Assembly (NCBI RefSeq): GCF_000526995.1
Contig: NZ_AZUI01000001.1
Coordinates: 3,142,001-3,206,000 of the forward strand
Source: Lacrimispora indolis DSM 755
Lineage (GTDB): Bacteria > Bacillota > Clostridia > Lachnospirales > Lachnospiraceae
Direction of reading: 5' to 3'
Length of the DNA: 64,000 nucleotides
The position numbers and the translations under genes were made by a program. The stretch's first letter is position 1. Every line of letters begins with the position of its first letter. Below are positions 1 to 64,000 of the stretch, piece after piece. The notes beneath the pieces are model-generated. The model did no database searches. It saw only the letters and a program-made list of their open reading frames with translations, and was not told where the DNA came from.

Positions 1-152
1 AAGTCGGCAAAGGCGGCAGGCTGATTAAAAATAAAAATAAGGAAGACTTTCGCCGCACAGGGTTCAGTACCTATGTGAAGGGGACCATAACCTCGCCTTT
101 TAAGGACTGTGCTCCTTATCCCATGATCCAGGGGTATGAAGATTTTTTATAA
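1..152 (+). CDS. C-terminal end of an unidentified protein (5' truncated by window edge)
   Basis: An open frame runs in from the left edge and ends with TAA at 150-152, giving about 49 residues that finish in a Pro-Met-Ile-Gln-Gly-Tyr-Glu-Asp-Phe-Leu tail. Codon use resembles the neighbouring genes. It lies 36 bases before the RpiR-type regulator on the same strand, so it may belong to the same transcript. The fragment is too short for family assignment; no domain or catalytic motif is recognisable. Confidence 0.6.
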   Translation, partial: VGKGGRLIKNKNKEDFRRTGFSTYVKGTITSPFKDCAPYPMIQGYEDFL

Positions 153-188
153 AGAAAGAGAGATAGGGTTGAAAGAAGGATGGCAGGA

Positions 189-962
189 ATGGTGGATTTA
201 AGCAAGCTGACAGCAGGAAAGAACTTAACAGAGGTGGAGGATGGCGTTCTCCGTTACATCATTGACCACATGGATTCCATGCTTAAGATGGGAGTGCGGG
301 GAGTTGCAAAGGAAAATTTCACCTCCACCTCCACCATCATGCGCCTGACAAAAAAGCTGGGCTACAGCGGGTTTGTGGATATGTATTATAAGCTGCTTCC
401 TCTTGTAAACCGGGCCAGGGACAATGAGGATGCGGGAATGCAGTTTATCAACAGCTTTTGTTCCAACTCTCTTCTAAAGTATAATTCCTACGAAGACATC
501 CGGGAATTTGCCAGACGGCTGTGCCGTCTGGAAGGGGGATATGTTTTTTTGTATGCAACAGGTTTTTCCGCCATTCCAGTGGAATACTTAACAAAGAAAC
601 TTCTTGTCCTTGGGATAAAATGCATTTATTCCAATGGAATGGACTCCATCGGGGTTTTTGAAAACAATCTGGAGAACATGAAAATGCTCATTGTAGTTTC
701 CCGGTCAGGGGAAACGGACTGGGTAGCTGACCGGGTAAAAACAGCCAGGGAGAACGGCATTTTTACCGTTTCCTTTACCAATGAGGCGGAAAACCGTGTC
801 AGTTCCATAACGGATATGCAGTTTCGCATAGAGGACAGCAATAAGCTGGATGACAGAAATATGATGGCAAATACATTTTTCCCCAATGTGTTTATGCTCA
901 TGGAGCTATTGATCTATGAATACCACAAGGTACTTCAAAATATGGATAAAAAAGAAGAATAA
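189..962 (+). CDS. MurR/RpiR family transcriptional regulator (HTH_6 + SIS domains)
   Basis: Sugar-phosphate-responsive regulator of about 257 residues. The N-terminal ~75 residues form the RpiR helix-turn-helix (the segment around SIMRLTKKLGYSG is the recognition region), and residues ~105-240 form a SIS sugar-isomerase fold with the characteristic VSRSGETDWV phosphosugar loop. An upstream ATG at 180 is in frame but directly abuts the AAGAAGGA ribosome site (173-180). The ATG at 189 has 8 nt spacing and is the better start. It sits upstream of an alpha-glucoside PTS gene and a GH4 6-phospho-alpha-glucosidase, so its likely role is control of that operon in response to a phosphorylated disaccharide or glucose-6-phosphate. 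Whether it activates or represses is not visible. Confidence 0.9.
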   Translation: MVDLSKLTAGKNLTEVEDGVLRYIIDHMDSMLKMGVRGVAKENFTSTSTIMRLTKKLGYSGFVDMYYKLLPLVNRARDNEDAGMQFINSFCSNSLLKYNSYEDIREFARRLCRLEGGYVFLYATGFSAIPVEYLTKKLLVLGIKCIYSNGMDSIGVFENNLENMKMLIVVSRSGETDWVADRVKTARENGIFTVSFTNEAENRVSSITDMQFRIEDSNKLDDRNMMANTFFPNVFMLMELLIYEYHKVLQNMDKKEE

Positions 963-965
963 AGG

Positions 966-1006
966 TTCCGGATGACGTTTAAAATAGCGGCATCCGGAAT
1001 TTTTTT
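966..1006 (+). terminator. Intrinsic terminator after the RpiR-type regulator
   Basis: A 9-bp perfect stem, TTCCGGATG (966-974) pairing with CATCCGGAA (991-999), is followed by a run of seven T. It separates the regulator transcript from the downstream PTS operon, implying that the latter has its own promoter. Confidence 0.85.
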
Positions 1007-1055
1007 GAAACATGTTACCACTTGGAATAACAGGTTCCTATCCTTTCCCAAAGTA

Positions 1056-1084
1056 TGTACAAAGGGTGAAACGGCGGCTATAAT
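1056..1084 (+). promoter_or_regulatory. Putative promoter of the alpha-glucoside PTS operon
   Basis: A perfect -10 TATAAT (1079-1084) lies 17 bp behind TGTACA (1056-1061, 4/6 match to the -35 box). An imperfect GTTA...TAAC inverted repeat around 1014-1031 upstream could be a regulator site, but that is weak. The transcript start would be near 1091, about 60 bases before the gene. Confidence 0.5.
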
Positions 1085-1149
1085 ACGGATATGTATTTCA
1101 CGTGGAATGAAAAAAGAAAACCGATCATTGACAGTTGGAGGAAAAGAGA

Positions 1150-2742
1150 ATGAAAGATAAAGTGATGGATCAGTTGCAGCGCTTTTCAAAAGCAATGTTC
1201 ATCCCGGTTTTGATCCTGCCCATCGCAGGTATTTTAATCGCTGTGGGGAATTTATTTACCAATGCAAAATTGCTGGAGCTTCTGCCCTTTTTAGATAATC
1301 CGGTGACAAAGGGTTTTGGCGCCATCCTGTCCGGCTCCCTGGTATCTATCCTAAATAACCTGGGGCTGATCTTCTGCGTGGGGCTTGCAGCAGGTCTTGC
1401 CAATAAGAAAAAATATGAGGCCGGATTTACCGCTCTTTTAGGGTTTCTGGTATTCATTAATGCAATGAACAAGTTCATGACCCTGACGGGAATTCTGTTT
1501 ACAGGGGAGTCCTTACGGGGAACGGGTCAGGCCATGGTGCTGGGGATACAGATCCTGGATATGGGCGTGTTTCTTGGAATTATTCTTGGAATTGTAACTG
1601 CCATGGTGCACAACCGGTTCTGTGAAACAGAGTTTCAAAACGCTTTCCAGATTTACGGAGGTTCCAGATTCGTATTCATCGTATTGATCCCTGTGACCGT
1701 TTTTCTGGCGGTTCTTCTTACCTACGTATGGCCTTTTGTCCAGCTGGGAATCACCAGCCTTGGAGGATTCATCAACCGTTCCGGTAACTTCGGAATATTT
1801 ATTTACGGCGCTTTGGAGCGTCTTCTCATACCTACAGGCCTTCACCATCTGGTCTATACCCCGTTTTTATACACCTCTCTTGGAGGCATTGAAACCATTG
1901 GGGGACAGGTGTTTGAGGGGGCGAGAAACATTTATTATGCGGAGATTGCTGACCCTTCCATTCAGGTGCTGTCCCGGTCTGTTATATGGGATGCCAGAGG
2001 AATTTCCAAGATGTTCGGTCTTATGGGTGCCTGTCTTGCCATGTACCATACAGCCAGGCCGGAAAACCGGAATAAGATAAAAGCAATCCTGATCCCTGCC
2101 GCATTTACTTCTTTTATTGCAGGTGTTACAGAGCCCATTGAATTTTCCTTTATGTTTGTGGCTCCTGTTCTGTTTGCTGTTCATGCAGGCTTAAGCGGAC
2201 TCAGTATGGTGGTCCTCAATGTTTTAAACGTCCGTGCCATCGGTCCCAACGGCTTCCTGGATTTCCTGCTTTTCAACGTGCCTTTGGGAATCCATAAAAC
2301 CGGATGGCCCATGTACATTGTGACAGGCCTTATATTTTTTGTGGTTTATTATGCGATTTTCCGCGTTCTCATTACAAAACTGAATCTAAAGACTTTGGGA
2401 CGGGAAACCGAGGGTATGGAAATGAAGCTTCATACCAAGGCGGAGTACAAGGAAAAGGTAGCATCTGAGAAAGATGGAAAAGGCGGCGAAAACGTGGATG
2501 CCGCGCTGATCATTAAGGCCCTTGGCGGTGCCGGAAATATTGAAAAGGTGGATAACTGTTTTACCCGATTACGCCTGATCCTCACAGATCCGGACCTGGT
2601 TCAGGAGGAGGTGCTGAAAAACGGCACCGGAGCAAACGGTGTGGTGAAAAAAGGCAATAACGTTCAGGTAGTCTATGGTTTAAAGGTAACTGCCGTAAGA
2701 AAGGCTGTTGACGAGGAACTGGGAAACAACGAAAACAGCTGA
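1150..2742 (+). CDS. PTS alpha-glucoside-specific EIICB component
   Basis: Membrane permease and phosphotransfer protein of about 530 residues that imports and phosphorylates an alpha-glucoside. Residues ~1-430 are the hydrophobic EIIC domain (glucose-family fold, with GLHHLVYTPFLYTSL and the TEPIEFSFMF motif). Residues ~450-530 are EIIB with the phospho-cysteine in DNCFTRLRL (Cys470). There is no EIIA, so phosphate must come from a separate glucose-type EIIA. A TTG at 1135 is in frame but overlaps the GGAGGA ribosome site; ATG 1150 is the start. The next gene, 30 bases on, encodes a GH4 6-phospho-alpha-glucosidase, which points to maltose, isomaltulose or a related alpha-glucoside as substrate (MalX/GlvC-like). 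Confidence 0.93.
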   Translation: MKDKVMDQLQRFSKAMFIPVLILPIAGILIAVGNLFTNAKLLELLPFLDNPVTKGFGAILSGSLVSILNNLGLIFCVGLAAGLANKKKYEAGFTALLGFLVFINAMNKFMTLTGILFTGESLRGTGQAMVLGIQILDMGVFLGIILGIVTAMVHNRFCETEFQNAFQIYGGSRFVFIVLIPVTVFLAVLLTYVWPFVQLGITSLGGFINRSGNFGIFIYGALERLLIPTGLHHLVYTPFLYTSLGGIETIGGQVFEGARNIYYAEIADPSIQVLSRSVIWDARGISKMFGLMGACLAMYHTARPENRNKIKAILIPAAFTSFIAGVTEPIEFSFMFVAPVLFAVHAGLSGLSMVVLNVLNVRAIGPNGFLDFLLFNVPLGIHKTGWPMYIVTGLIFFVVYYAIFRVLITKLNLKTLGRETEGMEMKLHTKAEYKEKVASEKDGKGGENVDAALIIKALGGAGNIEKVDNCFTRLRLILTDPDLVQEEVLKNGTGANGVVKKGNNVQVVYGLKVTAVRKAVDEELGNNENS

Positions 2743-2745
2743 TAA

Positions 2746-4098
<1,353 letters not shown>

Positions 4099-4110
4099 GA
4101 AATTCCCCCA

Positions 4111-4238
4111 CACCATATTGTGCCAGAGTATAATAAGATACTCATATAGGTAAGCGGCGTGAGATGTTTATAAATTTAAAGTGGTAATGGGAGACTATAG
4201 CCCCGTCCTTTTTGCAGGACGGGGCTATTTCTATTTTT
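4111..4238 (+). ncRNA. Orphan 3' half of a T-box leader, ending in an intrinsic terminator
   Basis: Twelve bases after the GH4 stop begins a sequence that aligns along its whole length with the 3' half of the tyrS T-box at 27.0-27.14 kb: ATTGTGC-AGAGTA, then GGCGTGAG-TGTTTATAAA, then AAAGTGGTAA (T-box bulge), then GAGACT. It ends in a 10-bp terminator stem AGCCCCGTCC (4199-4208)/GGACGGGGCT (4217-4226) and a T-rich tail. Stem I with the specifier codon is absent. No plus-strand gene follows; the next gene is convergent. It probably works only as the terminator of the GH4 operon and is a relic of a lost T-box-controlled gene. Confidence 0.75.
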
Positions 4239-4287
4239 GGGCAGATACAACTGATCCCTAAAGCTTACTGAGTGCAGCAGGAACCTG

Positions 4288-5496
4288 TCATTTGTCCGGA
4301 TATTTAAAATCAATCACATCACATTCATTGAATTTCGCAAATCGTTTTATGCAGCCGTTAACAGCTGTCTGAAGCTTTTTTGTCTGTCTGATTCCATTCT
4401 CGTACCAGATGTTCTTGACAACCAGGGTGCTGTTCTTTGTGTCAGCGACCGCTTCCACACGTCCGATAAAACTTCCGCTGTAAAGCAATGGCAAAACATA
4501 AAAACCATATTTGCGTTTGTCTGCCGGAGTATAGATTTCCCAGGTGTATTCAAAGCCAAATAATGCACGGATCAGCTTTCTGTCCCACATCATACAGTCA
4601 AGCGGCGCAATCAGTTCACAGCGGGGCTTAAAGGTGTCGGTTTGTAAAACGGTTTCTATCAGAAATAAATCCTCTGCCTGGCAGAAAAGGATGTCCTTCA
4701 GGCCGTCTGCCTTGACTTGCAGAATTTTCCCTTCGTCAAGTAATTCTTTGAACGCTTCAGTTCTTTGAGGTGTTTTAAGCCCCCCAATATTTAGCCATGC
4801 GTCGGACGGACGATTCCACAGAAGCCCTACTGCACCTATCCGCCGTAGAACACGCCATTTCTGATGCTCAAATTCATCCGGCAGGGGGTCAGGAATGTCA
4901 AGCAGCCGTGCAGGTAAATACTTATGGGTGAGGTCATAATACTTCCGGGAGCCTTTTTTATGGTGAATGATCAGCTCACCGGTAGAATAGAGCTGTTCCA
5001 GCACTGCCCGTGACGCATTGGTATCGCCGCTCCAATTACCGCTCCAATGAATGGAAGAATGCCAGTGTATGCTGCCCTGTATGGGTAAGCTGTCGGAGCC
5101 GACCGCCCCGTTTGCCAGGATGTAATCCTTCGTGCTTGCTTCCAGTTCCGCCAGTTCTTTGAAACGCCGTCCGCCTTCTCGTGCGGCATTCCGATAACGT
5201 TCAAAGTATGGCCAGTCTTCGGTGGGAATGATGGAAAGGTTTTTGTCGGGATAATCCACAAGCTTTCGGTCATTATACAGCAGCTCGTAAAGCGTTTGCT
5301 TTGTAAAGCCCTTGACACGGGACTGGAGCGTGAGCTCCGCATTCTTTCCGCAGGAATCGACCGGATCAAACTGAATACAGCCTGCCTGGCGCACAAAATC
5401 AAAGGCGCCCTGCTTGCCCTTAAATTTGTGCTCACCCAGCAGCCCGTGCTTTAGAAGCATAAAATGTCTTGCCTGTCTGTTCGTTAAAGTGATCAT
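4288..5496 (-). CDS. AlkX/YcaQ-like winged-helix DNA glycosylase (HTH_42)
   Basis: Protein of 402 residues of the YcaQ/AlkZ family (three tandem winged helices). Members unhook interstrand crosslinks or remove bulky alkylated bases. Near the N-terminus, GCIQFDPVD contains Gln-Phe-Asp, that is the QxD catalytic motif of the AlkX (YcaQ) branch rather than QxQ of AlkZ antibiotic self-resistance enzymes. A GGGAGAAAA ribosome site precedes the ATG at 5496. It stands alone on the minus strand between two unrelated plus-strand transcription units and faces the GH4 operon, with no biosynthetic genes nearby, which favours general DNA repair. Confidence 0.85.
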   Translation of the reverse strand: MITLTNRQARHFMLLKHGLLGEHKFKGKQGAFDFVRQAGCIQFDPVDSCGKNAELTLQSRVKGFTKQTLYELLYNDRKLVDYPDKNLSIIPTEDWPYFERYRNAAREGGRRFKELAELEASTKDYILANGAVGSDSLPIQGSIHWHSSIHWSGNWSGDTNASRAVLEQLYSTGELIIHHKKGSRKYYDLTHKYLPARLLDIPDPLPDEFEHQKWRVLRRIGAVGLLWNRPSDAWLNIGGLKTPQRTEAFKELLDEGKILQVKADGLKDILFCQAEDLFLIETVLQTDTFKPRCELIAPLDCMMWDRKLIRALFGFEYTWEIYTPADKRKYGFYVLPLLYSGSFIGRVEAVADTKNSTLVVKNIWYENGIRQTKKLQTAVNGCIKRFAKFNECDVIDFKYPDK

Positions 5497-5769
5497 AGGT
5501 TTTCTCCCGGTAAATTTCCAGCTTTATTAGTGTGCTCTCTTTTGATACAGAAATGTCCGCAATTCTTTTTTTCTTTGCGGGAAAAGATCTGTATCCATTC
5601 TATCACAATTCAGAAATTATTGCTATCTTCCATGATTTCTTATTGGGTAAGCCCACGGATTTTCCGGCAGTCCAATAGTCAATTCCAGTCTTAAAAATTG
5701 TATCGTTTGTTTCTGATAATCTGTCCAAAATCAGTTCAGTTTTCCTTAAAACAAAAAAATGTCGAAAAA

Positions 5770-5783
5770 TGTAAGCGCTTAAC
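5770..5783. promoter_or_regulatory. Catabolite response element (cre), distal
   Basis: TGTAAGCGCTTAAC matches the CcpA operator consensus at 12 of 14 positions. It lies about 220 bp upstream of the pectinase start and about 275 bp upstream of the AlkX start. Together with the proximal site it suggests CcpA control of the pectinase, possibly through looping. Confidence 0.6.
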
Positions 5784-5968
5784 CACTCGATAATCAAAAA
5801 TAATGACCAAAATCATATGAAAAAAATATATAAAATACATAATGAATTTAACGAATAATATGTCTTAATTCACAATAAAAATTTATAATTATTGGGATTT
5901 ATTGACAAAAATTATAATAAATTCAAAGAGGGGGTTGATTAATGAGTTTCTTCCCTGTAAAATCATGC

Positions 5969-5982
5969 TGTAAGCGCTTACA
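5969..5982. promoter_or_regulatory. Catabolite response element (cre), proximal, perfect palindrome
   Basis: TGTAAGCGCTTACA is a perfect 14-bp palindrome and a full match to the Gram-positive cre consensus. It is centred about 30 bp before the pectinase ATG and downstream of the candidate promoter elements, the position expected for CcpA roadblock repression when preferred sugars are present. Confidence 0.8.
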
Positions 5983-6005
5983 CTATTATTTGGGAGGGAA
6001 CAAAC

Positions 6006-9000
6006 ATGAATGCTATATTAAAGCGGTGCAGGAAGGCATTGGCTGTATTCCTTGCCATGGCAATGCTGCCCCAGTTTGGAGCGTACGGCGGAGGGACTGC
6101 TTATGCAGAATTATCCTCAGCACGAAACGGCATGAGAGAAGCTACCCCATCCATGGCGGCTGCCACCCCATCCGATGCCGATGCTTCACAGGCATATGGG
6201 ATGGTCTCCATGCTGGAGACAGCGGCTACCCCATCGATTGCGGCTGCCTCTCCATCCGATGCTGAGCTTTCACTGACAGGCGAGAGCCGTTACAGCAGAT
6301 CAGAAGGAAGCTATGACGTGACAAATGTAAGAGTTCCAAAGCTTGCTTATGATGATACATCCATTACTCTGGTCTGGGACAAGCCGGAGAATTATGAGGA
6401 TGTGGCAAATTACAATGTATATTGCGATGAAGTTAAGATAGGTGATGCAAGAAGCAATTTTGCAAAGCATGCGGACTGGGCCAATACATATATGAACGCC
6501 TTTTACGGATATTATGATGACCAGGGGATCGATATGGTAAAGACAGATATCCATACCTTCCGGGCGGATGGGCTCACGCCTGACACCAGTTATACTTTTT
6601 CCGTCGCAGCGGTTGATACAGATGGGACCGAACTGGGGGACAGGGCTTCCATTGTCTGGTCCACCGCAGGGACGCCGGAAGTATTTGATATCCGGGATTA
6701 CGGAGCGGAGAAGGTTGAAGCAGGCTTTACCTCCAGCAATGAGGAGACTGATGCCTTTATTGTAAAGAACACAAAGGCCATTCAGAGCGCCATTGATGCA
6801 TGCAGCGAAGGCGGAAAGGTAGTGATCCCAGAGGGAATCTATATGTCCGGTTCCCTGTATTTAAAGAGCAACATGACTCTGGAGCTGAAGGAGGGGGCAG
6901 TTCTTTTTGGTTCTCCTGATGTGATCCATTATGACCAGAACTATCTGCTGTATCCTTATTCTACCGATACCAGATCCTGGGCCCTGATCAATACCTACAG
7001 CGCGGATGAGAACGGGGAGTTTGAGAATATCCGCATTGTTGGAAAAGGCACGGTTTACGGCAATGGCTGGAAATACGGTTCCGGAAGCACCATAAGCGGA
7101 GACGGTTACTCCCCGGCTTACCAGAAAAGACAAAGCGGTGATCCTGACTGGACAAAGGCAGAGTTTAAAAAATATGCTTTAAAGAACTGGGTGGCGGGAA
7201 GCAACAGCAAGGTTTCCGGCAGCAGTAATTTTGGCATATTGGCCAAGAGTGCCTTTGATATGGGGAAAGGAAAAGGGCTTAGCGACAGTGAAGCTTATGC
7301 CATGAGGCCAAATCTGATCGTCCTTCGGGGCGTAAAAGGAGTTTATATCGAAGGAATCACGGTGGAAAATCCTGCTAACCATACCATAGCAGTTCTTGAC
7401 AGCGAACACGTTGTTTCCGAAAATGTAAAATACATTACATACGATGCCAATAATGGGGATGGCATTGAGCTTGGCAATACCCGGGAGGCAATGGTTTTTA
7501 ACAATTTCTTTGACACAGGCGATGATGCGGTCAATTTTGCCACCGGTATGGGCAAAGGCGTTCAGGATACGGAACAGAAGCCGTCAAGCAATATCTGGAC
7601 CTTTAATAACTTCCTCCGTGAATGCCATGGAGGTGCCATTGCAGCAGGCAGCCACACCGGAGCGGGCATTGGTGAAATGCTGGTGGAAGACAATGTCTTA
7701 AACCACAGCGACATGCCGTTCCGCTTCAAAAGCGCTCCTGTAAACGGAGGCGGGGTATCTGATATCCTGATCCGTGACTGTGCCGTAGGAGATGCCCAGC
7801 AGGTATTTACCTTTAGCACGTCTTACTCCGATGCCAATCAGGCCGTGACAGTAGAACCGGCAGATAAGCCGGCGGAGTTCTATGAGATTGATGCGTACAA
7901 TATTACGGCAGATACCATCACAAAAAATACGTTTGAAATAGCGGCATCAGTGGATTATGAAAAGATGTACCAGCCATGGCACACTCACCATGATTTGTAT
8001 TTTCAGGATATTACCTTTACCAACATTGATCCGTCTCTGGCAAAAACCTCGGAAAAGCTGACGGGTGTGACCAATGCAGCCTTCCATAACGTGGTCATGA
8101 ACTGGAGAGGGATTGAGAAAAAGGCTGATGACGCGGCAGCAGCTGATTATAAGGCATGGGGGTCCGTAAAATTCTCCAATGACTTAAGCTTTACGGGAAC
8201 AACGACCCAGTCCACGGTTTCCTATGATGCCATGGCAAAGCCGGTATGGCCTGACGATGTTTTGACGGTTGCCAGTGCGTCGGAGGCCTCAAAGAGCGGA
8301 TCAGAACGAAGGGTGAAGCTGAAATGGCCTGCTGCGGAAGACGGGGAGCAGGAGACCGGCAGCGGTGGAATAAAAGGCTATATCATTGAGACTTACGTAA
8401 ACGATGTATTGATCGACGTAACAAAGCCTGTGACCGCTACTTCCTGTGAACTGGGAGGACTTTCCCCTGACATGACCTATGTGTTTAAAGTATATGCGGT
8501 AGATGCTCCGGGAAACAAGGTGCTGGGGCTCCAATATGACTGGAACACATCAGGAGGAGAAGACCGGGAGGTCAAAGAACCGGCAAATGGAAAAGTAACA
8601 TTCAGCGGAATCGGATACACCTGGGGAACTGCCAGATTCAAGTCGGCCAGGGCGGCAGATTCCAGGATACGGGGGTACCGGGCTTATGTAAACGGCGAGC
8701 TGGCCGCCACGGTTTATAATTACCAGCTTGAGAAACCGGAGGCAGAAGAGATCACCATGACCATCGGCCGTATGCTGGAAGACAGCAACGATGTGTATCT
8801 GGAAGCATTTACGGACTCGGACCAGATCTATGAGTATGAGGAGGAAACCGTAAAAACAACCAAGGCTTATGATTATCTGGCACCGGTATGGAAAAGCAGC
8901 GGGTTAGAAGTATCTCTGTCCGGCAATGATTTTATTCTGACATGGGATGAACCGGAAGATGAATCAGGTATCTACGCATACCGGGTTTACGCAGACGGAA

Positions 9001-12000
9001 AGCCTGTATATACGGCAGAAGGAGATTATTTTAATCATGTCAACGGTACTTATACCACAAAGGATACGTCTTTTACGGTAACAGGGCTGGACCCGGCGGA
9101 GCATCACACGTTCCGTGTAGAAGCAGCAGACCGTTGGTGGAAAGCCTTAAATGGGAGCGGACCGTTCCACTGGACCAACAGCGGCCCGGTGGGAAGCTGG
9201 AACGGACCGGAAGAGGAAATCCTCTGGAGATCCTCTGCATTCGGACAGTCCACGGATTTAAACTTCAGTTCCAATGTGCTGGACAATAAGGTGGGAGTTA
9301 ATTATACCTGGCCGGCAGATTCCGGCGAGCCTCTGGGTATGGAAGGAAGTCCGGTCCAGGATGTGGTGATTGAATCAAGAGGCGGAAAGCTGCAGTCAGG
9401 ACATGACGGCTTGACCTTCTACTATGCCGAGGTGCCCGCCAATAAGAATTTCAGCCTGACTGCAGATATCACTGTAGAGCAGATGGGACCGGAGAACGGG
9501 ACCAATCCAAACCAGCAGGAAGGGGCAGGCCTCATGGTTCGTGACGTGAACGGCTCCCCCAGAAAGGATCCCTTGGAAGAAGGATATGAAGAATATCCTG
9601 CCGCCTCCAACATGGTAATGCTGCAGACAGGACCGGCGGGAAAATCCCTGAACGCAGATTTAAACCTGCTGGCAGCAGCCCGCTATGGAGTTAACAGTCC
9701 GGCAGGAAATTTAAAGTCTGTAAAGACTACAGCAACCTTTGAAAAGTCTGTATCAAAAGCTGATAAAAAGTATGCACCGGAAGAAGCTCCCTATACGTCC
9801 AATTACTATGGAACCCAGATGAAGCTTCGCCTTGAGCGGAAGGATGAAGGGTTTACTGCTTCCCACCTTGATGACGGGGGAAATGTGGTGACCACCTACA
9901 CTTTTACGGACAAAAATGTCACTCCTAACATCGTGGCCCACTTAGATCAGGACGTTATGTACGTGGGATTCTTTGCGGCAAGAAATGCCCGTATGTCAGT
10001 GAAGAATATTTCATTGGTATTAAGTGATGTAAAACAGGCAGATGAATCGCCGGTTTATGTGGCCCCCAACGATGAATCCGCATCACTTTATGTGGCCTCA
10101 GCAGCCTATACCAATGGCTCTGCTTATACGGTTTCAGCTCTTACCAATCAGTCCGGCCGTATGACCGTTAGCCAGAACGGAACAGTCATTGCGGCAAACA
10201 AGGAGGTTACCGGGGGAGTCCAGTTCACCTGCCCGGCTGTTATTACTGGGGATGAAGCGGAATTTAAGCTGAGTTTTGTTCCAGACGAAGGTGCTGACGC
10301 GGGAAAAACGAAAGTTTTGACCTATCAGGTAAAAAAGGAAAGCTATGGGGATGACTTATACGCAGCACCTGATGGAAGCGATTCCGGAGAGGGAACCATG
10401 AATGCGCCTATGTCCATCAATGCAGCCGTTAACAGGCTGGTTCCAGGCGGGACGGTTTACATGGCAGAGGGAACCTACGGGCCTTTCCAGATTCCTATCA
10501 GCTCGTCAGGAAACAAGGATGCAAGAAAAGCTTTAAAAACCATGGGAGCAGTAAAAATAACAGGAAGCGGAAAGATCTTTGTTCTGGATTCCGATTACTG
10601 GGATGTAACAGGACTTGACGTGGACGGCCGGAATGTGGAGGGAAGCAGAGGTGTAATGATCCATGGCAGCCACAATGTGATGAAAGATTCTCTGATCCAT
10701 AACACTTCCAGTGATGCGGGCCTCACAATTACAAAATCAAGGGGCAGCAGAACCTTGTGGCCGTCTTATAACCTGATCGAAAACTGTGAGGCTTATGAAA
10801 ATATCGACGGTTCAAAGATCAATGCCGACGGATTTGCTTCAAAATCCGGTTCCGGTGATGACAACCGGTTTGTAAACTGCGTATCTCATGACAATGCGGA
10901 CGATGGCTGGGATTTGTATAATACTTTGTCCGACGGTCCCAACGGCAGGACCATCATTGAAAATTGTGTGGCATACAATAATGGGAACAACGGATTCAAA
11001 CTGGGAGGAGAAGGCCGGGAGGTTGGAAATATCTTAAGAAACAGTGTGGCATTCCACAATCATCTGGATGGAATTACAGATAATTTTAACCCGGGAGAAC
11101 TGGTCATTGAAAACAATACCTCTTTTGACAACCGGCGTTTCAACATCATCATGCGCCCCAGCCCTTATAAGACAGGTTTGGAGGGGAATTTAACAGCTGA
11201 CGGCACTGTGGTAAATAATGTATCATATCGCACCCAATCCTATAGTGCTTCCCTTGATAAGGTATACGATGATAAAATTGCTGCCAGAGAAATAAGCAAC
11301 AATTATTTTTATCAAAATGGGTCCAATGCCATAACAGCCGATAATTTCCGATCCTTGAATCCGGCAGATTGCTTCACCAGAGTCAATGGCAGAATCCTAT
11401 TCGGAGATTTCCTGCGTCCGGCAAAGGACAGTGTCATAAGGAACGCCGGAGCCGGTGCGTATCTGCCTGGTATCAATGAACCGGACCCAGAACCGGAGCC
11501 AAATCCGGAGCCGGAACCAAATCCAAATCCAACGCCAGAACCGGAACCAAATCCAAATCCGAACCCGAACCCGGCACCAGAGCCGTCCCCGGGAAAGAAT
11601 TCCGGCGGCAGTTCTGACTCTGACAGAGACTATGGCATAAAAAGCCGTTCCGATGAAACAAAGGGAGACTGGAAAAAGGATGGAGAAGGCTGGCGCTTCC
11701 AAAGACAGGATGGAACGTATCCCAGGGAAGAGTGGGTAAAGGTCAGCGGAACATGGTACTATTTTGGACACACCGGTTATATGACGACCGGCTGGAATCA
11801 GGTGGGCGGCATCTGGTACTTTATGGACCAGAGCGGCGCAATGAAAACAGATTGGGTTTTATCAGACGGAAAATGGTATTATATGAACCTGGACGGATCT
11901 ATGGCAGTGGGCTGGATCAATGTTCATAATAAATGGTATTATTTAAGCCAGTCAGGAGAGTGCCTGATCAATACGGTTACGCCGGACGGCTGCCGGGTCG

Positions 12001-12026
12001 ATGAGAATGGGGCCTGGGTAAAGTAA
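6006..12026 (+). CDS. Giant secreted bifunctional pectinase: FN3-GH28-FN3s-PL9-choline-binding repeats
   Basis: A 2006-residue exported protein. Residues 1-34 are a signal peptide (cleavage after TAYA). Residues ~40-95 are a linker with two repeats of the PSxAAAxPSDA type. An FN3 domain spans ~104-220. A GH28 polygalacturonase spans ~225-720, with NNGDGIE (Asp485), GDD (Asp506-Asp507) and GSHTG (His550) matching the family catalytic set. FN3-like and beta-sandwich domains span ~755-1440. A PL9 pectate-lyase beta-helix spans ~1450-1800, with ADGFA, DDGWDLY (Asp1632-1633) and Lys1665 as in Pel9A. A Pro-Glu-Asn-rich linker (~1820-1865) leads to about four choline-binding WYY repeats (~1890-2006) that should hold it at the cell surface. 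It combines hydrolase and lyase attack on polygalacturonate. The start has a GGGAGGGA ribosome site. Regulation is by two cre sites. Confidence 0.93.
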   Translation: MNAILKRCRKALAVFLAMAMLPQFGAYGGGTAYAELSSARNGMREATPSMAAATPSDADASQAYGMVSMLETAATPSIAAASPSDAELSLTGESRYSRSEGSYDVTNVRVPKLAYDDTSITLVWDKPENYEDVANYNVYCDEVKIGDARSNFAKHADWANTYMNAFYGYYDDQGIDMVKTDIHTFRADGLTPDTSYTFSVAAVDTDGTELGDRASIVWSTAGTPEVFDIRDYGAEKVEAGFTSSNEETDAFIVKNTKAIQSAIDACSEGGKVVIPEGIYMSGSLYLKSNMTLELKEGAVLFGSPDVIHYDQNYLLYPYSTDTRSWALINTYSADENGEFENIRIVGKGTVYGNGWKYGSGSTISGDGYSPAYQKRQSGDPDWTKAEFKKYALKNWVAGSNSKVSGSSNFGILAKSAFDMGKGKGLSDSEAYAMRPNLIVLRGVKGVYIEGITVENPANHTIAVLDSEHVVSENVKYITYDANNGDGIELGNTREAMVFNNFFDTGDDAVNFATGMGKGVQDTEQKPSSNIWTFNNFLRECHGGAIAAGSHTGAGIGEMLVEDNVLNHSDMPFRFKSAPVNGGGVSDILIRDCAVGDAQQVFTFSTSYSDANQAVTVEPADKPAEFYEIDAYNITADTITKNTFEIAASVDYEKMYQPWHTHHDLYFQDITFTNIDPSLAKTSEKLTGVTNAAFHNVVMNWRGIEKKADDAAAADYKAWGSVKFSNDLSFTGTTTQSTVSYDAMAKPVWPDDVLTVASASEASKSGSERRVKLKWPAAEDGEQETGSGGIKGYIIETYVNDVLIDVTKPVTATSCELGGLSPDMTYVFKVYAVDAPGNKVLGLQYDWNTSGGEDREVKEPANGKVTFSGIGYTWGTARFKSARAADSRIRGYRAYVNGELAATVYNYQLEKPEAEEITMTIGRMLEDSNDVYLEAFTDSDQIYEYEEETVKTTKAYDYLAPVWKSSGLEVSLSGNDFILTWDEPEDESGIYAYRVYADGKPVYTAEGDYFNHVNGTYTTKDTSFTVTGLDPAEHHTFRVEAADRWWKALNGSGPFHWTNSGPVGSWNGPEEEILWRSSAFGQSTDLNFSSNVLDNKVGVNYTWPADSGEPLGMEGSPVQDVVIESRGGKLQSGHDGLTFYYAEVPANKNFSLTADITVEQMGPENGTNPNQQEGAGLMVRDVNGSPRKDPLEEGYEEYPAASNMVMLQTGPAGKSLNADLNLLAAARYGVNSPAGNLKSVKTTATFEKSVSKADKKYAPEEAPYTSNYYGTQMKLRLERKDEGFTASHLDDGGNVVTTYTFTDKNVTPNIVAHLDQDVMYVGFFAARNARMSVKNISLVLSDVKQADESPVYVAPNDESASLYVASAAYTNGSAYTVSALTNQSGRMTVSQNGTVIAANKEVTGGVQFTCPAVITGDEAEFKLSFVPDEGADAGKTKVLTYQVKKESYGDDLYAAPDGSDSGEGTMNAPMSINAAVNRLVPGGTVYMAEGTYGPFQIPISSSGNKDARKALKTMGAVKITGSGKIFVLDSDYWDVTGLDVDGRNVEGSRGVMIHGSHNVMKDSLIHNTSSDAGLTITKSRGSRTLWPSYNLIENCEAYENIDGSKINADGFASKSGSGDDNRFVNCVSHDNADDGWDLYNTLSDGPNGRTIIENCVAYNNGNNGFKLGGEGREVGNILRNSVAFHNHLDGITDNFNPGELVIENNTSFDNRRFNIIMRPSPYKTGLEGNLTADGTVVNNVSYRTQSYSASLDKVYDDKIAAREISNNYFYQNGSNAITADNFRSLNPADCFTRVNGRILFGDFLRPAKDSVIRNAGAGAYLPGINEPDPEPEPNPEPEPNPNPTPEPEPNPNPNPNPAPEPSPGKNSGGSSDSDRDYGIKSRSDETKGDWKKDGEGWRFQRQDGTYPREEWVKVSGTWYYFGHTGYMTTGWNQVGGIWYFMDQSGAMKTDWVLSDGKWYYMNLDGSMAVGWINVHNKWYYLSQSGECLINTVTPDGCRVDENGAWVK

Positions 12027-12419
12027 GTAAAAGGATATATTATTGAAAACCCAAGGGTTAACCAATAATAAGAATGCACGGGAGGTGCTGTCATGAATAG
12101 ATGCCAGCGCCTTTTGTGCTTTTATCTGGAAATAGGATTTCAGTACACGAAAAGACGCAGATCCAAGATTTCGTTGATTTAATTATCGGAGATACCGTAA
12201 AAGGCAGCAGGATCCCAGATGATCCTGGACAGGTGCCGTTTATGATGCCGCCGGGCATAGCCTTTTATATGGCCTGTAAACCCTGTATGGGGCAAGCCCC
12301 TGACATCAGAACAATCTTCCGTTGAGTGGATAACAAGCAAATGTAAGTGCCTGCCTCATGTATTTCTTTTTAAGGAAAAATGGTGTATGATTGCAGGAGA
12401 GTAAAGAGGGGGCTGTAAA
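12027..12419 (+). other. Intergenic gap with a stem-loop and an unsupported small ORF
   Basis: Just after the pectinase stop, TATTATTG (12038-12045) pairs with CAATAATA (12063-12070) around an inner AACCC/GGGTT stem; it lacks a T-tract, so termination is uncertain. GGGAGGT (12080-12086) precedes an ATG at 12093 that opens only 29 codons. A separate 74-codon frame (12101-12325) has no ribosome site of its own and no recognisable family. Either could be a degraded gene. No clear promoter for citX was identified. Confidence 0.4.
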
Positions 12420-12953
12420 ATGGAAGAGTATGTAACATTGGAAGAAGTGCTTCTTTTTCGTGAAAAAAAGGCAAACATGCAGGAAGAACTGAGAAAAAAG
12501 TATGAGAAGGTCACGATTGTGGCTCTTGGTATGAATGTTCCAGGTCCAAGAAAAACCTCTCCCCGCCTTTTGCCGGTATTTGCCGCAGGGGGAGAAGAGC
12601 TGGACCGGCTGCTTTTTAAAAACAGGCTGTCCGTGCTGGAAGAAGTCATAGTAAAAGAAAAGGCCGGTTATCTGAAACTGTATGCAGTAAAAAGCATGGA
12701 TCATCTGGCTGTTAAAAAAATAACGGTTCGAATGGAAGAGACCCATCCTCTGGGGAGGCTGTTGGATATTGATGTATACAATGGGGAAGGAAGGGGAATC
12801 AGCAGAGAAGAACTGGGCGCTCCTGTGCGGAAATGCCTGATTTGTGAAAAAGATGCAAAGCTGTGCGGCCGCAGCCGCAGCCATGGAGTGGAGGAGCTTT
12901 GCGGACGCATGGAAAACATCATAGATTTCTGGTTAAAAGAAGGCGGCAGATGA
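12420..12953 (+). CDS. citX: Apo-citrate lyase phosphoribosyl-dephospho-CoA transferase (CitX)
   Basis: Transfers the 2'-(5''-triphosphoribosyl)-3'-dephospho-CoA group onto the citrate lyase acyl carrier protein CitD. It is 177 residues, the usual length. The family motifs are present: HPLGRLLDIDV in the middle and RKCLIC...C.RSRSHG near the C-terminus. It is the first gene of the six-gene cit cluster. AGAGGGGG lies upstream of ATG 12420. A 100-base gap separates it from citD; that gap has a short ribosome site but no evident terminator, so co-transcription is likely. Confidence 0.93.
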   Translation: MEEYVTLEEVLLFREKKANMQEELRKKYEKVTIVALGMNVPGPRKTSPRLLPVFAAGGEELDRLLFKNRLSVLEEVIVKEKAGYLKLYAVKSMDHLAVKKITVRMEETHPLGRLLDIDVYNGEGRGISREELGAPVRKCLICEKDAKLCGRSRSHGVEELCGRMENIIDFWLKEGGR

Positions 12954-13055
12954 GATTCTGCCGCTTTCTTAATAAATTTTAAGGTTCCTTTTTTATCTGG
13001 TTAAGATTCTCCCGATAAGATGAAATCATAAACAAAAAGGGAGGCTTTAAGCAAA

Positions 13056-13358
13056 ATGGAGATCAAAAGACCGGCTATGGCCGGTACACTGGAATCCAGC
13101 GACTGTCAGGTAACCGTTGAACCGGGAGATGGAAAAATTGATTTTACGCTGGAAAGCGCGGTAATACACCAATATGGCAACAGGATCCGGAAGGTGGTCA
13201 TGGAAACCCTTAAGAGTCTTGGAATCTACAATGTGAGGATCATGGTTGTGGATAAGGGGGCGCTGGACTGTACCATTAAGGCGCGTGTGGAGGGAGCGGT
13301 ATTCCGTTCCGCAGACCAGTTTGAAAATATTCTCTGGGGGGACAAAAGAAAGCGATGA
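13056..13358 (+). CDS. citD: Citrate lyase gamma chain (acyl carrier protein CitD)
   Basis: Small 100-residue acyl carrier subunit of citrate lyase. The prosthetic-group serine is Ser14 in GTLESSD. GGGAGG lies 9 bases before ATG 13056. Its stop overlaps the citE start by four bases (ATGA), which implies translational coupling of the subunits. It receives the triphosphoribosyl-dephospho-CoA arm made by CitG and attached by CitX, and carries the acetyl/citryl thioester between CitF and CitE. Confidence 0.95.
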   Translation: MEIKRPAMAGTLESSDCQVTVEPGDGKIDFTLESAVIHQYGNRIRKVVMETLKSLGIYNVRIMVVDKGALDCTIKARVEGAVFRSADQFENILWGDKRKR

Positions 13359-14254
13359 ATCGGAAAAAGAAACGGCTCAGAAGAACCATGATGTTTTTAA
13401 ATGCCCAAAAACCAGGACTCATTAAAGATCCGTATATTTATAAGCCGGATTCCCTCTTGCTGGATTTGGAGGATGCGGTCGCAGAAAACCAGAAGGATGC
13501 AGCCCGTTTTTCCCTTTATCATGCCCTGCAGGAGATCGATTACAGAGGCTGTGAACGGGTGGTCCGGATCAACGGCCTGGATACTGTTTACTGGAGGGAG
13601 GATATCCGCTGTGCGGTGGCAGGCGGCTGTGATGCTGTCCGGATTCCTAAAACAGAAAGGCCTGAGGATATAAAAGCAGTGGAAGAGGAGATCCGGACAG
13701 CAGAAGAAGACTTTGGCATTCCGGAAGGAAGGACCCTGATTATGGCTGCCATTGAATCCGCAAGAGGGGTGATGAAGGCGCTGGATATTTGTGAAGCTTC
13801 GGAACGCCTATTTGGAATTGCACTTTCCGGCGGAGATTATACAAAGGATCTTCAGACTCAAATTACCGGAACCGGAATCGAACTGATGGGAGCCAGACAG
13901 AACATGATCATTGCTGCCAGGGCAGCAAAGGTCCAGTGCTTTGATACGGTTTATACCAATCTTAATGATATGGAAGGCTTCCGCCGGGAGGTGGAAATCA
14001 TTCATTTGATGGGATTTGATGGGAAATCCATTGTCAATCCCCGTCAGATCCCCATTGTTCATGACATTTTTACCCCTGCTAAAAAGGACATTATCTTTGC
14101 GGAAAAGGTGGTCATGGAAATCGAGGACAAAAAGACAAAGGGAATCGGTGTTTTTACCGTGGACGGTAAGATGATTGACATCGCGTTCTATGACGGAGCA
14201 AGAAGAACCATAGAACTGGCCAAGGCCTCCGGTGTGTATAAAGGAGATTTGTAA
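13355..14254 (+). CDS. citE: Citrate lyase beta chain (citryl-ACP lyase CitE)
   Basis: Catalyses cleavage of citryl-ACP to oxaloacetate and acetyl-ACP. It is 299 residues with an HpcH/HpaI aldolase (TIM-barrel) fold: LLLDLEDAV near the N-terminus, VVRIN with the substrate arginine, and the metal-binding Glu/Asp pair within AAIESARGV and GGDYTKDL. It overlaps citD by 4 bases, and citF follows immediately. Length and motifs are normal for the family. Confidence 0.95.
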   Translation: MNRKKKRLRRTMMFLNAQKPGLIKDPYIYKPDSLLLDLEDAVAENQKDAARFSLYHALQEIDYRGCERVVRINGLDTVYWREDIRCAVAGGCDAVRIPKTERPEDIKAVEEEIRTAEEDFGIPEGRTLIMAAIESARGVMKALDICEASERLFGIALSGGDYTKDLQTQITGTGIELMGARQNMIIAARAAKVQCFDTVYTNLNDMEGFRREVEIIHLMGFDGKSIVNPRQIPIVHDIFTPAKKDIIFAEKVVMEIEDKKTKGIGVFTVDGKMIDIAFYDGARRTIELAKASGVYKGDL

Positions 14255-14255
14255 G

Positions 14256-15818
14256 ATGATGAATGCAGCAGGAAGAGAGATTCCGGAAGAAATATTAAAG
14301 CAGACAGGAAAGGAGCCCTTTAAGGGAGTCCATTATTTTGATGGATATGAGTACAAAAAGGACGGTCCTGTCACAAAGTGCGTGATCAATTCCCAGGGAA
14401 GCAAGCTGATGGACAGCATTCACGACTGCCTGGTAAAGTGCAAGATCCGGGATGGAATGACCCTGGGCTTTCACCATCATTTCCGGGAAGGGGATTATGT
14501 GGTAAATATGGTGATGGAGGAGGTCCACAACATGGGGATCCGGGATATTACCATCTGCGCAAGCTCCCTTGGAAAGGCCCATGATAAGCTGGTGGATTAC
14601 ATTGAGGATGGAACCATTGTAGGAATCCAGTCTTCCGGCGTCCGCGGGAAGATCGGCAGGGCCATATCGGAAGGAAAATTAAAGGGGCTGGCTGTTATGC
14701 GTTCTCATGGCGGAAGGGTCCGTGCCATTGAAACAGGAGAGGTGAGGATCGATATTGCCTTTATCGGTGCCCCTACCTGCGATGACTATGGAAACTGCAG
14801 GGGAATCGGCGGAAAATCAGACTGCGGCGTACTTTCCTATTCCATGGTGGACGCAGATTATGCCGATAAAGTGGTGGCTGTTACAGACTGTCTTGTTCCC
14901 TTTCCCAACTTCCCCGCCCATATTTCCATGACAAAGGTGGATTATGTGGCGGTCGTGGATGAGATCGGAAATCCTGAGAAGATTGCCACCGGTGCCGCAA
15001 AGCCGACCACTGATATGCGCAAGCTCATGATGGCTGATTATTGTACTCGTTTTGTTGTGAATACCCCTTATTTTAAGGATGGGTTCTCTTATCAGACCGG
15101 AGTGGGCGGGGCTTCCATCGCTTCCACCATTTCTCTTGCAAAAATCATGAAGGAGAGAAATGTGCGCATGCGCTTTGGAGTAGGCGGACTTACAAAGCCC
15201 ATGTGCGACTTATTGGAAAACAATCAGGCTGATGCCCTTTTGGATACACAGGATTTTGATTTAGATGCAGTGGAATCGGTAATCAATCCCAGGCATTTCC
15301 GGATCAGCGCAGGGGAATATGCCGATCCCTTTAACAAGGGGGCTGTTGTGAACAAACTGGATTTTGTGATCCTTGCAGCTCTGGAAGTGGATGTGAATTT
15401 TAACTGCAATGTGGTGGTAGGTTCTGACGGCGTGATCACCGGCGCCCAGGGAGGACATCCGGATACTGCGGCGGGAGCAAAATGCACCATTGTGATCGTT
15501 CCGCTGCTGCAGGGAAGGATTCCGGTGGTCTGCTCGGAGGTCACCACGGTTACCACACCCGGAGAATCCATTGATGCGGTGATCACGGATTACGGTATTG
15601 CCATTAATCCAAGAAGGCAGGACTTAATCCAATCCATGAAAGGCGTGGATCTGCCGTTTAAAACCATGGAAGAGCTGCGGGATATGGCATACTCCATTGC
15701 AGGAGAGCCGGAAAAGGTACAATTTGATGATCAGGTAGTGGGAATCATTGAAAGCCGGGATGGAACCATCATGGATGTGGTGCGTAAGATCAGGGGATTT
15801 CAGTTTAAAGGAGAATAA
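14256..15818 (+). CDS. citF: Citrate lyase alpha chain (citrate:acetyl-ACP transferase CitF)
   Basis: About 520 residues. CitF exchanges acetyl for citrate on the ACP thioester, completing the lyase cycle with CitD and CitE. It has two CoA-transferase-type lobes; GFHHHFREGDYVVN, SSGVRGKIG and the GAQGGHPDTAAGA segment are typical of CitF. The start is ATG 14256: AAGGAG (14241-14246) is 9 bases upstream, and this start follows directly on the citE stop. A GTG 24 bases earlier is in frame but lies inside citE without a better ribosome site. Confidence 0.95.
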   Translation: MMNAAGREIPEEILKQTGKEPFKGVHYFDGYEYKKDGPVTKCVINSQGSKLMDSIHDCLVKCKIRDGMTLGFHHHFREGDYVVNMVMEEVHNMGIRDITICASSLGKAHDKLVDYIEDGTIVGIQSSGVRGKIGRAISEGKLKGLAVMRSHGGRVRAIETGEVRIDIAFIGAPTCDDYGNCRGIGGKSDCGVLSYSMVDADYADKVVAVTDCLVPFPNFPAHISMTKVDYVAVVDEIGNPEKIATGAAKPTTDMRKLMMADYCTRFVVNTPYFKDGFSYQTGVGGASIASTISLAKIMKERNVRMRFGVGGLTKPMCDLLENNQADALLDTQDFDLDAVESVINPRHFRISAGEYADPFNKGAVVNKLDFVILAALEVDVNFNCNVVVGSDGVITGAQGGHPDTAAGAKCTIVIVPLLQGRIPVVCSEVTTVTTPGESIDAVITDYGIAINPRRQDLIQSMKGVDLPFKTMEELRDMAYSIAGEPEKVQFDDQVVGIIESRDGTIMDVVRKIRGFQFKGE

Positions 15819-15821
15819 AAG

Positions 15822-16754
15822 ATGGCCGCCGGTACTTGTGTGAATCCTCAAAGGACAGAGGAAAAGACTGCTTTTCATATAGGGAATATGGCTTACCGGG
15901 CAATGCTTGAGGAGGTTTATACTTCCCCTAAGCCCGGGCTGGTGGACTTGTACTCTTCAGGCTCCCATAAGGATATGAATGTTGTTTCCTTTGAGCGGAG
16001 CGCTGCGGCTCTGGAGCCATTTTTTGCGGCCATGGCTCTGGAAGGTCTTAAGTTTTCGGACACTCCAAGGCTCCTGTTTGACCGCATACGCAGGATGGGC
16101 CTGTCTGCGGAAGCAGTCATGTACAAGGCCACGGACGGGGTGAACACCCACAAGGGGCTGATCTTTCACATGGGGATCATAAGCGGGGCTGCCGGGGCAT
16201 GTATCGGAACTTATGGAGCCGTGACCCTAAAACGCCTGATGGAAATGGAGCAGGCCATGGTGAGGGAGACCCTGATCAAGGAAGTAAAGGAAATGCGGGA
16301 ATTTACCAGCAACGGGGAAAAAAACCTGCATCAATACGGAACCGCCGGCGCCAGGGGGGAAGCTATCAGCGGATATTCTTCCGTATGTAGAATTGCTCTT
16401 CCAACAATGGAAAAAGGGCTCAGAGAAGGACGGGACTGGAACCGGATCAAGCTGGAAACTCTGTTTATGCTCATGAGCCGGGTGGAGGACTCCAACATTC
16501 TTGCAAGGCATAATCCAACCGTCCTTATGGAGGTCCAGAACACTGCAAGGGATTTCCTGCGAGCCGGAGGAGCCTACACAAACAAATGCATGCTGACGCT
16601 GAAACGTTTGGATGAGGATTTTATAAAGAAGAATATAAGTGCCGGAGGGTGTGCGGATCTTCTTGCTTTGGCCATATTCATGGTTGAACTGGTAAAAGGG
16701 CCGGGGAAAGAGAGGAGTTTATGGAATTCAGGAAGCTGGAGGGCAGGCCGTTAA
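15822..16754 (+). CDS. citG: Triphosphoribosyl-dephospho-CoA synthase (CitG)
   Basis: Makes the citrate lyase prosthetic-group precursor from ATP and dephospho-CoA. It is 310 residues; the family motifs SPKPGLVDLYSSGSHKDM near residue 30 and NTHKGLIFHMG in the middle are clear, as is VEDSNILARH toward the C-terminus. It starts 4 bases after citF and its 3' end overlaps citC by 34 bases, so the two are translationally coupled. Here citG is separate from citX, unlike the citXG fusions of some bacteria. Confidence 0.95.
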   Translation: MAAGTCVNPQRTEEKTAFHIGNMAYRAMLEEVYTSPKPGLVDLYSSGSHKDMNVVSFERSAAALEPFFAAMALEGLKFSDTPRLLFDRIRRMGLSAEAVMYKATDGVNTHKGLIFHMGIISGAAGACIGTYGAVTLKRLMEMEQAMVRETLIKEVKEMREFTSNGEKNLHQYGTAGARGEAISGYSSVCRIALPTMEKGLREGRDWNRIKLETLFMLMSRVEDSNILARHNPTVLMEVQNTARDFLRAGGAYTNKCMLTLKRLDEDFIKKNISAGGCADLLALAIFMVELVKGPGKERSLWNSGSWRAGR

Positions 16755-17749
16755 AAGGAAAAGATCTGGAACAATTAAAGGAATTTTTAAGCCAGAATGA
16801 TCTGGACTATGACCAGGGGATTGAATACAGCGTATGCCTGCTTGATGAGGATTACCGGATTCTGGCCACCGGATCGGCGGACCAGAATGTCTTAAAATGC
16901 ATTGCAGTAAATAAAAGCGCGCGAGGGCTCGGCTTATCCGGGTCCATCCTCTCCTGCCTTACCCAGTATGAATTTGAGAGCAGCAGGTCCCATATTTTAA
17001 TGTACACAAAGCCGGAAAACAGGGAGATGTTTGAGGATCTTGGATTTTATACAGTCCTTATGACCCATGATATCCTTTTTATGGAAAACAGGAAAAACGG
17101 GTTTGAAGAATTTGTGAACCGCCTGATCTCAGAGTCTCCGGACGATGCATTGAAGCCAGGTATGGTCATCGGCTCCATCGTTGCCAACTGCAATCCGTTT
17201 ACTTATGGCCACCGGTATTTGATTGAACAGGCCCTTAGCTGCTGTGACTACGTCCATGTTCTGGTTCTTGGCGATGACAGGAGCTGCTTTGGGGCAGAGG
17301 AACGGTTTTTTTTGGTCAGGGAAGGGACCAGGGACTTACCACGGGCGGTCATCCATCAGGCTTCTGATTACGTAATATCCGCAGCTACGTTTCCAACCTA
17401 TTTCATGAAGGAAAAGGGTGGTGCAGAAAGGGCCTGCTGCGGTCTGGACTTAGAGCTTTTCGGCAGCCGCATTGCTCCGGCGCTTGGGATCACAAAGCGC
17501 TTTGTGGGAACAGAACCCGTGTGTGTTGTTACAGGCCAATATAACAAGGAAATGAAAAAAATCCTGCCCAGGTATGGAATCTTTGTGGAGGAAATTGAAA
17601 GAAAGGATTGGAGGGGAGAGGTTATCAGCGCATCTGCAGTCCGGAGATGGTATGAAAAGGAAGATTTTGAACGGTTAAAAGGTCTGGTACCCGCTACCAC
17701 ACTGGAATATCTGGTGAACAGAAAAAAAGGCCGGAGGCCTATGGGATAA
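16721..17749 (+). CDS. citC: [Citrate (pro-3S)-lyase] ligase (CitC)
   Basis: Activates citrate lyase by ATP-dependent acetylation of the CitD prosthetic thiol. It is 342 residues: an N-terminal GNAT-like acetyltransferase domain (~1-120, with NKSARGLGLSGSIL as the acyl-CoA loop) and a C-terminal nucleotidyltransferase domain (~140-335) with NPFTYGHRYLIEQA as the HxGH-type ATP site. It begins inside citG with GAGAGGAG upstream of ATG 16721. Its 3' end overlaps the convergent response-regulator gene by 11 bases. It is last in the citX-D-E-F-G-C run. Confidence 0.94.
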   Translation: MEFRKLEGRPLKGKDLEQLKEFLSQNDLDYDQGIEYSVCLLDEDYRILATGSADQNVLKCIAVNKSARGLGLSGSILSCLTQYEFESSRSHILMYTKPENREMFEDLGFYTVLMTHDILFMENRKNGFEEFVNRLISESPDDALKPGMVIGSIVANCNPFTYGHRYLIEQALSCCDYVHVLVLGDDRSCFGAEERFFLVREGTRDLPRAVIHQASDYVISAATFPTYFMKEKGGAERACCGLDLELFGSRIAPALGITKRFVGTEPVCVVTGQYNKEMKKILPRYGIFVEEIERKDWRGEVISASAVRRWYEKEDFERLKGLVPATTLEYLVNRKKGRRPMG

Positions 17750-18425
17750 ACCGGTATCCCAGGCCTCTGACCGTTATGATATGGGCCGGCTTTTGCCGGT
17801 CCTCTTCGATTTTGCCCCGCAGGCGGTTAATGTACACCATAATGGCATTATCGTCCACAGCTACGCTGTTTCCCCACACATGCTCGTAGATCATATCTTT
17901 TGTAAACACCTGGCTTGGATGCTTTAAGAACAAAAGCATCAGACTGCTTTCTTTGGAAGAAAGAACAATCTCTTCTCCGTTTTTATAAAACCGCATGGTG
18001 GAAGTATTGTAAGTAAAAGGTCCGCATTCCAGGAGATCCGAGCTGTCCAGCACCTGATTTTTATTTCGGCGGATCAGTGCCTTTACCTTGGCTCCGAGGA
18101 CCAGAGGGCGGAAGGGCTTGGTGATGTAATCATCTGCACCCAGAGACAGACCGTAGAGAGAATCGTAATCCTCGTTTCTTCCGCTTATGATCATAACAGG
18201 AGTCTGGATGCCCTGGCTGCGCAGCCGTTTGATTACCTCAAAGCCTTCCATATCACCCAGCATGACATCCATGAGGATCATGTCATAGGTATGGTTCTTA
18301 AGATAATTCAGTGCCGTAAGTCCGCTGTCCGCGATGGTAGGTTCCAAATCATTGCTGTGCATGACTTTTTCCAATAACTTACAAACAGCCGGATCGTCAT
18401 CTACAATTAACACTTTATCAGACAT
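17739..18425 (-). CDS. OmpR/PhoB-family response regulator
   Basis: About 228 residues. The N-terminal receiver (~1-118) contains the IVDDDP acidic pocket, phosphoacceptor Asp in ILMDVMLGD and the conserved Lys in YITKPFRP. The C-terminal winged-helix DNA-binding domain (~130-228) has the VFTKDMIYEHVWGNS helix. The in-frame TTG at 18437 overlaps the GGGGGAAG ribosome site, so ATG 18425 is preferred. It is divergent from a hybrid histidine kinase, and the pair lies between the citrate lyase genes and a citrate transporter. It probably controls citrate fermentation, although most known citrate systems (CitA/CitB) use a different regulator class. Confidence 0.9.
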   Translation of the reverse strand: MSDKVLIVDDDPAVCKLLEKVMHSNDLEPTIADSGLTALNYLKNHTYDMILMDVMLGDMEGFEVIKRLRSQGIQTPVMIISGRNEDYDSLYGLSLGADDYITKPFRPLVLGAKVKALIRRNKNQVLDSSDLLECGPFTYNTSTMRFYKNGEEIVLSSKESSLMLLFLKHPSQVFTKDMIYEHVWGNSVAVDDNAIMVYINRLRGKIEEDRQKPAHIITVRGLGYRFIP

Positions 18426-18507
18426 AGCTTCCCCCAAATTAATATTTATGTAGAAACAGATCGAAATAAATCTAAAATTATTATAATATTAACCCGGAGA
18501 CAAGTCA

Positions 18508-20715
18508 ATGAGGAACAGGCAATCAGAGGATGGATTCATGAACAAAATAAACGGGAATAAGAGATATGGAGCGGTATTTATGTCTTGTGCCATGGCAGCC
18601 GTACTGCTTATTTTCTGCTGTCTTGTATTCAGTATCTGGAAGGAATATAAAGAAGCGATCATAGACAATCAAAAGAAACAGATGATTCTGACGACCCAGT
18701 GCATTGGGGAGAGTTTAAAAATTTTTATTGAAGACTATCAGGCGGATTTAAATACCTTATGTTCCATGGAAGATGAAAATCTAAAAAAAGCCGGAAGAAA
18801 GGATTGGTCCCTGCTTCAGGATTATGTGACTCATCACAGCCGGTTTGTTTATGATGTCATTTTAGAGGATGAAAACGGAGAGCTGTTAGAAAGCATCAAT
18901 GGTTATGGGGTTAAGTCAACTTATTCCGTCACAGAGATCAGCCCTGGTGTGAGCTTTCGGCAGTGCAGACTGGAAAATGGGGAATTGTACCTGATCTTAA
19001 AGAAAATGCTTCTAAACGGCAGTTCAATTTCCATTGTTTTAAATGAAAAGAAATATTACAAGTCTCTGGTATCCAATATTCGTCTGGGAACCAACGGATA
19101 TGTGGTGATCAAGGATTCAAAAGGTATTATCCTCATTCACCCTCAGGAAAGCCAGTGGGGAATCAATGTGATTTCAGGCCGGCAGGAGATGTTTCCCAAT
19201 AAGGATTTGACCAGCCTGCAGCAGATGATAGAAAAGCAGAACAGAGGAGAGGCAGGTGTCTCCGAGTATTATTCCTACTGGTGGCTGGACCCGGGGGTTC
19301 CGGAAGTAAAAAAGATCAGCGCCTATTCTCCTGCTGTCATAGGGGACAGCTTTTTGGTAGTCAGTGCAGTGATCGACTACAATGATATTTATATCCCGGT
19401 TGCAGCTGGATTTTTCAAGCTGGGCCTGGTATTTTTCGGAATTGTTGCAGTGGTTCTCGGAATGGTATTTTATATTGGGGATTTGCGGGTCCAGAAAAGA
19501 AAGGATACAGAAGAAATCGCCTATTTGTGGGAACTTAATAAGATTTTAGAAGAACTGCATCAGAGTGAAGAAACAATTGCCCATCAGCAGAGACTGCAGG
19601 TTATGGGAACCATGACCGGAGGCATTGCCCATGAGTTTAATAACCTGCTGACACCGATCATGGGATATGCCGAATTGCTGATGCTTGACCTTCCGAAGAA
19701 TTCAGAGGGATACGACAGCGCATCGGAGATTTATGAAGCCTCCGGAAAGGCAAAAGAAATCATCCAGCAGATCTCATCCTTAAGCAGAAAGAATATGGAA
19801 ACAGCCTTTAAAAATATAAATGCCGCGAAGGTACTGGGACGTGCCATAAAAATGGTAAGCTCCGTATGTCCGCCTCATGTGCACTTAAAGAAAGAAATAA
19901 ACTTATCAGGGGAATGCTTTCTGGGAAACGAAACCCAGATGAATCAGGTCATATTAAATATCTGCGTGAATGCCATCCATGCAATCGGCCACAGGGAAGG
20001 AAATATAACCATCACGGCGAACAAGGTAGGAAAGGAGGATTTAAAGCAGTACAAGTTTTCAGCCGTTCCGGAAGAATGGAATCATTATATCCGGATTGAT
20101 ATTGCAGATGACGGGGAAGGCATGAGCAAAGAGGTGCTAAAGCAGATTTTTGACCCGTTTTTCACCACAAAGAAAAATGGGAACGGAACGGGACTGGGAC
20201 TGTCTCTTGTGGAGCAGATCGTTCATTCCCACAAAGGATATGTTTTCGCGGAAAGCAGGCAGAGAGAGGGCAGCGTTTTTCATATTTATTTTCCTGTGAA
20301 TGAGCAGAAGGAGCAGGAAGGGCAGCTGGAAACAGAGGAGGAATGCGGAGATATCTTAAGGCTTCTGGTCATCGATGACAATCCAAAGGTATTAAGGCTT
20401 CTGGAAAAGAATTTCAGCAGGCTGCATGTGCCATTGATGTCCTGTATGGACTTTGAAGAGGCCAGAAGGATTTTAAGGGAACAAGAAATGGATGCCATTG
20501 TGACGGAGCATTATATTGGAGGGAAAAGCGGAACGGATTTCTGCATGTCTCTTCAGGGTCAATATCCGGATGTGATCCGGATCATTATGACAGACCGGGT
20601 GACCAAAGAAATCCTTGAAGCAAAGAAGAGGAAAATCATCGATGAGTACATAGATAAACCGGTTTCCGACTCATCTATTTTAAAAGCGGTAAAGATTTGC
20701 AGGGAATGGGTATAA
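18508..20715 (+). CDS. Hybrid sensor histidine kinase with a receiver domain carrying Glu in place of the phosphoacceptor Asp
   Basis: A 735-residue membrane kinase. Transmembrane segment ~23-47, extracytoplasmic Cache-type sensor ~50-290 (YYSYWWLDPG and VVIKDSKGIILIHP), second membrane segment ~303-327, then HisKA with His375 in GGIAHEFNNLL, and HATPase with NICVNAIHAIG, DDGEGMS and GTGLGLSL. A C-terminal receiver spans ~610-735. It keeps the IDDN pocket, the Thr in IIMTDR and the Lys in DKP, but position 667, where the phosphoacceptor Asp belongs, is Glu (DAIVTEHY). The receiver is therefore unlikely to be phosphorylated normally. CGGAG lies 8 bases before ATG 18508; ATG 18538 is an alternative. 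It is divergent from the OmpR-type regulator and followed by citM, so citrate or a related acid is a reasonable ligand. Confidence 0.9.
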   Translation: MRNRQSEDGFMNKINGNKRYGAVFMSCAMAAVLLIFCCLVFSIWKEYKEAIIDNQKKQMILTTQCIGESLKIFIEDYQADLNTLCSMEDENLKKAGRKDWSLLQDYVTHHSRFVYDVILEDENGELLESINGYGVKSTYSVTEISPGVSFRQCRLENGELYLILKKMLLNGSSISIVLNEKKYYKSLVSNIRLGTNGYVVIKDSKGIILIHPQESQWGINVISGRQEMFPNKDLTSLQQMIEKQNRGEAGVSEYYSYWWLDPGVPEVKKISAYSPAVIGDSFLVVSAVIDYNDIYIPVAAGFFKLGLVFFGIVAVVLGMVFYIGDLRVQKRKDTEEIAYLWELNKILEELHQSEETIAHQQRLQVMGTMTGGIAHEFNNLLTPIMGYAELLMLDLPKNSEGYDSASEIYEASGKAKEIIQQISSLSRKNMETAFKNINAAKVLGRAIKMVSSVCPPHVHLKKEINLSGECFLGNETQMNQVILNICVNAIHAIGHREGNITITANKVGKEDLKQYKFSAVPEEWNHYIRIDIADDGEGMSKEVLKQIFDPFFTTKKNGNGTGLGLSLVEQIVHSHKGYVFAESRQREGSVFHIYFPVNEQKEQEGQLETEEECGDILRLLVIDDNPKVLRLLEKNFSRLHVPLMSCMDFEEARRILREQEMDAIVTEHYIGGKSGTDFCMSLQGQYPDVIRIIMTDRVTKEILEAKKRKIIDEYIDKPVSDSSILKAVKICREWV

Positions 20716-20842
20716 CAGAAAAGCCGAATCTTAACAACTTTTAATTTTTCTCTTAAAGAAATGAAAGAGAGAAGGAGGAAGAGTGTAAGGTTGGGCTTTT
20801 ATACTGCTCCTATAAATAAAAAGAATAGAGGAGGAAGAAAAC

Positions 20843-22183
20843 ATGAATGAGACAATGCTTGCATTATTAGGATTTGCAACCATTATCATGATCATTGTTT
20901 TGTTGCTGAAAAATGTTACTGTTCCGGCACTTGCATTTATCGGAGTATCTACCATAAGTGCCCTGATCCTGGTTTTAACCGGAACCTTTACAGTCAGTGA
21001 AGTTGGGGATTTTATTAAGAAAGGGGTGTCCGGGGTGCACTCCACGGCTGCGTTGTTTATATTTTCCGTGCTGTTTTTCGGAATTATGACTGATGCAGGA
21101 ATGTTTGACCGCATCATAAGCGCCCTAATGAAAAAAGTGGGTAACAATGTGGTTGGAGTGGCATTTATGACCTGCATCATCGCCATAATCGGCCATTTGG
21201 ATGGAGGCGGTGCCTCCACGTTCCTGATCACCATTCCGGCAATGCTGCCGGTTTATAAGAAATTAAAAATGCGTCCCACAACTCTGCTTTTAATATGTGT
21301 CACCTCCATGGGCGTCATGAATCTGCTTCCATGGGGCGGCCCGACCATGCGTGCGGCCTCTGTATTGGAAATAGAAGCCAATGTCCTGTGGATGAAGCTT
21401 TTGCCCATGCAGGTGGTGGGCATTGGAGTTGCTATGTTTACCGCGTTTTTCTGGGGAATTGTTGAAAAGAAACGAGGGGCCGGAATCAACAGCACCCTGG
21501 CCATAGAAGATACCGAGGGGCTGGAAGAAAGCGCTTCTGCGGCTGATACCGGAGAACTGGTAAGGCCGAAGCTGTTTGCCTTCAACGTGATTTTAACATT
21601 GTTTATCATTGTTTGTCTTGTTTTCCTGCCGGTGCCGTCTTATTATATGTTTATGATCGGCTGTGTCATTGCCCTTCTGGTTAACTATCCGGGTGCAAAA
21701 ATGCAGAATAAGATCATCAAATCTCATGCGGGCCCTGCGCTTATGATGGCTTCTACCATTCTTGCTGCCGGTGTATTTTTAGGAGTGCTGGAAGACAGTG
21801 AGATCATGAATCACATGGCCAGTGTACTTGCTGCATTTATACCCCAGTCCATGGGCCGTTTCTTACCGCTGATCATCGGAGTGCTGTCCGTACCTCTGAC
21901 TTTGATGTTCTGTACGGATTCCTATTTCTATGGCCTTCTTCCGGTCCTGATCAGTGTGGGAAACAGCTTTGGCGTAGATCCTGTGCATATAGCAATTGCC
22001 ATGGTGGTATGCCGCAACTGCGCCACCTTTATAAGTCCTGTTGTACCTGCCACATTCTTAGGGATAGGCCTGGCGGGTGTGGAGATCAAAGACCATATTA
22101 AGACCTGCTTCCTGTGGATATGGGGAGTGAGCTTTGTTTGCCTGACGGCCGGTCTTTTACTTGGTGTACTGACCCTTTCATAG
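20843..22183 (+). CDS. CitMHS-family citrate (metal-citrate) transporter
   Basis: A 446-residue membrane protein with about 11-12 hydrophobic segments of the CitMHS family (B. subtilis CitM/CitH type), which imports citrate complexed to a divalent cation with protons. Family hallmarks include GHLDGGGASTFLITIPAML near residue 115 and LPWGGPTMRAA near residue 160. AGAGGAGGAAG precedes ATG 20843. It lies downstream of the hybrid kinase and completes the citrate block: import here, cleavage by CitDEF. No oxaloacetate decarboxylase is present in the window. Confidence 0.93.
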   Translation: MNETMLALLGFATIIMIIVLLLKNVTVPALAFIGVSTISALILVLTGTFTVSEVGDFIKKGVSGVHSTAALFIFSVLFFGIMTDAGMFDRIISALMKKVGNNVVGVAFMTCIIAIIGHLDGGGASTFLITIPAMLPVYKKLKMRPTTLLLICVTSMGVMNLLPWGGPTMRAASVLEIEANVLWMKLLPMQVVGIGVAMFTAFFWGIVEKKRGAGINSTLAIEDTEGLEESASAADTGELVRPKLFAFNVILTLFIIVCLVFLPVPSYYMFMIGCVIALLVNYPGAKMQNKIIKSHAGPALMMASTILAAGVFLGVLEDSEIMNHMASVLAAFIPQSMGRFLPLIIGVLSVPLTLMFCTDSYFYGLLPVLISVGNSFGVDPVHIAIAMVVCRNCATFISPVVPATFLGIGLAGVEIKDHIKTCFLWIWGVSFVCLTAGLLLGVLTLS

Positions 22184-22206
22184 AATTCTGATAATAAAAT
22201 CCAAAT

Positions 22207-22243
22207 GGAAAAGGCGCTGGAATTAAATTCCGGCGCCTTTTCC
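22207..22243. terminator. Bidirectional intrinsic terminator between citM and carbonic anhydrase
   Basis: GGAAAAGGCGC (22207-22217) pairs with GCGCCTTTTCC (22233-22243), with further pairing of GGAATT/AATTCC inside. A-rich and T-rich flanks serve both convergent genes. Confidence 0.85.
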
Positions 22244-22250
22244 GTCTGGA

Positions 22251-22793
22251 TTAAGAAACTGCGGCCAGTTTGCCGCAGGTAATATCCATGACAAAACCCT
22301 GGATAATTACATTGGATGGCATGAGGGGATGGGTTTTAAGTAAGGAAACAGATTTTTGAACGGAGCGTTCCGTGTTTTCTAAGCCCTGGAACCAGGAGTC
22401 AAAGTCCACCCCATCCTCTTTCAGTTTTTGTATGGTATTCCAGGCAATACCCCGGTTAAGCAGGTGTGTGATGATGATTTTGGAGGATATGACAGCTGCT
22501 CCGCAGTCAGTATGGCCGATAACCATGATTTCTTCCACACCGAATTCCAGAATTGCGATGAGAAGGCTGCGGATTGTGCTGTCAAAAGGATCTAAAATCA
22601 CGCCGCCTGCATTTTTTATCAGCTTTACATCTCCGTTGTGAATACCAAGTGCGGCGGGCAGCAGCTCCACCAGCCTGGTATCCATGCAGGTTAATATGGC
22701 AAGCCTTTTTCTGGGATACTTGTCTGTGACAAAGGATCTATAACCATTGGTGCTCACAAAAGTATCATTGTACTTTAATATTTCTTCAATCAT
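22251..22793 (-). CDS. Beta-class carbonic anhydrase
   Basis: Interconverts CO2 and bicarbonate in the cytoplasm. It is 180 residues. The zinc ligands are visible: Cys36 with the catalytic Asp38/Arg40 dyad (TCMDTR), and His94/Cys97 in GHTDCGAA. The short length and CMDTR signature are those of the small clostridial/actinobacterial beta-CA subgroup. AAAAAGGAGG precedes the ATG. It is a single-gene unit convergent with citM; a link to CO2 released from citrate-derived oxaloacetate is possible but only an inference from position. Confidence 0.92.
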   Translation of the reverse strand: MIEEILKYNDTFVSTNGYRSFVTDKYPRKRLAILTCMDTRLVELLPAALGIHNGDVKLIKNAGGVILDPFDSTIRSLLIAILEFGVEEIMVIGHTDCGAAVISSKIIITHLLNRGIAWNTIQKLKEDGVDFDSWFQGLENTERSVQKSVSLLKTHPLMPSNVIIQGFVMDITCGKLAAVS

Positions 22794-22961
22794 AATCTGC
22801 CTCCTTTTTCTTTTATTAAAACAATAATAAAGAAGAAACCTTAATAAAGGATAACAGACTGCCTTAATGTTTATTTAGCTTGCTGCCTTTTAAAACTTTC
22901 CAGGGATTTCCTTACCGCCAGAAATAAAAAAGGCGAAAAAACGGATATACCGGAAATTCTG

Positions 22962-22990
22962 TTGACATCCCGGATTTTCTGTTTTATACT
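22962..22990 (+). promoter_or_regulatory. Promoter of the thiamine operon
   Basis: TTGACA (22962-22967), 17-bp spacer, TATACT (22985-22990). The predicted start near 22997 coincides with the first paired base of the TPP riboswitch. Confidence 0.88.
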
Positions 22991-22995
22991 ATATA

Positions 22996-23084
22996 CGTCA
23001 AAAGAGGAGCTTATGTAATAGGCTGAGAGGAAGTTATGAACTTCGACTCATATACCTGATTTGGATAATGCCAACGTAGGGACG
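22996..23084 (+). ncRNA. TPP riboswitch (THI element)
   Basis: The conserved aptamer cores are present: AGAGGAGC, GGCTGAGAGG (23021-23030), ACCTGATTTGGATAATGCC (23055-23073) and ACGTAGGGA, closed by CGTC (22996-22999)/GACG (23081-23084). It precedes thiS-F-G-H and thiE/tenI. Thiamine pyrophosphate binding should shut off the operon through the downstream terminator(s). Confidence 0.96.
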
Positions 23085-23102
23085 GACGCTTAAGGAATTA
23101 TT

Positions 23103-23136
23103 GCGGAAGGTGCTGCGGGCATTTTCCGCTTTTTTA
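23103..23136 (+). terminator. TPP-riboswitch expression-platform terminator
   Basis: GCGGAA (23103-23108) pairs with TTCCGC (23124-23129), with an inner TGC/GCA, followed by seven T. Position 20 bases after the aptamer fits the regulated terminator. Confidence 0.85.
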
Positions 23137-23177
23137 TTTGACGTACAATCGGATAGGATTTTTATTGTGAGTGAATG

Positions 23178-23233
23178 AAAGTTCACGAAGGGGTACACCA
23201 CCGCGGGTGTATTTCTTTGTGAACTTTTTTTTT
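23178..23233 (+). terminator. Second, unusually strong terminator hairpin in the thi leader
   Basis: AAAGTTCAC (23178-23186) pairs with GTGAACTTT (23219-23227), enclosing a second helix TACACC/GGTGTA, followed by a nine-T run. The upstream GTGAGTGAATGAAAGTTCAC segment could compete for the 5' arm (GTGA/TCAC). It lies between the first terminator and thiS, so the leader has two successive termination points. Confidence 0.75.
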
Positions 23234-23270
23234 GAAAAAATCCTGCCATACAAGAGAGGAGGAATAAGAC

Positions 23271-23468
23271 ATGGTTATGGTTAACGGAAAGGAGCAGGGG
23301 CTGTCAGAAGAGATCCTGGTTTCAGAGTTGCTGGAGCTTATGGGCTATCAGGCAGACCGGGTTGCGGTAGAGCATAACGGCCGTATGGTTTCCAGGTCCA
23401 GACTTTCGGAAACAACTATAAGGGATGGAGACATCCTGGAAGTCATCAGCTTTGTAGGCGGCGGCTGA
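23271..23468 (+). CDS. thiS: Sulfur carrier protein ThiS
   Basis: A 65-residue ubiquitin-like protein. The C-terminal SFVGGG tail is the site of adenylation by ThiF and thiocarboxylation, so that sulfur can be handed to ThiG for thiazole synthesis. The ribosome site GAGAGGAGG precedes ATG 23271. First gene of the TPP-controlled operon. Confidence 0.95.
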   Translation: MVMVNGKEQGLSEEILVSELLELMGYQADRVAVEHNGRMVSRSRLSETTIRDGDILEVISFVGGG

Positions 23469-23521
23469 TTACAGGAATGCAGCGGGGACTTTCAGAAAGA
23501 TTAGAATAAAAGGGAGTTAAC

Positions 23522-24169
23522 ATGAAACTGGAACATGGAATTTTAAGCAAACCAGAAATTCAGGAAGCACTAAAAAAGCGTCATTCCCCGGAGGTTCAGG
23601 AGAAATTGAATCAGGCCAGAGTGGCAATAGCAGGCCTGGGAGGACTGGGCTCCAATGTAGCCTTTGCCCTTGCCCGTATCGGTGTGGGACATATGCATTT
23701 GATTGATTTTGACAGAGTGGATATCAGTAATCTGAACCGACAGCAGTATTTTATCCATCATATCGGAATGTATAAGACGGATGCTCTTAAGGAAGAGCTT
23801 AAGGCAATAAATCCTTATCTGGAGATTTCTGCGGATTGTGTAAAAGTAACAGAGCACAACCTACCCGGGTTATTTGAATCAGAGGATATCATCTGCGAAG
23901 CGTTTGATGTGCCGGAAATGAAAGCCATGCTTGTGAACGGCGTAATGGAGCATTTCCCGGATAAAAAGCTGGTCTCAGCATCGGGGATGGCAGGATACGG
24001 GGACAGTAATGAGATCCGTACCAGGAAGATAAGCCGGAATTTTTATCTTTGCGGCGACGGAATGTCAGAGCCGGGGTACGGAAACGGGCTGATGGCTCCC
24101 AGGGTGGCAATCTGTGCTGCCCATGAGGCCAATATGATAACCCAATTGATTCTTCAGCCGGAATTATAA
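23522..24169 (+). CDS. thiF: ThiS adenylyltransferase ThiF
   Basis: E1-like enzyme of 215 residues that adenylates the ThiS C-terminus. The nucleotide-binding loop [15 protein letters not shown] (~38-52) and the [15 protein letters not shown] segment with the catalytic Asp/Arg are typical. It is shorter than E. coli ThiF (~250) and lacks an obvious Cys-X2-Cys zinc pair, as in many clostridial versions. AAAGGGAG precedes ATG 23522; thiG starts 20 bases after its stop. Confidence 0.92.
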
Positions 24170-24189
24170 AAAAACAGGAGGGAAATAAA

Positions 24190-24969
24190 ATGAATCCTAT
24201 AAAAGAAGATAAGCTGGTAATCGGGGGTTTTGAATTTACATCCAGGTTCATCCTGGGATCGGGAAAATACTCCCTGGATTTAATCCAGTCGGCCATAGAA
24301 AGGGCGGGAGCAGAGATCATCACCCTGGCTCTCCGGAGAGCCAATGCAGGGGGAACGGCGAATATCCTGGATTACATACCCGAAGGCATCACCCTTCTTC
24401 CCAATACATCAGGGGCGAGAAATGCAGAGGAGGCCGTACGGATCGCCCGTTTGGCAAGGGAAGCAGGAAGCGGGAATTTTATAAAAATTGAAGTGATCCA
24501 TGATTCCAAATATCTGCTTCCGGATAATCAGGAAACCATAAAAGCAACGGAAATCCTGGCAAAGGAGGGATTTATCGTTATGCCTTATATGTATCCGGAT
24601 TTAAATGCGGCAAGGGATTTGGTAAATGCCGGGGCTTCTTCCATCATGCCGTTAGGTGCCCCCATCGGCTCCAATAAAGGCTTATGTACCAAAGAGTTCA
24701 TCCGTATTCTCATTGATGAGATCGATCTGCCAATTATTGTGGATGCAGGCATTGGAAAACCCTCCCAGGCATGTGAAGCCATGGAAATGGGAGCTGCTGC
24801 GGTCATGGCCAATACGGGGATCGCCACGGCCGGGGATATTCGGCTTATGGCAGAGGCCTTTAAAAATGCTGTTGAGGCAGGCAGAAAGGCTTATCTGGCC
24901 GGTATGGGCCGGGTCATGGAAAAGGGCGCCAGCCCTTCGTCGCCCCTGACCGGATTTTTACGGGAGTAA
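24190..24969 (+). CDS. thiG: Thiazole synthase ThiG
   Basis: A 259-residue TIM-barrel enzyme that condenses deoxyxylulose-5-phosphate, dehydroglycine and ThiS-thiocarboxylate into the thiazole phosphate. Conserved segments include [10 protein letters not shown], the Schiff-base lysine region [19 protein letters not shown] and [20 protein letters not shown] precedes ATG 24190. thiH follows after 10 bases. Confidence 0.96.
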
Positions 24970-24979
24970 GGAGGAAATC

Positions 24980-26197
24980 ATGAGTACGGAATCTTATAAC
25001 AACGAAAGCATTTTAAATGAAGAAATCAAAGAATGGCAGAAAAAAAACCGGATCGACCATATGACCTATCTGCCGGATATGGAGGTTTTGCATTCAGACA
25101 TACAGGACCGGGTGATAAAGGCCATGGAAAGCTATGATTACGACAAATACACTGAAGCGGATGTGAAAAGTGCCCTGGCCCATGAGAACCGGTCCCCGGA
25201 AGATTTTGCGGCGCTGCTGTCGCCGGCAGCAATGCCGTTTCTGGAGGAGATGGCCTGTATGGCGAGAAAGGAGACCAGAAGATATTTTGGCAACAGTGTG
25301 AATCTGTTTACTCCGGTTTATATTTCCAATTATTGTGAAAATTTCTGCATTTACTGCGGTTTTCATTGCAATAACCGGATCAGCCGTGCCAAGCTGGGTG
25401 AGGAAGACATTGAGAAGGAAATGAGGGCCATTGCAAAAAGTGGACTTAAGGAAGTCCTGATCCTGACAGGGGAAAGCAGGAAAATGTCGGATGTGAAATA
25501 TATAGGGGAAGCCTGTAAAATTGCCCGGAAATATTTTAAGGCAGTAGGGTTGGAAGTGTATCCCATGAATTCGGATGAATATGCCTATCTTCACCGGTGC
25601 GGTGCCGATTATGTAACGGTCTTTCAGGAAACTTACCATACTGAGAAATATGAGACTCTGCACCTGGCCGGGCACAAACGGATTTTCCCCTACCGCTTTG
25701 CTGCCCAGGAGAGGGCCCTGAAGGGAGGAATGCGGGGAGTGGGGATCGCCGCCCTTCTGGGGCTGGATGATTTCCGGAAAGATGCCTTCGCAACCGGCAT
25801 GCATGCCTATCTGCTGCAGCGAAAGTATCCTCATGCAGAAATTTCCTTCTCATGTCCCCGCCTGCGTCCGATCATCAACAATAATAAAATCAATCCCATG
25901 GATGTTCATGAGCCCCAGCTTTTGCAGGTAGTAACGGCATACCGCCTGTTCATGCCCTTTGCAGGCATTACGGTGTCCACCAGGGAATGTGCCCGGGTAC
26001 GGGATAACCTGGTAAACATTGCAGCCACAAAAATTTCCGCAGGGGTGAGTACCGGAATCGGCGGACATGCGGATGAAACGGAGCAAAAGGGGGACAGTCA
26101 GTTTGAGATTTCAGACGGCCGTTCCGTGGACGCGGTCATGAAGGATTTGCTAAGGCTTGGTATGCAGCCGGTCATGAGTGATTATCTGTATGTATAA
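24980..26197 (+). CDS. thiH: 2-iminoacetate synthase ThiH (radical SAM)
   Basis: Splits tyrosine to dehydroglycine (2-iminoacetate) and p-cresol for thiazole formation; the oxygen-sensitive alternative to ThiO, suited to an anaerobe. It is 405 residues. The radical-SAM cluster motif CENFCIYCGF (Cys-X3-Cys-X2-Cys) is near residue 117. FSCPRLRPI and STRECARVRD are ThiH-typical, and the BATS domain lies at the C-terminus. AAGGAGG precedes ATG 24980. Confidence 0.96.
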   Translation: MSTESYNNESILNEEIKEWQKKNRIDHMTYLPDMEVLHSDIQDRVIKAMESYDYDKYTEADVKSALAHENRSPEDFAALLSPAAMPFLEEMACMARKETRRYFGNSVNLFTPVYISNYCENFCIYCGFHCNNRISRAKLGEEDIEKEMRAIAKSGLKEVLILTGESRKMSDVKYIGEACKIARKYFKAVGLEVYPMNSDEYAYLHRCGADYVTVFQETYHTEKYETLHLAGHKRIFPYRFAAQERALKGGMRGVGIAALLGLDDFRKDAFATGMHAYLLQRKYPHAEISFSCPRLRPIINNNKINPMDVHEPQLLQVVTAYRLFMPFAGITVSTRECARVRDNLVNIAATKISAGVSTGIGGHADETEQKGDSQFEISDGRSVDAVMKDLLRLGMQPVMSDYLYV

Positions 26198-26212
26198 CAG
26201 GAGGTATAACGT

Positions 26213-26791
26213 ATGGGATCGAACGAATTTTATCAGGGAATCATAGCAGTGACCAACCGGCATTTATGCAGCCGTCCATTTTTAGAACAAATAGAATCTG
26301 TCTGCAGACTGCAGCCCAGGGCATTGGTCCTGAGGGAAAAGGATATGGAGGAGGAAGAATACCAAAGGCTGGCCCGTCTTGTACTTCCAATATGCGAAAA
26401 CTTTCAGGTACCCTGTATTCTTCATTCTTTTTCCGATACGGCGAAGAAACTGCATGTGGATAAGATACATTTGCCTCTTTTGAAATTACAGGAACAAGGA
26501 AGGGCGGAACCGGAGTTTTCTGTCATAGGCACTTCCGTTCATTCGGTACAGGAGGCGCGAAGAGCAGAGGAACTGGGAGCCACTTATGTAATTGCCGGGC
26601 ATATTTTTAAAACCGGCTGTAAACCCGGCGTGCCTCCCAGAGGACTTGATTTTCTGGAGGAAGTATGCGGTGCTGTCAGCATTCCTGTTTATGCCATTGG
26701 AGGGATGCTGCTTACCGTGAGCTGCCTAAAGGAGATAAAGGAAAGGGGTGCGGCGGGAATGTGCGTAATGTCAGGCCTGATGAAAGAGTAA
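26213..26791 (+). CDS. ThiE/TenI-family protein (thiamine-phosphate synthase or thiazole tautomerase)
   Basis: A 192-residue TIM-barrel protein of the TMP-synthase/TenI family, last gene of the thi operon. ThiE joins HMP-PP and thiazole phosphate; TenI aromatises the ThiG product. Here the phosphate loop reads YVIAGHIFKTGCKPG, with the GH-IF-T form of B. subtilis TenI rather than the GPIFPTxTK form of ThiE, and the length is on the short side (ThiE ~210). This favours TenI, but operon annotation by position alone would give thiE. An AGGAGG site precedes ATG 26213. Confidence 0.8.
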   Translation: MGSNEFYQGIIAVTNRHLCSRPFLEQIESVCRLQPRALVLREKDMEEEEYQRLARLVLPICENFQVPCILHSFSDTAKKLHVDKIHLPLLKLQEQGRAEPEFSVIGTSVHSVQEARRAEELGATYVIAGHIFKTGCKPGVPPRGLDFLEEVCGAVSIPVYAIGGMLLTVSCLKEIKERGAAGMCVMSGLMKE

Positions 26792-26807
26792 ATTCGAAAA
26801 ACCCCTC

Positions 26808-26836
26808 TTGACAAATTAATCAAACCAACATATACT
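26808..26836 (+). promoter_or_regulatory. Promoter of the tyrS T-box transcript
   Basis: TTGACA (26808-26813), 17-bp spacer, TATACT (26831-26836). It directly follows the thi operon; the transcript start is expected near 26843, at the T-box leader. Confidence 0.88.
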
Positions 26837-26842
26837 AGTCAA

Positions 26843-27138
26843 TAACTTCATAAACAAATGTAAAAGCGTTGATAAGAACAAGTAGCAGTTTGAAGGACCA
26901 CACAGAAAGCAGCCGGCAGATGAGAGGCGCGTGGAAAACGGATTGTGAATACATCTTTGAGCTTCGTACCCAACGGCTGAGATGCCAAGTAGGCTGCGAC
27001 GGATTCCCGCACCCGTTATTGTGCTAGAGTATCGCATCAGGTACTCAAAGAGGTAGGCAGCGTGAGCTGTTTATAAACTTAAGGTGGTAACACGAGACTT
27101 CAGCCTCGTCCTTTTGATAGGACGGGGTTTATTTTTTT
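26843..27138 (+). ncRNA. T-box leader, tyrosine specifier (tyrS)
   Basis: A leader of about 300 nt. The specifier is TAC (26950-26952) in GTGAATACATC, a tyrosine codon fitting the downstream gene. The T-box bulge is GGTGGTAAC (27083-27091), followed by CACGAGA. The terminator is CCTCGTCC (27104-27111)/GGACGGGG (27120-27127) plus a T-rich tail. Uncharged tRNA-Tyr should stabilise the antiterminator and allow tyrS expression. Confidence 0.93.
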
Positions 27139-27157
27139 ATGAAAAAGGAGAATGACG

Positions 27158-28384
27158 ATGACGATTTATGAAGAATTAAAAGCCCGGGGCCTGATCGCCC
27201 AGGTGACAAACGAAGAAGAGATCAGTAAAATGGTAAACGAAGGAAAGGCCGTATTTTATATTGGATTTGATCCCACGGCAGACAGTCTTCATGTAGGTCA
27301 TTTTATGGCCCTGTGTTTAATGAAACGCCTTCAGGAGGCAGGCAATAAGCCTATCGCCCTTATCGGCGGAGGAACCGGTATGGTTGGAGATCCGTCCGGA
27401 AGAAGCGACATGCGTCAGATGATGACCGTGGATATGATCCAGCATAACTGTGACTGCTTTAAAAAGCAGATGAGCCGTTTTATCGACTTTTCCGAAGGAA
27501 AGGCCCTTATGGTCAACAATGCTGACTGGCTGCTGGAGTTAAATTATATTGATTTTCTCAGGGAGGTAGGCCCGCACTTTTCCGTTAACCGCATGCTGTC
27601 CGCTGAATGCTATAAGCAGCGTATGGAAAAGGGATTAAGTTTCCTGGAGTTCAACTACATGATCATGCAGAGCTATGACTTTTATGAGCTGTTTAACCGC
27701 TATGGCTGCAACATGCAGTTTGGAGGAGATGACCAGTGGAGCAATATGCTTGGGGGCACGGAGCTGATCCGCCGGAAGCTGGGAAAGGATGCCCATGCCA
27801 TGACCATTACCCTGCTTTTAAATTCCGAAGGAAACAAGATGGGAAAAACCCAGTCCGGTGCCGTGTGGCTTGATCCGGAAAAGACTTCTCCCTTTGATTT
27901 CTTCCAGTACTGGAGAAACATTGCCGATGCGGATGTACTAAAATGCCTGCGAATGCTCACCTTCCTTCCTATTGAGCAGATCGACGAAATGGACGGCTGG
28001 GAAGGCAGCCAGCTGAACGAGGCAAAGGAAATCCTGGCCTATGAGCTGACCAAGCTGGTACACGGGGAAGAGGAAGCCCAAAGATCAAAAGAGAGTGCCA
28101 GGGCACTGTTTACCGGAGGCAATGCGGCAGATATGCCAACCTGTGAGCTGGATGAGGCGGATTTTATTAACGAAAGCATTGACATCCTGTCCATTCTTCA
28201 AAAATCCGGCTTAGCACCCAGCCGTTCTGAGGCAAGGCGCAATGTGGAGCAGGGAGGAGTGATCGTGGAAGGAGAGGCTGTTTCTGATGCAAAGACTGTT
28301 TTCACAAAGGAGCAGTTGTCCGGAGATGGGATGATAGTAAAGAGAGGCAAGAAAAAGTTTGTAAGGGTGATTGCAAAGCAATAA
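27158..28384 (+). CDS. tyrS: Tyrosyl-tRNA synthetase
   Basis: A 408-residue class I synthetase. The HIGH-type motif is HVGHF near the N-terminus, and the KMSKS-type loop is [10 protein letters not shown]-terminal S4 RNA-binding domain begins near residue 340 ([13 protein letters not shown]). The ATG at 27152 is only one base from AAAGGAG; ATG 27158, 7 bases away, is the more likely start. Expression is under the upstream Tyr T-box. Confidence 0.96.
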
Positions 28385-28442
28385 AAAAGAAGATGCTGAA
28401 AAATAGATGCGATTCAGCTAAAACTTCACACCTTTTAGAGAT

Positions 28443-28482
28443 AGAACAGGGCATGCAAAAATGCATATCCTGTTCTTTTTTT
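28443..28482 (+). terminator. Intrinsic terminator after tyrS
   Basis: AGAACAGG (28443-28450) pairs with CCTGTTCT (28469-28476), with an inner GCAT/ATGC, then a T run. The remaining gap up to 28.70 kb shows nothing else recognisable. Confidence 0.88.
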
Positions 28483-28662
28483 GAAAATTGCTCCATGAGT
28501 TCTGTGCGGACCAATGAGATTAAAACCTAGAGTCCCGGTGATATTACAGCAGCCGGATGCTTGCCCCGTTCTGCTTCAATAAGGTTATGAGAAGGGGAGA
28601 GGGGGTTCCGGGTGCTGAAACTTGGGAGATCATAAAAATTCCGTCAATCTGCATAAAATTGA

Positions 28663-28739
28663 TTAAATGATTTAAACAATATGACAAAATATAAAAACCG
28701 CCAAATTATCCATTGACATATGGATTATATTACTATAAT
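28663..28739 (+). promoter_or_regulatory. Putative promoter and operator of the sulfoquinovose operon
   Basis: TTGACA (28713-28718) with TATAAT (28734-28739) at a 15-bp spacing, in a very AT-rich gap. Upstream, TTAAATGATTTAA (28663-28675) is a near-perfect palindrome and a candidate operator. Downstream of the promoter there are AAAAACC direct repeats and a Shine-Dalgarno GAGGAGG before the gene at 28856. The short spacer suggests a regulated promoter. Confidence 0.5.
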
Positions 28740-28855
28740 ATAAACAATAAAATTAAACATAAAAGACAAAAACCAAAAACCAAAAACAGAGCATTGAGTA
28801 AAATTGATTTAATTAATTAATAAAATTAATAAACATAATGAGGAGGACTTAGGCT

Positions 28856-29542
28856 ATGAAGTATTTTTTAGACAGCGCAAAGCTTGATGAGATTCAGTTT
28901 GCTTACAACACATTTGGTATTGATGGTGTGACAACGAATCCAAGGCATATCATGCTTAGCGGAAAACCATTTCTTACGGCAATCCATGGCATTGCAGATT
29001 GGATAAAATCCCAGGGACTGGATGGGTATGACCGTTTTCCTGTATCAGTGGAAATCAATCCTCACCTGGATGAAGCAGAGGCCATGATAACGGAAGCCAG
29101 AAAGATTGCTGCAATCAGTTCTAATTTTGTAATCAAAATTCCCGCAACAGAGGCAGGAATGACTGCGGCCAGAAAACTGGAGGCAGAAGGCATCCGCACG
29201 AATGTAACATTGGTGTTTTCACCTGCCCAGGCCATTCTTCCAGCCAGGAATCATTCTCTGTTCGTATCCCCATTCATCGGATGGAAGGAGGCCAACGGTG
29301 AGGATTGTAAGGCTTACATACAAAATATTGTGGATATCTATAAGAATTATGGCTTTTACAAAAAGACACAGATTATCTGTGCGGCGATCCGTACTCCCAA
29401 GCAGATTGTGGAATGTGCCGTGGCAGGAGCCGACATTGTGACAACCGGCCTGGATGTATATCGGGATACCATGAAACACGCTTATACCAACCAGGGGATT
29501 GAAACCTTTATCAATGCCTGGGATAACACCATTACAGAATAG
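28856..29542 (+). CDS. sftT: Transaldolase-family enzyme, probable 6-deoxy-6-sulfofructose transaldolase
   Basis: A 228-residue TalC/FSA-type barrel. MKYFLDSA (Asp6), DGVTTNP and the Schiff-base lysine Lys94 in FVIKIPATEAG are conserved, so it is an active aldolase/transaldolase. Its neighbours (sulfolactaldehyde-reductase-like enzyme, sulfoquinovosidase-signature GH31, TauE exporter) indicate the sulfo-transaldolase route: the sulfofructose C1-C3 unit is transferred to an aldose phosphate, releasing 3-sulfolactaldehyde. The substrate is inferred from context; sequence alone would only say FSA/TalC family. First gene of the operon, with GAGGAGG upstream. Confidence 0.8.
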   Translation: MKYFLDSAKLDEIQFAYNTFGIDGVTTNPRHIMLSGKPFLTAIHGIADWIKSQGLDGYDRFPVSVEINPHLDEAEAMITEARKIAAISSNFVIKIPATEAGMTAARKLEAEGIRTNVTLVFSPAQAILPARNHSLFVSPFIGWKEANGEDCKAYIQNIVDIYKNYGFYKKTQIICAAIRTPKQIVECAVAGADIVTTGLDVYRDTMKHAYTNQGIETFINAWDNTITE

Positions 29543-29580
29543 TGGGCGTAAGGAAATGAACGAGAAGGAGAGGCTGGGAT

Positions 29581-30435
29581 ATGAAGATCGGATTTATCGG
29601 ACTTGGCATCATGGGCGAGTCCATGTGTGAGAATATAGTGAAAAAGCATGATGATACAGTCTATGTGTTTGACTTTGTAAAGGAAAAGGCGGACTTACTG
29701 GCGGCTAAAGGTGCTGTGGCGTGCAGGGATTCCGTGGAACTGGCAAAGGTGTCTGATGTGATTATTTCAATGGTCCCCAAGTCAGAGCACTCCAAAGCAG
29801 TGTACACGGGGATCCTGGAAGTGCTGGATTCCACGAAAACCTGCATTGACATGAGTACCATAGATCCCAGCGTATCAGTGAAAATTGCAGAGATGGTGAA
29901 AAAGACAGGAGCCGGATTCATCGATGCCCCGGTGGTAAAGTCAAAACCTGCGGCTGTTGCAGGTAAATTAGGAATCTATGTGGGCGGCGATGAGGAAACC
30001 TATGAGAGAATGCGCCCCATCCTCCTTTACATGGGAGAAAATGTAAAGCATATGGGGGAAAACGGCAAGGGGCTGGTAATGAAGATCTGCCACAATGCCC
30101 TGGTATCCCAGATTCAGAATGGGGTCAATGAAACCATTGCCTTAGCGGCAAGAAATGGAATTTCCCTTATGGATTATGGGGAAGCCGTCTCCTATGGCGG
30201 GGGCCAGAACTTTTATCTGGATTCCAAGAAAGCCTTTCTTGATGCAGAGGATTATACGACTGCCTTCTCAGTGGAAAACATGGCAAAGGATGTAAGTATC
30301 TGCATGAAGCTGGCAGATGAATGCGGCTTTTCAATGCCTGGAGAGCAGGCAGTATGGGGGGTTTATGAAAAGGCTATGGAAGCCGGATATGGAAATGAGG
30401 ATTTTTGCGCTACTATAAAAATAGTAAAAAGATAG
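29581..30435 (+). CDS. 3-hydroxyisobutyrate-dehydrogenase-type reductase, probable 3-sulfolactaldehyde reductase
   Basis: A 284-residue beta-hydroxyacid dehydrogenase. The N-terminal GLGIMGESM dinucleotide loop binds NAD(P)H, and the catalytic lysine is Lys168 in KGLVMKICHN. The substrate loop, normally DAPVSGG, reads DAPVVKSKPAAV, placing Lys120 and Lys122 where the carboxylate is usually bound; extra positive charge would suit a sulfonate. E. coli YihU, the known sulfolactaldehyde reductase, belongs to this family. In this operon it would make 2,3-dihydroxypropane-1-sulfonate and regenerate NAD+. GAGAAGGAGAGG precedes ATG 29581. Confidence 0.8.
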   Translation: MKIGFIGLGIMGESMCENIVKKHDDTVYVFDFVKEKADLLAAKGAVACRDSVELAKVSDVIISMVPKSEHSKAVYTGILEVLDSTKTCIDMSTIDPSVSVKIAEMVKKTGAGFIDAPVVKSKPAAVAGKLGIYVGGDEETYERMRPILLYMGENVKHMGENGKGLVMKICHNALVSQIQNGVNETIALAARNGISLMDYGEAVSYGGGQNFYLDSKKAFLDAEDYTTAFSVENMAKDVSICMKLADECGFSMPGEQAVWGVYEKAMEAGYGNEDFCATIKIVKR

Positions 30436-30479
30436 GAGCGCTTAAAAAAGTCCGGTCACAGATTCAGAGGAAGATGATA

Positions 30480-31157
30480 ATGAGGAATATGATGATTAAA
30501 CGGTTAAACGAAGTCAACGATGTGGCAGTCCGCTCTGTTTTTGATGAGGAATTTAAAACATATGGACGGGTGGTCACAGGATATGATTTCTCGGACATGG
30601 TGTCTTACATGGAAGAAAAATCTCTTATACCGGAAAACGGCAACATATACCTGGCTTCTGTTCCTGAGATGGAACAGGTGCCTGGGGCAGCTTTTTTAAG
30701 AGATGGGTTTTACGGCGGGATGGACATACAGGTAGGGTACTGTAATGGAAGAAATACCGCTTACAATGGATTTGAATATCACAAAGGCAGTGAGATCAAT
30801 ATCGCCGTGACGGATTTCATGGTGGTTTTAGGCCATGTATGGGAGATTAAGGATAATACATACAAGACAGAGGATGCAAAGGTGTTTTTTGTGGAAAAAG
30901 GGACAGTTGTTGAGATGTACCAGACCACGCTCCACTTGTCACCCTGCCGGGTAACGGATGAAGGGTTTAAAGATATTATAATCCTTCCAAGGGGAACGAA
31001 TACGCCTTTGGAGCATAAGCCGGAGGCAGCGGAGGACGAAGGAAAACTGCTTTTGCAGCGCAACAAATGGGTCATTGCCCATCCGGAACGGGAACCCTTG
31101 ATCAGGCAGGGCGCTGTTCCGGGACTTATAGGGGAAAATAAGGAACTTAAGTATTAA
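30480..31157 (+). CDS. DUF4867-family (cupin-like) protein, candidate sulfoquinovose isomerase
   Basis: About 225 residues. I recognise the DUF4867 family seen in sugar operons. The GFEYHKGSEINIAVTDF segment followed by VVLGHVWEI has the His...Glu...His spacing of a cupin metal site. The frame stays open upstream into the previous gene; several ATGs (30474, 30480, 30489) are possible, and 30480 has AGAGG at 9-nt spacing. It lies within the proposed sulfoquinovose operon, where an aldose-ketose isomerase is required. My recollection is that a DUF4867 protein serves as SQ isomerase in Bacillus sulfo-transaldolase clusters, but a second isomerase-like gene at 37282 competes for this role. Confidence 0.7.
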   Translation: MRNMMIKRLNEVNDVAVRSVFDEEFKTYGRVVTGYDFSDMVSYMEEKSLIPENGNIYLASVPEMEQVPGAAFLRDGFYGGMDIQVGYCNGRNTAYNGFEYHKGSEINIAVTDFMVVLGHVWEIKDNTYKTEDAKVFFVEKGTVVEMYQTTLHLSPCRVTDEGFKDIIILPRGTNTPLEHKPEAAEDEGKLLLQRNKWVIAHPEREPLIRQGAVPGLIGENKELKY

Positions 31158-31201
31158 GGGAATTGAAAAGCAAAAACAAATAATATATCAGGAGGTTGTA
31201 T

Positions 31202-32272
31202 ATGAAAAAGAGAATATTAGCAATGGTACTTGCAGCTGTTACAGCAGTTTCCCTGGCAGGATGCGGTGCGTCCGCCACACAATCGGAACCATCCGGAAAT
31301 ACCTCGAAGGAGTCAACCGCAGCCGCGGGAGGCCAAAGCGGTGCAACCATCAAAATTATATGTCCTTACGGCGTAGGCGGCACTGCTGATTCCATTGCGC
31401 GAAAGTATGCGCTGGTTGCCGGTAAGGTTCATCCGGAATACAATTTTATCGTGGAAAATATGACAGGCGGAGACGGTTTTTCTGCGGCAAACTATTACAC
31501 TGATTTGGATCCGTCCACAAAGGAACTGCTGGTTTATGGTTATGGTGTGGCATACCGTCATGATCTTGGCAAGAAATATCAGACTGAGGTTGTGGACTTT
31601 GACCGCAGTGACATATATCCGGTTGCATCCATTGATGACAGGACTTGGATTATGTACGGAAAACCAGGCACGACCCTGGCGGATATCCTGGAGAAATCCA
31701 GGAATGGCGGCATCAAGATGTCTGGCGGGAATCCCCTTTCTGATCCCCATCTGGCATTAGGCTCCCTGGTAGCTTTGGAAGGCGGTAAAGTGATGGTGGT
31801 TCCCTATGACGGAGGCGCTGCCCAGAAGAAGGGGCTGACTGACGGGGAAGTGGATGTGTTTGTTGGCACTACTCAGGTCGCCTTAGAGGATGTAGAGGCA
31901 GGGACAATGACTCCGATCCTTGCATTCTCTGATCAGGCTTTTGAAGGCTTCAAGAGTCCTGATGGGGAAATCACTGTTCCGGGAATTGCCGGTGAAACCA
32001 AGGCTCCCGAACTGAATGGATCCGCAGATTATACAGGTTCCATTTTGGCGGCAGGCGGATTTATTGCAGTACGTACCGGTGCGGATCAGGCATGGATCGA
32101 TCAGGTTGCACAGATTTCCAAAGATGTATGGGCGGATCCTGAATACAGTGACTGGATCAGTGAGATTAAGCTGAATAAGTTTGAAGTGTATGGAGAAGAT
32201 GCAAAAGTACATCTGGAAGAAGCTTGTGCCAAGGCGGTTGCTGCATTTGACACCTTGAGCGGGCAGCAGTAG
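31202..32272 (+). CDS. TctC-type substrate-binding lipoprotein of a tripartite tricarboxylate transporter
   Basis: A 356-residue exported protein with signal peptide and lipobox SLAGC (Cys21), a Ser/Thr-rich tether, then the Bug/TctC binding domain (PYGVGGTADSIAR at the anion loop, VVPYDGGAAQKKGL later). TTG 31196 is in frame but sits in the ribosome site CAGGAGG; ATG 31202 is the start. It is followed by tctB and tctA homologues. TTT systems usually carry carboxylates. Position in a sulfoquinovose operon suggests it captures SQ or an SQ glycoside, an anionic ligand of comparable charge. Confidence 0.9.
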   Translation: MKKRILAMVLAAVTAVSLAGCGASATQSEPSGNTSKESTAAAGGQSGATIKIICPYGVGGTADSIARKYALVAGKVHPEYNFIVENMTGGDGFSAANYYTDLDPSTKELLVYGYGVAYRHDLGKKYQTEVVDFDRSDIYPVASIDDRTWIMYGKPGTTLADILEKSRNGGIKMSGGNPLSDPHLALGSLVALEGGKVMVVPYDGGAAQKKGLTDGEVDVFVGTTQVALEDVEAGTMTPILAFSDQAFEGFKSPDGEITVPGIAGETKAPELNGSADYTGSILAAGGFIAVRTGADQAWIDQVAQISKDVWADPEYSDWISEIKLNKFEVYGEDAKVHLEEACAKAVAAFDTLSGQQ

Positions 32273-32350
32273 GAGACGGCTGGAAGATCGGCCGGGAGGG
32301 CTTTTGCCGGAATGCCCTCCTTGCCATTTTCTTCAGCAATTGGAGAAAGG

Positions 32351-32830
32351 ATGTGTGATTCAGTGAAATTTAAGATTAAGACTTATTTTTGGTCCGGGCT
32401 TATCATGGGACTGTTTAGTATCGCAATGCTGGTAGTCATGCCGTCTGAAGTGCGCCTTCCCATGTACGACTCAGGTGCGCCAAGTCCGCGGATCATCCCG
32501 GGTATCTGTCTTACAGGAGTTTTGATCTGCTCCGCTGTACTGCTGATACAAAGCTTAATATTTAAAAAAGATAGAGTGATAGAATTTGACTGGAAAAAAG
32601 AGAAGCCCTGTATTTTCATGATTTTATTGCTGTGTTTCTTTACTTTCCTGACAATCAAAGCGGGATTTATTCTTGCCGTAGTCATCGTGTTTCCTGTGAT
32701 GTTATTTTACTGCGGTGAGAGGAAGCCATTTATTTACATATTCACTGTGGCAGCAGGAATCGGTATCTTTTACCTGTTCAAGTATGTATTCCACGTTTCA
32801 TTGCCTGGTTTTCCGGGATTTGGAGGTTGA
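32351..32830 (+). CDS. TctB-type small membrane subunit of a TTT transporter
   Basis: About 159 residues with four hydrophobic segments, the size and topology of TctB. GAPSPRIIPGICLTGVLI (~35-52) is the usual conserved segment (fuller form: P...FPR..P). The in-frame frame extends upstream to 32312, but GGAG (32342-32345) points to ATG 32351. It ends three bases before the tctA start, typical of a tctCBA unit. Confidence 0.85.
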   Translation: MCDSVKFKIKTYFWSGLIMGLFSIAMLVVMPSEVRLPMYDSGAPSPRIIPGICLTGVLICSAVLLIQSLIFKKDRVIEFDWKKEKPCIFMILLLCFFTFLTIKAGFILAVVIVFPVMLFYCGERKPFIYIFTVAAGIGIFYLFKYVFHVSLPGFPGFGG

Positions 32831-32833
32831 GTT

Positions 32834-34378
32834 ATGGGAGATATTCAGCAGATTCTGCTTGCACTGCAGCAGGTTTTTACGATTGGTAATTTAGCGGTCA
32901 TTCTTGGCGGACTGATTCTGGGAATGATTGTAGGATGTATTCCGGGACTTAGCGTAACCCTTGGCATCATTTTACTTCTTCCCCTCACCTACAGCTTTTC
33001 TTCGCCGGACACGGCCATCATTTCCCTTCTGGCTGTTTATGTAGGCGGTATGTATGGAGGATCAATCAGTGCGATCACCCTTAATACGCCGGGAACGAAC
33101 TCGGCGATTGCAACAACATTTGACGGATACCCCCTGGCAAAGAAAGGGAAGGTAAAAAAAGCCCTGGACACCTCTTTGTTTGCATCTACCTTCGGCGGTC
33201 TTTTTTCCGCTCTGCTCCTCATGGTGTGCGCTTCCCTCATAACAAAACTGGTGTCAAAATTTGCATCGGCAGAATACTTTTCCATGGCAATCCTGGGCAT
33301 TTCGCTGATTGCAGGCGTAAGCGGCGAAAGCCTGGCAAAAGGAATTATATCCGGTCTGCTTGGCATCTTAATGGCTGCCATTGGAGCTGATGCGGTGACA
33401 GGTGTGATGCGCTTTACCTTTGGCATAGACTCTTTAAGGTATGGCATTGATATGCTGCCTGCCATGATCGCGCTGATTGCATTGACCCAGGTGGTCCAGA
33501 AGCTGCGGGATTTTGTTCTGGCAGAAGGGAATCTGGATGATATCACGAAGATTGACAAGGTTGGTTTAACACTGAAAGAAGCTAAATCAATTATTCCGGC
33601 CTGCCTTCGTTCTTCCTGCGTAGCCTCCTTTTTAGGCGCAATGCCGGGAGTGGGAGGCGGTGTGGCACAGTTTATGTGTTATAACGAGTGCCGACGGGCC
33701 TCCAAGCGTCCCCAGGATTTTGGAAAAGGGAGCCTGGAAGGAATTGCAGCAGCCGAGGCGAGCAACAATGCTGTGGTTGGTTCTGCCATGATTCCCCTGC
33801 TGACCCTGGGGATTCCCGGAGACGGCGTGACGGCGCTGCTGCTTGGAGCGTTTATTCTTCATGGAATTCAGCCGGGTCCCACCATGTTTACCAAGCAGGG
33901 CGTTATCGCTTATTCCATTATCATAGGCTGTCTGGTGGCAAATATTTTTCTCTATCCCATCGGCATGGTGCTGACCCGTGCAGTGGCAAAAATCGTGCAG
34001 GTGCGTTATACCTACCTGGCGCCTGTCATCATCATCTTTTGTTTTGCCGGAGCATTTGCAGCTACGGGAAACGTAAAAGAGCTGGTTTTAACGGCAGCTA
34101 TCCTTATTTTCAGCTATTTTCTCACATTGCTGGATATTTCATCTACTCCTCTGATGCTTGGGATGATTCTTGCCGACATTATGGAGATGAACTTTGTAAC
34201 CAGTATGATGAGCTATGATAAAGACTATCTGATTTTCTTCAAGCGTCCGATTTCCTGTGTGATTCTGATATTAACGGTAATTCTTGTGATTTCCATGCTC
34301 CGGATCAATAAGAAGGTGGAGGCTCTGAATCAGGCTCAAATGGAGGAAATGAAGAAAGAGGGCATGCAGAAGGGATGA
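32834..34378 (+). CDS. TctA-type large membrane subunit of a TTT transporter
   Basis: A 514-residue permease of about 12 segments. The duplicated family motifs are present: GCIPGLSVTLGI (~35-46), GGMYGGSISAITLNTPGT (~70-87) and, in the second half, GAMPGVGGGVAQFMCYNE and LGIPGDGVTALLLGAF. It forms the transport channel with TctB and receives substrate from the TctC lipoprotein. It lies in the middle of the sulfoquinovose operon between the catabolic enzymes and the GH31 gene, so it is a plausible importer for the pathway. Confidence 0.93.
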   Translation: MGDIQQILLALQQVFTIGNLAVILGGLILGMIVGCIPGLSVTLGIILLLPLTYSFSSPDTAIISLLAVYVGGMYGGSISAITLNTPGTNSAIATTFDGYPLAKKGKVKKALDTSLFASTFGGLFSALLLMVCASLITKLVSKFASAEYFSMAILGISLIAGVSGESLAKGIISGLLGILMAAIGADAVTGVMRFTFGIDSLRYGIDMLPAMIALIALTQVVQKLRDFVLAEGNLDDITKIDKVGLTLKEAKSIIPACLRSSCVASFLGAMPGVGGGVAQFMCYNECRRASKRPQDFGKGSLEGIAAAEASNNAVVGSAMIPLLTLGIPGDGVTALLLGAFILHGIQPGPTMFTKQGVIAYSIIIGCLVANIFLYPIGMVLTRAVAKIVQVRYTYLAPVIIIFCFAGAFAATGNVKELVLTAAILIFSYFLTLLDISSTPLMLGMILADIMEMNFVTSMMSYDKDYLIFFKRPISCVILILTVILVISMLRINKKVEALNQAQMEEMKKEGMQKG

Positions 34379-34424
34379 TTTTTGTGATCATGATGTTCTG
34401 ATGGATTTCAAACGGAGGTTACAT

Positions 34425-36446
34425 ATGGAATTTGTTCGTAAAGGAATGGACTGGGAGCTAAATGCAGACGGCCGCAGGATACTCAGCTGTAAAAGCGGCA
34501 AGCCAATGATCTATGTGGGATACGGAGAAGAATCCGTGGATATGTACAGAGGCAATTACAGGATAGAGGACTATGTGGTGGAACGGCGTCCCTTAAGGGT
34601 TACCGGAATAACGGAGGAGCCGGAGGGCATTTCCATGGACTTGGAGGGCCAGATCGTGCTTACGGTTAAGGTTGAAGGAGAGCTTGCGGTCCTTTCCTTC
34701 CGGCAGATCAATCCGGCCATTAACCGGTTCTGGTTCAGAGTGGAGGCAGACGAGAAAGAATCCTGCTATGGCTGCGGAGAGCAGATGTCTTATTTTAATT
34801 TGAGAGGAAGGCATTTTCCCTTATGGACCTCTGAGCCGGGAGTGGGAAGGGATAAGACCACCTATGTGACATGGCGCTCGGATGTGGAAAATAAGGCGGG
34901 AGGGGATTATTACAATACCAACTACCCACAGCCCACCTATGTGTCCGCCAGGCACTATTACCTTCATGTGGATTCCACTGCTTATGCTGATTTTGACTTC
35001 AGGAACAGGGATTTCCATGAGCTTCAGATATGGGAGGTTCCGGCTTCCATACGCATTGAGGCAGCCCCCGGCTTCCTGGAGCTTTTAGAGAAACTGACAG
35101 CCTTTTTGGGCCGGCAGCCAGAGCTTCCGGAGTGGGTGTACAATGGCCTGATCATAGGCGTACAGGGGGGAAATGACCGTTCCTTGGGAATCCTTGAGAA
35201 GACTCTGGACAAAGGAATCAAGGTATCCGGCCTGTGGTGCCAGGACTGGTGCGGAAAAAGGGTCACATCCTTTGGAAAACGCCTTCAGTGGGATTGGAAA
35301 TATCATCAGGAAATGTATCCGGACCTGCCAAAGCGTATACAGGAGCTTCACAGCAGGGGAATAAAATTCCTTGGCTATATCAATCCTTATCTGGTAAACG
35401 ACGGGGAATTATATAAGGAAGGAAAGGCCAGGGGGTATTTTGCCACAAAAGGGGATGGAGGGGATTATCTGGTAGATTTCGGTGAGTTTTACTGCGGAGT
35501 GGTGGATTTGACCAATCCGGATGCCTATGAATGGTACAAAAATGAAGTGATCAAAAAACACAGCCTGGATATTGGAATTGACGGCTGGATGGCTGACTTT
35601 GGAGAATATCTCCCAACGGATGACATCAGGCTATACAGCGGAATATCCCCCATGAAAGAACATAACCGCTGGCCCGCTCTCTGGGCAAAGTGCAACTATG
35701 AAGCGGTAAAGGAAAGCGGAAAACTGGGAGAGGTGGTCTACTTTATGAGGGCTGGAGGAACCGGAAGCCAGAAGTACTGCACCCTGTTGTGGGCAGGAGA
35801 CCAGTCCGTGGACTTTACCATTCATGACGGCCTTGCAACGGTTATCTGTGCGGCCTTAAGCGCCGGTATGACCGGCTGCGGCTTAAGTCACAGTGATATC
35901 GGCGGATACACCTCCCTGTTTGACAACAAAAGAACCAAGGAGCTGTTTTTAAGATGGGCTGAGATGGCCGTATTCACTCCAGTGATGCGCACCCATGAGG
36001 GGAACCGGCCAGACACTAATTTCCAGTACTATGAGGATGAGGACTGTATGGAACAGCTGGCAAGGCTGGTGGAGGTTTACACCATGCTGGCGCCCTACAT
36101 GAAAGAGCTGGTAAAGGAAAATGCGGAAAAGGGAATCCCGGTTCAAAGGCCTCTGTTCCTCCACTATGAGGAGGATAAAAGAGCTTACGAAGTCCAGTAC
36201 GAATACCTGCTGGGCCCGGATCTTCTGGTGGCTCCTGTGTATTTGGAAGGACAGGATACCTGGGATGTCTATCTGCCTGAAGGAGAATGGATTCACCTGT
36301 GGACAGGTGAAGAATACAGGGGCGGGGAGGCAAAGGTGGCTGCACCGGTTGGAGATACCCCGGCATTTTACTTAAAGTCCTCAGAATACGCCCCTTTGTT
36401 TGAAGAGATCCGCAGAACCCATGGGAAGCGGGAAAGCGGACGGTAA
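34425..36446 (+). CDS. sftG: GH31 sulfoquinovosidase
   Basis: A 673-residue cytoplasmic glycosidase that would release sulfoquinovose from its glycosides. The barrel contains QDWCGKRVTSFGKRLQW: Gln273, Arg286 and Trp289 have exactly the spacing of Gln288, Arg301 and Trp304, the sulfonate-binding trio of E. coli YihQ. The nucleophile is Asp391 (GWMADFGEY), the acid/base Asp459 (WAGDQ), and Tyr495 in SDIGGYTSL corresponds to YihQ Tyr508. Offsets are constant (13-15). No signal peptide. Upstream ATG 34401 is in frame, but CGGAGG (34411-34416) sets ATG 34425. TSUP exporter follows 3 bases later. Confidence 0.93.
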   Translation: MEFVRKGMDWELNADGRRILSCKSGKPMIYVGYGEESVDMYRGNYRIEDYVVERRPLRVTGITEEPEGISMDLEGQIVLTVKVEGELAVLSFRQINPAINRFWFRVEADEKESCYGCGEQMSYFNLRGRHFPLWTSEPGVGRDKTTYVTWRSDVENKAGGDYYNTNYPQPTYVSARHYYLHVDSTAYADFDFRNRDFHELQIWEVPASIRIEAAPGFLELLEKLTAFLGRQPELPEWVYNGLIIGVQGGNDRSLGILEKTLDKGIKVSGLWCQDWCGKRVTSFGKRLQWDWKYHQEMYPDLPKRIQELHSRGIKFLGYINPYLVNDGELYKEGKARGYFATKGDGGDYLVDFGEFYCGVVDLTNPDAYEWYKNEVIKKHSLDIGIDGWMADFGEYLPTDDIRLYSGISPMKEHNRWPALWAKCNYEAVKESGKLGEVVYFMRAGGTGSQKYCTLLWAGDQSVDFTIHDGLATVICAALSAGMTGCGLSHSDIGGYTSLFDNKRTKELFLRWAEMAVFTPVMRTHEGNRPDTNFQYYEDEDCMEQLARLVEVYTMLAPYMKELVKENAEKGIPVQRPLFLHYEEDKRAYEVQYEYLLGPDLLVAPVYLEGQDTWDVYLPEGEWIHLWTGEEYRGGEAKVAAPVGDTPAFYLKSSEYAPLFEEIRRTHGKRESGR

Positions 36447-36449
36447 TCT

Positions 36450-37226
36450 ATGAGATACGCAGGATTTTTTCTCATCATATTGCTGTCCAATATCATCCAG
36501 GGAATCACAGGCTTTGCCGGGACCATCCTTGCAATGCCTCCCAGCCTGATGCTGGTGGGTTACAACACAGCCAAACCGGTGCTCAACGTGCTGGGATTGC
36601 TGTCAGGCTTCTATGTGTTTGCAGGACACAGGAAAAGCGTGTGTTGGAGCGAGCTTAAAAAAATCGTGGCAGTGATGGCAGCCGGCATACTGGGAGGAAT
36701 TTGTTTAAAGGGGTTCTTTGAAGGACAGGAGCAGCAGCTATACCGGATGCTGGGGGTATTTGTCATCCTTCTTTCCGGGCAGGGGCTTGTAAAGCTGCGG
36801 CACGAAGCAAACGGACCAACGGATAAAAAGGGGGAAGAAGCCGGAAATCCAGGGAGTGCCCAGGATACAAAGACCTCCACGGCCATGTACCTGCTGCTGG
36901 GCCTTGCAGGCCTTGTACATGGCATTTTCGTATCAGGAGGCCCGCTTCTCATAGGATATATGACCAAAAGGCTGAAAGACAAGGTGAGCTTCCGGGCCAC
37001 TATTTCCACTGTCTGGCTGGTGTTAAATACCATCGTTCTGCTGGATGATATACGCATGGGTCTGTGGAGTCCGGATTTAGTCAGGACGCTGGTCATGTCC
37101 CTCCCCTTCCTGCTGGCCGGCATGTTCATGGGAGGCAGACTTTATGCCAAAATGAGTCAGAGGCTTTTTATGATGATTACCTATGTGCTTCTGTTTATCT
37201 CTGGTATTTCCCTTCTGGGAAAATAG
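36450..37226 (+). CDS. TSUP/TauE-family exporter, candidate C3-sulfonate exporter
   Basis: A 258-residue membrane protein with two homologous halves of the TauE/SafE family (QGITGFAGTILAMPPSL in the first half, VHGIFVSGGPLLIGYM in the second). TSUP proteins accompany several sulfonate pathways as exporters of sulfolactate, dihydroxypropanesulfonate or sulfite. In this operon the end product would be dihydroxypropanesulfonate. It starts three bases after the GH31 stop, strongly implying shared expression. Confidence 0.85.
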   Translation: MRYAGFFLIILLSNIIQGITGFAGTILAMPPSLMLVGYNTAKPVLNVLGLLSGFYVFAGHRKSVCWSELKKIVAVMAAGILGGICLKGFFEGQEQQLYRMLGVFVILLSGQGLVKLRHEANGPTDKKGEEAGNPGSAQDTKTSTAMYLLLGLAGLVHGIFVSGGPLLIGYMTKRLKDKVSFRATISTVWLVLNTIVLLDDIRMGLWSPDLVRTLVMSLPFLLAGMFMGGRLYAKMSQRLFMMITYVLLFISGISLLGK

Positions 37227-37281
37227 GTTACGGGATAATATGGGAAGAATATTGCATTGATTTCAAAGGAGATAAAAAAAT

Positions 37282-38619
37282 ATGAAATTTGAAGTTGCAT
37301 ACATACCAATCGGTGTACCTACCTTTCATTTGGAAAGTGCGCAGATTGAATTTGAGAAATCCATCCGTCTGATTTCTTCTCTGACAGAGGAGGCCGTGTA
37401 TCCGGAAAACATGCTTTTATCCATAAATGACTTAAATTCCTATTTGGATACCATAAATCCGGGTCTTATCATCCTCCAGAACATCACCTTTGCCAATGCT
37501 GCCTATGCAAGCGAAATCCTTAAGCGCTTCACCTGTCCGGTGCTTTTGTGGACACTGAGGGAGCCGGTGATCGACGGAGGCCGCTTAAGGCTTAATTCCC
37601 TTACCGGAGCATATTCTGCGGGTAATGCGCTCCGCGCTTTCCGTGACGGTGAGTTTGAATATATTTTCGGCTCACCGGAGGAGGAGGCGGTGGCTGCCGG
37701 CGTAGGCGCTGCCATCAGGGCAGCCAGGGTAAAGCATCAGTTAAGGGATCTAAAGATGGCCTCCATCGGTCATACTCCCCAGGGTTTTGGATTTGGAAGG
37801 GCATTGGATGCAGAACTGATGCATGGATTCGGTGTGACATTGGACTCCATCGAAGCCAGGGAGCTGATTGATAAGGCCAAATCCTATACAGACGAGGAGT
37901 GCGCTTCCTATCTGGAGGAGGCAAAAGCCATGATGGGGAGCTTAGACGAGACGCCGGAGAAGAATGTGAAGGACTTTGCAAGGCTTTATAAGGCTTACAG
38001 GATGTATGTGGAGGAGAACCGGATCGGAGCCCTGTCTTCACGGTGCTGGCCGGACTTTTTTACAGCATTCGGAACTCCTGTATGTTCTGTGCTGTCCCTC
38101 CTCAATGCATTGGGGACGGCGGCCAGCTGCGAGTCTGATGTATACGGGGCTTTGTCCATGTATATAGGAATGCAGCTGACAGGCAATGCCGCATTTTTCG
38201 GAGACCCTGTTTCCATGGATGAAAAGGAAGGTACCATCACCTTCTGGCATTGCGGCATGGCACCCTGCACCCTGGCAAGAAAGGATACCGGTGCAGAAGT
38301 GGGTGTACACCCCAACCGCAAGATCGGGCCGGTTATGGACTTTGGCTGCCAGGCCTGGGATAAGGTTACTGTTTTCCGGGTAGGCCGCAGGGCTGATGGA
38401 AGCTTCCGCTTTTTCATTGCGTCAGGGGAAGCTCTGGACCGTCCGAAGCAGTTTTGCGGGACCTCGGTAGTGGTTAAGACGGATCATGATGCAAAGGATA
38501 TTATTGTAAAAAGCGTAAAATCCGGATGGGAACCCCATTTTGTTGTGATCTACGGAGACGTGGCGGAAGAGCTTACTATGCTGGCTCATATGCTGGGCAT
38601 GGAGGCATGTATTTATTAG
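37282..38619 (+). CDS. L-fucose/L-arabinose isomerase-like protein, candidate sugar isomerase
   Basis: A 445-residue protein with FucI/AraA-type organisation: an N-terminal Rossmann-like domain, a middle domain with ALSSRCWPDFF and a C-terminal beta-barrel with ITFWHCGMAPCTLA. Metal-binding positions expected of FucI-type enzymes appear around Glu/Asp in this WPDFF region and His in FWHCG, but full active-site identity cannot be established by eye. AAAGGAG precedes ATG 37282. Last catabolic gene of the operon; it could be the SQ-to-sulfofructose isomerase, or act on the sugar freed from a different glycoside. Confidence 0.75.
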   Translation: MKFEVAYIPIGVPTFHLESAQIEFEKSIRLISSLTEEAVYPENMLLSINDLNSYLDTINPGLIILQNITFANAAYASEILKRFTCPVLLWTLREPVIDGGRLRLNSLTGAYSAGNALRAFRDGEFEYIFGSPEEEAVAAGVGAAIRAARVKHQLRDLKMASIGHTPQGFGFGRALDAELMHGFGVTLDSIEARELIDKAKSYTDEECASYLEEAKAMMGSLDETPEKNVKDFARLYKAYRMYVEENRIGALSSRCWPDFFTAFGTPVCSVLSLLNALGTAASCESDVYGALSMYIGMQLTGNAAFFGDPVSMDEKEGTITFWHCGMAPCTLARKDTGAEVGVHPNRKIGPVMDFGCQAWDKVTVFRVGRRADGSFRFFIASGEALDRPKQFCGTSVVVKTDHDAKDIIVKSVKSGWEPHFVVIYGDVAEELTMLAHMLGMEACIY

Positions 38620-38652
38620 TGTGGGGTGCAGGGGGGATATCAAAGGTTCTTC

Positions 38653-38681
38653 TTGATTTTAACAGTGTTTACGCCTATACT
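38653..38681 (+). promoter_or_regulatory. Promoter of the ROK regulator
   Basis: TTGATT (38653-38658), 17-bp spacer, TATACT (38676-38681), 41 bases before the gene. Confidence 0.65.
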
Positions 38682-38722
38682 GGTGAGAGGATATGATATG
38701 TTGAGAAACGGAGGAAAAAGAT

Positions 38723-39928
38723 ATGGGCTATACGGGAATTAATCTGGAAAATGTTAAAGTGAGCAACCGCAGCGCCATATTAAAACTCCTTAATGACCAC
38801 GGAGCCATGTCAAGGAAGGATATTGCCATGGAGCTGGGCCTGACTCCGGCTACCGTTACCTTGATCTGCACAGACTTAATTGCCGCCGGAATTCTGCTGG
38901 AAAAGGGTGAGATGGCTGAGGAGAAGCGCGCAGGCAGGAAAAAGGTATCGATTGATATCAATTACCGGTACAAATATGTGCTTTCTGTCAGCATTGAGGC
39001 ACCGGAAACCTGCATCGCCATCAGCGATTTAAAGGGGTGTCTTAAGGGATTGAAAAAGATTAAGACAGAGACTTCTCTGGAGCCTCAGGCATTTTTAAAG
39101 AAGATCGCTGACGAAAGCAAGCATTTTATGTGGGAGCAGGGGGTATCCAGGGATGCTGTCTTAGGTGCAGGCTTATCAATTCCCGGACCTGTGAAAAGGG
39201 ATACAGGGGTGAGTCTCCATGCGTACCGCATATGGAACGAGGCAGTGCCGGTGGGGGAATATATGAAAATGTATTTAAACCTTCCTGTGGTGGTGGATAA
39301 TAATGTAAAGGCTTTTGCAGAAGGGGAACTCATATACGGCACAGGTAAAAAGCAGGAGAACCTTCTGTTTATTAAATGGGGGCCAGGCGTAGGATCTGCC
39401 ATTATCATACAGAACAAGATTTACGACAGCCAGAACTCCAAGACAGCGGAGATCGGCCATTACATTGTGGAACCGGGAGGTCTGCCCTGCCGCTGCGGCA
39501 GACGGGGCTGCTTAGAAACCCATGTCGCCACCCATGCCATTGCTGACCGGGTAAGGCGGGCCTGCACCAGAGAGACCATGCCCGGGCTGTATGCATTTGT
39601 GGAGGGTGATGTGGACAGGATAGAGGTAAGGAACATGGAACAGTGGATTGAAGTAGATGATCCGGGACTCCAGAAGATCATTGACGACATTGTGGAGCGT
39701 CTGGCACGTACCGTGGTGAATACCATCACTTTACTGGCACCGGATAAGGTCATTATCTATGGATTCATGTTTGAAATGGATAATATCCAGAAACGTTTCC
39801 TGAACTTCTGTACCTACTACGATCCCCTGTATAATGGAAGTTATATCCTGAAGTCGGAACTGAGCGACAGAATTGGATATATCGGTCCTCTGGCAATTGC
39901 GGTAAATGAGCTGTTTTTGGGAACATGA
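38723..39928 (+). CDS. ROK-family transcriptional regulator (NagC/XylR type)
   Basis: 401 residues. The N-terminal winged helix (~15-75; SRKDIAMELGLTPATVTLI is the HTH) is followed by a ROK sugar-kinase-like domain (~85-400) with the zinc motif GGLPCRCGRRGCLETH. It follows the sulfoquinovose operon on the same strand but has its own promoter, and precedes the alpha-mannosidase gene. Control of the SQ operon is the most economical reading; control of the mannosidase locus is possible. GGAGGAAAAAG precedes ATG 38723. Confidence 0.9.
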   Translation: MGYTGINLENVKVSNRSAILKLLNDHGAMSRKDIAMELGLTPATVTLICTDLIAAGILLEKGEMAEEKRAGRKKVSIDINYRYKYVLSVSIEAPETCIAISDLKGCLKGLKKIKTETSLEPQAFLKKIADESKHFMWEQGVSRDAVLGAGLSIPGPVKRDTGVSLHAYRIWNEAVPVGEYMKMYLNLPVVVDNNVKAFAEGELIYGTGKKQENLLFIKWGPGVGSAIIIQNKIYDSQNSKTAEIGHYIVEPGGLPCRCGRRGCLETHVATHAIADRVRRACTRETMPGLYAFVEGDVDRIEVRNMEQWIEVDDPGLQKIIDDIVERLARTVVNTITLLAPDKVIIYGFMFEMDNIQKRFLNFCTYYDPLYNGSYILKSELSDRIGYIGPLAIAVNELFLGT

Positions 39929-39944
39929 GAGGCGGTTTTTAATA

Positions 39945-39988
39945 AAAATCAGCTGGAAGATCTGAAATGATCGACCGGCTGATTTTTT
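39945..39988 (+). terminator. Intrinsic terminator after the ROK gene
   Basis: AAAATCAGC (39945-39953) pairs with GCTGATTTT (39978-39986), followed by T residues. Confidence 0.85.
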
Positions 39989-40034
39989 GTGCTGTCATAA
40001 GTACGGCCTGTTTTATGATTTTTTACGCTTTTTT

Positions 40035-40154
40035 AACCGAATCAAGAAAGTCCCCCACTTCAAATGCGAAAAGCATTAAGCGGTGGGTGAGGGGACTTGC
40101 TGCTATTCGGTTATGCCCGATGGAGCGGGGCAGGGTCTCCCCCGCACTATCGGG
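40035..40154. repeat. Mosaic palindromic repeat, copy A1 (two compound hairpins)
   Basis: In the 428-base gap before the mannosidase gene. Hairpin 1: AACCGAAT (40035-40042)/ATTCGGTT (40105-40112), inside it AAGTCCCC (40048-40055)/GGGGACTT (40091-40098), CCAC/GTGG and ATGC/GCAT. Hairpin 2: CCCGAT (40116-40121)/ATCGGG (40149-40154) with GCGGGG/CCCCGC inside. Positions 40059-40081 are identical over 23 bases to 50683-50705; the second hairpin's 5' half (40113-40135) matches 54272-54294 at 21 of 23. A GCGAATATTCGC palindrome follows at 40184-40195. It may be a mobile repeat or a structured RNA. Confidence 0.75.
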
Positions 40155-40307
40155 GACACTGTGAGCAAGTAGCGAAGCGGATTGCGAATATTCGCTTGAC
40201 ACCGCATCAATGGCTGTACCTTTCTTCATGCTGAAATTTAACAACAACTGCGAAAATTCTGCGACAACTTAACAAACATTGCATAGTCACCAGCCCATGA
40301 GATATCG

Positions 40308-40313
40308 TATAAT
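40308..40313 (+). promoter_or_regulatory. Candidate -10 element of the alpha-mannosidase gene
   Basis: TATAAT (40308-40313) lies 49 bases before the chosen start, with no good -35 at 17 bp, consistent with an activator-dependent promoter. Confidence 0.4.
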
Positions 40314-40356
40314 GAGGAAATATGATGATTTTACTGAAAAAGGGAGGGATATGCAG

Positions 40357-43300
40357 ATGATGCTTGCAGCAGAACGGGACAAACGGATAAATATATGGAT
40401 CGAGGAATTGAAAAACCATTTGTTTGACATGCTTGATGAGGTGGCTTTTACCGGCTTTACGACAAAACAGCATTTTACTTATGAAGAAGCAATAAAGCAG
40501 GAGTTTTATCCCATGCCCCAAGGGACTTCCTGGGGAGGTAAATGGGAATACGGCTGGTTTCAGACAGAAATCGTCATGCCCAGAGAGGCGGAGGGAAAGC
40601 GGATTTTCCTACACCCTGAGGTGGGTGGGGAAATGCTGGTCTGGGTGAATGGAGTAACGGCAGGTTCAAAAGATTTAAAGCACGACGGAATTACACTGAC
40701 CCGCTGCGCAAAAGCAGGTGAGCGTTTTTTTGTGGTAGCAGAAAGCTATGCAGGGCACGGTCCAAGGCTGGAAAAAGGCGGGCCATGCCCTCCCTGGCGC
40801 ACAGCTGTTCCCGAACCTCCAGCCTTTCAGGTGAAGACAGGCACTTCGGATTTCGGTATCTGGAATGAAGACGCATTTCAGCTTCTCATGGATGCAGTTA
40901 CCCTTTACAAGCTTTCCCAAGGACTTGATCCCAAGTCTTTAAGAGCTATGAAAGTAAATCAGGGACTTTTGGAATTTACTTTTCTGGCAGATTTTGAGCT
41001 GGACCGGGAGGCACGGGATGAATCCTTTCGTAAGGCAAGAAAAAGACTGGCACCGCTGCTTTCCTGTGTCAATGGGTCAACCGCACCGGAGTTTACCATA
41101 TTTGGACAGTCTCATCTGGATCTGGCCTGGCTCTGGCCCTGGGAGGAAACAAAGCGCAAATGTGCCAGAACCCTGTCTACACAGATTGCCTTGTCCGATG
41201 AATATGAAGATTACAAATTCCTGTTATGTGAACCTCCCATTATGGAAAATGTGAAAGAAAACTATCCGGAGTTGTACGGACGCCTTCTTCAGAAGGTTGA
41301 GGACGGAGCTTTTATACCGGAAGGCGGGATGTATGTGGAATCGGATACCAATCTGGTATCCGGAGAGAGTCTGATCCGTCAGTGCCTTTACGGAAGAAAG
41401 TGGTTTTTGGAAGAGCTGGGAAAAGAAAGTGTTTTGGTTTGGCTTCCTGATTGCTTTGGGTTTAACGGACAGCTGCCTCAGATCATGAAAGGCTGCGGAA
41501 TCCGTTACTTTGCTACTCAGAAGGTTTCCAGGGCATTAAAGGGCTGCGATTTATTTCCTTATAACAATTTCTGGTGGGAAGGTATTGACGGTACCAGGAT
41601 TCTCACTCATTTTTATAAAGAGAATAACGCCCGGCTGGATCCCCTTGATTTGATCACAAGATGGCAGGAGGACCGGGTCCAGCAGGAGAATATTGATTCC
41701 TTTCTCTATCCTTTCGGATTCGGAGACGGCGGGGGCGGTGCCACCAGAGAGATGGCGGAAACAGCACGGCGTGTAAAGGATTTGGAAGGGGCACCCCGTA
41801 CCAGTATGGAAGGTCCTGTGAGATTTTTTCAACGGCTGGAAGAGGAAGGCTCTGTAACAGAGGTTTACAGAGGGGAACTTTATCTGCCCTGGCATAGGGG
41901 AACCTACACCTCCCAGGCGTGGATCAAGAAAGAAAACCGGCTGACGGAACGGAGGCTCCGGGAAGCAGAACTTTTAAATTCCATTGCATGCTTCACAGAA
42001 AACGGAGAAAACCGGAGGGAAGAGCTGGAATCCTTATGGAAAGTGCTGCTTTTTCACCAGTTTCACGACATCATTCCCGGAACCTCCATTGCCAGGGTAT
42101 ATGAGGATACCAGGGAAGCGTTAAAATCCACCGGAGAAAAAGCGCTTGGCTTTTATGAAGAAGCAAGAAAGCAGATTACAGGATCAGAGGCTGACGGTAT
42201 CCTATTATTCAATTCTTTATCCTGGGAGCGGGAGGAACTGGCGGAGATTCCGGCCAGAGAGGAAGAACGTCTGGTCCGGAGCGGAAGGTTCCCTGTGACC
42301 CAGAAAATCGGAGACAGGCTGCTGATTCCTGTGAAGGTTCCCTCCTGCGGATATACCGATCTTGTTGGGCGGGATCAAGCTGTTTATACCGGAATTTCAG
42401 AAGAAAAGGTATGCCGGATCTATGAGCAAGACGGTTGGTTTGTGCTGGAAAACGGATTGGTCAAGATAATAGTTGACGATCTTGGTCAGGTAAGGAGTGC
42501 CTTGGATCAGGAAACAAAAATCGAATATGTGGATGGGATAGCAAACCGGTTTTTCTTATACCAGGATATTAATGTGGATTATGATGCCTGGGAAATGAGT
42601 TCCTTCTATAAAAATGTGCCGGCAGAGCCGGGAAACAGGGCGGAGCTCGCCATAGAGGAGACAGGACCGCTTAAAGTGGTGCTTCTGGTAAAGAGGATGA
42701 TTCACCAGTCCTCTCTGATTCAGAGAATCACATTATCCTATAACAGCAGGCGGATTGATTTTGTTACGGCCATTGACTGGCAGGAAACGCATAAACTGCT
42801 GAAGACTGCTTTCCCGGTTACGATCCGGACGGAAGAAGCCTTTGAAGAAATCCAGTTTGGGTATATCAAACGCCCGACCCATCAGAACCGACGTTACGAT
42901 GCAGACCGCTATGAGGTCTGTAATCACCGGTATACTGCAATGACGGAACCGGGAAGGACAGCGGCAGTGCTTAATGATTCCAAATATGGAATCAGCACCA
43001 ATGGAAATTCCATGGAACTGACACTGTTAAAAGCTCCTGTATGGCCGGATATGAATGCGGATAAAGGAATACAGGAATTTACGTATTCTTTCTATATAGA
43101 AAGCAGGAACTTTACAGAAAGCGGAGTTGTGCGGGAAGGAATGCAGTTAAACTGCCCCCTGGCATTTTGGGGAAAGGGTATCGGAGAAAAAGAATTTTTC
43201 CGGATATCAGAAGAAAATGTGATTCTGGAGACTGTGAAGATGGCAGAAGACGGCGAAAATCATATGATTTTAAGATTCTATGAAGCCATTGGAAAACATA

Positions 43301-43470
43301 CCTCCTGCCGGGCGGCAGCCGGTTTTAAAATCAGCAGCGTGTGGGAAACTGCCATGGAGGAGGAGTTGAAGGGAAGTGAGTCTGTTCCGGTGAACTTGCT
43401 TGAAAATAGCAGTGAAATGCTCTTACATTTTGCGCCTTTTGAGATTAAGACCCTTCGGCTGGTTCCATAA
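40357..43470 (+). CDS. GH38 alpha-mannosidase
   Basis: A cytoplasmic enzyme of about 1037 residues that removes alpha-linked mannose. The zinc site begins with FGQSHLDLAW (His253, Asp255), the nucleophile is Asp365 in WLPDCFGFNGQLP, and HQFHDIIPGTS supplies a further metal-site histidine. The C-terminal beta-sandwich domains complete the usual length. The open frame reaches back to 40279, but GGGAGGG (40342-40348) selects ATG 40357 (or 40351), and the upstream part overlaps a promoter-like TATAAT. No signal peptide, so it acts on imported oligosaccharides. It heads the locus with the HAD protein, ABC importer and GH105. Confidence 0.92.
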   Translation: MMLAAERDKRINIWIEELKNHLFDMLDEVAFTGFTTKQHFTYEEAIKQEFYPMPQGTSWGGKWEYGWFQTEIVMPREAEGKRIFLHPEVGGEMLVWVNGVTAGSKDLKHDGITLTRCAKAGERFFVVAESYAGHGPRLEKGGPCPPWRTAVPEPPAFQVKTGTSDFGIWNEDAFQLLMDAVTLYKLSQGLDPKSLRAMKVNQGLLEFTFLADFELDREARDESFRKARKRLAPLLSCVNGSTAPEFTIFGQSHLDLAWLWPWEETKRKCARTLSTQIALSDEYEDYKFLLCEPPIMENVKENYPELYGRLLQKVEDGAFIPEGGMYVESDTNLVSGESLIRQCLYGRKWFLEELGKESVLVWLPDCFGFNGQLPQIMKGCGIRYFATQKVSRALKGCDLFPYNNFWWEGIDGTRILTHFYKENNARLDPLDLITRWQEDRVQQENIDSFLYPFGFGDGGGGATREMAETARRVKDLEGAPRTSMEGPVRFFQRLEEEGSVTEVYRGELYLPWHRGTYTSQAWIKKENRLTERRLREAELLNSIACFTENGENRREELESLWKVLLFHQFHDIIPGTSIARVYEDTREALKSTGEKALGFYEEARKQITGSEADGILLFNSLSWEREELAEIPAREEERLVRSGRFPVTQKIGDRLLIPVKVPSCGYTDLVGRDQAVYTGISEEKVCRIYEQDGWFVLENGLVKIIVDDLGQVRSALDQETKIEYVDGIANRFFLYQDINVDYDAWEMSSFYKNVPAEPGNRAELAIEETGPLKVVLLVKRMIHQSSLIQRITLSYNSRRIDFVTAIDWQETHKLLKTAFPVTIRTEEAFEEIQFGYIKRPTHQNRRYDADRYEVCNHRYTAMTEPGRTAAVLNDSKYGISTNGNSMELTLLKAPVWPDMNADKGIQEFTYSFYIESRNFTESGVVREGMQLNCPLAFWGKGIGEKEFFRISEENVILETVKMAEDGENHMILRFYEAIGKHTSCRAAAGFKISSVWETAMEEELKGSESVPVNLLENSSEMLLHFAPFEIKTLRLVP

Positions 43471-43599
43471 ACGCAAAAAATGCGAATAAGATGATTTCAA
43501 TAATAACAAATTACGCATAGCAACAATGTAACCAAAATATTATAATGATTTCATCAGCTTTAAGATGAAAACGCCAAAACTTGATATGGAGTTAACAAA

Positions 43600-44142
43600 A
43601 TGACAAAAAAGTTAATCATTTTTACAGACAGCGGAGATACAATCATTGACGAAGAAACCGAAATACGCGATGAAAACGGTATTGTAATCCACGCGGAGTT
43701 GATACCCGGTGCAGAGGAGACCTTAAAAGCTCTTTACGATTCCGGTTATATCATTGCCATGGTGGCGGATGGAGAAGAACAGTCCTTCACCAATGTTTAT
43801 GAAGAAAACGGTCTTGGTTATTGTTTCCACACCAGAACAATTTCTCAGATAGTAGGGTTCCAGAAACCTTCCAGGCTGATGTTTCAGGATGCCATGGAGA
43901 AGAACCATCTTACAGAAGAAGACAAAAAAAGGGTGGTTATGATCGGTAACAATGTGAAAAAGGATATTGCAGGAGCCAACCGTTTTGGAATTACTTCCAT
44001 TCTCATTGACTGGTCTCCACGCTATGATATGACTCCGGCTGATGAATGGGAAAGGCCGGACTATACCGTCCATGAACCGAAAGAGCTTCTGGCTCTGGCA
44101 GAAAGACTGGAGGCAGAGCTTACAAAAGACGGAAATGTATAG
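43600..44142 (+). CDS. HAD-superfamily protein with an atypical motif I
   Basis: 180 residues. Motif I is FTDSGDTIID: the nucleophile Asp is followed at +2 by Gly instead of the acid/base Asp of ordinary phosphatases (DxD). Later motifs are present (MIGNNVKKDIAGANRFG as motifs III-IV). It sits between the alpha-mannosidase and the ABC permeases, ending 15 bases before the latter. It may be a sugar-phosphate phosphatase or mutase-like enzyme; specificity cannot be inferred. The start ATG follows GATATGGAG. Confidence 0.8.
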   Translation: MTKKLIIFTDSGDTIIDEETEIRDENGIVIHAELIPGAEETLKALYDSGYIIAMVADGEEQSFTNVYEENGLGYCFHTRTISQIVGFQKPSRLMFQDAMEKNHLTEEDKKRVVMIGNNVKKDIAGANRFGITSILIDWSPRYDMTPADEWERPDYTVHEPKELLALAERLEAELTKDGNV

Positions 44143-44157
44143 AAGGAGGGTATGGAT

Positions 44158-45096
44158 ATGATGAAAGGAAAAACAACAAAGGAAAGGCTGCGTAAGATCC
44201 CGTTTAAGGTGTATTTCCGCAATACCTGGCAGCTTTATTTCATGCTTCTGATTCCGGTGATTTATATGCTCCTGTTCCGTTATAAGCCAATGATCGGAGG
44301 AGTAATTGCTTTTAAGAAATTTAATGTATTTGCCGGCATCTGGAACAGTCCATGGGTTGGACTTGCAAACTTTAAGGAAGCCTTTGGATCAAAGGATTTC
44401 TGGAATGCATTGAAAAATACGCTGATTTTAAATGCAGGTGATTTGATTATCGGATTTCCCATTCCGGTATTTATTGCGGTTTTCCTGTTTGAAATAAGAA
44501 ACATACATATCAGAAAAGCAACTCAGACAATTTTGTATCTTCCTCATTTTCTTTCCTGGGTCATTATTGCCGGTATTATTACGCAGCTGTTTTCAGCCAG
44601 TGGTCTTGTCAATGATCTGATCCGGAAAGCAGGATTTACAGAGGTGAACTTCTTAAGCTCTCCCTTTATCTGGCGCTTTGTGTACTGGTTTTCAGGTGTC
44701 TGGCAGTCAGCTGGCTACTCCCTGATCATTTATCTGGCAGCCCTGACAGCCACGGATCCGTCTTTGGGAGAAGCAGCGTATATTGACGGTGCAACAAGGC
44801 TTCAGAGAATCGCTCATGTTACCATACCCCAGATCAGGCCAACGATTTCCATTATGCTCATCATGCAGCTTGGAAAAATCGTATCAATTGATTTCGACCG
44901 CCCTTATATGATGGGAAATACTCTGGTAAAAAGTGCTTCAGATGTTATCAGTACCTACGTTTATAACGTTGGCCTTCAGGCAGGACGATTTGATTTTGCC
45001 ACAGCAGTTGGTTTGTTCCAGTCAGTGGTGGGAATTATCCTGATTCTTTCGGTTAATAAAGTTTCCAAAAAAATGGGAGAGGAGGGAATTATGTAA
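44158..45096 (+). CDS. LplB-type ABC transporter permease (oligosaccharide importer)
   Basis: About 312 residues with six membrane segments and the EAAYIDGATRLQRIAHVTIP EAA loop that contacts the ATPase. It belongs to the LplB/UgpA class used for uronate-containing or other complex oligosaccharides. ATG 44152 is one base from AAGGAGGG; ATG 44158 (7 bases) is preferred. It overlaps the second permease gene. No ATPase gene is present, so a shared MsmK/UgpC-type ATPase encoded elsewhere is expected. Confidence 0.92.
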   Translation: MMKGKTTKERLRKIPFKVYFRNTWQLYFMLLIPVIYMLLFRYKPMIGGVIAFKKFNVFAGIWNSPWVGLANFKEAFGSKDFWNALKNTLILNAGDLIIGFPIPVFIAVFLFEIRNIHIRKATQTILYLPHFLSWVIIAGIITQLFSASGLVNDLIRKAGFTEVNFLSSPFIWRFVYWFSGVWQSAGYSLIIYLAALTATDPSLGEAAYIDGATRLQRIAHVTIPQIRPTISIMLIMQLGKIVSIDFDRPYMMGNTLVKSASDVISTYVYNVGLQAGRFDFATAVGLFQSVVGIILILSVNKVSKKMGEEGIM

Positions 45097-45962
45097 TGGG
45101 AGAATTAAAGAGCAAGACAGAATGCAGGTTTCAGCTTTTCTGGAATACTTTTTTTGTGGCAGTCAGCATTATCGCACTGATCCCCATCATCCGTGTTATA
45201 TCCATGTCCCTCAGCTCCAAGGATGCGATTCTGGGCGGAAAGGTTTTTCTGTATCCGGTACAGTTTACAACGGAAGCTTACGTCAGGGCATTCCGAAGCG
45301 GAAGCTTTGCATCTTCTTTTATCTATTCCGTTTTCCTCATGCTGGGATCTACGGCAATATGCATTATCATGACAATTATGGCGGCATACCCGCTTTCAAA
45401 AAAGAATTTAAAGGGCGGAACAATCATTATGACCCTGTTTGTTGTGACCATGTATCTGGATCCGGGAATTATCCCCAAATATTTAAATGTCAAGGATTTT
45501 AAGATGATTGATACCGTGTGGGCTCTGCTTATTCCGGAGGCACTCAGCGCGTATAATATGATCATTATGTGCACTGCTTTTAAAGGAGTGGACTCCTCGC
45601 TTTATGAAGCGGCAAAGATTGATGGCTGCAATGAAATTCAGACCTTGTTCAGAGTGGCCATTCCTTTGGTTTACCCCACATTGGCCACACTTGCCCTGTT
45701 TTATGCAGTAGGCAGATGGAACCGGTTAAGTGATGTTCTTTACTATGTAAACACTTCTAAGCTGTATACGGTTCAAATGGTATTAAAACAGCTGATCGAA
45801 TCAGTTAAAATATCCCAGGAAGAGGGAATTACATCACAGCTGGTTGCTGATAACATTAAATCGGCCAGCATTGCGATTTCCATGACACCAATGATTATTG
45901 CCTATCCGTTTATACAAAAGTATTTTACAAAGGGAATTATGCTTGGTGCGGTAAAAGGATGA
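45096..45962 (+). CDS. YtcP/LplC-type ABC transporter permease
   Basis: 288 residues, six membrane segments, with the EAA loop YEAAKIDGCNEIQTLFRVAIP. It is the partner permease to the preceding gene, sharing its boundary base at 45096 (stop and start overlap). The LplC/YtcP class is found in oligogalacturonide, rhamnogalacturonan and similar importers of Firmicutes. The substrate-binding protein follows 49 bases on. Confidence 0.92.
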   Translation: MGELKSKTECRFQLFWNTFFVAVSIIALIPIIRVISMSLSSKDAILGGKVFLYPVQFTTEAYVRAFRSGSFASSFIYSVFLMLGSTAICIIMTIMAAYPLSKKNLKGGTIIMTLFVVTMYLDPGIIPKYLNVKDFKMIDTVWALLIPEALSAYNMIIMCTAFKGVDSSLYEAAKIDGCNEIQTLFRVAIPLVYPTLATLALFYAVGRWNRLSDVLYYVNTSKLYTVQMVLKQLIESVKISQEEGITSQLVADNIKSASIAISMTPMIIAYPFIQKYFTKGIMLGAVKG

Positions 45963-46011
45963 TTATTTATTTTTAAAATAAATATAGGAAGAAAAGAAAG
46001 GGAGGTTTTTC

Positions 46012-47619
46012 ATGAAAAAAGTAAGATTATTGAAAAGCTGTATGGCAGTTTTTGCAGCAGCAGCCCTGGTAACCGGATGCAGTTCCGGTGCAGGAAAGGA
46101 AACAACGAAAGCAGCAGGCGCTGCAGAAACAAAAACTGAGGCAGGAGCTGCCGCAGATAAAGGAGAGGAAGTAACTATTAAGGTTATGGTTTGGGACAGA
46201 GGTGATGCGGCTCCTGGAACAACGGTAGAAAACAACACCCAGACGGAATGGATCAAACAGCAGATGAAGGAAATGTACAATATCAATGTGGAATACGTTT
46301 CCGTTCCAAGATCCTCTTCTGATGATAAGCTGAACATCATGATGTCCGGCGGAAGCGCTCCTGATATTGTGTTTACATACAGTCAGAGCATTTTTTATAA
46401 CTTTGCACAAAATGGCGGCCTGGCTGATTTGACACAGGCGTATGAAGCCTATGGATCTGATATTAAAAAATTTGTATCCGATGCACAGAACATGGGACAG
46501 CTTGATGGAAAACAGTTTGCAATCATGAAGCAAAGAGGCGTGGAATCTCCTCGTCATACTGCGTATATCCGACAGGACTGGCTGGATGAACTGGGAATGG
46601 AAATACCAAAGACAAAAGAGGAATTGACTGAGTACTTACAGGCGGTAAAAGATAAGAATCCAGGCGGAGTTAATCAGGTAATTCCGTGGGCAATGAGCGG
46701 ACGCAATGATACAGAAAAGGGTTATTTAAATTTTGTGGGATCTTATGTAAACCTTGAAAGCGACAAGGATGCTTATGTTTACAGTGAGGGTTATATGGCA
46801 GTTGCTCCAGGTGCCGTTGATGGGATCAGGAAATTAAACGAACTTTACAACAAGGGACTCATTACAAAAGATTTTGCTACCGATACAACGGAGGATATTT
46901 ATAAGTCTTCCGTAACAGCGGGAAATGCAGGATTCTTTTTAGATGACACAGAGCGTCCATGGGATTACATTACCATCTTAAACCAGAGCACAGGCGGAAG
47001 AACCTTTGTTCCGGTACAGTGCTTTGAACTGGCTGACGGTTCCTACCGCACACCTTTTGAATATAGATACGGTATGTTCGTAATGGTTCCGAAGTCAAGC
47101 GAGAAAAAAGTAGATGCTTGTATGAAGTATCTAAATTGGCAGGCAGATCCGGAGGTTGCTGAGAATATTGTTTACACAGCAGAGCATAAGAGAGACGAAA
47201 ATGGAATACCCATCAAATTATCCAGCGAAGAACTGTCCGGCAAAGGATATCCGGGAACCTGTGATGACTTAAATATTGTAAACCTTTCTATGGAATGGAC
47301 CAAGAGCAAAGAGGCTATCGTATCCAAATGGATAAACGATCAGTCCGTAGACTGGGAAACTCCGGAGTGGTTCTCCAACTTCTATGATGTGCGTTCTGAA
47401 GGCAAATTCCGCTTCCCTGTATACTCTAATATTTCACAGGCAGAGGCAGATTATGGACAGAATGTGGTAAACATGATGATTGAATATGTTTACAAGCTGG
47501 TAAGCTGCTCACCGGATCAGTTTGACAGCATGCAGCAGACAGAATACAACAACCTTGTAAATGCAGGGCTGCAGAAAATTCTTGACGCAAGAGCAGAATA
47601 TTATGACAGCATAAAGTAA
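46012..47619 (+). CDS. Extracellular substrate-binding lipoprotein (LplA type)
   Basis: 535 residues with a signal peptide and lipobox LVTGC (Cys23), an Ala/Lys/Thr-rich spacer, then a large family-1 solute-binding domain (SGGSAPDIVFTY near residue 110). Its size (~535) is that of the long LplA/YtcQ proteins paired with LplB/YtcP permeases for complex oligosaccharides. GGGAGG precedes ATG 46012. It probably feeds the two permeases immediately upstream. Confidence 0.93.
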   Translation: MKKVRLLKSCMAVFAAAALVTGCSSGAGKETTKAAGAAETKTEAGAAADKGEEVTIKVMVWDRGDAAPGTTVENNTQTEWIKQQMKEMYNINVEYVSVPRSSSDDKLNIMMSGGSAPDIVFTYSQSIFYNFAQNGGLADLTQAYEAYGSDIKKFVSDAQNMGQLDGKQFAIMKQRGVESPRHTAYIRQDWLDELGMEIPKTKEELTEYLQAVKDKNPGGVNQVIPWAMSGRNDTEKGYLNFVGSYVNLESDKDAYVYSEGYMAVAPGAVDGIRKLNELYNKGLITKDFATDTTEDIYKSSVTAGNAGFFLDDTERPWDYITILNQSTGGRTFVPVQCFELADGSYRTPFEYRYGMFVMVPKSSEKKVDACMKYLNWQADPEVAENIVYTAEHKRDENGIPIKLSSEELSGKGYPGTCDDLNIVNLSMEWTKSKEAIVSKWINDQSVDWETPEWFSNFYDVRSEGKFRFPVYSNISQAEADYGQNVVNMMIEYVYKLVSCSPDQFDSMQQTEYNNLVNAGLQKILDARAEYYDSIK

Positions 47620-47648
47620 TTCCTTTTACAGGGCAGCAGGCTATTAGA

Positions 47649-47711
47649 AGCTCGTTACAGCTCTTTTTCATCGAAATAATGATGATGCCGGGAAGCTGTA
47701 ACGGGCTTTTT
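47649..47711 (+). terminator. Intrinsic terminator after the ABC importer operon
   Basis: AGCTCGTTACAGCT (47649-47662) pairs with AGCTGTAACGGGCT (47694-47707) with one wobble, followed by a T run to 47711. It also lies near the end of the convergent AraC gene. Confidence 0.85.
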
Positions 47712-47727
47712 CTGCCCATTTGGTCTT

Positions 47728-48642
47728 TTAAAAAATGGTTGGAAGGCTGTTCTGGCCTCCGTCTTTCCGGAATTCAGATGGAGACTGGCTGCAATATTTC
47801 TGAAATATGCGGTTAAATTGAGAGAAGCTGGTAAAGCCGCATTCTTCCGCCAGTTCAGAAATCTTCTTTTTGGTGTTTATAAGCAGGTATTGTACGTTTC
47901 GGATCCGTGTCATCTGAATGTATTGGGTGAGAGTGTAGCCTGTTACATCTTTAAACTGATGGGACAGATAATAAGGACTGATATAAAATTCCCTGGAAAG
48001 GGAGTCCAGAGTCAATTCATTCGAATAATGATTATGAATGTAATTGGCAATGGTGTATATCTTTTTGGATGCTTCATCCTTTAATGGTTCATTGGTGTAG
48101 ATGGTAGAAGGTGCCAGCTGTCTTATTGTATAAAGAAACTCCACAAACATTCCGTGAATAATCAGGGATTTTAATTCCGGTTCCTCATCCTGGAAGGAGT
48201 AGCGGTAAATCCGGTTCAGTTTTTCGTTGATCAGCTGCTGCTGTTTGGAGGGGAAACGGTATATGGGAAGAGGGGAATAAAATGGTTCGAAAATCTTTTC
48301 ATAAGTTTCCGGCATTCCCCAGAGTTCCGGAGGGTATAAAAAGCCGATGACAAGCCGTTTGCTGGGAGCCCCTTTCTGATATTCCGTCCGGTGCAGAACT
48401 GATGGGCGCAGAAGAACTAAGTCCCCGGTACGGATGGAGTAAGGAATGCCCTCTACCAGATGGCAGGCCTGGGGACTGATTAATATCATAATTTCATAAA
48501 ATGAATGAAAATGCTGGAATGGCATGTTGATATCAAAGGAACGTTCGTCATAGTCAAAATAATAATAAAGTGATTGCTGGATATCGTTTATGGTAATATT
48601 ATGTTTTTTCTTATAAAGCAGTGTATCATCTGGATTTGTCAT
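47728..48642 (-). CDS. AraC-family transcriptional regulator with cupin sensor
   Basis: 304 residues. The N-terminal cupin-type ligand domain (~35-150; FQHFHSFYEIMILI and GDLVLLRPSVLHR) is followed by two C-terminal HTH motifs (~200-295; SREFYISPYYLSHQFKDVTG and ISELAEECGFTSFSQFNRIF). Convergent with the ABC importer genes and divergent from the GH105 gene. It probably activates this glycan locus in response to an imported sugar. Confidence 0.92.
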   Translation of the reverse strand: MTNPDDTLLYKKKHNITINDIQQSLYYYFDYDERSFDINMPFQHFHSFYEIMILISPQACHLVEGIPYSIRTGDLVLLRPSVLHRTEYQKGAPSKRLVIGFLYPPELWGMPETYEKIFEPFYSPLPIYRFPSKQQQLINEKLNRIYRYSFQDEEPELKSLIIHGMFVEFLYTIRQLAPSTIYTNEPLKDEASKKIYTIANYIHNHYSNELTLDSLSREFYISPYYLSHQFKDVTGYTLTQYIQMTRIRNVQYLLINTKKKISELAEECGFTSFSQFNRIFQKYCSQSPSEFRKDGGQNSLPTIF

Positions 48643-48812
48643 GGGTACCGCCTTTATTCTATTTATGGGATAATCATGTTTCGGATATGTATTATAACAG
48701 AGCGGTCACAAAATGTGCAATACATTATCTGAAAAAAAGGAAAAATATTGCAGAGATTGCAAAGTATACCAACCGATAAAGTGGCTGGAAGCAGAAAGGA
48801 AGTGGCAAAGGA

Positions 48813-49889
48813 ATGGAGAAAATAAAAGAAAAAATTGATTTGCTGGTTTCAAGCTTTGAAGAAATTCTGTATGATGAAGATGATATCTTTTTAAAAAATA
48901 TGGAAAAAAATAATCTGTCCGGAGACAATGCAGAGCGGTACCGGTACTGGGAATGGACCCAGGGAGTAGGACTGTACGGTTTATGGAAAATATATGAAGA
49001 AACCGGAGAAAAAGAGTTTTTAAAGAAACTGGAAAAGTATTATGAAAGACAGCTGACCATTGGTTTGCCTTCACGCAATATTAATACAACAGCTCCACTT
49101 CTGGCTTTGTCCTATCTGGCAGAAAAAAATGGCAATAAAACCTACATGAAGATCTGCAGGGACTGGGCGCAATGGCTGGTAGAAGAGCTTCCAAGGACAG
49201 AAGAGGGCGGATTCCAACATCTTACCTCCGATACTTTAAACCAGCAGGAATTGTGGGATGATACATTGTTTATGGCCGTTTTATTCCTGGCCCGCATGGG
49301 AGTTCTGCTGGATAATAAAAAATGGACCGATGAAGCGGAATACCAGTTTCTCCTTCATGCAAAATATCTGGCTGACAGAAAAACCGGTCTCTGGTATCAT
49401 GGCTGGACCTTTCATGGCCGCCATAATTTCTCAGGCGCATTTTGGGGAAGAGGAAACAGCTGGATCACTATGGGAATTCCGGAATTATTCGGCATCATTC
49501 CATGCAGCAATGCTGTAAAACATTATCTGACAGAGGCGCTGAAAAAACAAATTGAGGTATTGGTTTCTTATCAGAATGAAAGCGGTATGTGGCATACGAT
49601 AATCGATGACAGTACCTCATACGTGGAGGCAAGTGCAACCTGCGGGTTTGGTTATGGAATATTAAAAGCAGTTCATTTGGGACTAGTTGATCCATCTTAT
49701 GAAGCAAGTGCCAGAAAGGCTCTTTTACCTGTTCTCCAGTGCATTGATGAAGAAGGTGTGGTGCATCAGGTATCTTACGGAACGCCCATGGGAAGAGAAA
49801 GCGTACAGTTTTATAAAGACATTGAATTACGCCCAATGCCATATGGACAGGCAATGGCAATGCTGTTTCTGTTGGAAGCATCAAAATAA
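48813..49889 (+). CDS. GH105 unsaturated glucuronyl/galacturonyl hydrolase
   Basis: A 358-residue alpha/alpha-barrel enzyme that removes the 4,5-unsaturated uronic acid left by polysaccharide lyases. RYWEWTQGVGLYGLWKIYE, the catalytic-Asp segment ELWDDTLFMA and the FWGRGNSW motif are YteR/GH105 hallmarks rather than GH88. No signal peptide. It is divergent from the AraC regulator. Its presence implies that lyase-generated oligosaccharides are the imported substrate. Confidence 0.9.
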   Translation: MEKIKEKIDLLVSSFEEILYDEDDIFLKNMEKNNLSGDNAERYRYWEWTQGVGLYGLWKIYEETGEKEFLKKLEKYYERQLTIGLPSRNINTTAPLLALSYLAEKNGNKTYMKICRDWAQWLVEELPRTEEGGFQHLTSDTLNQQELWDDTLFMAVLFLARMGVLLDNKKWTDEAEYQFLLHAKYLADRKTGLWYHGWTFHGRHNFSGAFWGRGNSWITMGIPELFGIIPCSNAVKHYLTEALKKQIEVLVSYQNESGMWHTIIDDSTSYVEASATCGFGYGILKAVHLGLVDPSYEASARKALLPVLQCIDEEGVVHQVSYGTPMGRESVQFYKDIELRPMPYGQAMAMLFLLEASK

Positions 49890-49983
49890 CTGAAATGAAA
49901 AGGGCGGATGGATTTGGCGGCAATCGGCTCTTTTCATTTGTTAAAAGATCAGCAATGGCAGTAAAAAAGAAAGGATAAATAAT

Positions 49984-50673
49984 ATGAATAAGGATCTGGA
50001 CATATGGAAGGCTTATAAACCGATTATTATGATGGATCAGAACGAGCCTTTTTCCATTACTGCAATGGGCTGCACGATATTTCGTGAGACAAAGAAAAGC
50101 AGTTCCTTTCCTAAACGGGAGATTGATATTAATAAGGAAGAGATTGATTATGCCATAGAGTACGCAATCTGGTATGACTATGACATCCAGCATCTATATG
50201 AACTGGAGCATGTATGGGTTTACATAAGCCATGGCGGCACTGTGAAAAAAGTGGAGGCAAGCTTTCACGGCAGATATTTAAATATGGTTGATTTAGAAAG
50301 CGGGGATCCGGTACTTTGCGGGGATACTCATCCAGTGGTTTATGCCCAGCCCGGAAAGCATGGAATGGTTCCTGATCCCAGAATGATCCGTGTGATCCCT
50401 GGATGGCTGGAAAGCTGTCTGGAAAAAGCCGGGAGTGACGGTGTTCTGGTACCGGACATGTTTAAAGATCAGATTCATGTGGAAGAGAGCTTACAGAAAA
50501 TGACGGAAATATATATAAAAGAGACATTTGGCTTCCGGCCAGCCATAGAATTTGAGCCATTTTCTCTGCCGGATGACAGGCTGATGACCTGGGAGGAGCT
50601 GAAGAGATCCATTCCTGAGCGGGTGAACCGGCAGCTTGCTGTAATTAAAGGTCACTTTAACCGAATGAAGTAA
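49984..50673 (+). CDS. Unrecognised conserved-looking 229-residue protein
   Basis: No family was recognised with confidence. The protein is hydrophilic, without signal peptide or membrane segments. The middle contains WVYISHGGTVKKVEASFHGR and HPVVYAQPGKHGM, a pattern vaguely like beta-sandwich Vps62/NPP1-type proteins, but this is only a resemblance. It lies between GH105 and the toroid protein and probably belongs to the same glycan locus. AAGGATAAATA precedes ATG 49984. The last codons (Phe-Asn-Arg-Met-Lys) lie inside repeat copy A2, so the C-terminus has been supplied or altered by the repeat. Confidence 0.7.
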   Translation: MNKDLDIWKAYKPIIMMDQNEPFSITAMGCTIFRETKKSSSFPKREIDINKEEIDYAIEYAIWYDYDIQHLYELEHVWVYISHGGTVKKVEASFHGRYLNMVDLESGDPVLCGDTHPVVYAQPGKHGMVPDPRMIRVIPGWLESCLEKAGSDGVLVPDMFKDQIHVEESLQKMTEIYIKETFGFRPAIEFEPFSLPDDRLMTWEELKRSIPERVNRQLAVIKGHFNRMK

Positions 50674-50725
50674 GTTTCCTGTTTCAAATGCGAAAAGCAT
50701 TAAGCTGTGGTGGGGATTTGCTGGT
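50656..50725. repeat. Mosaic palindromic repeat, copy A2 (degenerate)
   Basis: Matches A1: TTTAACCGAAT at 50656-50666, then an identical 23-base block at 50683-50705 (A1: 40059-40081), then GGGGATTTGCTG. The outer and middle stems of A1 are no longer complementary, and the second hairpin is missing. The 5' end lies within the coding sequence of the preceding gene, including its stop codon. Confidence 0.7.
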
Positions 50726-50892
50726 GGAATGACTGGTAAAGCAAAATGTGTAATGATATTGCCTGTATAAAGGCAAAAATGAGGTAGAAACAGAAAGATA
50801 TAAATGATAAGATGGGGCTGTCAAGAGGCGGAAGAATTTTTGCGGGGAACTTGCTTACACTGGTACAAAGGGCCAAAAAACGGAGGAAGAAT

Positions 50893-52539
50893 ATGAAGCG
50901 TTATATCATACATCTGCTGAAGGGGGCAGAATATAGGACAAGACAGTTTATGGACGGACAGGTAAAAGATCCGGGAGATTTAAAGTACGGAGGAATCCGG
51001 GGAGATATCTGGGAGGCGAAGCCGACGATTTATGCGCTGACTACGGCAGTGGCTGTATATTTAAACAGGGAAAGCAGTTTTTACCGCCAAAAGGCTCTTT
51101 ATGATACCATCAGCCTGGCACTGGATTTTGCGGCCAGGACTCAGAGAGAGGACGGAAGCTTTGATTATCCGTCCTGTAACTTCAAGTCCGCTGCGGATAC
51201 TGCTTTCTGCTTTAAGCGGCTGATCGCTGCCTACCGGCTGCTGGTAAAGTATGATGTGGAGAAGGATGAGAGGCTTTTGATCCTTCGGGAAAAATATTTA
51301 ATAATCATGCACCGTGCACTGGAGGCTATCCTCACAGGAGGCTTTCATACGCCGAATCACCGCTGGGCCATAGCTGCTGCCTTGCTTCAGGGAGCCAATC
51401 TGTTTGCAGAAGAGAAGGAGTTCTCCGGACAGCTTATGGCCCGGGCCGGGCAGTATCTGTCTGAGGGCATTGACGGGGATGAGGACGGTGAATATGCGGA
51501 ACGCTCCACCGGCAATTATAATGCGGTAGTGAACAGCGCAATGATAGCCATGTATGAAGAGAGCAAAGATGAGAGCTTCTTAGGCTATGTAGAGCGGAAT
51601 CTTGCCATGATGCTGACTTATATAGATCCCGACGATACCATATTTACTCAGAACTCCACCAGACAGGACAAGGGAAAGCTTGAATATGGGGACAAATATT
51701 TTTACCAGTACCTGTTTCTGTGCAGTTATGCAGAAAATTCCATATTTGACGGAGCTGCCCATAAGATCATCCGTGACAATATGGAACGGGGAGATTTGGC
51801 ACCGGATTGTCTGCATGTAGTCATGAACCATGATAAAATGCTTGATCATTGCTTTCAGGAATACGGCTTTTTAGAGGAGTACCGGAAATTTTTCCGCCAT
51901 GCAGGAGTGCTTCGCGTAAAGAAAAAGGCCTACACCTATACGGTACTTAACGGAAAGAGTGCATTTTTGTATTTGAAATGCGAAGGCACCATGGTTTATG
52001 TAAAGATCGGAGAAAGCTATTGCGACATTCGCAATTTCATTCCTCAGAAAATAGAGGAGCAGGAGAACGGATGCAAGGTGGAAGCCGTGGCAGATGGCTG
52101 GTATTATCTGCCCTTTAAAGAGAAGCAGGATACCTCTGACTGGTGGAAAATGGATCATTTAAAAAGAGAAAAGCTCATAAGCAGCCAGCTGAAAACTACG
52201 GTGGAAATCCATGAGCTGGAACAGGGGCTGGAGCTTTCCATTAAGACGGAGGGGCTGGACCGTCTTCCCATGCGGCTGGAGATCTGTATTCCAGCAGGAA
52301 CTGTCTTACAGCATCCGTCCTTTAGCCTGAAGGCAGGAATGGGCGAAAGCCTGATTTTAAGAGAGGGCTTTTTGACAGTTCGGGATGAACGAAAAGAGCT
52401 GGTACTGGGACCGGGTTTTGGTGAGCATGAATTCCAGGGGCACTATTCAGGTGAAGAGGGAAACAGCCAGGGGTATACGGTCTATGCCAATGGGTACACG
52501 CCTCTGGAGAAAACGTTCCGGATTACAGTAAAAGGCTGA
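50893..52539 (+). CDS. Putative alpha/alpha-toroid carbohydrate-active protein (possible uncharacterised polysaccharide lyase)
   Basis: A 548-residue protein without signal peptide. The N-terminal ~330 residues form helical repeats with Asp-Gly-Ser-Phe and TPNHRWAIAAALLQ, followed by DGEYAERSTGNYNAVVNSA, resembling heparinase II/III-type or other toroid lyases; the C-terminal ~200 residues are beta-rich. No exact family was identified. The open frame reaches 50812, but CGGAGGAAG selects ATG 50893. Context (GH105, GH38, LplABC importer) suggests a glycan lyase or hydrolase acting on intracellular oligosaccharides. The function is an inference. Confidence 0.65.
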   Translation: MKRYIIHLLKGAEYRTRQFMDGQVKDPGDLKYGGIRGDIWEAKPTIYALTTAVAVYLNRESSFYRQKALYDTISLALDFAARTQREDGSFDYPSCNFKSAADTAFCFKRLIAAYRLLVKYDVEKDERLLILREKYLIIMHRALEAILTGGFHTPNHRWAIAAALLQGANLFAEEKEFSGQLMARAGQYLSEGIDGDEDGEYAERSTGNYNAVVNSAMIAMYEESKDESFLGYVERNLAMMLTYIDPDDTIFTQNSTRQDKGKLEYGDKYFYQYLFLCSYAENSIFDGAAHKIIRDNMERGDLAPDCLHVVMNHDKMLDHCFQEYGFLEEYRKFFRHAGVLRVKKKAYTYTVLNGKSAFLYLKCEGTMVYVKIGESYCDIRNFIPQKIEEQENGCKVEAVADGWYYLPFKEKQDTSDWWKMDHLKREKLISSQLKTTVEIHELEQGLELSIKTEGLDRLPMRLEICIPAGTVLQHPSFSLKAGMGESLILREGFLTVRDERKELVLGPGFGEHEFQGHYSGEEGNSQGYTVYANGYTPLEKTFRITVKG

Positions 52540-52592
52540 AGGGGAGGAAGAAAACCAGGTTTTATATAGGTCCCGGTCTGGTGGAAGGATAA

Positions 52593-52635
52593 AAATAGCT
52601 TCAAGCTTGTAGATTATGCTTGAAGCTATTTTTTT
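52593..52635. terminator. Bidirectional intrinsic terminator
   Basis: AAATAGCTTCAAGC (52593-52606) and GCTTGAAGCTATTT (52618-52631) form a 14-bp perfect stem with A-rich and T-rich flanks, serving the toroid gene and the convergent HD-GYP gene. Confidence 0.92.
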
Positions 52636-52694
52636 CTATCTCAAGGCTTTGTCCGTAGTCTGAATCCATTTAAAACCAGATGGATCTTTTCACA

Positions 52695-54026
52695 TCATGG
52701 CCATGACGGCATAAGCTCCGGATCCTTTAAGGCAAGAGCGAAACAAAGCTTTTCATCATAGGCTTTCAGCTGTGGAAGGGATTCATATTCTGTTTTCAGC
52801 TTTTCATAAACGCTTAATATGGGCTGGCAGCGGATGGCAGTGGTATCAAGGATCTCATCAAGATGTTCCATGGCCAGGTCAACGATGGCTGCATCCAGGA
52901 GGCCTTCATGCTTCATCCTGGTCAGGATGGGCAGAATGCGGTCTGTGGGATAGGATGACTTATAGCTTCTGGTACCGGTTAAGGCGCTGATGATGTCAGC
53001 GATGGCTACCAGGCGCTCTTCCATAGTCAAATCCTCGGCTTTCAGCTTTTTCGGATATCCGGATCCGTTTAGCTTTTCATGATGGCGCAGGGCGATGCGC
53101 TCTATTGTTTTGTCAATGCTTCCTCCGAATATTTTCTCTGTGAAATTTACATGGGTCCGCATGATGTTCATGGCCTGGTGGCTTAATTTGCCCGGATACT
53201 CAAGAATTTCCACAGGAATGGCGATTTTGCCCAAATCGTGGAGAAGAGAGCCGCAGAGGACTAAATTCAGCCGGTGCTCGTCCAGGGATAGGAGTTTTCC
53301 CAGCTCATAGCTGATGCTGGTGGTGGTTATGGTGTGGGTCACAGTATGGTGACTTCTGAAATCAATGATAAAGACCAGCATCTTCAAATATTCCGTAGTT
53401 TCTTCTTCGGAAAGAGGAATGCTGGTTAAGAAGTCGAAGTATTCTGAATCTTTTCTCCATTCAATATCAATGGATTCCTGAAAGTCAAGTTTGGCTGCAA
53501 GATCTACGATATGAGGTGCAAAGACATTGTTAGTTCCCTGGATCAATAATCGGAGGGTTTCCGCCCATGAGCGTTTTTCCAGTGACATGGAGACATCAAT
53601 GCGGTCAGCAATGTGAAGAATCTGCGATAAATCTTTTAATTTTGCGCTGGGTTCTTTTCCCTTATCCAGGAAATTCCAGGTGATGTGGTGCAGGAGGACT
53701 GCAGGAGCCAATTCTTTGAGGGGAGAGAAATACCGTATAAATAGGTAGCCGTAGAAGGAATGGTCCCAAACGTCATTGGTTTCAAATTGAAGCATCCTGG
53801 AAATTTCTTCTGTTTTATACGCCCCGATATCGTGAAGCTGGGCAAGAAAGCAAATGTCCCGGAGTTCCTGCTGTGAGTATTGCCCGGTATCCCGCAGCAT
53901 TCGGGAGATAATATAAGCCACGTGGGAACCGTGTTCCGTAAGCCGCGGATCAATGTAATTACAAAAGCGCCGGATAATGCCAAGGACGCTTTTGTTATTT
54001 AAATTTTTCGTGTACTGCATTTGCAT
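52695..54026 (-). CDS. HD-GYP-domain protein with tandem HD domains
   Basis: A cytoplasmic 443-residue protein. An N-terminal HD-type domain (~30-145: His32/His35, His65-Asp66, HH at ~113) lacks the GYP motif. The C-terminal domain (~230-400) has His263-Asp264, HHE (315-317) and GSGYP (322-325), the full HD-GYP signature of cyclic-di-GMP or related cyclic-nucleotide phosphodiesterases. There is no receiver or membrane sensor; the N-terminal HD could be the sensory module. AAAGGAGG precedes the ATG. Monocistronic and unrelated to its neighbours. Confidence 0.88.
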   Translation of the reverse strand: MQMQYTKNLNNKSVLGIIRRFCNYIDPRLTEHGSHVAYIISRMLRDTGQYSQQELRDICFLAQLHDIGAYKTEEISRMLQFETNDVWDHSFYGYLFIRYFSPLKELAPAVLLHHITWNFLDKGKEPSAKLKDLSQILHIADRIDVSMSLEKRSWAETLRLLIQGTNNVFAPHIVDLAAKLDFQESIDIEWRKDSEYFDFLTSIPLSEEETTEYLKMLVFIIDFRSHHTVTHTITTTSISYELGKLLSLDEHRLNLVLCGSLLHDLGKIAIPVEILEYPGKLSHQAMNIMRTHVNFTEKIFGGSIDKTIERIALRHHEKLNGSGYPKKLKAEDLTMEERLVAIADIISALTGTRSYKSSYPTDRILPILTRMKHEGLLDAAIVDLAMEHLDEILDTTAIRCQPILSVYEKLKTEYESLPQLKAYDEKLCFALALKDPELMPSWP

Positions 54027-54196
54027 GCATAATCCTCCTTTGTAATCTTTGCTCTAAAAACAGTTTACCATATGAAACCATATATGGAAAGAAAAGAAAA
54101 TAGATTATTGTTTCATTGTATTTGTTATAAAAAAGAAAAAGGTGTATGTAAAAAAATGATCCAGGATTGCCTTTTTTGTGTATAGAACCGATTTAT

Positions 54197-54225
54197 TTGA
54201 CTAAGGTATACGTATATGTTAAAAT
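54197..54225 (+). promoter_or_regulatory. treR promoter with TreR operator in its spacer
   Basis: TTGACT (54197-54202), 17-bp spacer, TAAAAT (54220-54225). Positions 54204-54219 (AGGTATACGTATATGT) match the perfect palindrome at the treP promoter except for two bases, which implies negative autoregulation. Confidence 0.8.
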
Positions 54226-54247
54226 AAAAGCTGATATCTAAATCAGT

Positions 54248-54315
54248 GGAAACACCCTGCGGGTATACCTATATGCCCGGTAGAGCGGGGCAGGCACTGC
54301 CCAAAAAGCATGGGC
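54248..54315. repeat. Mosaic palindromic repeat, copy B1
   Basis: Starts with a 23-base block (54248-54270) identical to 62928-62950, containing ACCC-TGC-GGGT and GTATAC, then a TATGCCC...GCGGGGCAGG segment (54272-54294) that matches A1 at 21 of 23 bases, then GCCC/GGGC pairing to 54315. It lies between the treR promoter and the treR start codon, so it is in the mRNA leader. The rest of the 54027-54354 gap holds only the promoter. Confidence 0.75.
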
Positions 54316-54354
54316 GGAAAATGGAAAAGACAGGTAAAGTGAGGATATGAACAT

Positions 54355-55068
54355 ATGGAGAGTAAATACAGACGTCTTTATAAAGAGCTTTTTGAAAAAA
54401 TAGAAAGGCGGGAATACCGTCCGGGAGACAAGCTTCCGGCGGAAGGTGAGCTGATGGAAATTTACGGCGCTTCCCGTGATACTGTCCGCAAGGCTTTGGA
54501 GCTTTTAGTTGAAGATGGCTGCATTCGCAAAGCAAGGGGAAAGGCAGCTGAGGTGCTGGATAAGAGCAAGTTCAATTTCCCTGTGTCGGAGATCGCAAGC
54601 TTTAAGGAAATCTACCGTTTTTCAGATTCCAGGCCAAGGACCTTTGTGGAGAATTTAGAAATTGTAAAGAATGATAAAAAGCTGATGGAAGCGCTGCAGA
54701 TCGGACCTGAGGATGAAGCCTTTGTGCTGGAGCGTGTCCGGGAGATCGATGGGGAAAAAATCATCATTGATAAGGATTATTTTTCTAGAAAAATCGTGGA
54801 AAACCTCCCTTTGCGGGCGGCTCAGGATTCTGTTTATGAATATCTGGAAAATGAACAGGGCCTTAAAATCGGCTTTGCCATGAAGGAGATCACGGTCCAT
54901 ATGGCCACGGATGAGGATTACCGACTCCTGGATATGGGGCGCTATGATATGGTTGTCGTGGTGAAAAGCTATACGTATCTGGAGGACTCCACCTTATTCC
55001 AGTACACGGAATCACGACACAGACCTGACAAGTTTAAGTTTGTGGATTTTGCCCGACGGAAGTTATAA
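54355..55068 (+). CDS. treR: Trehalose operon repressor TreR (GntR/HutC family)
   Basis: 237 residues. The N-terminal winged helix (~1-70: LPAEGELMEIYGASRDTVRKA) and the C-terminal UTRA ligand domain (~85-235: FVLERVREIDGEKIIIDKDYF) are clear. Next to treP and treC, it is the repressor relieved by trehalose-6-phosphate. GAGGA (54341-54345) is 9 bases before ATG 54355. Identical operator palindromes lie in its own promoter and in that of treP. Confidence 0.93.
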   Translation: MESKYRRLYKELFEKIERREYRPGDKLPAEGELMEIYGASRDTVRKALELLVEDGCIRKARGKAAEVLDKSKFNFPVSEIASFKEIYRFSDSRPRTFVENLEIVKNDKKLMEALQIGPEDEAFVLERVREIDGEKIIIDKDYFSRKIVENLPLRAAQDSVYEYLENEQGLKIGFAMKEITVHMATDEDYRLLDMGRYDMVVVVKSYTYLEDSTLFQYTESRHRPDKFKFVDFARRKL

Positions 55069-55084
55069 ATATCTTTTCTGCATA

Positions 55085-55113
55085 TTGACAAACATATACG
55101 TATATGTTATATT
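55085..55113 (+). promoter_or_regulatory. treP-treC promoter with TreR operator in its spacer
   Basis: TTGACA (55085-55090) and TATATT (55108-55113), 17 bp apart. The 16-bp perfect palindrome ACATATACGTATATGT (55092-55107) fills the spacer, so a bound repressor would exclude RNA polymerase. Confidence 0.9.
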
Positions 55114-55176
55114 GAAATTACAAAATAAACATATAAGTCAATGGATGCTAAAAACATGTATGAAGGGAGTATGAAT

Positions 55177-56586
55177 ATGGGTAAGTATGAAAGCGATGCA
55201 AGGAAACTATTGGAGTATGTGGGGGGCAAGGAAAATATCGGGGCAGTGAGTCACTGTATGACCAGGATGCGTTTTGCTCTGGTTGATCCGGGAAAAGCGG
55301 ATACAAAGCAGATCGAAACCCTTTCAAGCGTCAAGGGCACCTTTACCCAGGCCGGACAGTTTCAGGTGATCATCGGAAATGATGTACAGTCCTTTTACAA
55401 TGACTTTGTTTCCATTTCCGGCGTGGAAGGAGTATCCAAGGATGAAGTAAAAAAAGAGGCCAAGGGAAATTTGAATCTTCTGCAGCGGGGTGTGGCGGAT
55501 ATTGCAGAAATCTTTGCTCCGCTGATCCCGGCCATCATTGTAGGAGGTCTGATCCTGGGTTTCAGGAACATCATAGGAGAGATCAAGCTTGTGAACGGGG
55601 GAACGGAAACCCTTGTTGCTGTGTCCCAGTTCTGGGCGGGTGTCCATAGCTTCCTTTGGCTCCTTGGCGAAGCCATTTTCCATTTCCTGCCGGTAGGGAT
55701 TACCTGGTCTGTGACAAGAAAGATGGGAACAACCCAGATTCTTGGCATTGTCCTGGGACTGACCCTTGTCTCTCCCCAGCTGTTAAATGCATATGCAATG
55801 GCATCAGGGGCAGAAGTGCCTGTTTGGGATTTTGGATTCGTGAAAATGGAGATGATCGGTTATCAGGCCCAGGTCATCCCGGCTATTCTGGCAGGATTTG
55901 TGCTGGTTTACTTAGAAAGGTTCTTTAAGAAGATCACGCCTCAGGCGGTTTCCATGATCGTAGTTCCATTTTTATCCCTGCTTCTCGCTGTGATCGCTGC
56001 CCATGCAGTGGTAGGGCCAATTGGCTGGGCCATTGGTTCCTGGATTTCCAAGATTGTTTATGCAGGGCTTACCTCCAGCTTCCGCTGGCTGTTCGCAACC
56101 TTATTCGGATTTGTATATGCACCACTTGTTATTACCGGACTTCACCATATGACAAACGCCATCGACTTACAGCTCATGGCTGAATTCGGAGGAACCATGC
56201 TGTGGCCCATGATCGCTTTATCAAACATTGCCCAGGGTTCTGCGGTTCTGGGAATGATGTACCTTCAAAAAAAGAATGAGGAAGCAAAGCAGATCTCCAT
56301 TCCTGCCTGCATCTCCTGTTACTTAGGAGTTACGGAGCCTGCTATGTTCGGTGTGAATTTAAAGAGGGGCTTTCCGTTCCTTTCTGCCATGATCGGTTCC
56401 GCCATAGCTGCTACAATTTCCGTGGGAATGAATGTTATGGCAAATTCCATTGGAGTTGGCGGCCTTCCGGGAATCCTGTCCATCCAGCCCCAGTATATGG
56501 GAATATTCGGACTTTGCATGCTGATTGCCGTTGCAGTGCCCTTTGCGCTGACAGTAATACTTGGAAAGAAGAAAGGATTCGAGTAA
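55177..56586 (+). CDS. treP: PTS trehalose-specific EIIBC component
   Basis: 469 residues: N-terminal EIIB (~1-85, phospho-Cys27 in SHCMTRMRF) and EIIC (~105-465; GVTEPAMFGVNL is the conserved loop). It imports trehalose as trehalose-6-phosphate. No EIIA domain. AAGGGAG (55163-55169) is 7 bases before ATG 55177; earlier in-frame ATGs (55141, 55171) are worse placed. The stop codon adjoins the treC start directly. Confidence 0.94.
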   Translation: MGKYESDARKLLEYVGGKENIGAVSHCMTRMRFALVDPGKADTKQIETLSSVKGTFTQAGQFQVIIGNDVQSFYNDFVSISGVEGVSKDEVKKEAKGNLNLLQRGVADIAEIFAPLIPAIIVGGLILGFRNIIGEIKLVNGGTETLVAVSQFWAGVHSFLWLLGEAIFHFLPVGITWSVTRKMGTTQILGIVLGLTLVSPQLLNAYAMASGAEVPVWDFGFVKMEMIGYQAQVIPAILAGFVLVYLERFFKKITPQAVSMIVVPFLSLLLAVIAAHAVVGPIGWAIGSWISKIVYAGLTSSFRWLFATLFGFVYAPLVITGLHHMTNAIDLQLMAEFGGTMLWPMIALSNIAQGSAVLGMMYLQKKNEEAKQISIPACISCYLGVTEPAMFGVNLKRGFPFLSAMIGSAIAATISVGMNVMANSIGVGGLPGILSIQPQYMGIFGLCMLIAVAVPFALTVILGKKKGFE

Positions 56587-58245
56587 ATGGAGAGCTTTAA
56601 GAAATCATGTGTATATCAGATCTACCCCAAATCCTTTATGGACAGCAATGGAGACGGGACAGGAGATTTAGGGGGAGTGTTGGAAAAGCTGGATTACCTA
56701 AAGATGCTTGGCGTGGATTACCTTTGGCTGACTCCGTTTTTCTTATCCCCTCAAAATGACAATGGGTATGATATCCAGGATTACTGCCGGATTGATCCTC
56801 TGTTTGGAACCATGGAGGAGTTGGAAAAACTGATTGCAAAGGCAGGAGAGCTGGGCATGGGGCTGATGTTTGATATGGTTTTTAACCATACCTCCACAAG
56901 CCATGAGTGGTTTCAAAAGGCCCTTCAAGGTGATAAAAGGTTCCAGGATTACTATTTCTTTAAAGAAGGGACGCCGGGGAATCCTCCTACCAACTGGCAG
57001 TCAAAATTCGGAGGCAGTGCATGGGAGTATTCGGAAGAAGTTGGAAAATACTACCTTCATTTATATGACAAGACCCAGGCAGATTTAAACTGGGAAAATC
57101 CCATGGTGCGGGAAGAGATAAAAAAAGTGATCCGTTTCTGGAAGGAAAAGGGGATACGGGGATTCCGGTTTGATGTGATCAATCTGGTATCCAAGCCATC
57201 CGCCTGGGAAGATGATGAGGAGGGAGACGGCCGCCGGTTTTACACCGATGGCCCCCGGATCCACGAGTATTTAAAGGAAATTGTGGTGGATACAGGCCTG
57301 GATGCCGATGAAATCATCACGGTGGGAGAGATGTCCTCCACCACCATTGACCACTGTGTCCGCTATACCAATCCGGAAGAAAAACAGCTTAAGATGTGTT
57401 TTAATTTCCATCATTTAAAGGTGGATTATCAGGGGGGAGACAAATGGTCCCTGATGCCCTATGACTTTGAAAAGCTGAAAAAGATTTTCCATACATGGCA
57501 GGCTTCAATGGCTGAGGAAAACGGGTGGAATGCGGTATTCTGGTGCAATCACGATCAGCCCAGAGCAGTGTCCAGATTCGGAGATGACAAAGAGAAGAGA
57601 AAGCAGACCGCAAAGATGCTGGCAACCGTCTTACACGGGATGAGGGGAACGCCCTATATTTACCAGGGAGAGGAAATCGGCATGACTAATGCTTATTTCA
57701 CCCATATCTCCCAGTATCGTGATGTGGAAAGCCTTCACTACTTTGACATTTTAAAAGAACAGGGAATGGAAGAAAAGGATATTTACCGGATTTTAAGAGA
57801 ACGGTCCAGGGATAACGCAAGAACCCCCATGCAGTGGGAGTCAGGGAAACAGGCCGGGTTTACCACAGGCATCCCCTGGATCGATGTGAATAAAAACTAT
57901 GAAGAGATCAATGTGAGGGAAAGCCTTGCTGATCCTGATTCGGTATTTTTCTACTATCAGAAGCTGATTGGGCTGAGAAAACGCTGCAGGGTGATCAGCG
58001 AAGGAAATTATGAGCCTGTTTTGGTGAAGCAGAAAGGGGTATTTGCCTATAAAAGAAGCTGGCAGAAAGAAAGACTTCTGGTCTTTGCCAATTTCACCGG
58101 AAAGAGCCAGGAGATTGAAGGAAATGAGACACTGGAGGGCTGGGAAATTTTGTTATCCAACTGTGCCAGCCCGGAGATCAAGGAGAAAAAGCTTGTTCTG
58201 GAACCTTTTGGCGCGGTTATGCTGCATTTCTGTGAAAAGGCTTAA
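56587..58245 (+). CDS. treC: Alpha,alpha-phosphotrehalase (GH13)
   Basis: 552 residues. Hydrolyses trehalose-6-phosphate to glucose and glucose-6-phosphate. The GH13 triad is visible: nucleophile Asp196 (GFRFDVINL), acid/base Glu248 (VGEMSS) and Asp323 ([13 protein letters not shown]). It starts immediately after the treP stop codon, so it is co-translated. The 3' end overlaps the convergent mntP gene by four bases with no terminator between them. Confidence 0.95.
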
Positions 58246-58805
58246 AACTCCAGTAAGTGCTGTATCAGGATCTTGACCCCCATAAGGATCAGGATCAGGC
58301 CGCCGGCAAATTCTGCTTTTGACTTATAGCGTGTACCAAATACATTTCCAACCTTAACCCCAAGGATGGACAGAGTGAAGGTGGTGATTCCGATAAAGGA
58401 GACTGCCGGGACGATCTGCACCTGGAGAAATGCAAAGGTAACGCCGACTGCAAGTGCGTCAATGCTGGTGGCGACTGCCAATGGGATCATGTTTTTGGGG
58501 GCCATGGGAGAAACCTCACATTCTTCCTCCTCTTTGCTGAAGGATTCCTTTATCATGTTAAAGCCGATGGCTCCAAGCAGGATAAATGCAATCCAGTGGT
58601 CAAAGGAGGTAATGGCCTCCTTAAACTGCGACCCAAGCAGGTATCCTATAAGGGGCATTCCGGACTGAAATCCTCCGAAATACAGGCCTGCAATGACTGC
58701 ATGGTTCCAGTTCATCTTTGGCATGCATAATCCTTTACAGATGGAAACTGCAAAGGCATCCATGGATAAGGCTACCGCGATGATGAACAATTCCAGTAGT
58801 GACAT
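58242..58805 (-). CDS. mntP: MntP-type manganese efflux pump
   Basis: 187 residues, six membrane segments in two repeats, each with the acidic signature: [16 protein letters not shown] near the N-terminus and [14 protein letters not shown] in the second half. Exports Mn2+. An upstream in-frame extension to 58892 exists, but AGGAGG sits just before the ATG at 58805, which gives the usual family length. No yybP-ykoY (Mn2+) riboswitch is recognisable upstream. Confidence 0.92.
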
Positions 58806-58939
58806 GTGATATTCCTCCTGTGTATTGGTTTTATAACTTATCTGAACTTGCCATGCAAGTGAAGATAAAAGGGCGTATTTTGCCCCGTCCATCCGATTAT
58901 CGAAAGCGTTTTTTGGCTTACGGTAATATAAATATATGC

Positions 58940-59461
58940 CTAATCCTTTTTATTCAGCCGTATTTTTTCCAGATATTCAAACAGCTCCGGGTCTACGTTG
59001 TCAAAGAGGCGGTTTTTCTTTGAGGGAATCCGTTCTAAATGTTCCTTCTTGATTTCAGAATTTGTATCCTCAATTTCTTTTTTTAAATCTCTGGCGGAAA
59101 GGCGTGTGCAGCCTTTTCCCAGGATGATGATCTGTTCCATCTTGTCCGAGGTGGCCACCCGCACCTGGTACTGCCTGCCGATCTGTTGGGAGACTTTTTC
59201 TATGTACTGGTCCGCAGTTTCGGCTTCTTTTGTAAAAATCACGTGAATGTTGTGATATTCCATAACAGTGCCCGGGTTTCCCTTGACCTTGTAGCCGTCA
59301 AAGACAAGAACCACATTACATTTTTTATAGCCCTGGTAATTGCAGAGCACATCCTGAAGCCTGGTTCTGGCGGAGTCCATATTGGTCTCCGCCAATTCTT
59401 TCAGTTCCGGCCAGGCAAATATGATGTTGTAGCCGTCTACTAGCAGATAATCGGAACTCAT
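58940..59461 (-). CDS. NYN-domain RNase (YacP/Rae1 family)
   Basis: 173 residues. The PIN-like NYN fold has the acidic residues DGYNII (N-terminus), VFDGYK and ATSDKMEQ. B. subtilis Rae1/YacP is a ribosome-associated endoribonuclease of this family. It is separated by 20 bases from the MATE gene on the same strand and may be co-transcribed with it. Confidence 0.88.
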
Positions 59462-59481
59462 ATGATAACCTCTGTGAAAAC

Positions 59482-60852
59482 CTAAAGTTTTTTGATGTTG
59501 TTTTCGTAAATTCGTTTAAACAGGATGGTGGTTAAAACCAGTGCCATGATCTCGGCCAGAGGGAAGGCATACCATATTGCATGAAGACCAAAAACTTTCG
59601 CGAAGATATATGCAATAGGTAAAATACATACAAGCTGTCTGGCAACGGATACGATGAGGCTGTAGATGCCGTTACCAAGAGCCTGGAAAACAGAACCAAC
59701 GATAATGCTGTAGCCGGCAAAGAGGAACCCTAAGCTGATGATGCGCAAAGCGGGAACGCCGATGGAAATCATGTGCTCGGAAGCATCAAACAAAAGTAAA
59801 AGCTGTTTGGGGAATACCTGGAAGATGATGACTCCCAGGAACATGATGGAGACAGATCCGATAATGCTGGAACGAATGGTCTTCATGATACGATCCTTAT
59901 TTTTGGCACCACAGTTATAGGCCACAATGGGGACCATACCGTTATTGAGTCCGAATACGGGCATAAAGATGAAGCTTTGCAGCTTAAAGAAAATGCCGAA
60001 TACGGAGACTGCTGTTTCTGAGAACAAAAGGAGGATCTTATTCACCCCAAAGGTCATGACCGAACCGATGGACTGCATGATAATGGATGGAAGCCCCACC
60101 TTATAAATATTCACAATGGTTTCCTTATGAGGGCGAAAGCGCCGCATATTTAAATTTACGTCAGGATTTCTGGTTAAATTAAAATACAGCAGGAGCATCA
60201 TGGCGATGATCTGGCCGATAACGGTTGCGATGGCGGCTCCGGCAATGCCGAGGCGGGGAAAGCCGAAAAGTCCGAATATGAGGATGGGGTCCAGAATGAT
60301 ATTGATGATGGCTCCAAGCCCCTGGGTGATCATGTTGTAGATGGTGCGGCCGGTGGACTGCATGATCCGCTCAAAAGCGATTTCTAAATAAACGCCGAAG
60401 GAGAAGATGGTACAGATGGAAAGATAAATGGTTCCCTGGCTGATGATCTCCTCGTTGCCTGTCTGCACCGTAAAATAAAATCTGGAAAAGAAAATTGCCA
60501 GCAGGGCGGTGACCAGATAGCTGAGAATAAAAACAAATATTCCATTGACTGCTGCTAAGTTGGCCGCTTTCTGGTTCTGTTCCCCTAAGGATCGGGAAAG
60601 AAGGGCATTGACTCCTACACCGGTTCCTACGGCGACTGCAATGATCAGATTTTGAATGGGAAATGCCAAAGAGACTGCAGTAAGGGCTGTTTCCCCTATC
60701 TGAGCCACGAAAATACTGTCGACCACGTTATAAAGCGCCTGTATGAGCATGGAAATGACCATGGGAAGAGACATGGTAAGCAAAAGCTTGTTTACCGGCA
60801 TTGTTCCCATTTTATTTTCTTCCAGCCTTAAAGCAGCGGTTGTTTCAGACAT
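59482..60852 (-). CDS. MATE-family multidrug efflux transporter
   Basis: 456 residues, about twelve membrane segments, typical MATE start PVNKLLLTMSLPMVISMLIQALYNVVDS-like (shown in part here) and the second-half repeat with GLPSIIMQSIGSVMTFG. The exported compound is unknown. The frame extends upstream to 60951, but GGGGGG precedes the ATG at 60852 and yields the family length. It is divergent from the aspS2 T-box. Confidence 0.92.
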   Translation of the reverse strand: MSETTAALRLEENKMGTMPVNKLLLTMSLPMVISMLIQALYNVVDSIFVAQIGETALTAVSLAFPIQNLIIAVAVGTGVGVNALLSRSLGEQNQKAANLAAVNGIFVFILSYLVTALLAIFFSRFYFTVQTGNEEIISQGTIYLSICTIFSFGVYLEIAFERIMQSTGRTIYNMITQGLGAIINIILDPILIFGLFGFPRLGIAGAAIATVIGQIIAMMLLLYFNLTRNPDVNLNMRRFRPHKETIVNIYKVGLPSIIMQSIGSVMTFGVNKILLLFSETAVSVFGIFFKLQSFIFMPVFGLNNGMVPIVAYNCGAKNKDRIMKTIRSSIIGSVSIMFLGVIIFQVFPKQLLLLFDASEHMISIGVPALRIISLGFLFAGYSIIVGSVFQALGNGIYSLIVSVARQLVCILPIAYIFAKVFGLHAIWYAFPLAEIMALVLTTILFKRIYENNIKKL

Positions 60853-60980
60853 AAAAAAAGCCCCCCTATTCTTATAGTAAGCATAATCATAATTGTAACC
60901 TTTTCGACATGAAAAGTCAACATTGTATGATTTATTAGGTTCTTTTTCCATTGCTGGAGAGAATTTGTGAAAAATAAATA

Positions 60981-61009
60981 TTGCGCGGTAAAATAGATTG
61001 TGATATTAT
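60981..61009 (+). promoter_or_regulatory. Putative promoter of the aspS2-gatCA transcript
   Basis: TTGCGC (60981-60986), 17-bp spacer, TATTAT (61004-61009); transcript start expected near 61016, at the T-box leader. Confidence 0.55.
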
Positions 61010-61016
61010 AAGTGCA

Positions 61017-61437
61017 ATTCATTATAGTGAAGTGATGAACTGTTATAAAACAGGTCTGAACAGGGAATCATGAACCTACAGGAATTCAGAAGATATACTG
61101 AGAAAGGCAGAGAAGGAGACTCTGGCCTATGGACCTCAACAGGAAGAGGGCGTCACCGACTGAGAGCGCCGTCACGTGGGACTTGGCTAAGGGAACACTC
61201 CGGAGCCGATATGCCGAAGCGGCAGGAAATCCTTTTTAATTGGATTGACTGTGACATGAGTAGGCTTATCCGTACACATGCGTTAAATGTTTGAGTGGAG
61301 GCATTTGCTTATCCGGCTGTCATATCTGCGGCTGGAGGAAGAGGCAGTTGTCTCAATGCGGGTGGTACCGCGGGAACTTATAGCCATATAAATCCCGTCC
61401 CGGAATATGTAACTGTATTCCGGGGCGGGATATTTTG
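61017..61437 (+). ncRNA. T-box leader with asparagine specifier overlapping a glutamate codon
   Basis: A leader of about 420 nt, longer than the tyrS one. The T-box GGTGGTACCGCGGG (61361-61374) and terminator ATCCCGTCCCGGAATA (61392-61407)/TATTCCGGGGCGGGAT (61416-61431) are clear. Aligning with the tyrS leader (GAATACATCTTTGAGC against GGGAACACTCCGGAGC) puts the specifier at AAC (61194-61196, Asn), overlapping GAA (61193-61195, Glu). This is like the two-codon T-box described for the clostridial AspRS2-GatCAB operon. Confidence 0.9.
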
Positions 61438-61547
61438 TTGCCGTTTAAAAATTTCTTGTATTCGCCAGATGATGAATGCATGGCAGAACAACAACAACCC
61501 CTTCACCGGAATCAAAACAATTACATTCAGGTAAGGAGAATACAGAT

Positions 61548-62879
61548 ATGGAATTTATCAGTGGTGTAAAAGAAAAAGAAACGGTCTCCATGGACCAGAT
61601 CGGATCCGGCAGTTACCAGGGCCGGACAGTAAAAATGGAAGGCAGCGTCCATACCATAAGGGATATGGGTGAGGTTGCTTTTGTGATCCTTCGGAAAGCA
61701 GAAGGTCTGGTACAATGCGTATATGAAGAAGGAAAAACGAATTTTGACTTAAGCCTGTTAAAGGAAGAGTCTGCGGTCCGGGTCACCGGAATCGTATCAG
61801 AGGAAGAGAGAGCTCCTCACGGGTTTGAGATCCGGCTTTCGGAGATTGACCTGCTGTCCCAGCCGGCAGAAGCGCTGCCTGTGGCAATCAGCAAGTGGAA
61901 ATTAAATACTTCCCTTGAGACAAAGCTGTCCCTGCGGCCCATTACCTTACGAAACCCAATGGAACGGGCGAAGTTCCGCATCCAGGAAGGCATTGTAAGA
62001 GGGTTTCGGGACTTTCTGCACTCCCAGAACTTTACCGAGATCCGTACACCAAAGATCGTGGCCCGCGGAGCAGAAGGCGGCTCAAACGTATTTAAACTGG
62101 ATTATTTTAATAAGAAAGCAGAACTGGGCCAAAGTCCCCAGTTTTATAAGCAGACCATGGTAGGCGTGTACGACCGGGTATTTGAAGTCGCTCCCGTCTT
62201 CCGTGCGGAAAAGCATAATACAACACGGCATTTAAATGAATATACCAGCATGGACTTTGAAATGGGATACATTGACAGCTTTGAGGAGATCATGGAAATG
62301 GAAACAGCCATGCTGCAGTATACCTTTGGCCTTCTTTGCGAGGAGTATGAAACAGAGCTTAAGATGCTTAAGGTCACTCTTCCCAATGTGTCCAATATTC
62401 CCACGGTCCGTTTTGACAAAGCAAAGGAACTGGTTGCCGGAAAATATAACAGAAAAATCAGAAACCCCTATGATTTAGAGCCTGAGGAGGAAGTACTCAT
62501 CGGCCGTTATTTCAAGGAAGAGTATGGCAGCGATTTCGTATTCGTTACCCACTATCCGTCAAAAAAACGCCCCTTCTATGCTATGGATGATCCTACAGAC
62601 TCTAAATTCACTTTAAGCTTTGACTTATTATTCAAGGGTCTGGAAGTCACCACCGGAGGCCAGAGAATTCATGATTATGATACCATTCTTAAAAAAATGG
62701 AGGCCAGAGGCATGAATCCGGAAGACATTTCTTCCTATTTAATGATATTCCAATACGGCATGCCGCCCCACGGAGGTCTTGGGATCGGCCTGGAGCGCTT
62801 AACCATGCGCCTTCTTGACGAAGGAAATATAAGAGAGACCACGTTGTTTCCAAGAGATGTGACAAGACTGGAACCATAG
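61548..62879 (+). CDS. aspS: Archaeal-type non-discriminating aspartyl-tRNA synthetase (AspRS2)
   Basis: A 443-residue class II synthetase with an N-terminal OB-fold anticodon domain (~1-110) and catalytic core (motif 2 VFEVAPVFRAEKHNT, motif 3 GLGIGLERLTMRLL). It lacks the GAD insertion and the ~590-residue length of bacterial AspRS, so it is the archaeal type that also charges tRNA-Asn with Asp. Neighbouring gatC and gatA supply the amidation step. The frame extends upstream to 61476, but AAGGAG sets ATG 61548. Expression is under the Asn T-box. Confidence 0.93.
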   Translation: MEFISGVKEKETVSMDQIGSGSYQGRTVKMEGSVHTIRDMGEVAFVILRKAEGLVQCVYEEGKTNFDLSLLKEESAVRVTGIVSEEERAPHGFEIRLSEIDLLSQPAEALPVAISKWKLNTSLETKLSLRPITLRNPMERAKFRIQEGIVRGFRDFLHSQNFTEIRTPKIVARGAEGGSNVFKLDYFNKKAELGQSPQFYKQTMVGVYDRVFEVAPVFRAEKHNTTRHLNEYTSMDFEMGYIDSFEEIMEMETAMLQYTFGLLCEEYETELKMLKVTLPNVSNIPTVRFDKAKELVAGKYNRKIRNPYDLEPEEEVLIGRYFKEEYGSDFVFVTHYPSKKRPFYAMDDPTDSKFTLSFDLLFKGLEVTTGGQRIHDYDTILKKMEARGMNPEDISSYLMIFQYGMPPHGGLGIGLERLTMRLLDEGNIRETTLFPRDVTRLEP

Positions 62880-62971
62880 GCACCCTGCGGGTATATCTTT
62901 ACGCTCAGAAAGCGTGAGCAGGAAAGAGGAAACACCCTGCGGGTATACCTTTATGCCCAGAATACATGGGC
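62880..62971. repeat. Mosaic palindromic repeat, tandem copies B2a and B2b
   Basis: Two copies in the aspS2-gatC gap. B2a begins right after the aspS2 stop: CACCCTGCGGGTATAT, then GCTCA...TGAGC pairing (to 62919). B2b: a 23-base block (62928-62950) identical to B1, then GCCCA...TGGGC (to 62971). They lie inside an operon and extend the spacer to about 119 bases. Confidence 0.75.
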
Positions 62972-62998
62972 TGTAAAGAGGAAAGGAAGAAGGAAAAG

Positions 62999-63292
62999 AT
63001 GGCGCATATAATCGATGATGATATGATCGAATACGTTGGGATTCTGGCAAAGCTGGAGCTTGGCGAGGAAGAAAAGGAAGCGGCGAAAAAGGATATGGGC
63101 CGCATGCTGGATTATATTGATAAATTAAACGAACTGGATACGGCCGGCGTGGAACCCATGTCCCATGTATTCCCGGTACACAACGTTTTCCGTGAAGATG
63201 TGGTGGAAAACGGCGACGACAGAGAGAACATCTTGAAAAATGCTCCGGAAAGCAAGGATGGAGCTTTTAAGGTGCCGAAAACAGTGGAATAG
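62999..63292 (+). CDS. gatC: Asp-tRNA(Asn)/Glu-tRNA(Gln) amidotransferase subunit C
   Basis: 97 residues, the usual GatC length, wrapping GatA and GatB together. Typical features: [14 protein letters not shown] near the start, [16 protein letters not shown] in the middle, KVPKTVE at the end. The open frame extends upstream to 62966 into the repeat; GGAAGAAGGAAAAG selects ATG 62999. gatA starts 12 bases after. Confidence 0.94.
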
Positions 63293-63303
63293 GGGGATTT
63301 TTT

Positions 63304-64000
63304 ATGACAGCAAAAGAAATATTATCCCTCACAGCGGTACAGTTAGGGAAAAAAATAAAAAGCGGTGAGGTTACCTCCCCAGAAGCGGTAAAAGCAGCCC
63401 TGGGCCAGATTAAGGCCATGGAACCGGTGCTTAACAGCTTTGTGTCAATAGAGGAAGATAGAGCATTAAAGCAGGCGGAAGATGTGCAGAAACGGATCCA
63501 AGCCGGGGAGCTTACAGGCCCTTTGGCAGGGGTACCGGTAGCGGTGAAGGATAACATCTGCATCGAAGGTATGAGGACTACCTGCAGTTCTAAAATCCTT
63601 TCAAACTTTGTTCCTGCTTATACGGCTTCAGCCGTGGAACATTTAATCAAGGCAGGAGCTGTGATCCTTGGAAAAACCAACATGGATGAGTTTGCCATGG
63701 GAAGCACTACGGAAACATCGGCTTACGGGGTCACGAGAAACCCATGGAACCCGGAGCACGTTCCCGGCGGTTCCTCCGGCGGTTCCTGTGCAGCAGTTGC
63801 AGCTGCAGAATGTTTCTATGCCTTAGGCTCTGATACCGGAGGTTCCATAAGGCAGCCTGCATCCTTCTGCGGAGTTACGGGACTAAAGCCCACTTATGGG
63901 ACTATTTCCAGATACGGGCTGATTGCCTATGGCTCTTCCCTGGACCAGATCGGCCCTGTTGCAAAGGATGTGACGGATTGCGCAGCGATTCTGGAGGTTT
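63304..64000 (+). CDS. gatA: Asp-tRNA(Asn)/Glu-tRNA(Gln) amidotransferase subunit A (3' end cut by window)
   Basis: The first 232 codons of GatA, the glutaminase subunit that releases ammonia for amidation of Asp-tRNA-Asn. The amidase triad is intact: Lys82 (VAVKDNI), Ser157 (GGSSGGS) and Ser181 (DTGGSIRQP). The frame runs off the right edge. It is expected to be followed by gatB. Confidence 0.95.
   Translation, partial: MTAKEILSLTAVQLGKKIKSGEVTSPEAVKAALGQIKAMEPVLNSFVSIEEDRALKQAEDVQKRIQAGELTGPLAGVPVAVKDNICIEGMRTTCSSKILSNFVPAYTASAVEHLIKAGAVILGKTNMDEFAMGSTTETSAYGVTRNPWNPEHVPGGSSGGSCAAVAAAECFYALGSDTGGSIRQPASFCGVTGLKPTYGTISRYGLIAYGSSLDQIGPVAKDVTDCAAILEV

What the first reader, a model, noticed from the sequence alone, without database searches (positions are those of the whole stretch)
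28856..38619. Complete-looking sulfoquinovose operon of the transaldolase type
One strand carries a TalC/FSA-like transaldolase, a YihU-family reductase, a DUF4867 protein, TctCBA, a GH31 with the sulfoquinovosidase signature, a TauE-type exporter and a fucose-isomerase-like protein, in an operon bounded by a terminator and promoter upstream and a ROK regulator downstream. Established: GH31 SQases, YihU-type sulfolactaldehyde reductases and sulfofructose transaldolases make up the sulfo-transaldolase route. Inference: this organism ferments plant-derived SQ to dihydroxypropanesulfonate, a precursor that other anaerobes turn into sulfite and H2S.
Basis: partly seen in the sequence, partly recalled or inferred. 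Interest (0 to 1): 0.88.

Follow-up and report, generated by a model that had tools for sequence, protein, structure and literature searches.

The report
Plant-sulfosugar fermentation cassette with swapped importer
This stretch encodes a known gut-bacterial pathway that takes apart sulfoquinovose, the sulfur sugar of green plants, but the genes that probably carry the sugar into the cell are of a kind that we did not find linked to this sugar in the papers we could search.

Summary
Window 28856-38619, with the co-oriented ROK gene to 39928, is a complete-looking sulfofructose-transaldolase (sulfo-TAL/sulfo-SFT) cassette: SftT, SftR, SftX (DUF4867), TctCBA, SftG (GH31), TauE-family protein, SftI, ROK regulator. 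The 'fucose-isomerase-like' protein is the sulfoquinovose isomerase. SftT is 62% identical to a structurally solved SF-transaldolase; SftG keeps the YihQ residues examined. The pathway is known; Enterocloster clostridioformis ferments sulfoquinovose to DHPS. The part I did not find in print is the importer. TctCBA belongs to one TctA clade (11 of 11 sft-linked rows on one branch, 100/100; one TctA near an SftT in a Planctomycetota contig lies outside). Of 10 genomes with this TctC among 363, 9 also have SftT (own genome included); 25 of 397 family genomes have SftT. In the two nearest cassettes a sodium:solute symporter fills the same slot, with 75-81% DNA identity on both sides. Importer types rarely co-occur (1 of 80 loci) and change at least six times on a core-enzyme tree. 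I infer that TctCBA imports sulfoquinovose or its glyceryl glycoside. A palindrome-like box above the promoter, single in the 6.38 Mb genome, is a candidate ROK operator. Substrates, transport and regulation are untested.

The parts
28659..28679 (+). Candidate ROK operator TTGATTAAATGATTTAAACAA (imperfect palindrome)
   Evidence: Conserved in L011, L012, L023; 1 match with up to 3 mismatches in the whole 6.38 Mb genome; in window shuffles mean 0.01. Function inferred.
28713..28741 (+). Sigma-70-like promoter, -35 TTGACA
   Evidence: Consensus scan, 10 of 12; ATTGACAT conserved in 4 aligned cassettes. Not evidence of function alone.
28856..29542 (+). [quoted passage not shown]
   Evidence: 290 bits to BmSF-TAL 8bc3, 62% identity; D6 E66 K94 N116 S138 W143 R179 in 81 of 81 rows.
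29581..30435 (+). sftR, probable 3-sulfolactaldehyde reductase (beta-hydroxyacid dehydrogenase)
   Evidence: PF03446+PF14833; 143 bits to the sulfolactaldehyde reductase model NF012005, cut-off 348; 30% to YihU, KICHN motif at the YihU KLINN position.
30474..31157 (+). sftX/sqvB, DUF4867 cupin (start codon inferred; open frame from TTG 30405; searches used 30477-31157)
   Evidence: PF16161 257 bits; 239 bits to 9gyy, E-x-H-x3-E and TTLH patterns kept in the alignment (ligands named in PMC11968277).
31202..32272 (+). tctC, lipoprotein substrate-binding protein
   Evidence: Lipobox LAGC by eye; model matches TctC/Bug proteins; 55-76% identity to 8 sft-linked TctC.
32351..32830 (+). tctB, small membrane subunit (start inferred; ORF from 32312)
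   Evidence: PF07331 54.7 bits.
32834..34378 (+). tctA, large membrane subunit
   Evidence: PF01970 448 bits; sft-linked clade 100/100.
34401..36446 (+). sftG, GH31 sulfoquinovosidase, no evident signal peptide (by eye)
   Evidence: 1211 bits to 6pnr, the E. rectale SftG of PMC11968277; same letters as YihQ at 301, 304, 405, 472, 508.
36450..37226 (+). TauE-family membrane protein, presumed DHPS exporter
   Evidence: PF01925 75 bits; substrate inferred.
37282..38619 (+). sftI/sqvD, sulfoquinovose isomerase
38723..39928 (+). ROK-family transcriptional regulator, last gene of the cassette
   Evidence: PF00480 124 bits plus weak HTH hits; 88% identical in L011 and L012.

Best explanation
A self-contained sulfo-TAL cassette for anaerobic fermentation of sulfoquinovose (SQ) glycosides. 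Proposed order: TctC binds SQ or sulfoquinovosyl-glycerol outside; TctAB imports it with an ion gradient; cytoplasmic SftG releases SQ; SftX may help ring opening or anomerisation (role unknown); SftI makes sulfofructose; SftT moves the dihydroxyacetone unit to glyceraldehyde-3-phosphate, giving fructose-6-phosphate (to glycolysis) and sulfolactaldehyde; SftR reduces that to DHPS with NADH; TauE exports it. The ROK protein represses from the box above the promoter until a pathway sugar binds. Shown by sequence or structure comparison: family identity of SftT, SftG, SftI, SftX and the TctC fold. Inferred: substrates of SftR, TctCBA and TauE, and ROK control. The confidence given is for the pathway assignment; for TctCBA as its importer it is about 0.7.
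For: SftT 62% identical to BmSF-TAL with its residues kept (residues from PMC11659671). SftG 1211 bits to the solved and assayed E. rectale enzyme, same letters as YihQ at 301, 304, 508. SftI metal ligands. SftX matches 9gyy. Importer: one TctA clade; TctA hits with E up to 1e-120 fall in two tiers, five at 690 bits or more in sft clusters, six at 405-417 bits with no SftT, SftR, SftX, SftG or SftI nearby; 9 of 10 genomes with sft-type TctC also have SftT against 25 of 397 in the family; same slot as SSS in L011 and L012; none of the 7 loci (of 80) with sft-type TctA has an MFS_2, SSS or ABC gene of my clusters nearby.
Against: No substrate was tested. SftI and SftR fall below the NCBIfam cut-offs (416.6 of 700; 143 of 348). 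In two genomes of one genus (G832, G944) TctCBA stands apart from sft genes (L120, L126); one has SftT on another contig, the other, 76% complete, has none found. L070 (Planctomycetota) has a TctA about 3.3 kb from an SftT, on the other strand, that falls outside the clade. The clade's outgroup rows include long branches that the tree program flags. TTT systems are best known for carboxylates (recalled). TctC pocket residues were not mapped.
Confidence: 0.9

Rival explanations
1. The pathway is sulfo-TAL, but TctCBA imports another compound (a C3 sulfonate such as sulfolactate or DHPS, or a carboxylate) and SQ enters through an unlinked transporter.
For: Putative sulfolactate importers SlcGFH are TTT systems (PMC10507020 passages). 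TctCBA stands apart from sft genes in L120 and L126.
Against: No other importer gene lies in the cassette; a sodium:solute symporter fills the very same slot in the closest cassettes; importer types co-occur in only 1 of 80 loci. The cassette is expected to export rather than consume a C3 sulfonate.
Confidence: 0.2
2. The cassette serves a related sulfosugar or a non-sulfonated 6-deoxy sugar, not SQ.
For: DUF4867 and PF02952 also occur in other aldose/ketose clusters (PMC11968277 passages); the same genome has a second DUF4867 beside an FSA-type aldolase and an FGGY kinase piece.
Against: SftG and SftT carry the residues of assayed or solved enzymes. The second copy has no GH31 or SftI-like ORF within the 3.6 kb examined, and its aldolase is 44% identical to SftT.
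Confidence: 0.05
3. A decayed or silent remnant.
For: Among 25 sampled genomes of the genus only the own genome carries SftT (E up to 1e-70), so the cassette is dispensable and probably mobile.
Against: All reading frames intact, catalytic residues and promoter region conserved.
Confidence: 0.03

Closest known systems
sulfo-TAL (sulfo-SFT) cluster of Agathobacter/Eubacterium rectale and of Enterocloster clostridioformis YL32 (PMC11968277, PMC8397734, PMC12330013; sections and passages)
   Same: SftT, SftR, SftG, SftI (and SftX in E. rectale); DHPS as expected product; Lachnospiraceae hosts
   Different: Importer called SftA in PMC12330013, class not stated in the passages read; here TctCBA. 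Gene order of those clusters was not compared here, so they may hold TctCBA too.
sulfo-TAL of Priestia (Bacillus) megaterium/aryabhattai (SqvA, SqvB, SqvD)
   Same: SftT 62% identical to BmSF-TAL; DUF4867 matches 9gyy
   Different: Isomerases of the Bacillus and Paenibacillus loci L076 and L089 are 39 and 37% identical and those loci have no SftR hit
Bifurcated sulfo-TK/TAL of Faecalicatena (PMC11659671)
   Same: SftI of a Faecalicatena contorta locus 67% identical (L090); SftT with the same active-site numbering
   Different: No transketolase genes in this cassette
Tripartite tricarboxylate transporters (TctCBA/Bug; SlcGFH)
   Same: Three subunits, lipoprotein binding protein of TctC/Bug fold
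   Different: Separate TctA clade tied to SftT; sulfosugar as proposed substrate

Membership tests
sulfo-TAL pathway | SF-transaldolase with catalytic triad D6/E66/K94 and sulfonate-orienting W..A..R | tested here: met
   D6, E66, K94, S138, W143, R179 present and invariant in 81 of 81 rows; triad numbering as in PMC11659671; which W, A and R are meant is inferred
sulfo-TAL pathway | GH31 sulfoquinovosidase with R301, W304, Y508 and D405/D472 (roles of these positions recalled, except Asp405, named catalytic in PMC11968277) | tested here: met
   Identical to YihQ at these positions; 1211 bits to 6pnr
sulfo-TAL pathway | PF02952-type SQ isomerase with metal ligands | tested here: met
   E284, D308, H419 align with FucI E337, D361, H528 (ligand numbers recalled)
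NCBIfam SQ isomerase equivalog NF048012 | Score above curated cut-off 700 | tested here: not met
   416.6 bits over the full length, the only NCBIfam hit
sulfo-TAL pathway | Sulfolactaldehyde reductase (SftR) or dehydrogenase | tested here: inconclusive
   Relatives of this beta-HAD in 62 of 80 loci, 60 of them at 200 bits or more, PVVKS motif in all rows printed, but 30% to YihU and below the NF012005 cut-off
sulfo-TAL pathway | Growth on SQ with DHPS formation | not testable with these tools
   Shown for E. clostridioformis YL32 in PMC12330013, not for this organism
YihU equivalog (NF012005) | Score above curated cut-off 348 | tested here: not met
   143 bits
TTT transporter | TctA, TctB and a TctC-fold binding protein encoded together | tested here: met
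   PF01970 and PF07331 above cut-off; TctC fold by structure, PF03401 below cut-off
SQ importer | Binds and transports SQ or its glycoside | not testable with these tools
   Association and slot evidence only

The most novel reading that the evidence does not exclude
A separate branch of tripartite tricarboxylate transporters has become the dedicated importer of sulfoquinovose or sulfoquinovosyl-glycerol in sulfo-TAL cassettes of anaerobic Firmicutes and perhaps Treponema. The cassette has an exchangeable importer position in which four unrelated transporter families (MFS_2, SSS, ABC, TTT) have replaced one another while the enzymes stayed the same.
Probability: 0.7. Interest if true: 0.5.

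Novelty: new variant of a known kind. Interest (0 to 1): 0.36.

Why it matters
Dietary sulfoquinovose is a selective nutrient that ends as DHPS and then H2S through other gut bacteria. Its enzymes are well studied, but its uptake in these anaerobes is barely described in the papers I opened. A transporter clade that tracks the pathway gives a marker gene and a testable binding protein, would add a sulfosugar to the substrates of TTT transporters, and suggests that uptake changes more readily than the pathway it feeds.

Tried and rejected
Rejected: L-fucose or other isomerase role for 37282-38619 (its only NCBIfam hit is SQ isomerase, though below cut-off). Rejected: that the second DUF4867 in the genome (G000 6154105) is another SQ cluster; its neighbours are an FSA-type aldolase and an FGGY kinase C-terminal piece. 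Led nowhere: phmmer of SftI against PDB gave no hit, hence the AlphaFold model and hhalign; a search for YihU Arg123 listed 6 papers, none with 'Arg123'; 'sulfoquinovose' with 'Lacrimispora' gave 0 papers; 'sulfoquinovose' with 'tcta' listed 20 of 30 papers, apparently matching primer letters (none opened for this). The Foldseek and VIA lists for SftI hold only arabinose/fucose isomerases as strong matches. Direction of the importer exchange could not be decided: Tct proteins are about as diverged as the core enzymes between window, L023 and L013, which fits long co-inheritance as well as a later swap. A second, weaker operator-like copy near 28804 was seen in the alignment but scores poorly (5 mismatches in L011 and L012). 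GC content gives no sign of transfer. Dropped before counts: 22 of 80 loci showed no importer by my clusters, many on short contigs; ABC detection rests on three clusters only; L077 had both MFS_2 and ABC. Transporter families were checked with Pfam for a sample of the proteins only, the rest assigned by similarity clusters. In one search L095 (same genome as L074) and hits under 150 bits were left out. In one search 23 rows were used of the loci held; one row combines results for L093 and L094, two contigs of one genome, and 3 of its 20 inner branches are open.
Full report
What is there. The window lies at 3142001-3206000 of a single-contig genome of 6,383,701 bases. The host is probably a Lacrimispora (Lachnospiraceae): the nearest named TctC is from Lacrimispora brassicae, 92%; this is an inference. 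Ten co-oriented genes run from 28856 to 39928 with short gaps. Pfam gives TAL_FSA, a beta-hydroxyacid dehydrogenase, DUF4867, TctB, TctA, GH31, TauE, fucose isomerase C-terminal domain and ROK; the gene at 31202 is TctC by fold only.

The pathway is known. Reviews and primary papers describe sulfo-TAL in Bacillus, Enterococcus gilvus, Clostridium symbiosum and E. rectale (PMC9594981, PMC8397734, PMC12890257; passages and sections). E. clostridioformis YL32 turns SQ into DHPS at about 1:1 (PMC12330013, passages). In human gut genome bins the four core genes occur in 23 of 4,930 species (PMC8397734, section read). Here SftT (E up to 1e-70) occurs in 25 of 397 sampled genomes of the family and in 1 of 25 of the genus, the own genome being counted in both, so the cassette is patchy.

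Unit and regulation. Against the two nearest named cassettes, Clostridium citroniae (L011) and Clostridiales bacterium 1_7_47_FAA (L012), DNA similarity of about 75-81% begins at 28643 and ends at 39931 or 39921; no match longer than 60 bases was reported beyond these ends within 28000-40500. The unit is therefore promoter region through ROK gene. The upstream alignment holds a conserved box TTRATTAAATRAWTTAAACAA and ATTGACAT. With up to 3 mismatches the box occurs once in the window and once in the genome, at this place. Near matches (up to 4 mismatches) lie close to SftT or to the first cluster gene in L011, L012, L015, L023, L033, L034, L049, L058 and L062, about 1.5 kb upstream in L030, and not obviously so in L022 and L082; the other loci of the 93 scanned have none at that level. 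I infer a ROK operator.

The importer. In L011 and L012 the long similarity breaks between the end of sftX (31153/31157) and the start of sftG (34414; L012 has one more short break inside the TauE gene): there the relatives hold a sodium:solute symporter (PF00474) and the window holds TctCBA. The same X-SSS-G order is seen in L048, L076 and L080. On a core-enzyme tree of 23 rows the importer label needs at least 6 changes among 22 labelled rows, and the window is sister to the two SSS cassettes (100/100).

The Tct clade. Searching the window TctA (E up to 1e-120) in 397 family genomes and 391 class genomes gave two tiers: five genomes at 690 bits or more (G000, G229, G177, G317, G527), each with sft genes beside TctA (in G229 the cluster is apparently split over two contigs), and six hits at 405-417 bits (G268, G384, G070, G173, G594, second copy of G527) with no SftT, SftR, SftX, SftG or SftI hit in the 13-14 kb taken around them (two have a ROK-like neighbour). 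In the tree of 22 TctA, 11 sft-linked ones are one side of a branch of length 1.59 with 100/100 support; three paralogues of the own genome are outside, and so is L070, a Planctomycetota TctA about 3.3 kb from an SftT. The program flags long branches among the outside rows. A look with TctC (E up to 1e-60) in 363 genomes of the order found 10 genomes; SftT is present in 9 of the 10, all 9 of the near-complete ones, and not found in the tenth, 76% complete (one of the nine SftT holds a stop). Of the seven genomes not yet seen under these handles, five have sft genes beside TctCBA or TctC and two of one genus (L120, L126) do not. The samples overlap: G000, G177 and G317 recur, and G922 and G900 have the contig lengths of L032 and L029.

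Mechanism. SftG shows no signal peptide by eye, so the glycoside is probably cut inside and the importer should accept SQ-glycerol, SQ or both; PMC11968277 describes the same order for its pathway (passage). TctC is a lipoprotein by its LAGC motif. TTT transport of a sulfonate has a precedent as a proposal: SlcGFH for sulfolactate (PMC10507020, passages). A sulfite/sulfonate transporter, SqwE, is named as exporter in the sulfo-TK route (PMC12890257, passage); that the TauE protein here exports DHPS is my inference.

Literature check for the importer. Searches 'sulfoquinovose' with 'tripartite tricarboxylate' (1 paper), with 'tripartite' (6 papers), with 'solute symporter', 'SftA' or 'importer' (20 of 41 papers listed), and 'tripartite tricarboxylate transporter' with 'sulfonate' (16 papers) showed, in listings and in the passages that I opened, no report of a TTT or SSS importer of SQ. 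Most of the listed papers were not opened. The library holds only open-licence papers; Frommeyer et al. 2020 is not held and figures are not visible, so this is not proof of absence.

Verdict. The finding is real and correctly read; as a pathway it is a new member of a known kind, and the importer makes it a new variant. Confidence 0.9 that the cassette is sulfo-TAL for SQ, about 0.7 that TctCBA is its importer.

Noticed in passing
44 of 66 GH31 rows of the sft loci, for example L019-L022, L024, L026, L027, L035-L041, L043-L047: These carry a different GH31 (mostly about 465-610 bits to the window's SftG) with Gln in place of YihQ Arg301; 33 of the 44 have Arg in place of Tyr438, against 1 of the 20 rows with Arg301. 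Perhaps a second way of holding the sulfonate, or a different glycosidase. The 7 Tct loci and 6 SSS loci are all of the Arg301 type.
   Followed up: partly
L121 2135-6733 (Pfam); L124 4241-9056 (by resemblance): Tct-type sft clusters that also hold a glycyl-radical enzyme (PFL-like plus Gly_radical), a radical-SAM activase and an iron-containing alcohol dehydrogenase: a possible extended route beyond DHPS.
   Followed up: partly
L095 (same genome as L074); L123: SftT and SftI beside a second transaldolase-like protein; L095 also has split transketolase genes (PF00456; PF02779/PF02780): like the bifurcated sulfo-TK/TAL cluster of Faecalicatena, here with TctCBA.
   Followed up: partly
G000:C1:6154105-6155388 (L001): Second DUF4867 gene next to an FSA-type aldolase and an FGGY kinase piece, with no sulfosugar genes in the 3.6 kb seen: a natural comparison for the unknown role of SftX.
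   Followed up: partly
L120 5195-10454: sft-type TctCBA directly beside an FGGY sugar kinase instead of sft genes; the genome's SftT is on another contig.
   Followed up: partly
window 26860-27116: T-box leader (Rfam RF00230, 101 bits) upstream of the tyrosyl-tRNA synthetase gene at 27152-28384.
   Followed up: partly
window 40279-43470: GH38 alpha-mannosidase downstream of the cassette and outside the conserved unit.
   Followed up: partly
L040, L041, L050, L073, L075, L079, L081, L083, L084, L086: sft loci whose isomerase-like protein scores only 104-126 bits to the window's SftI: a distant isomerase type in the same pathway setting.
   Followed up: no
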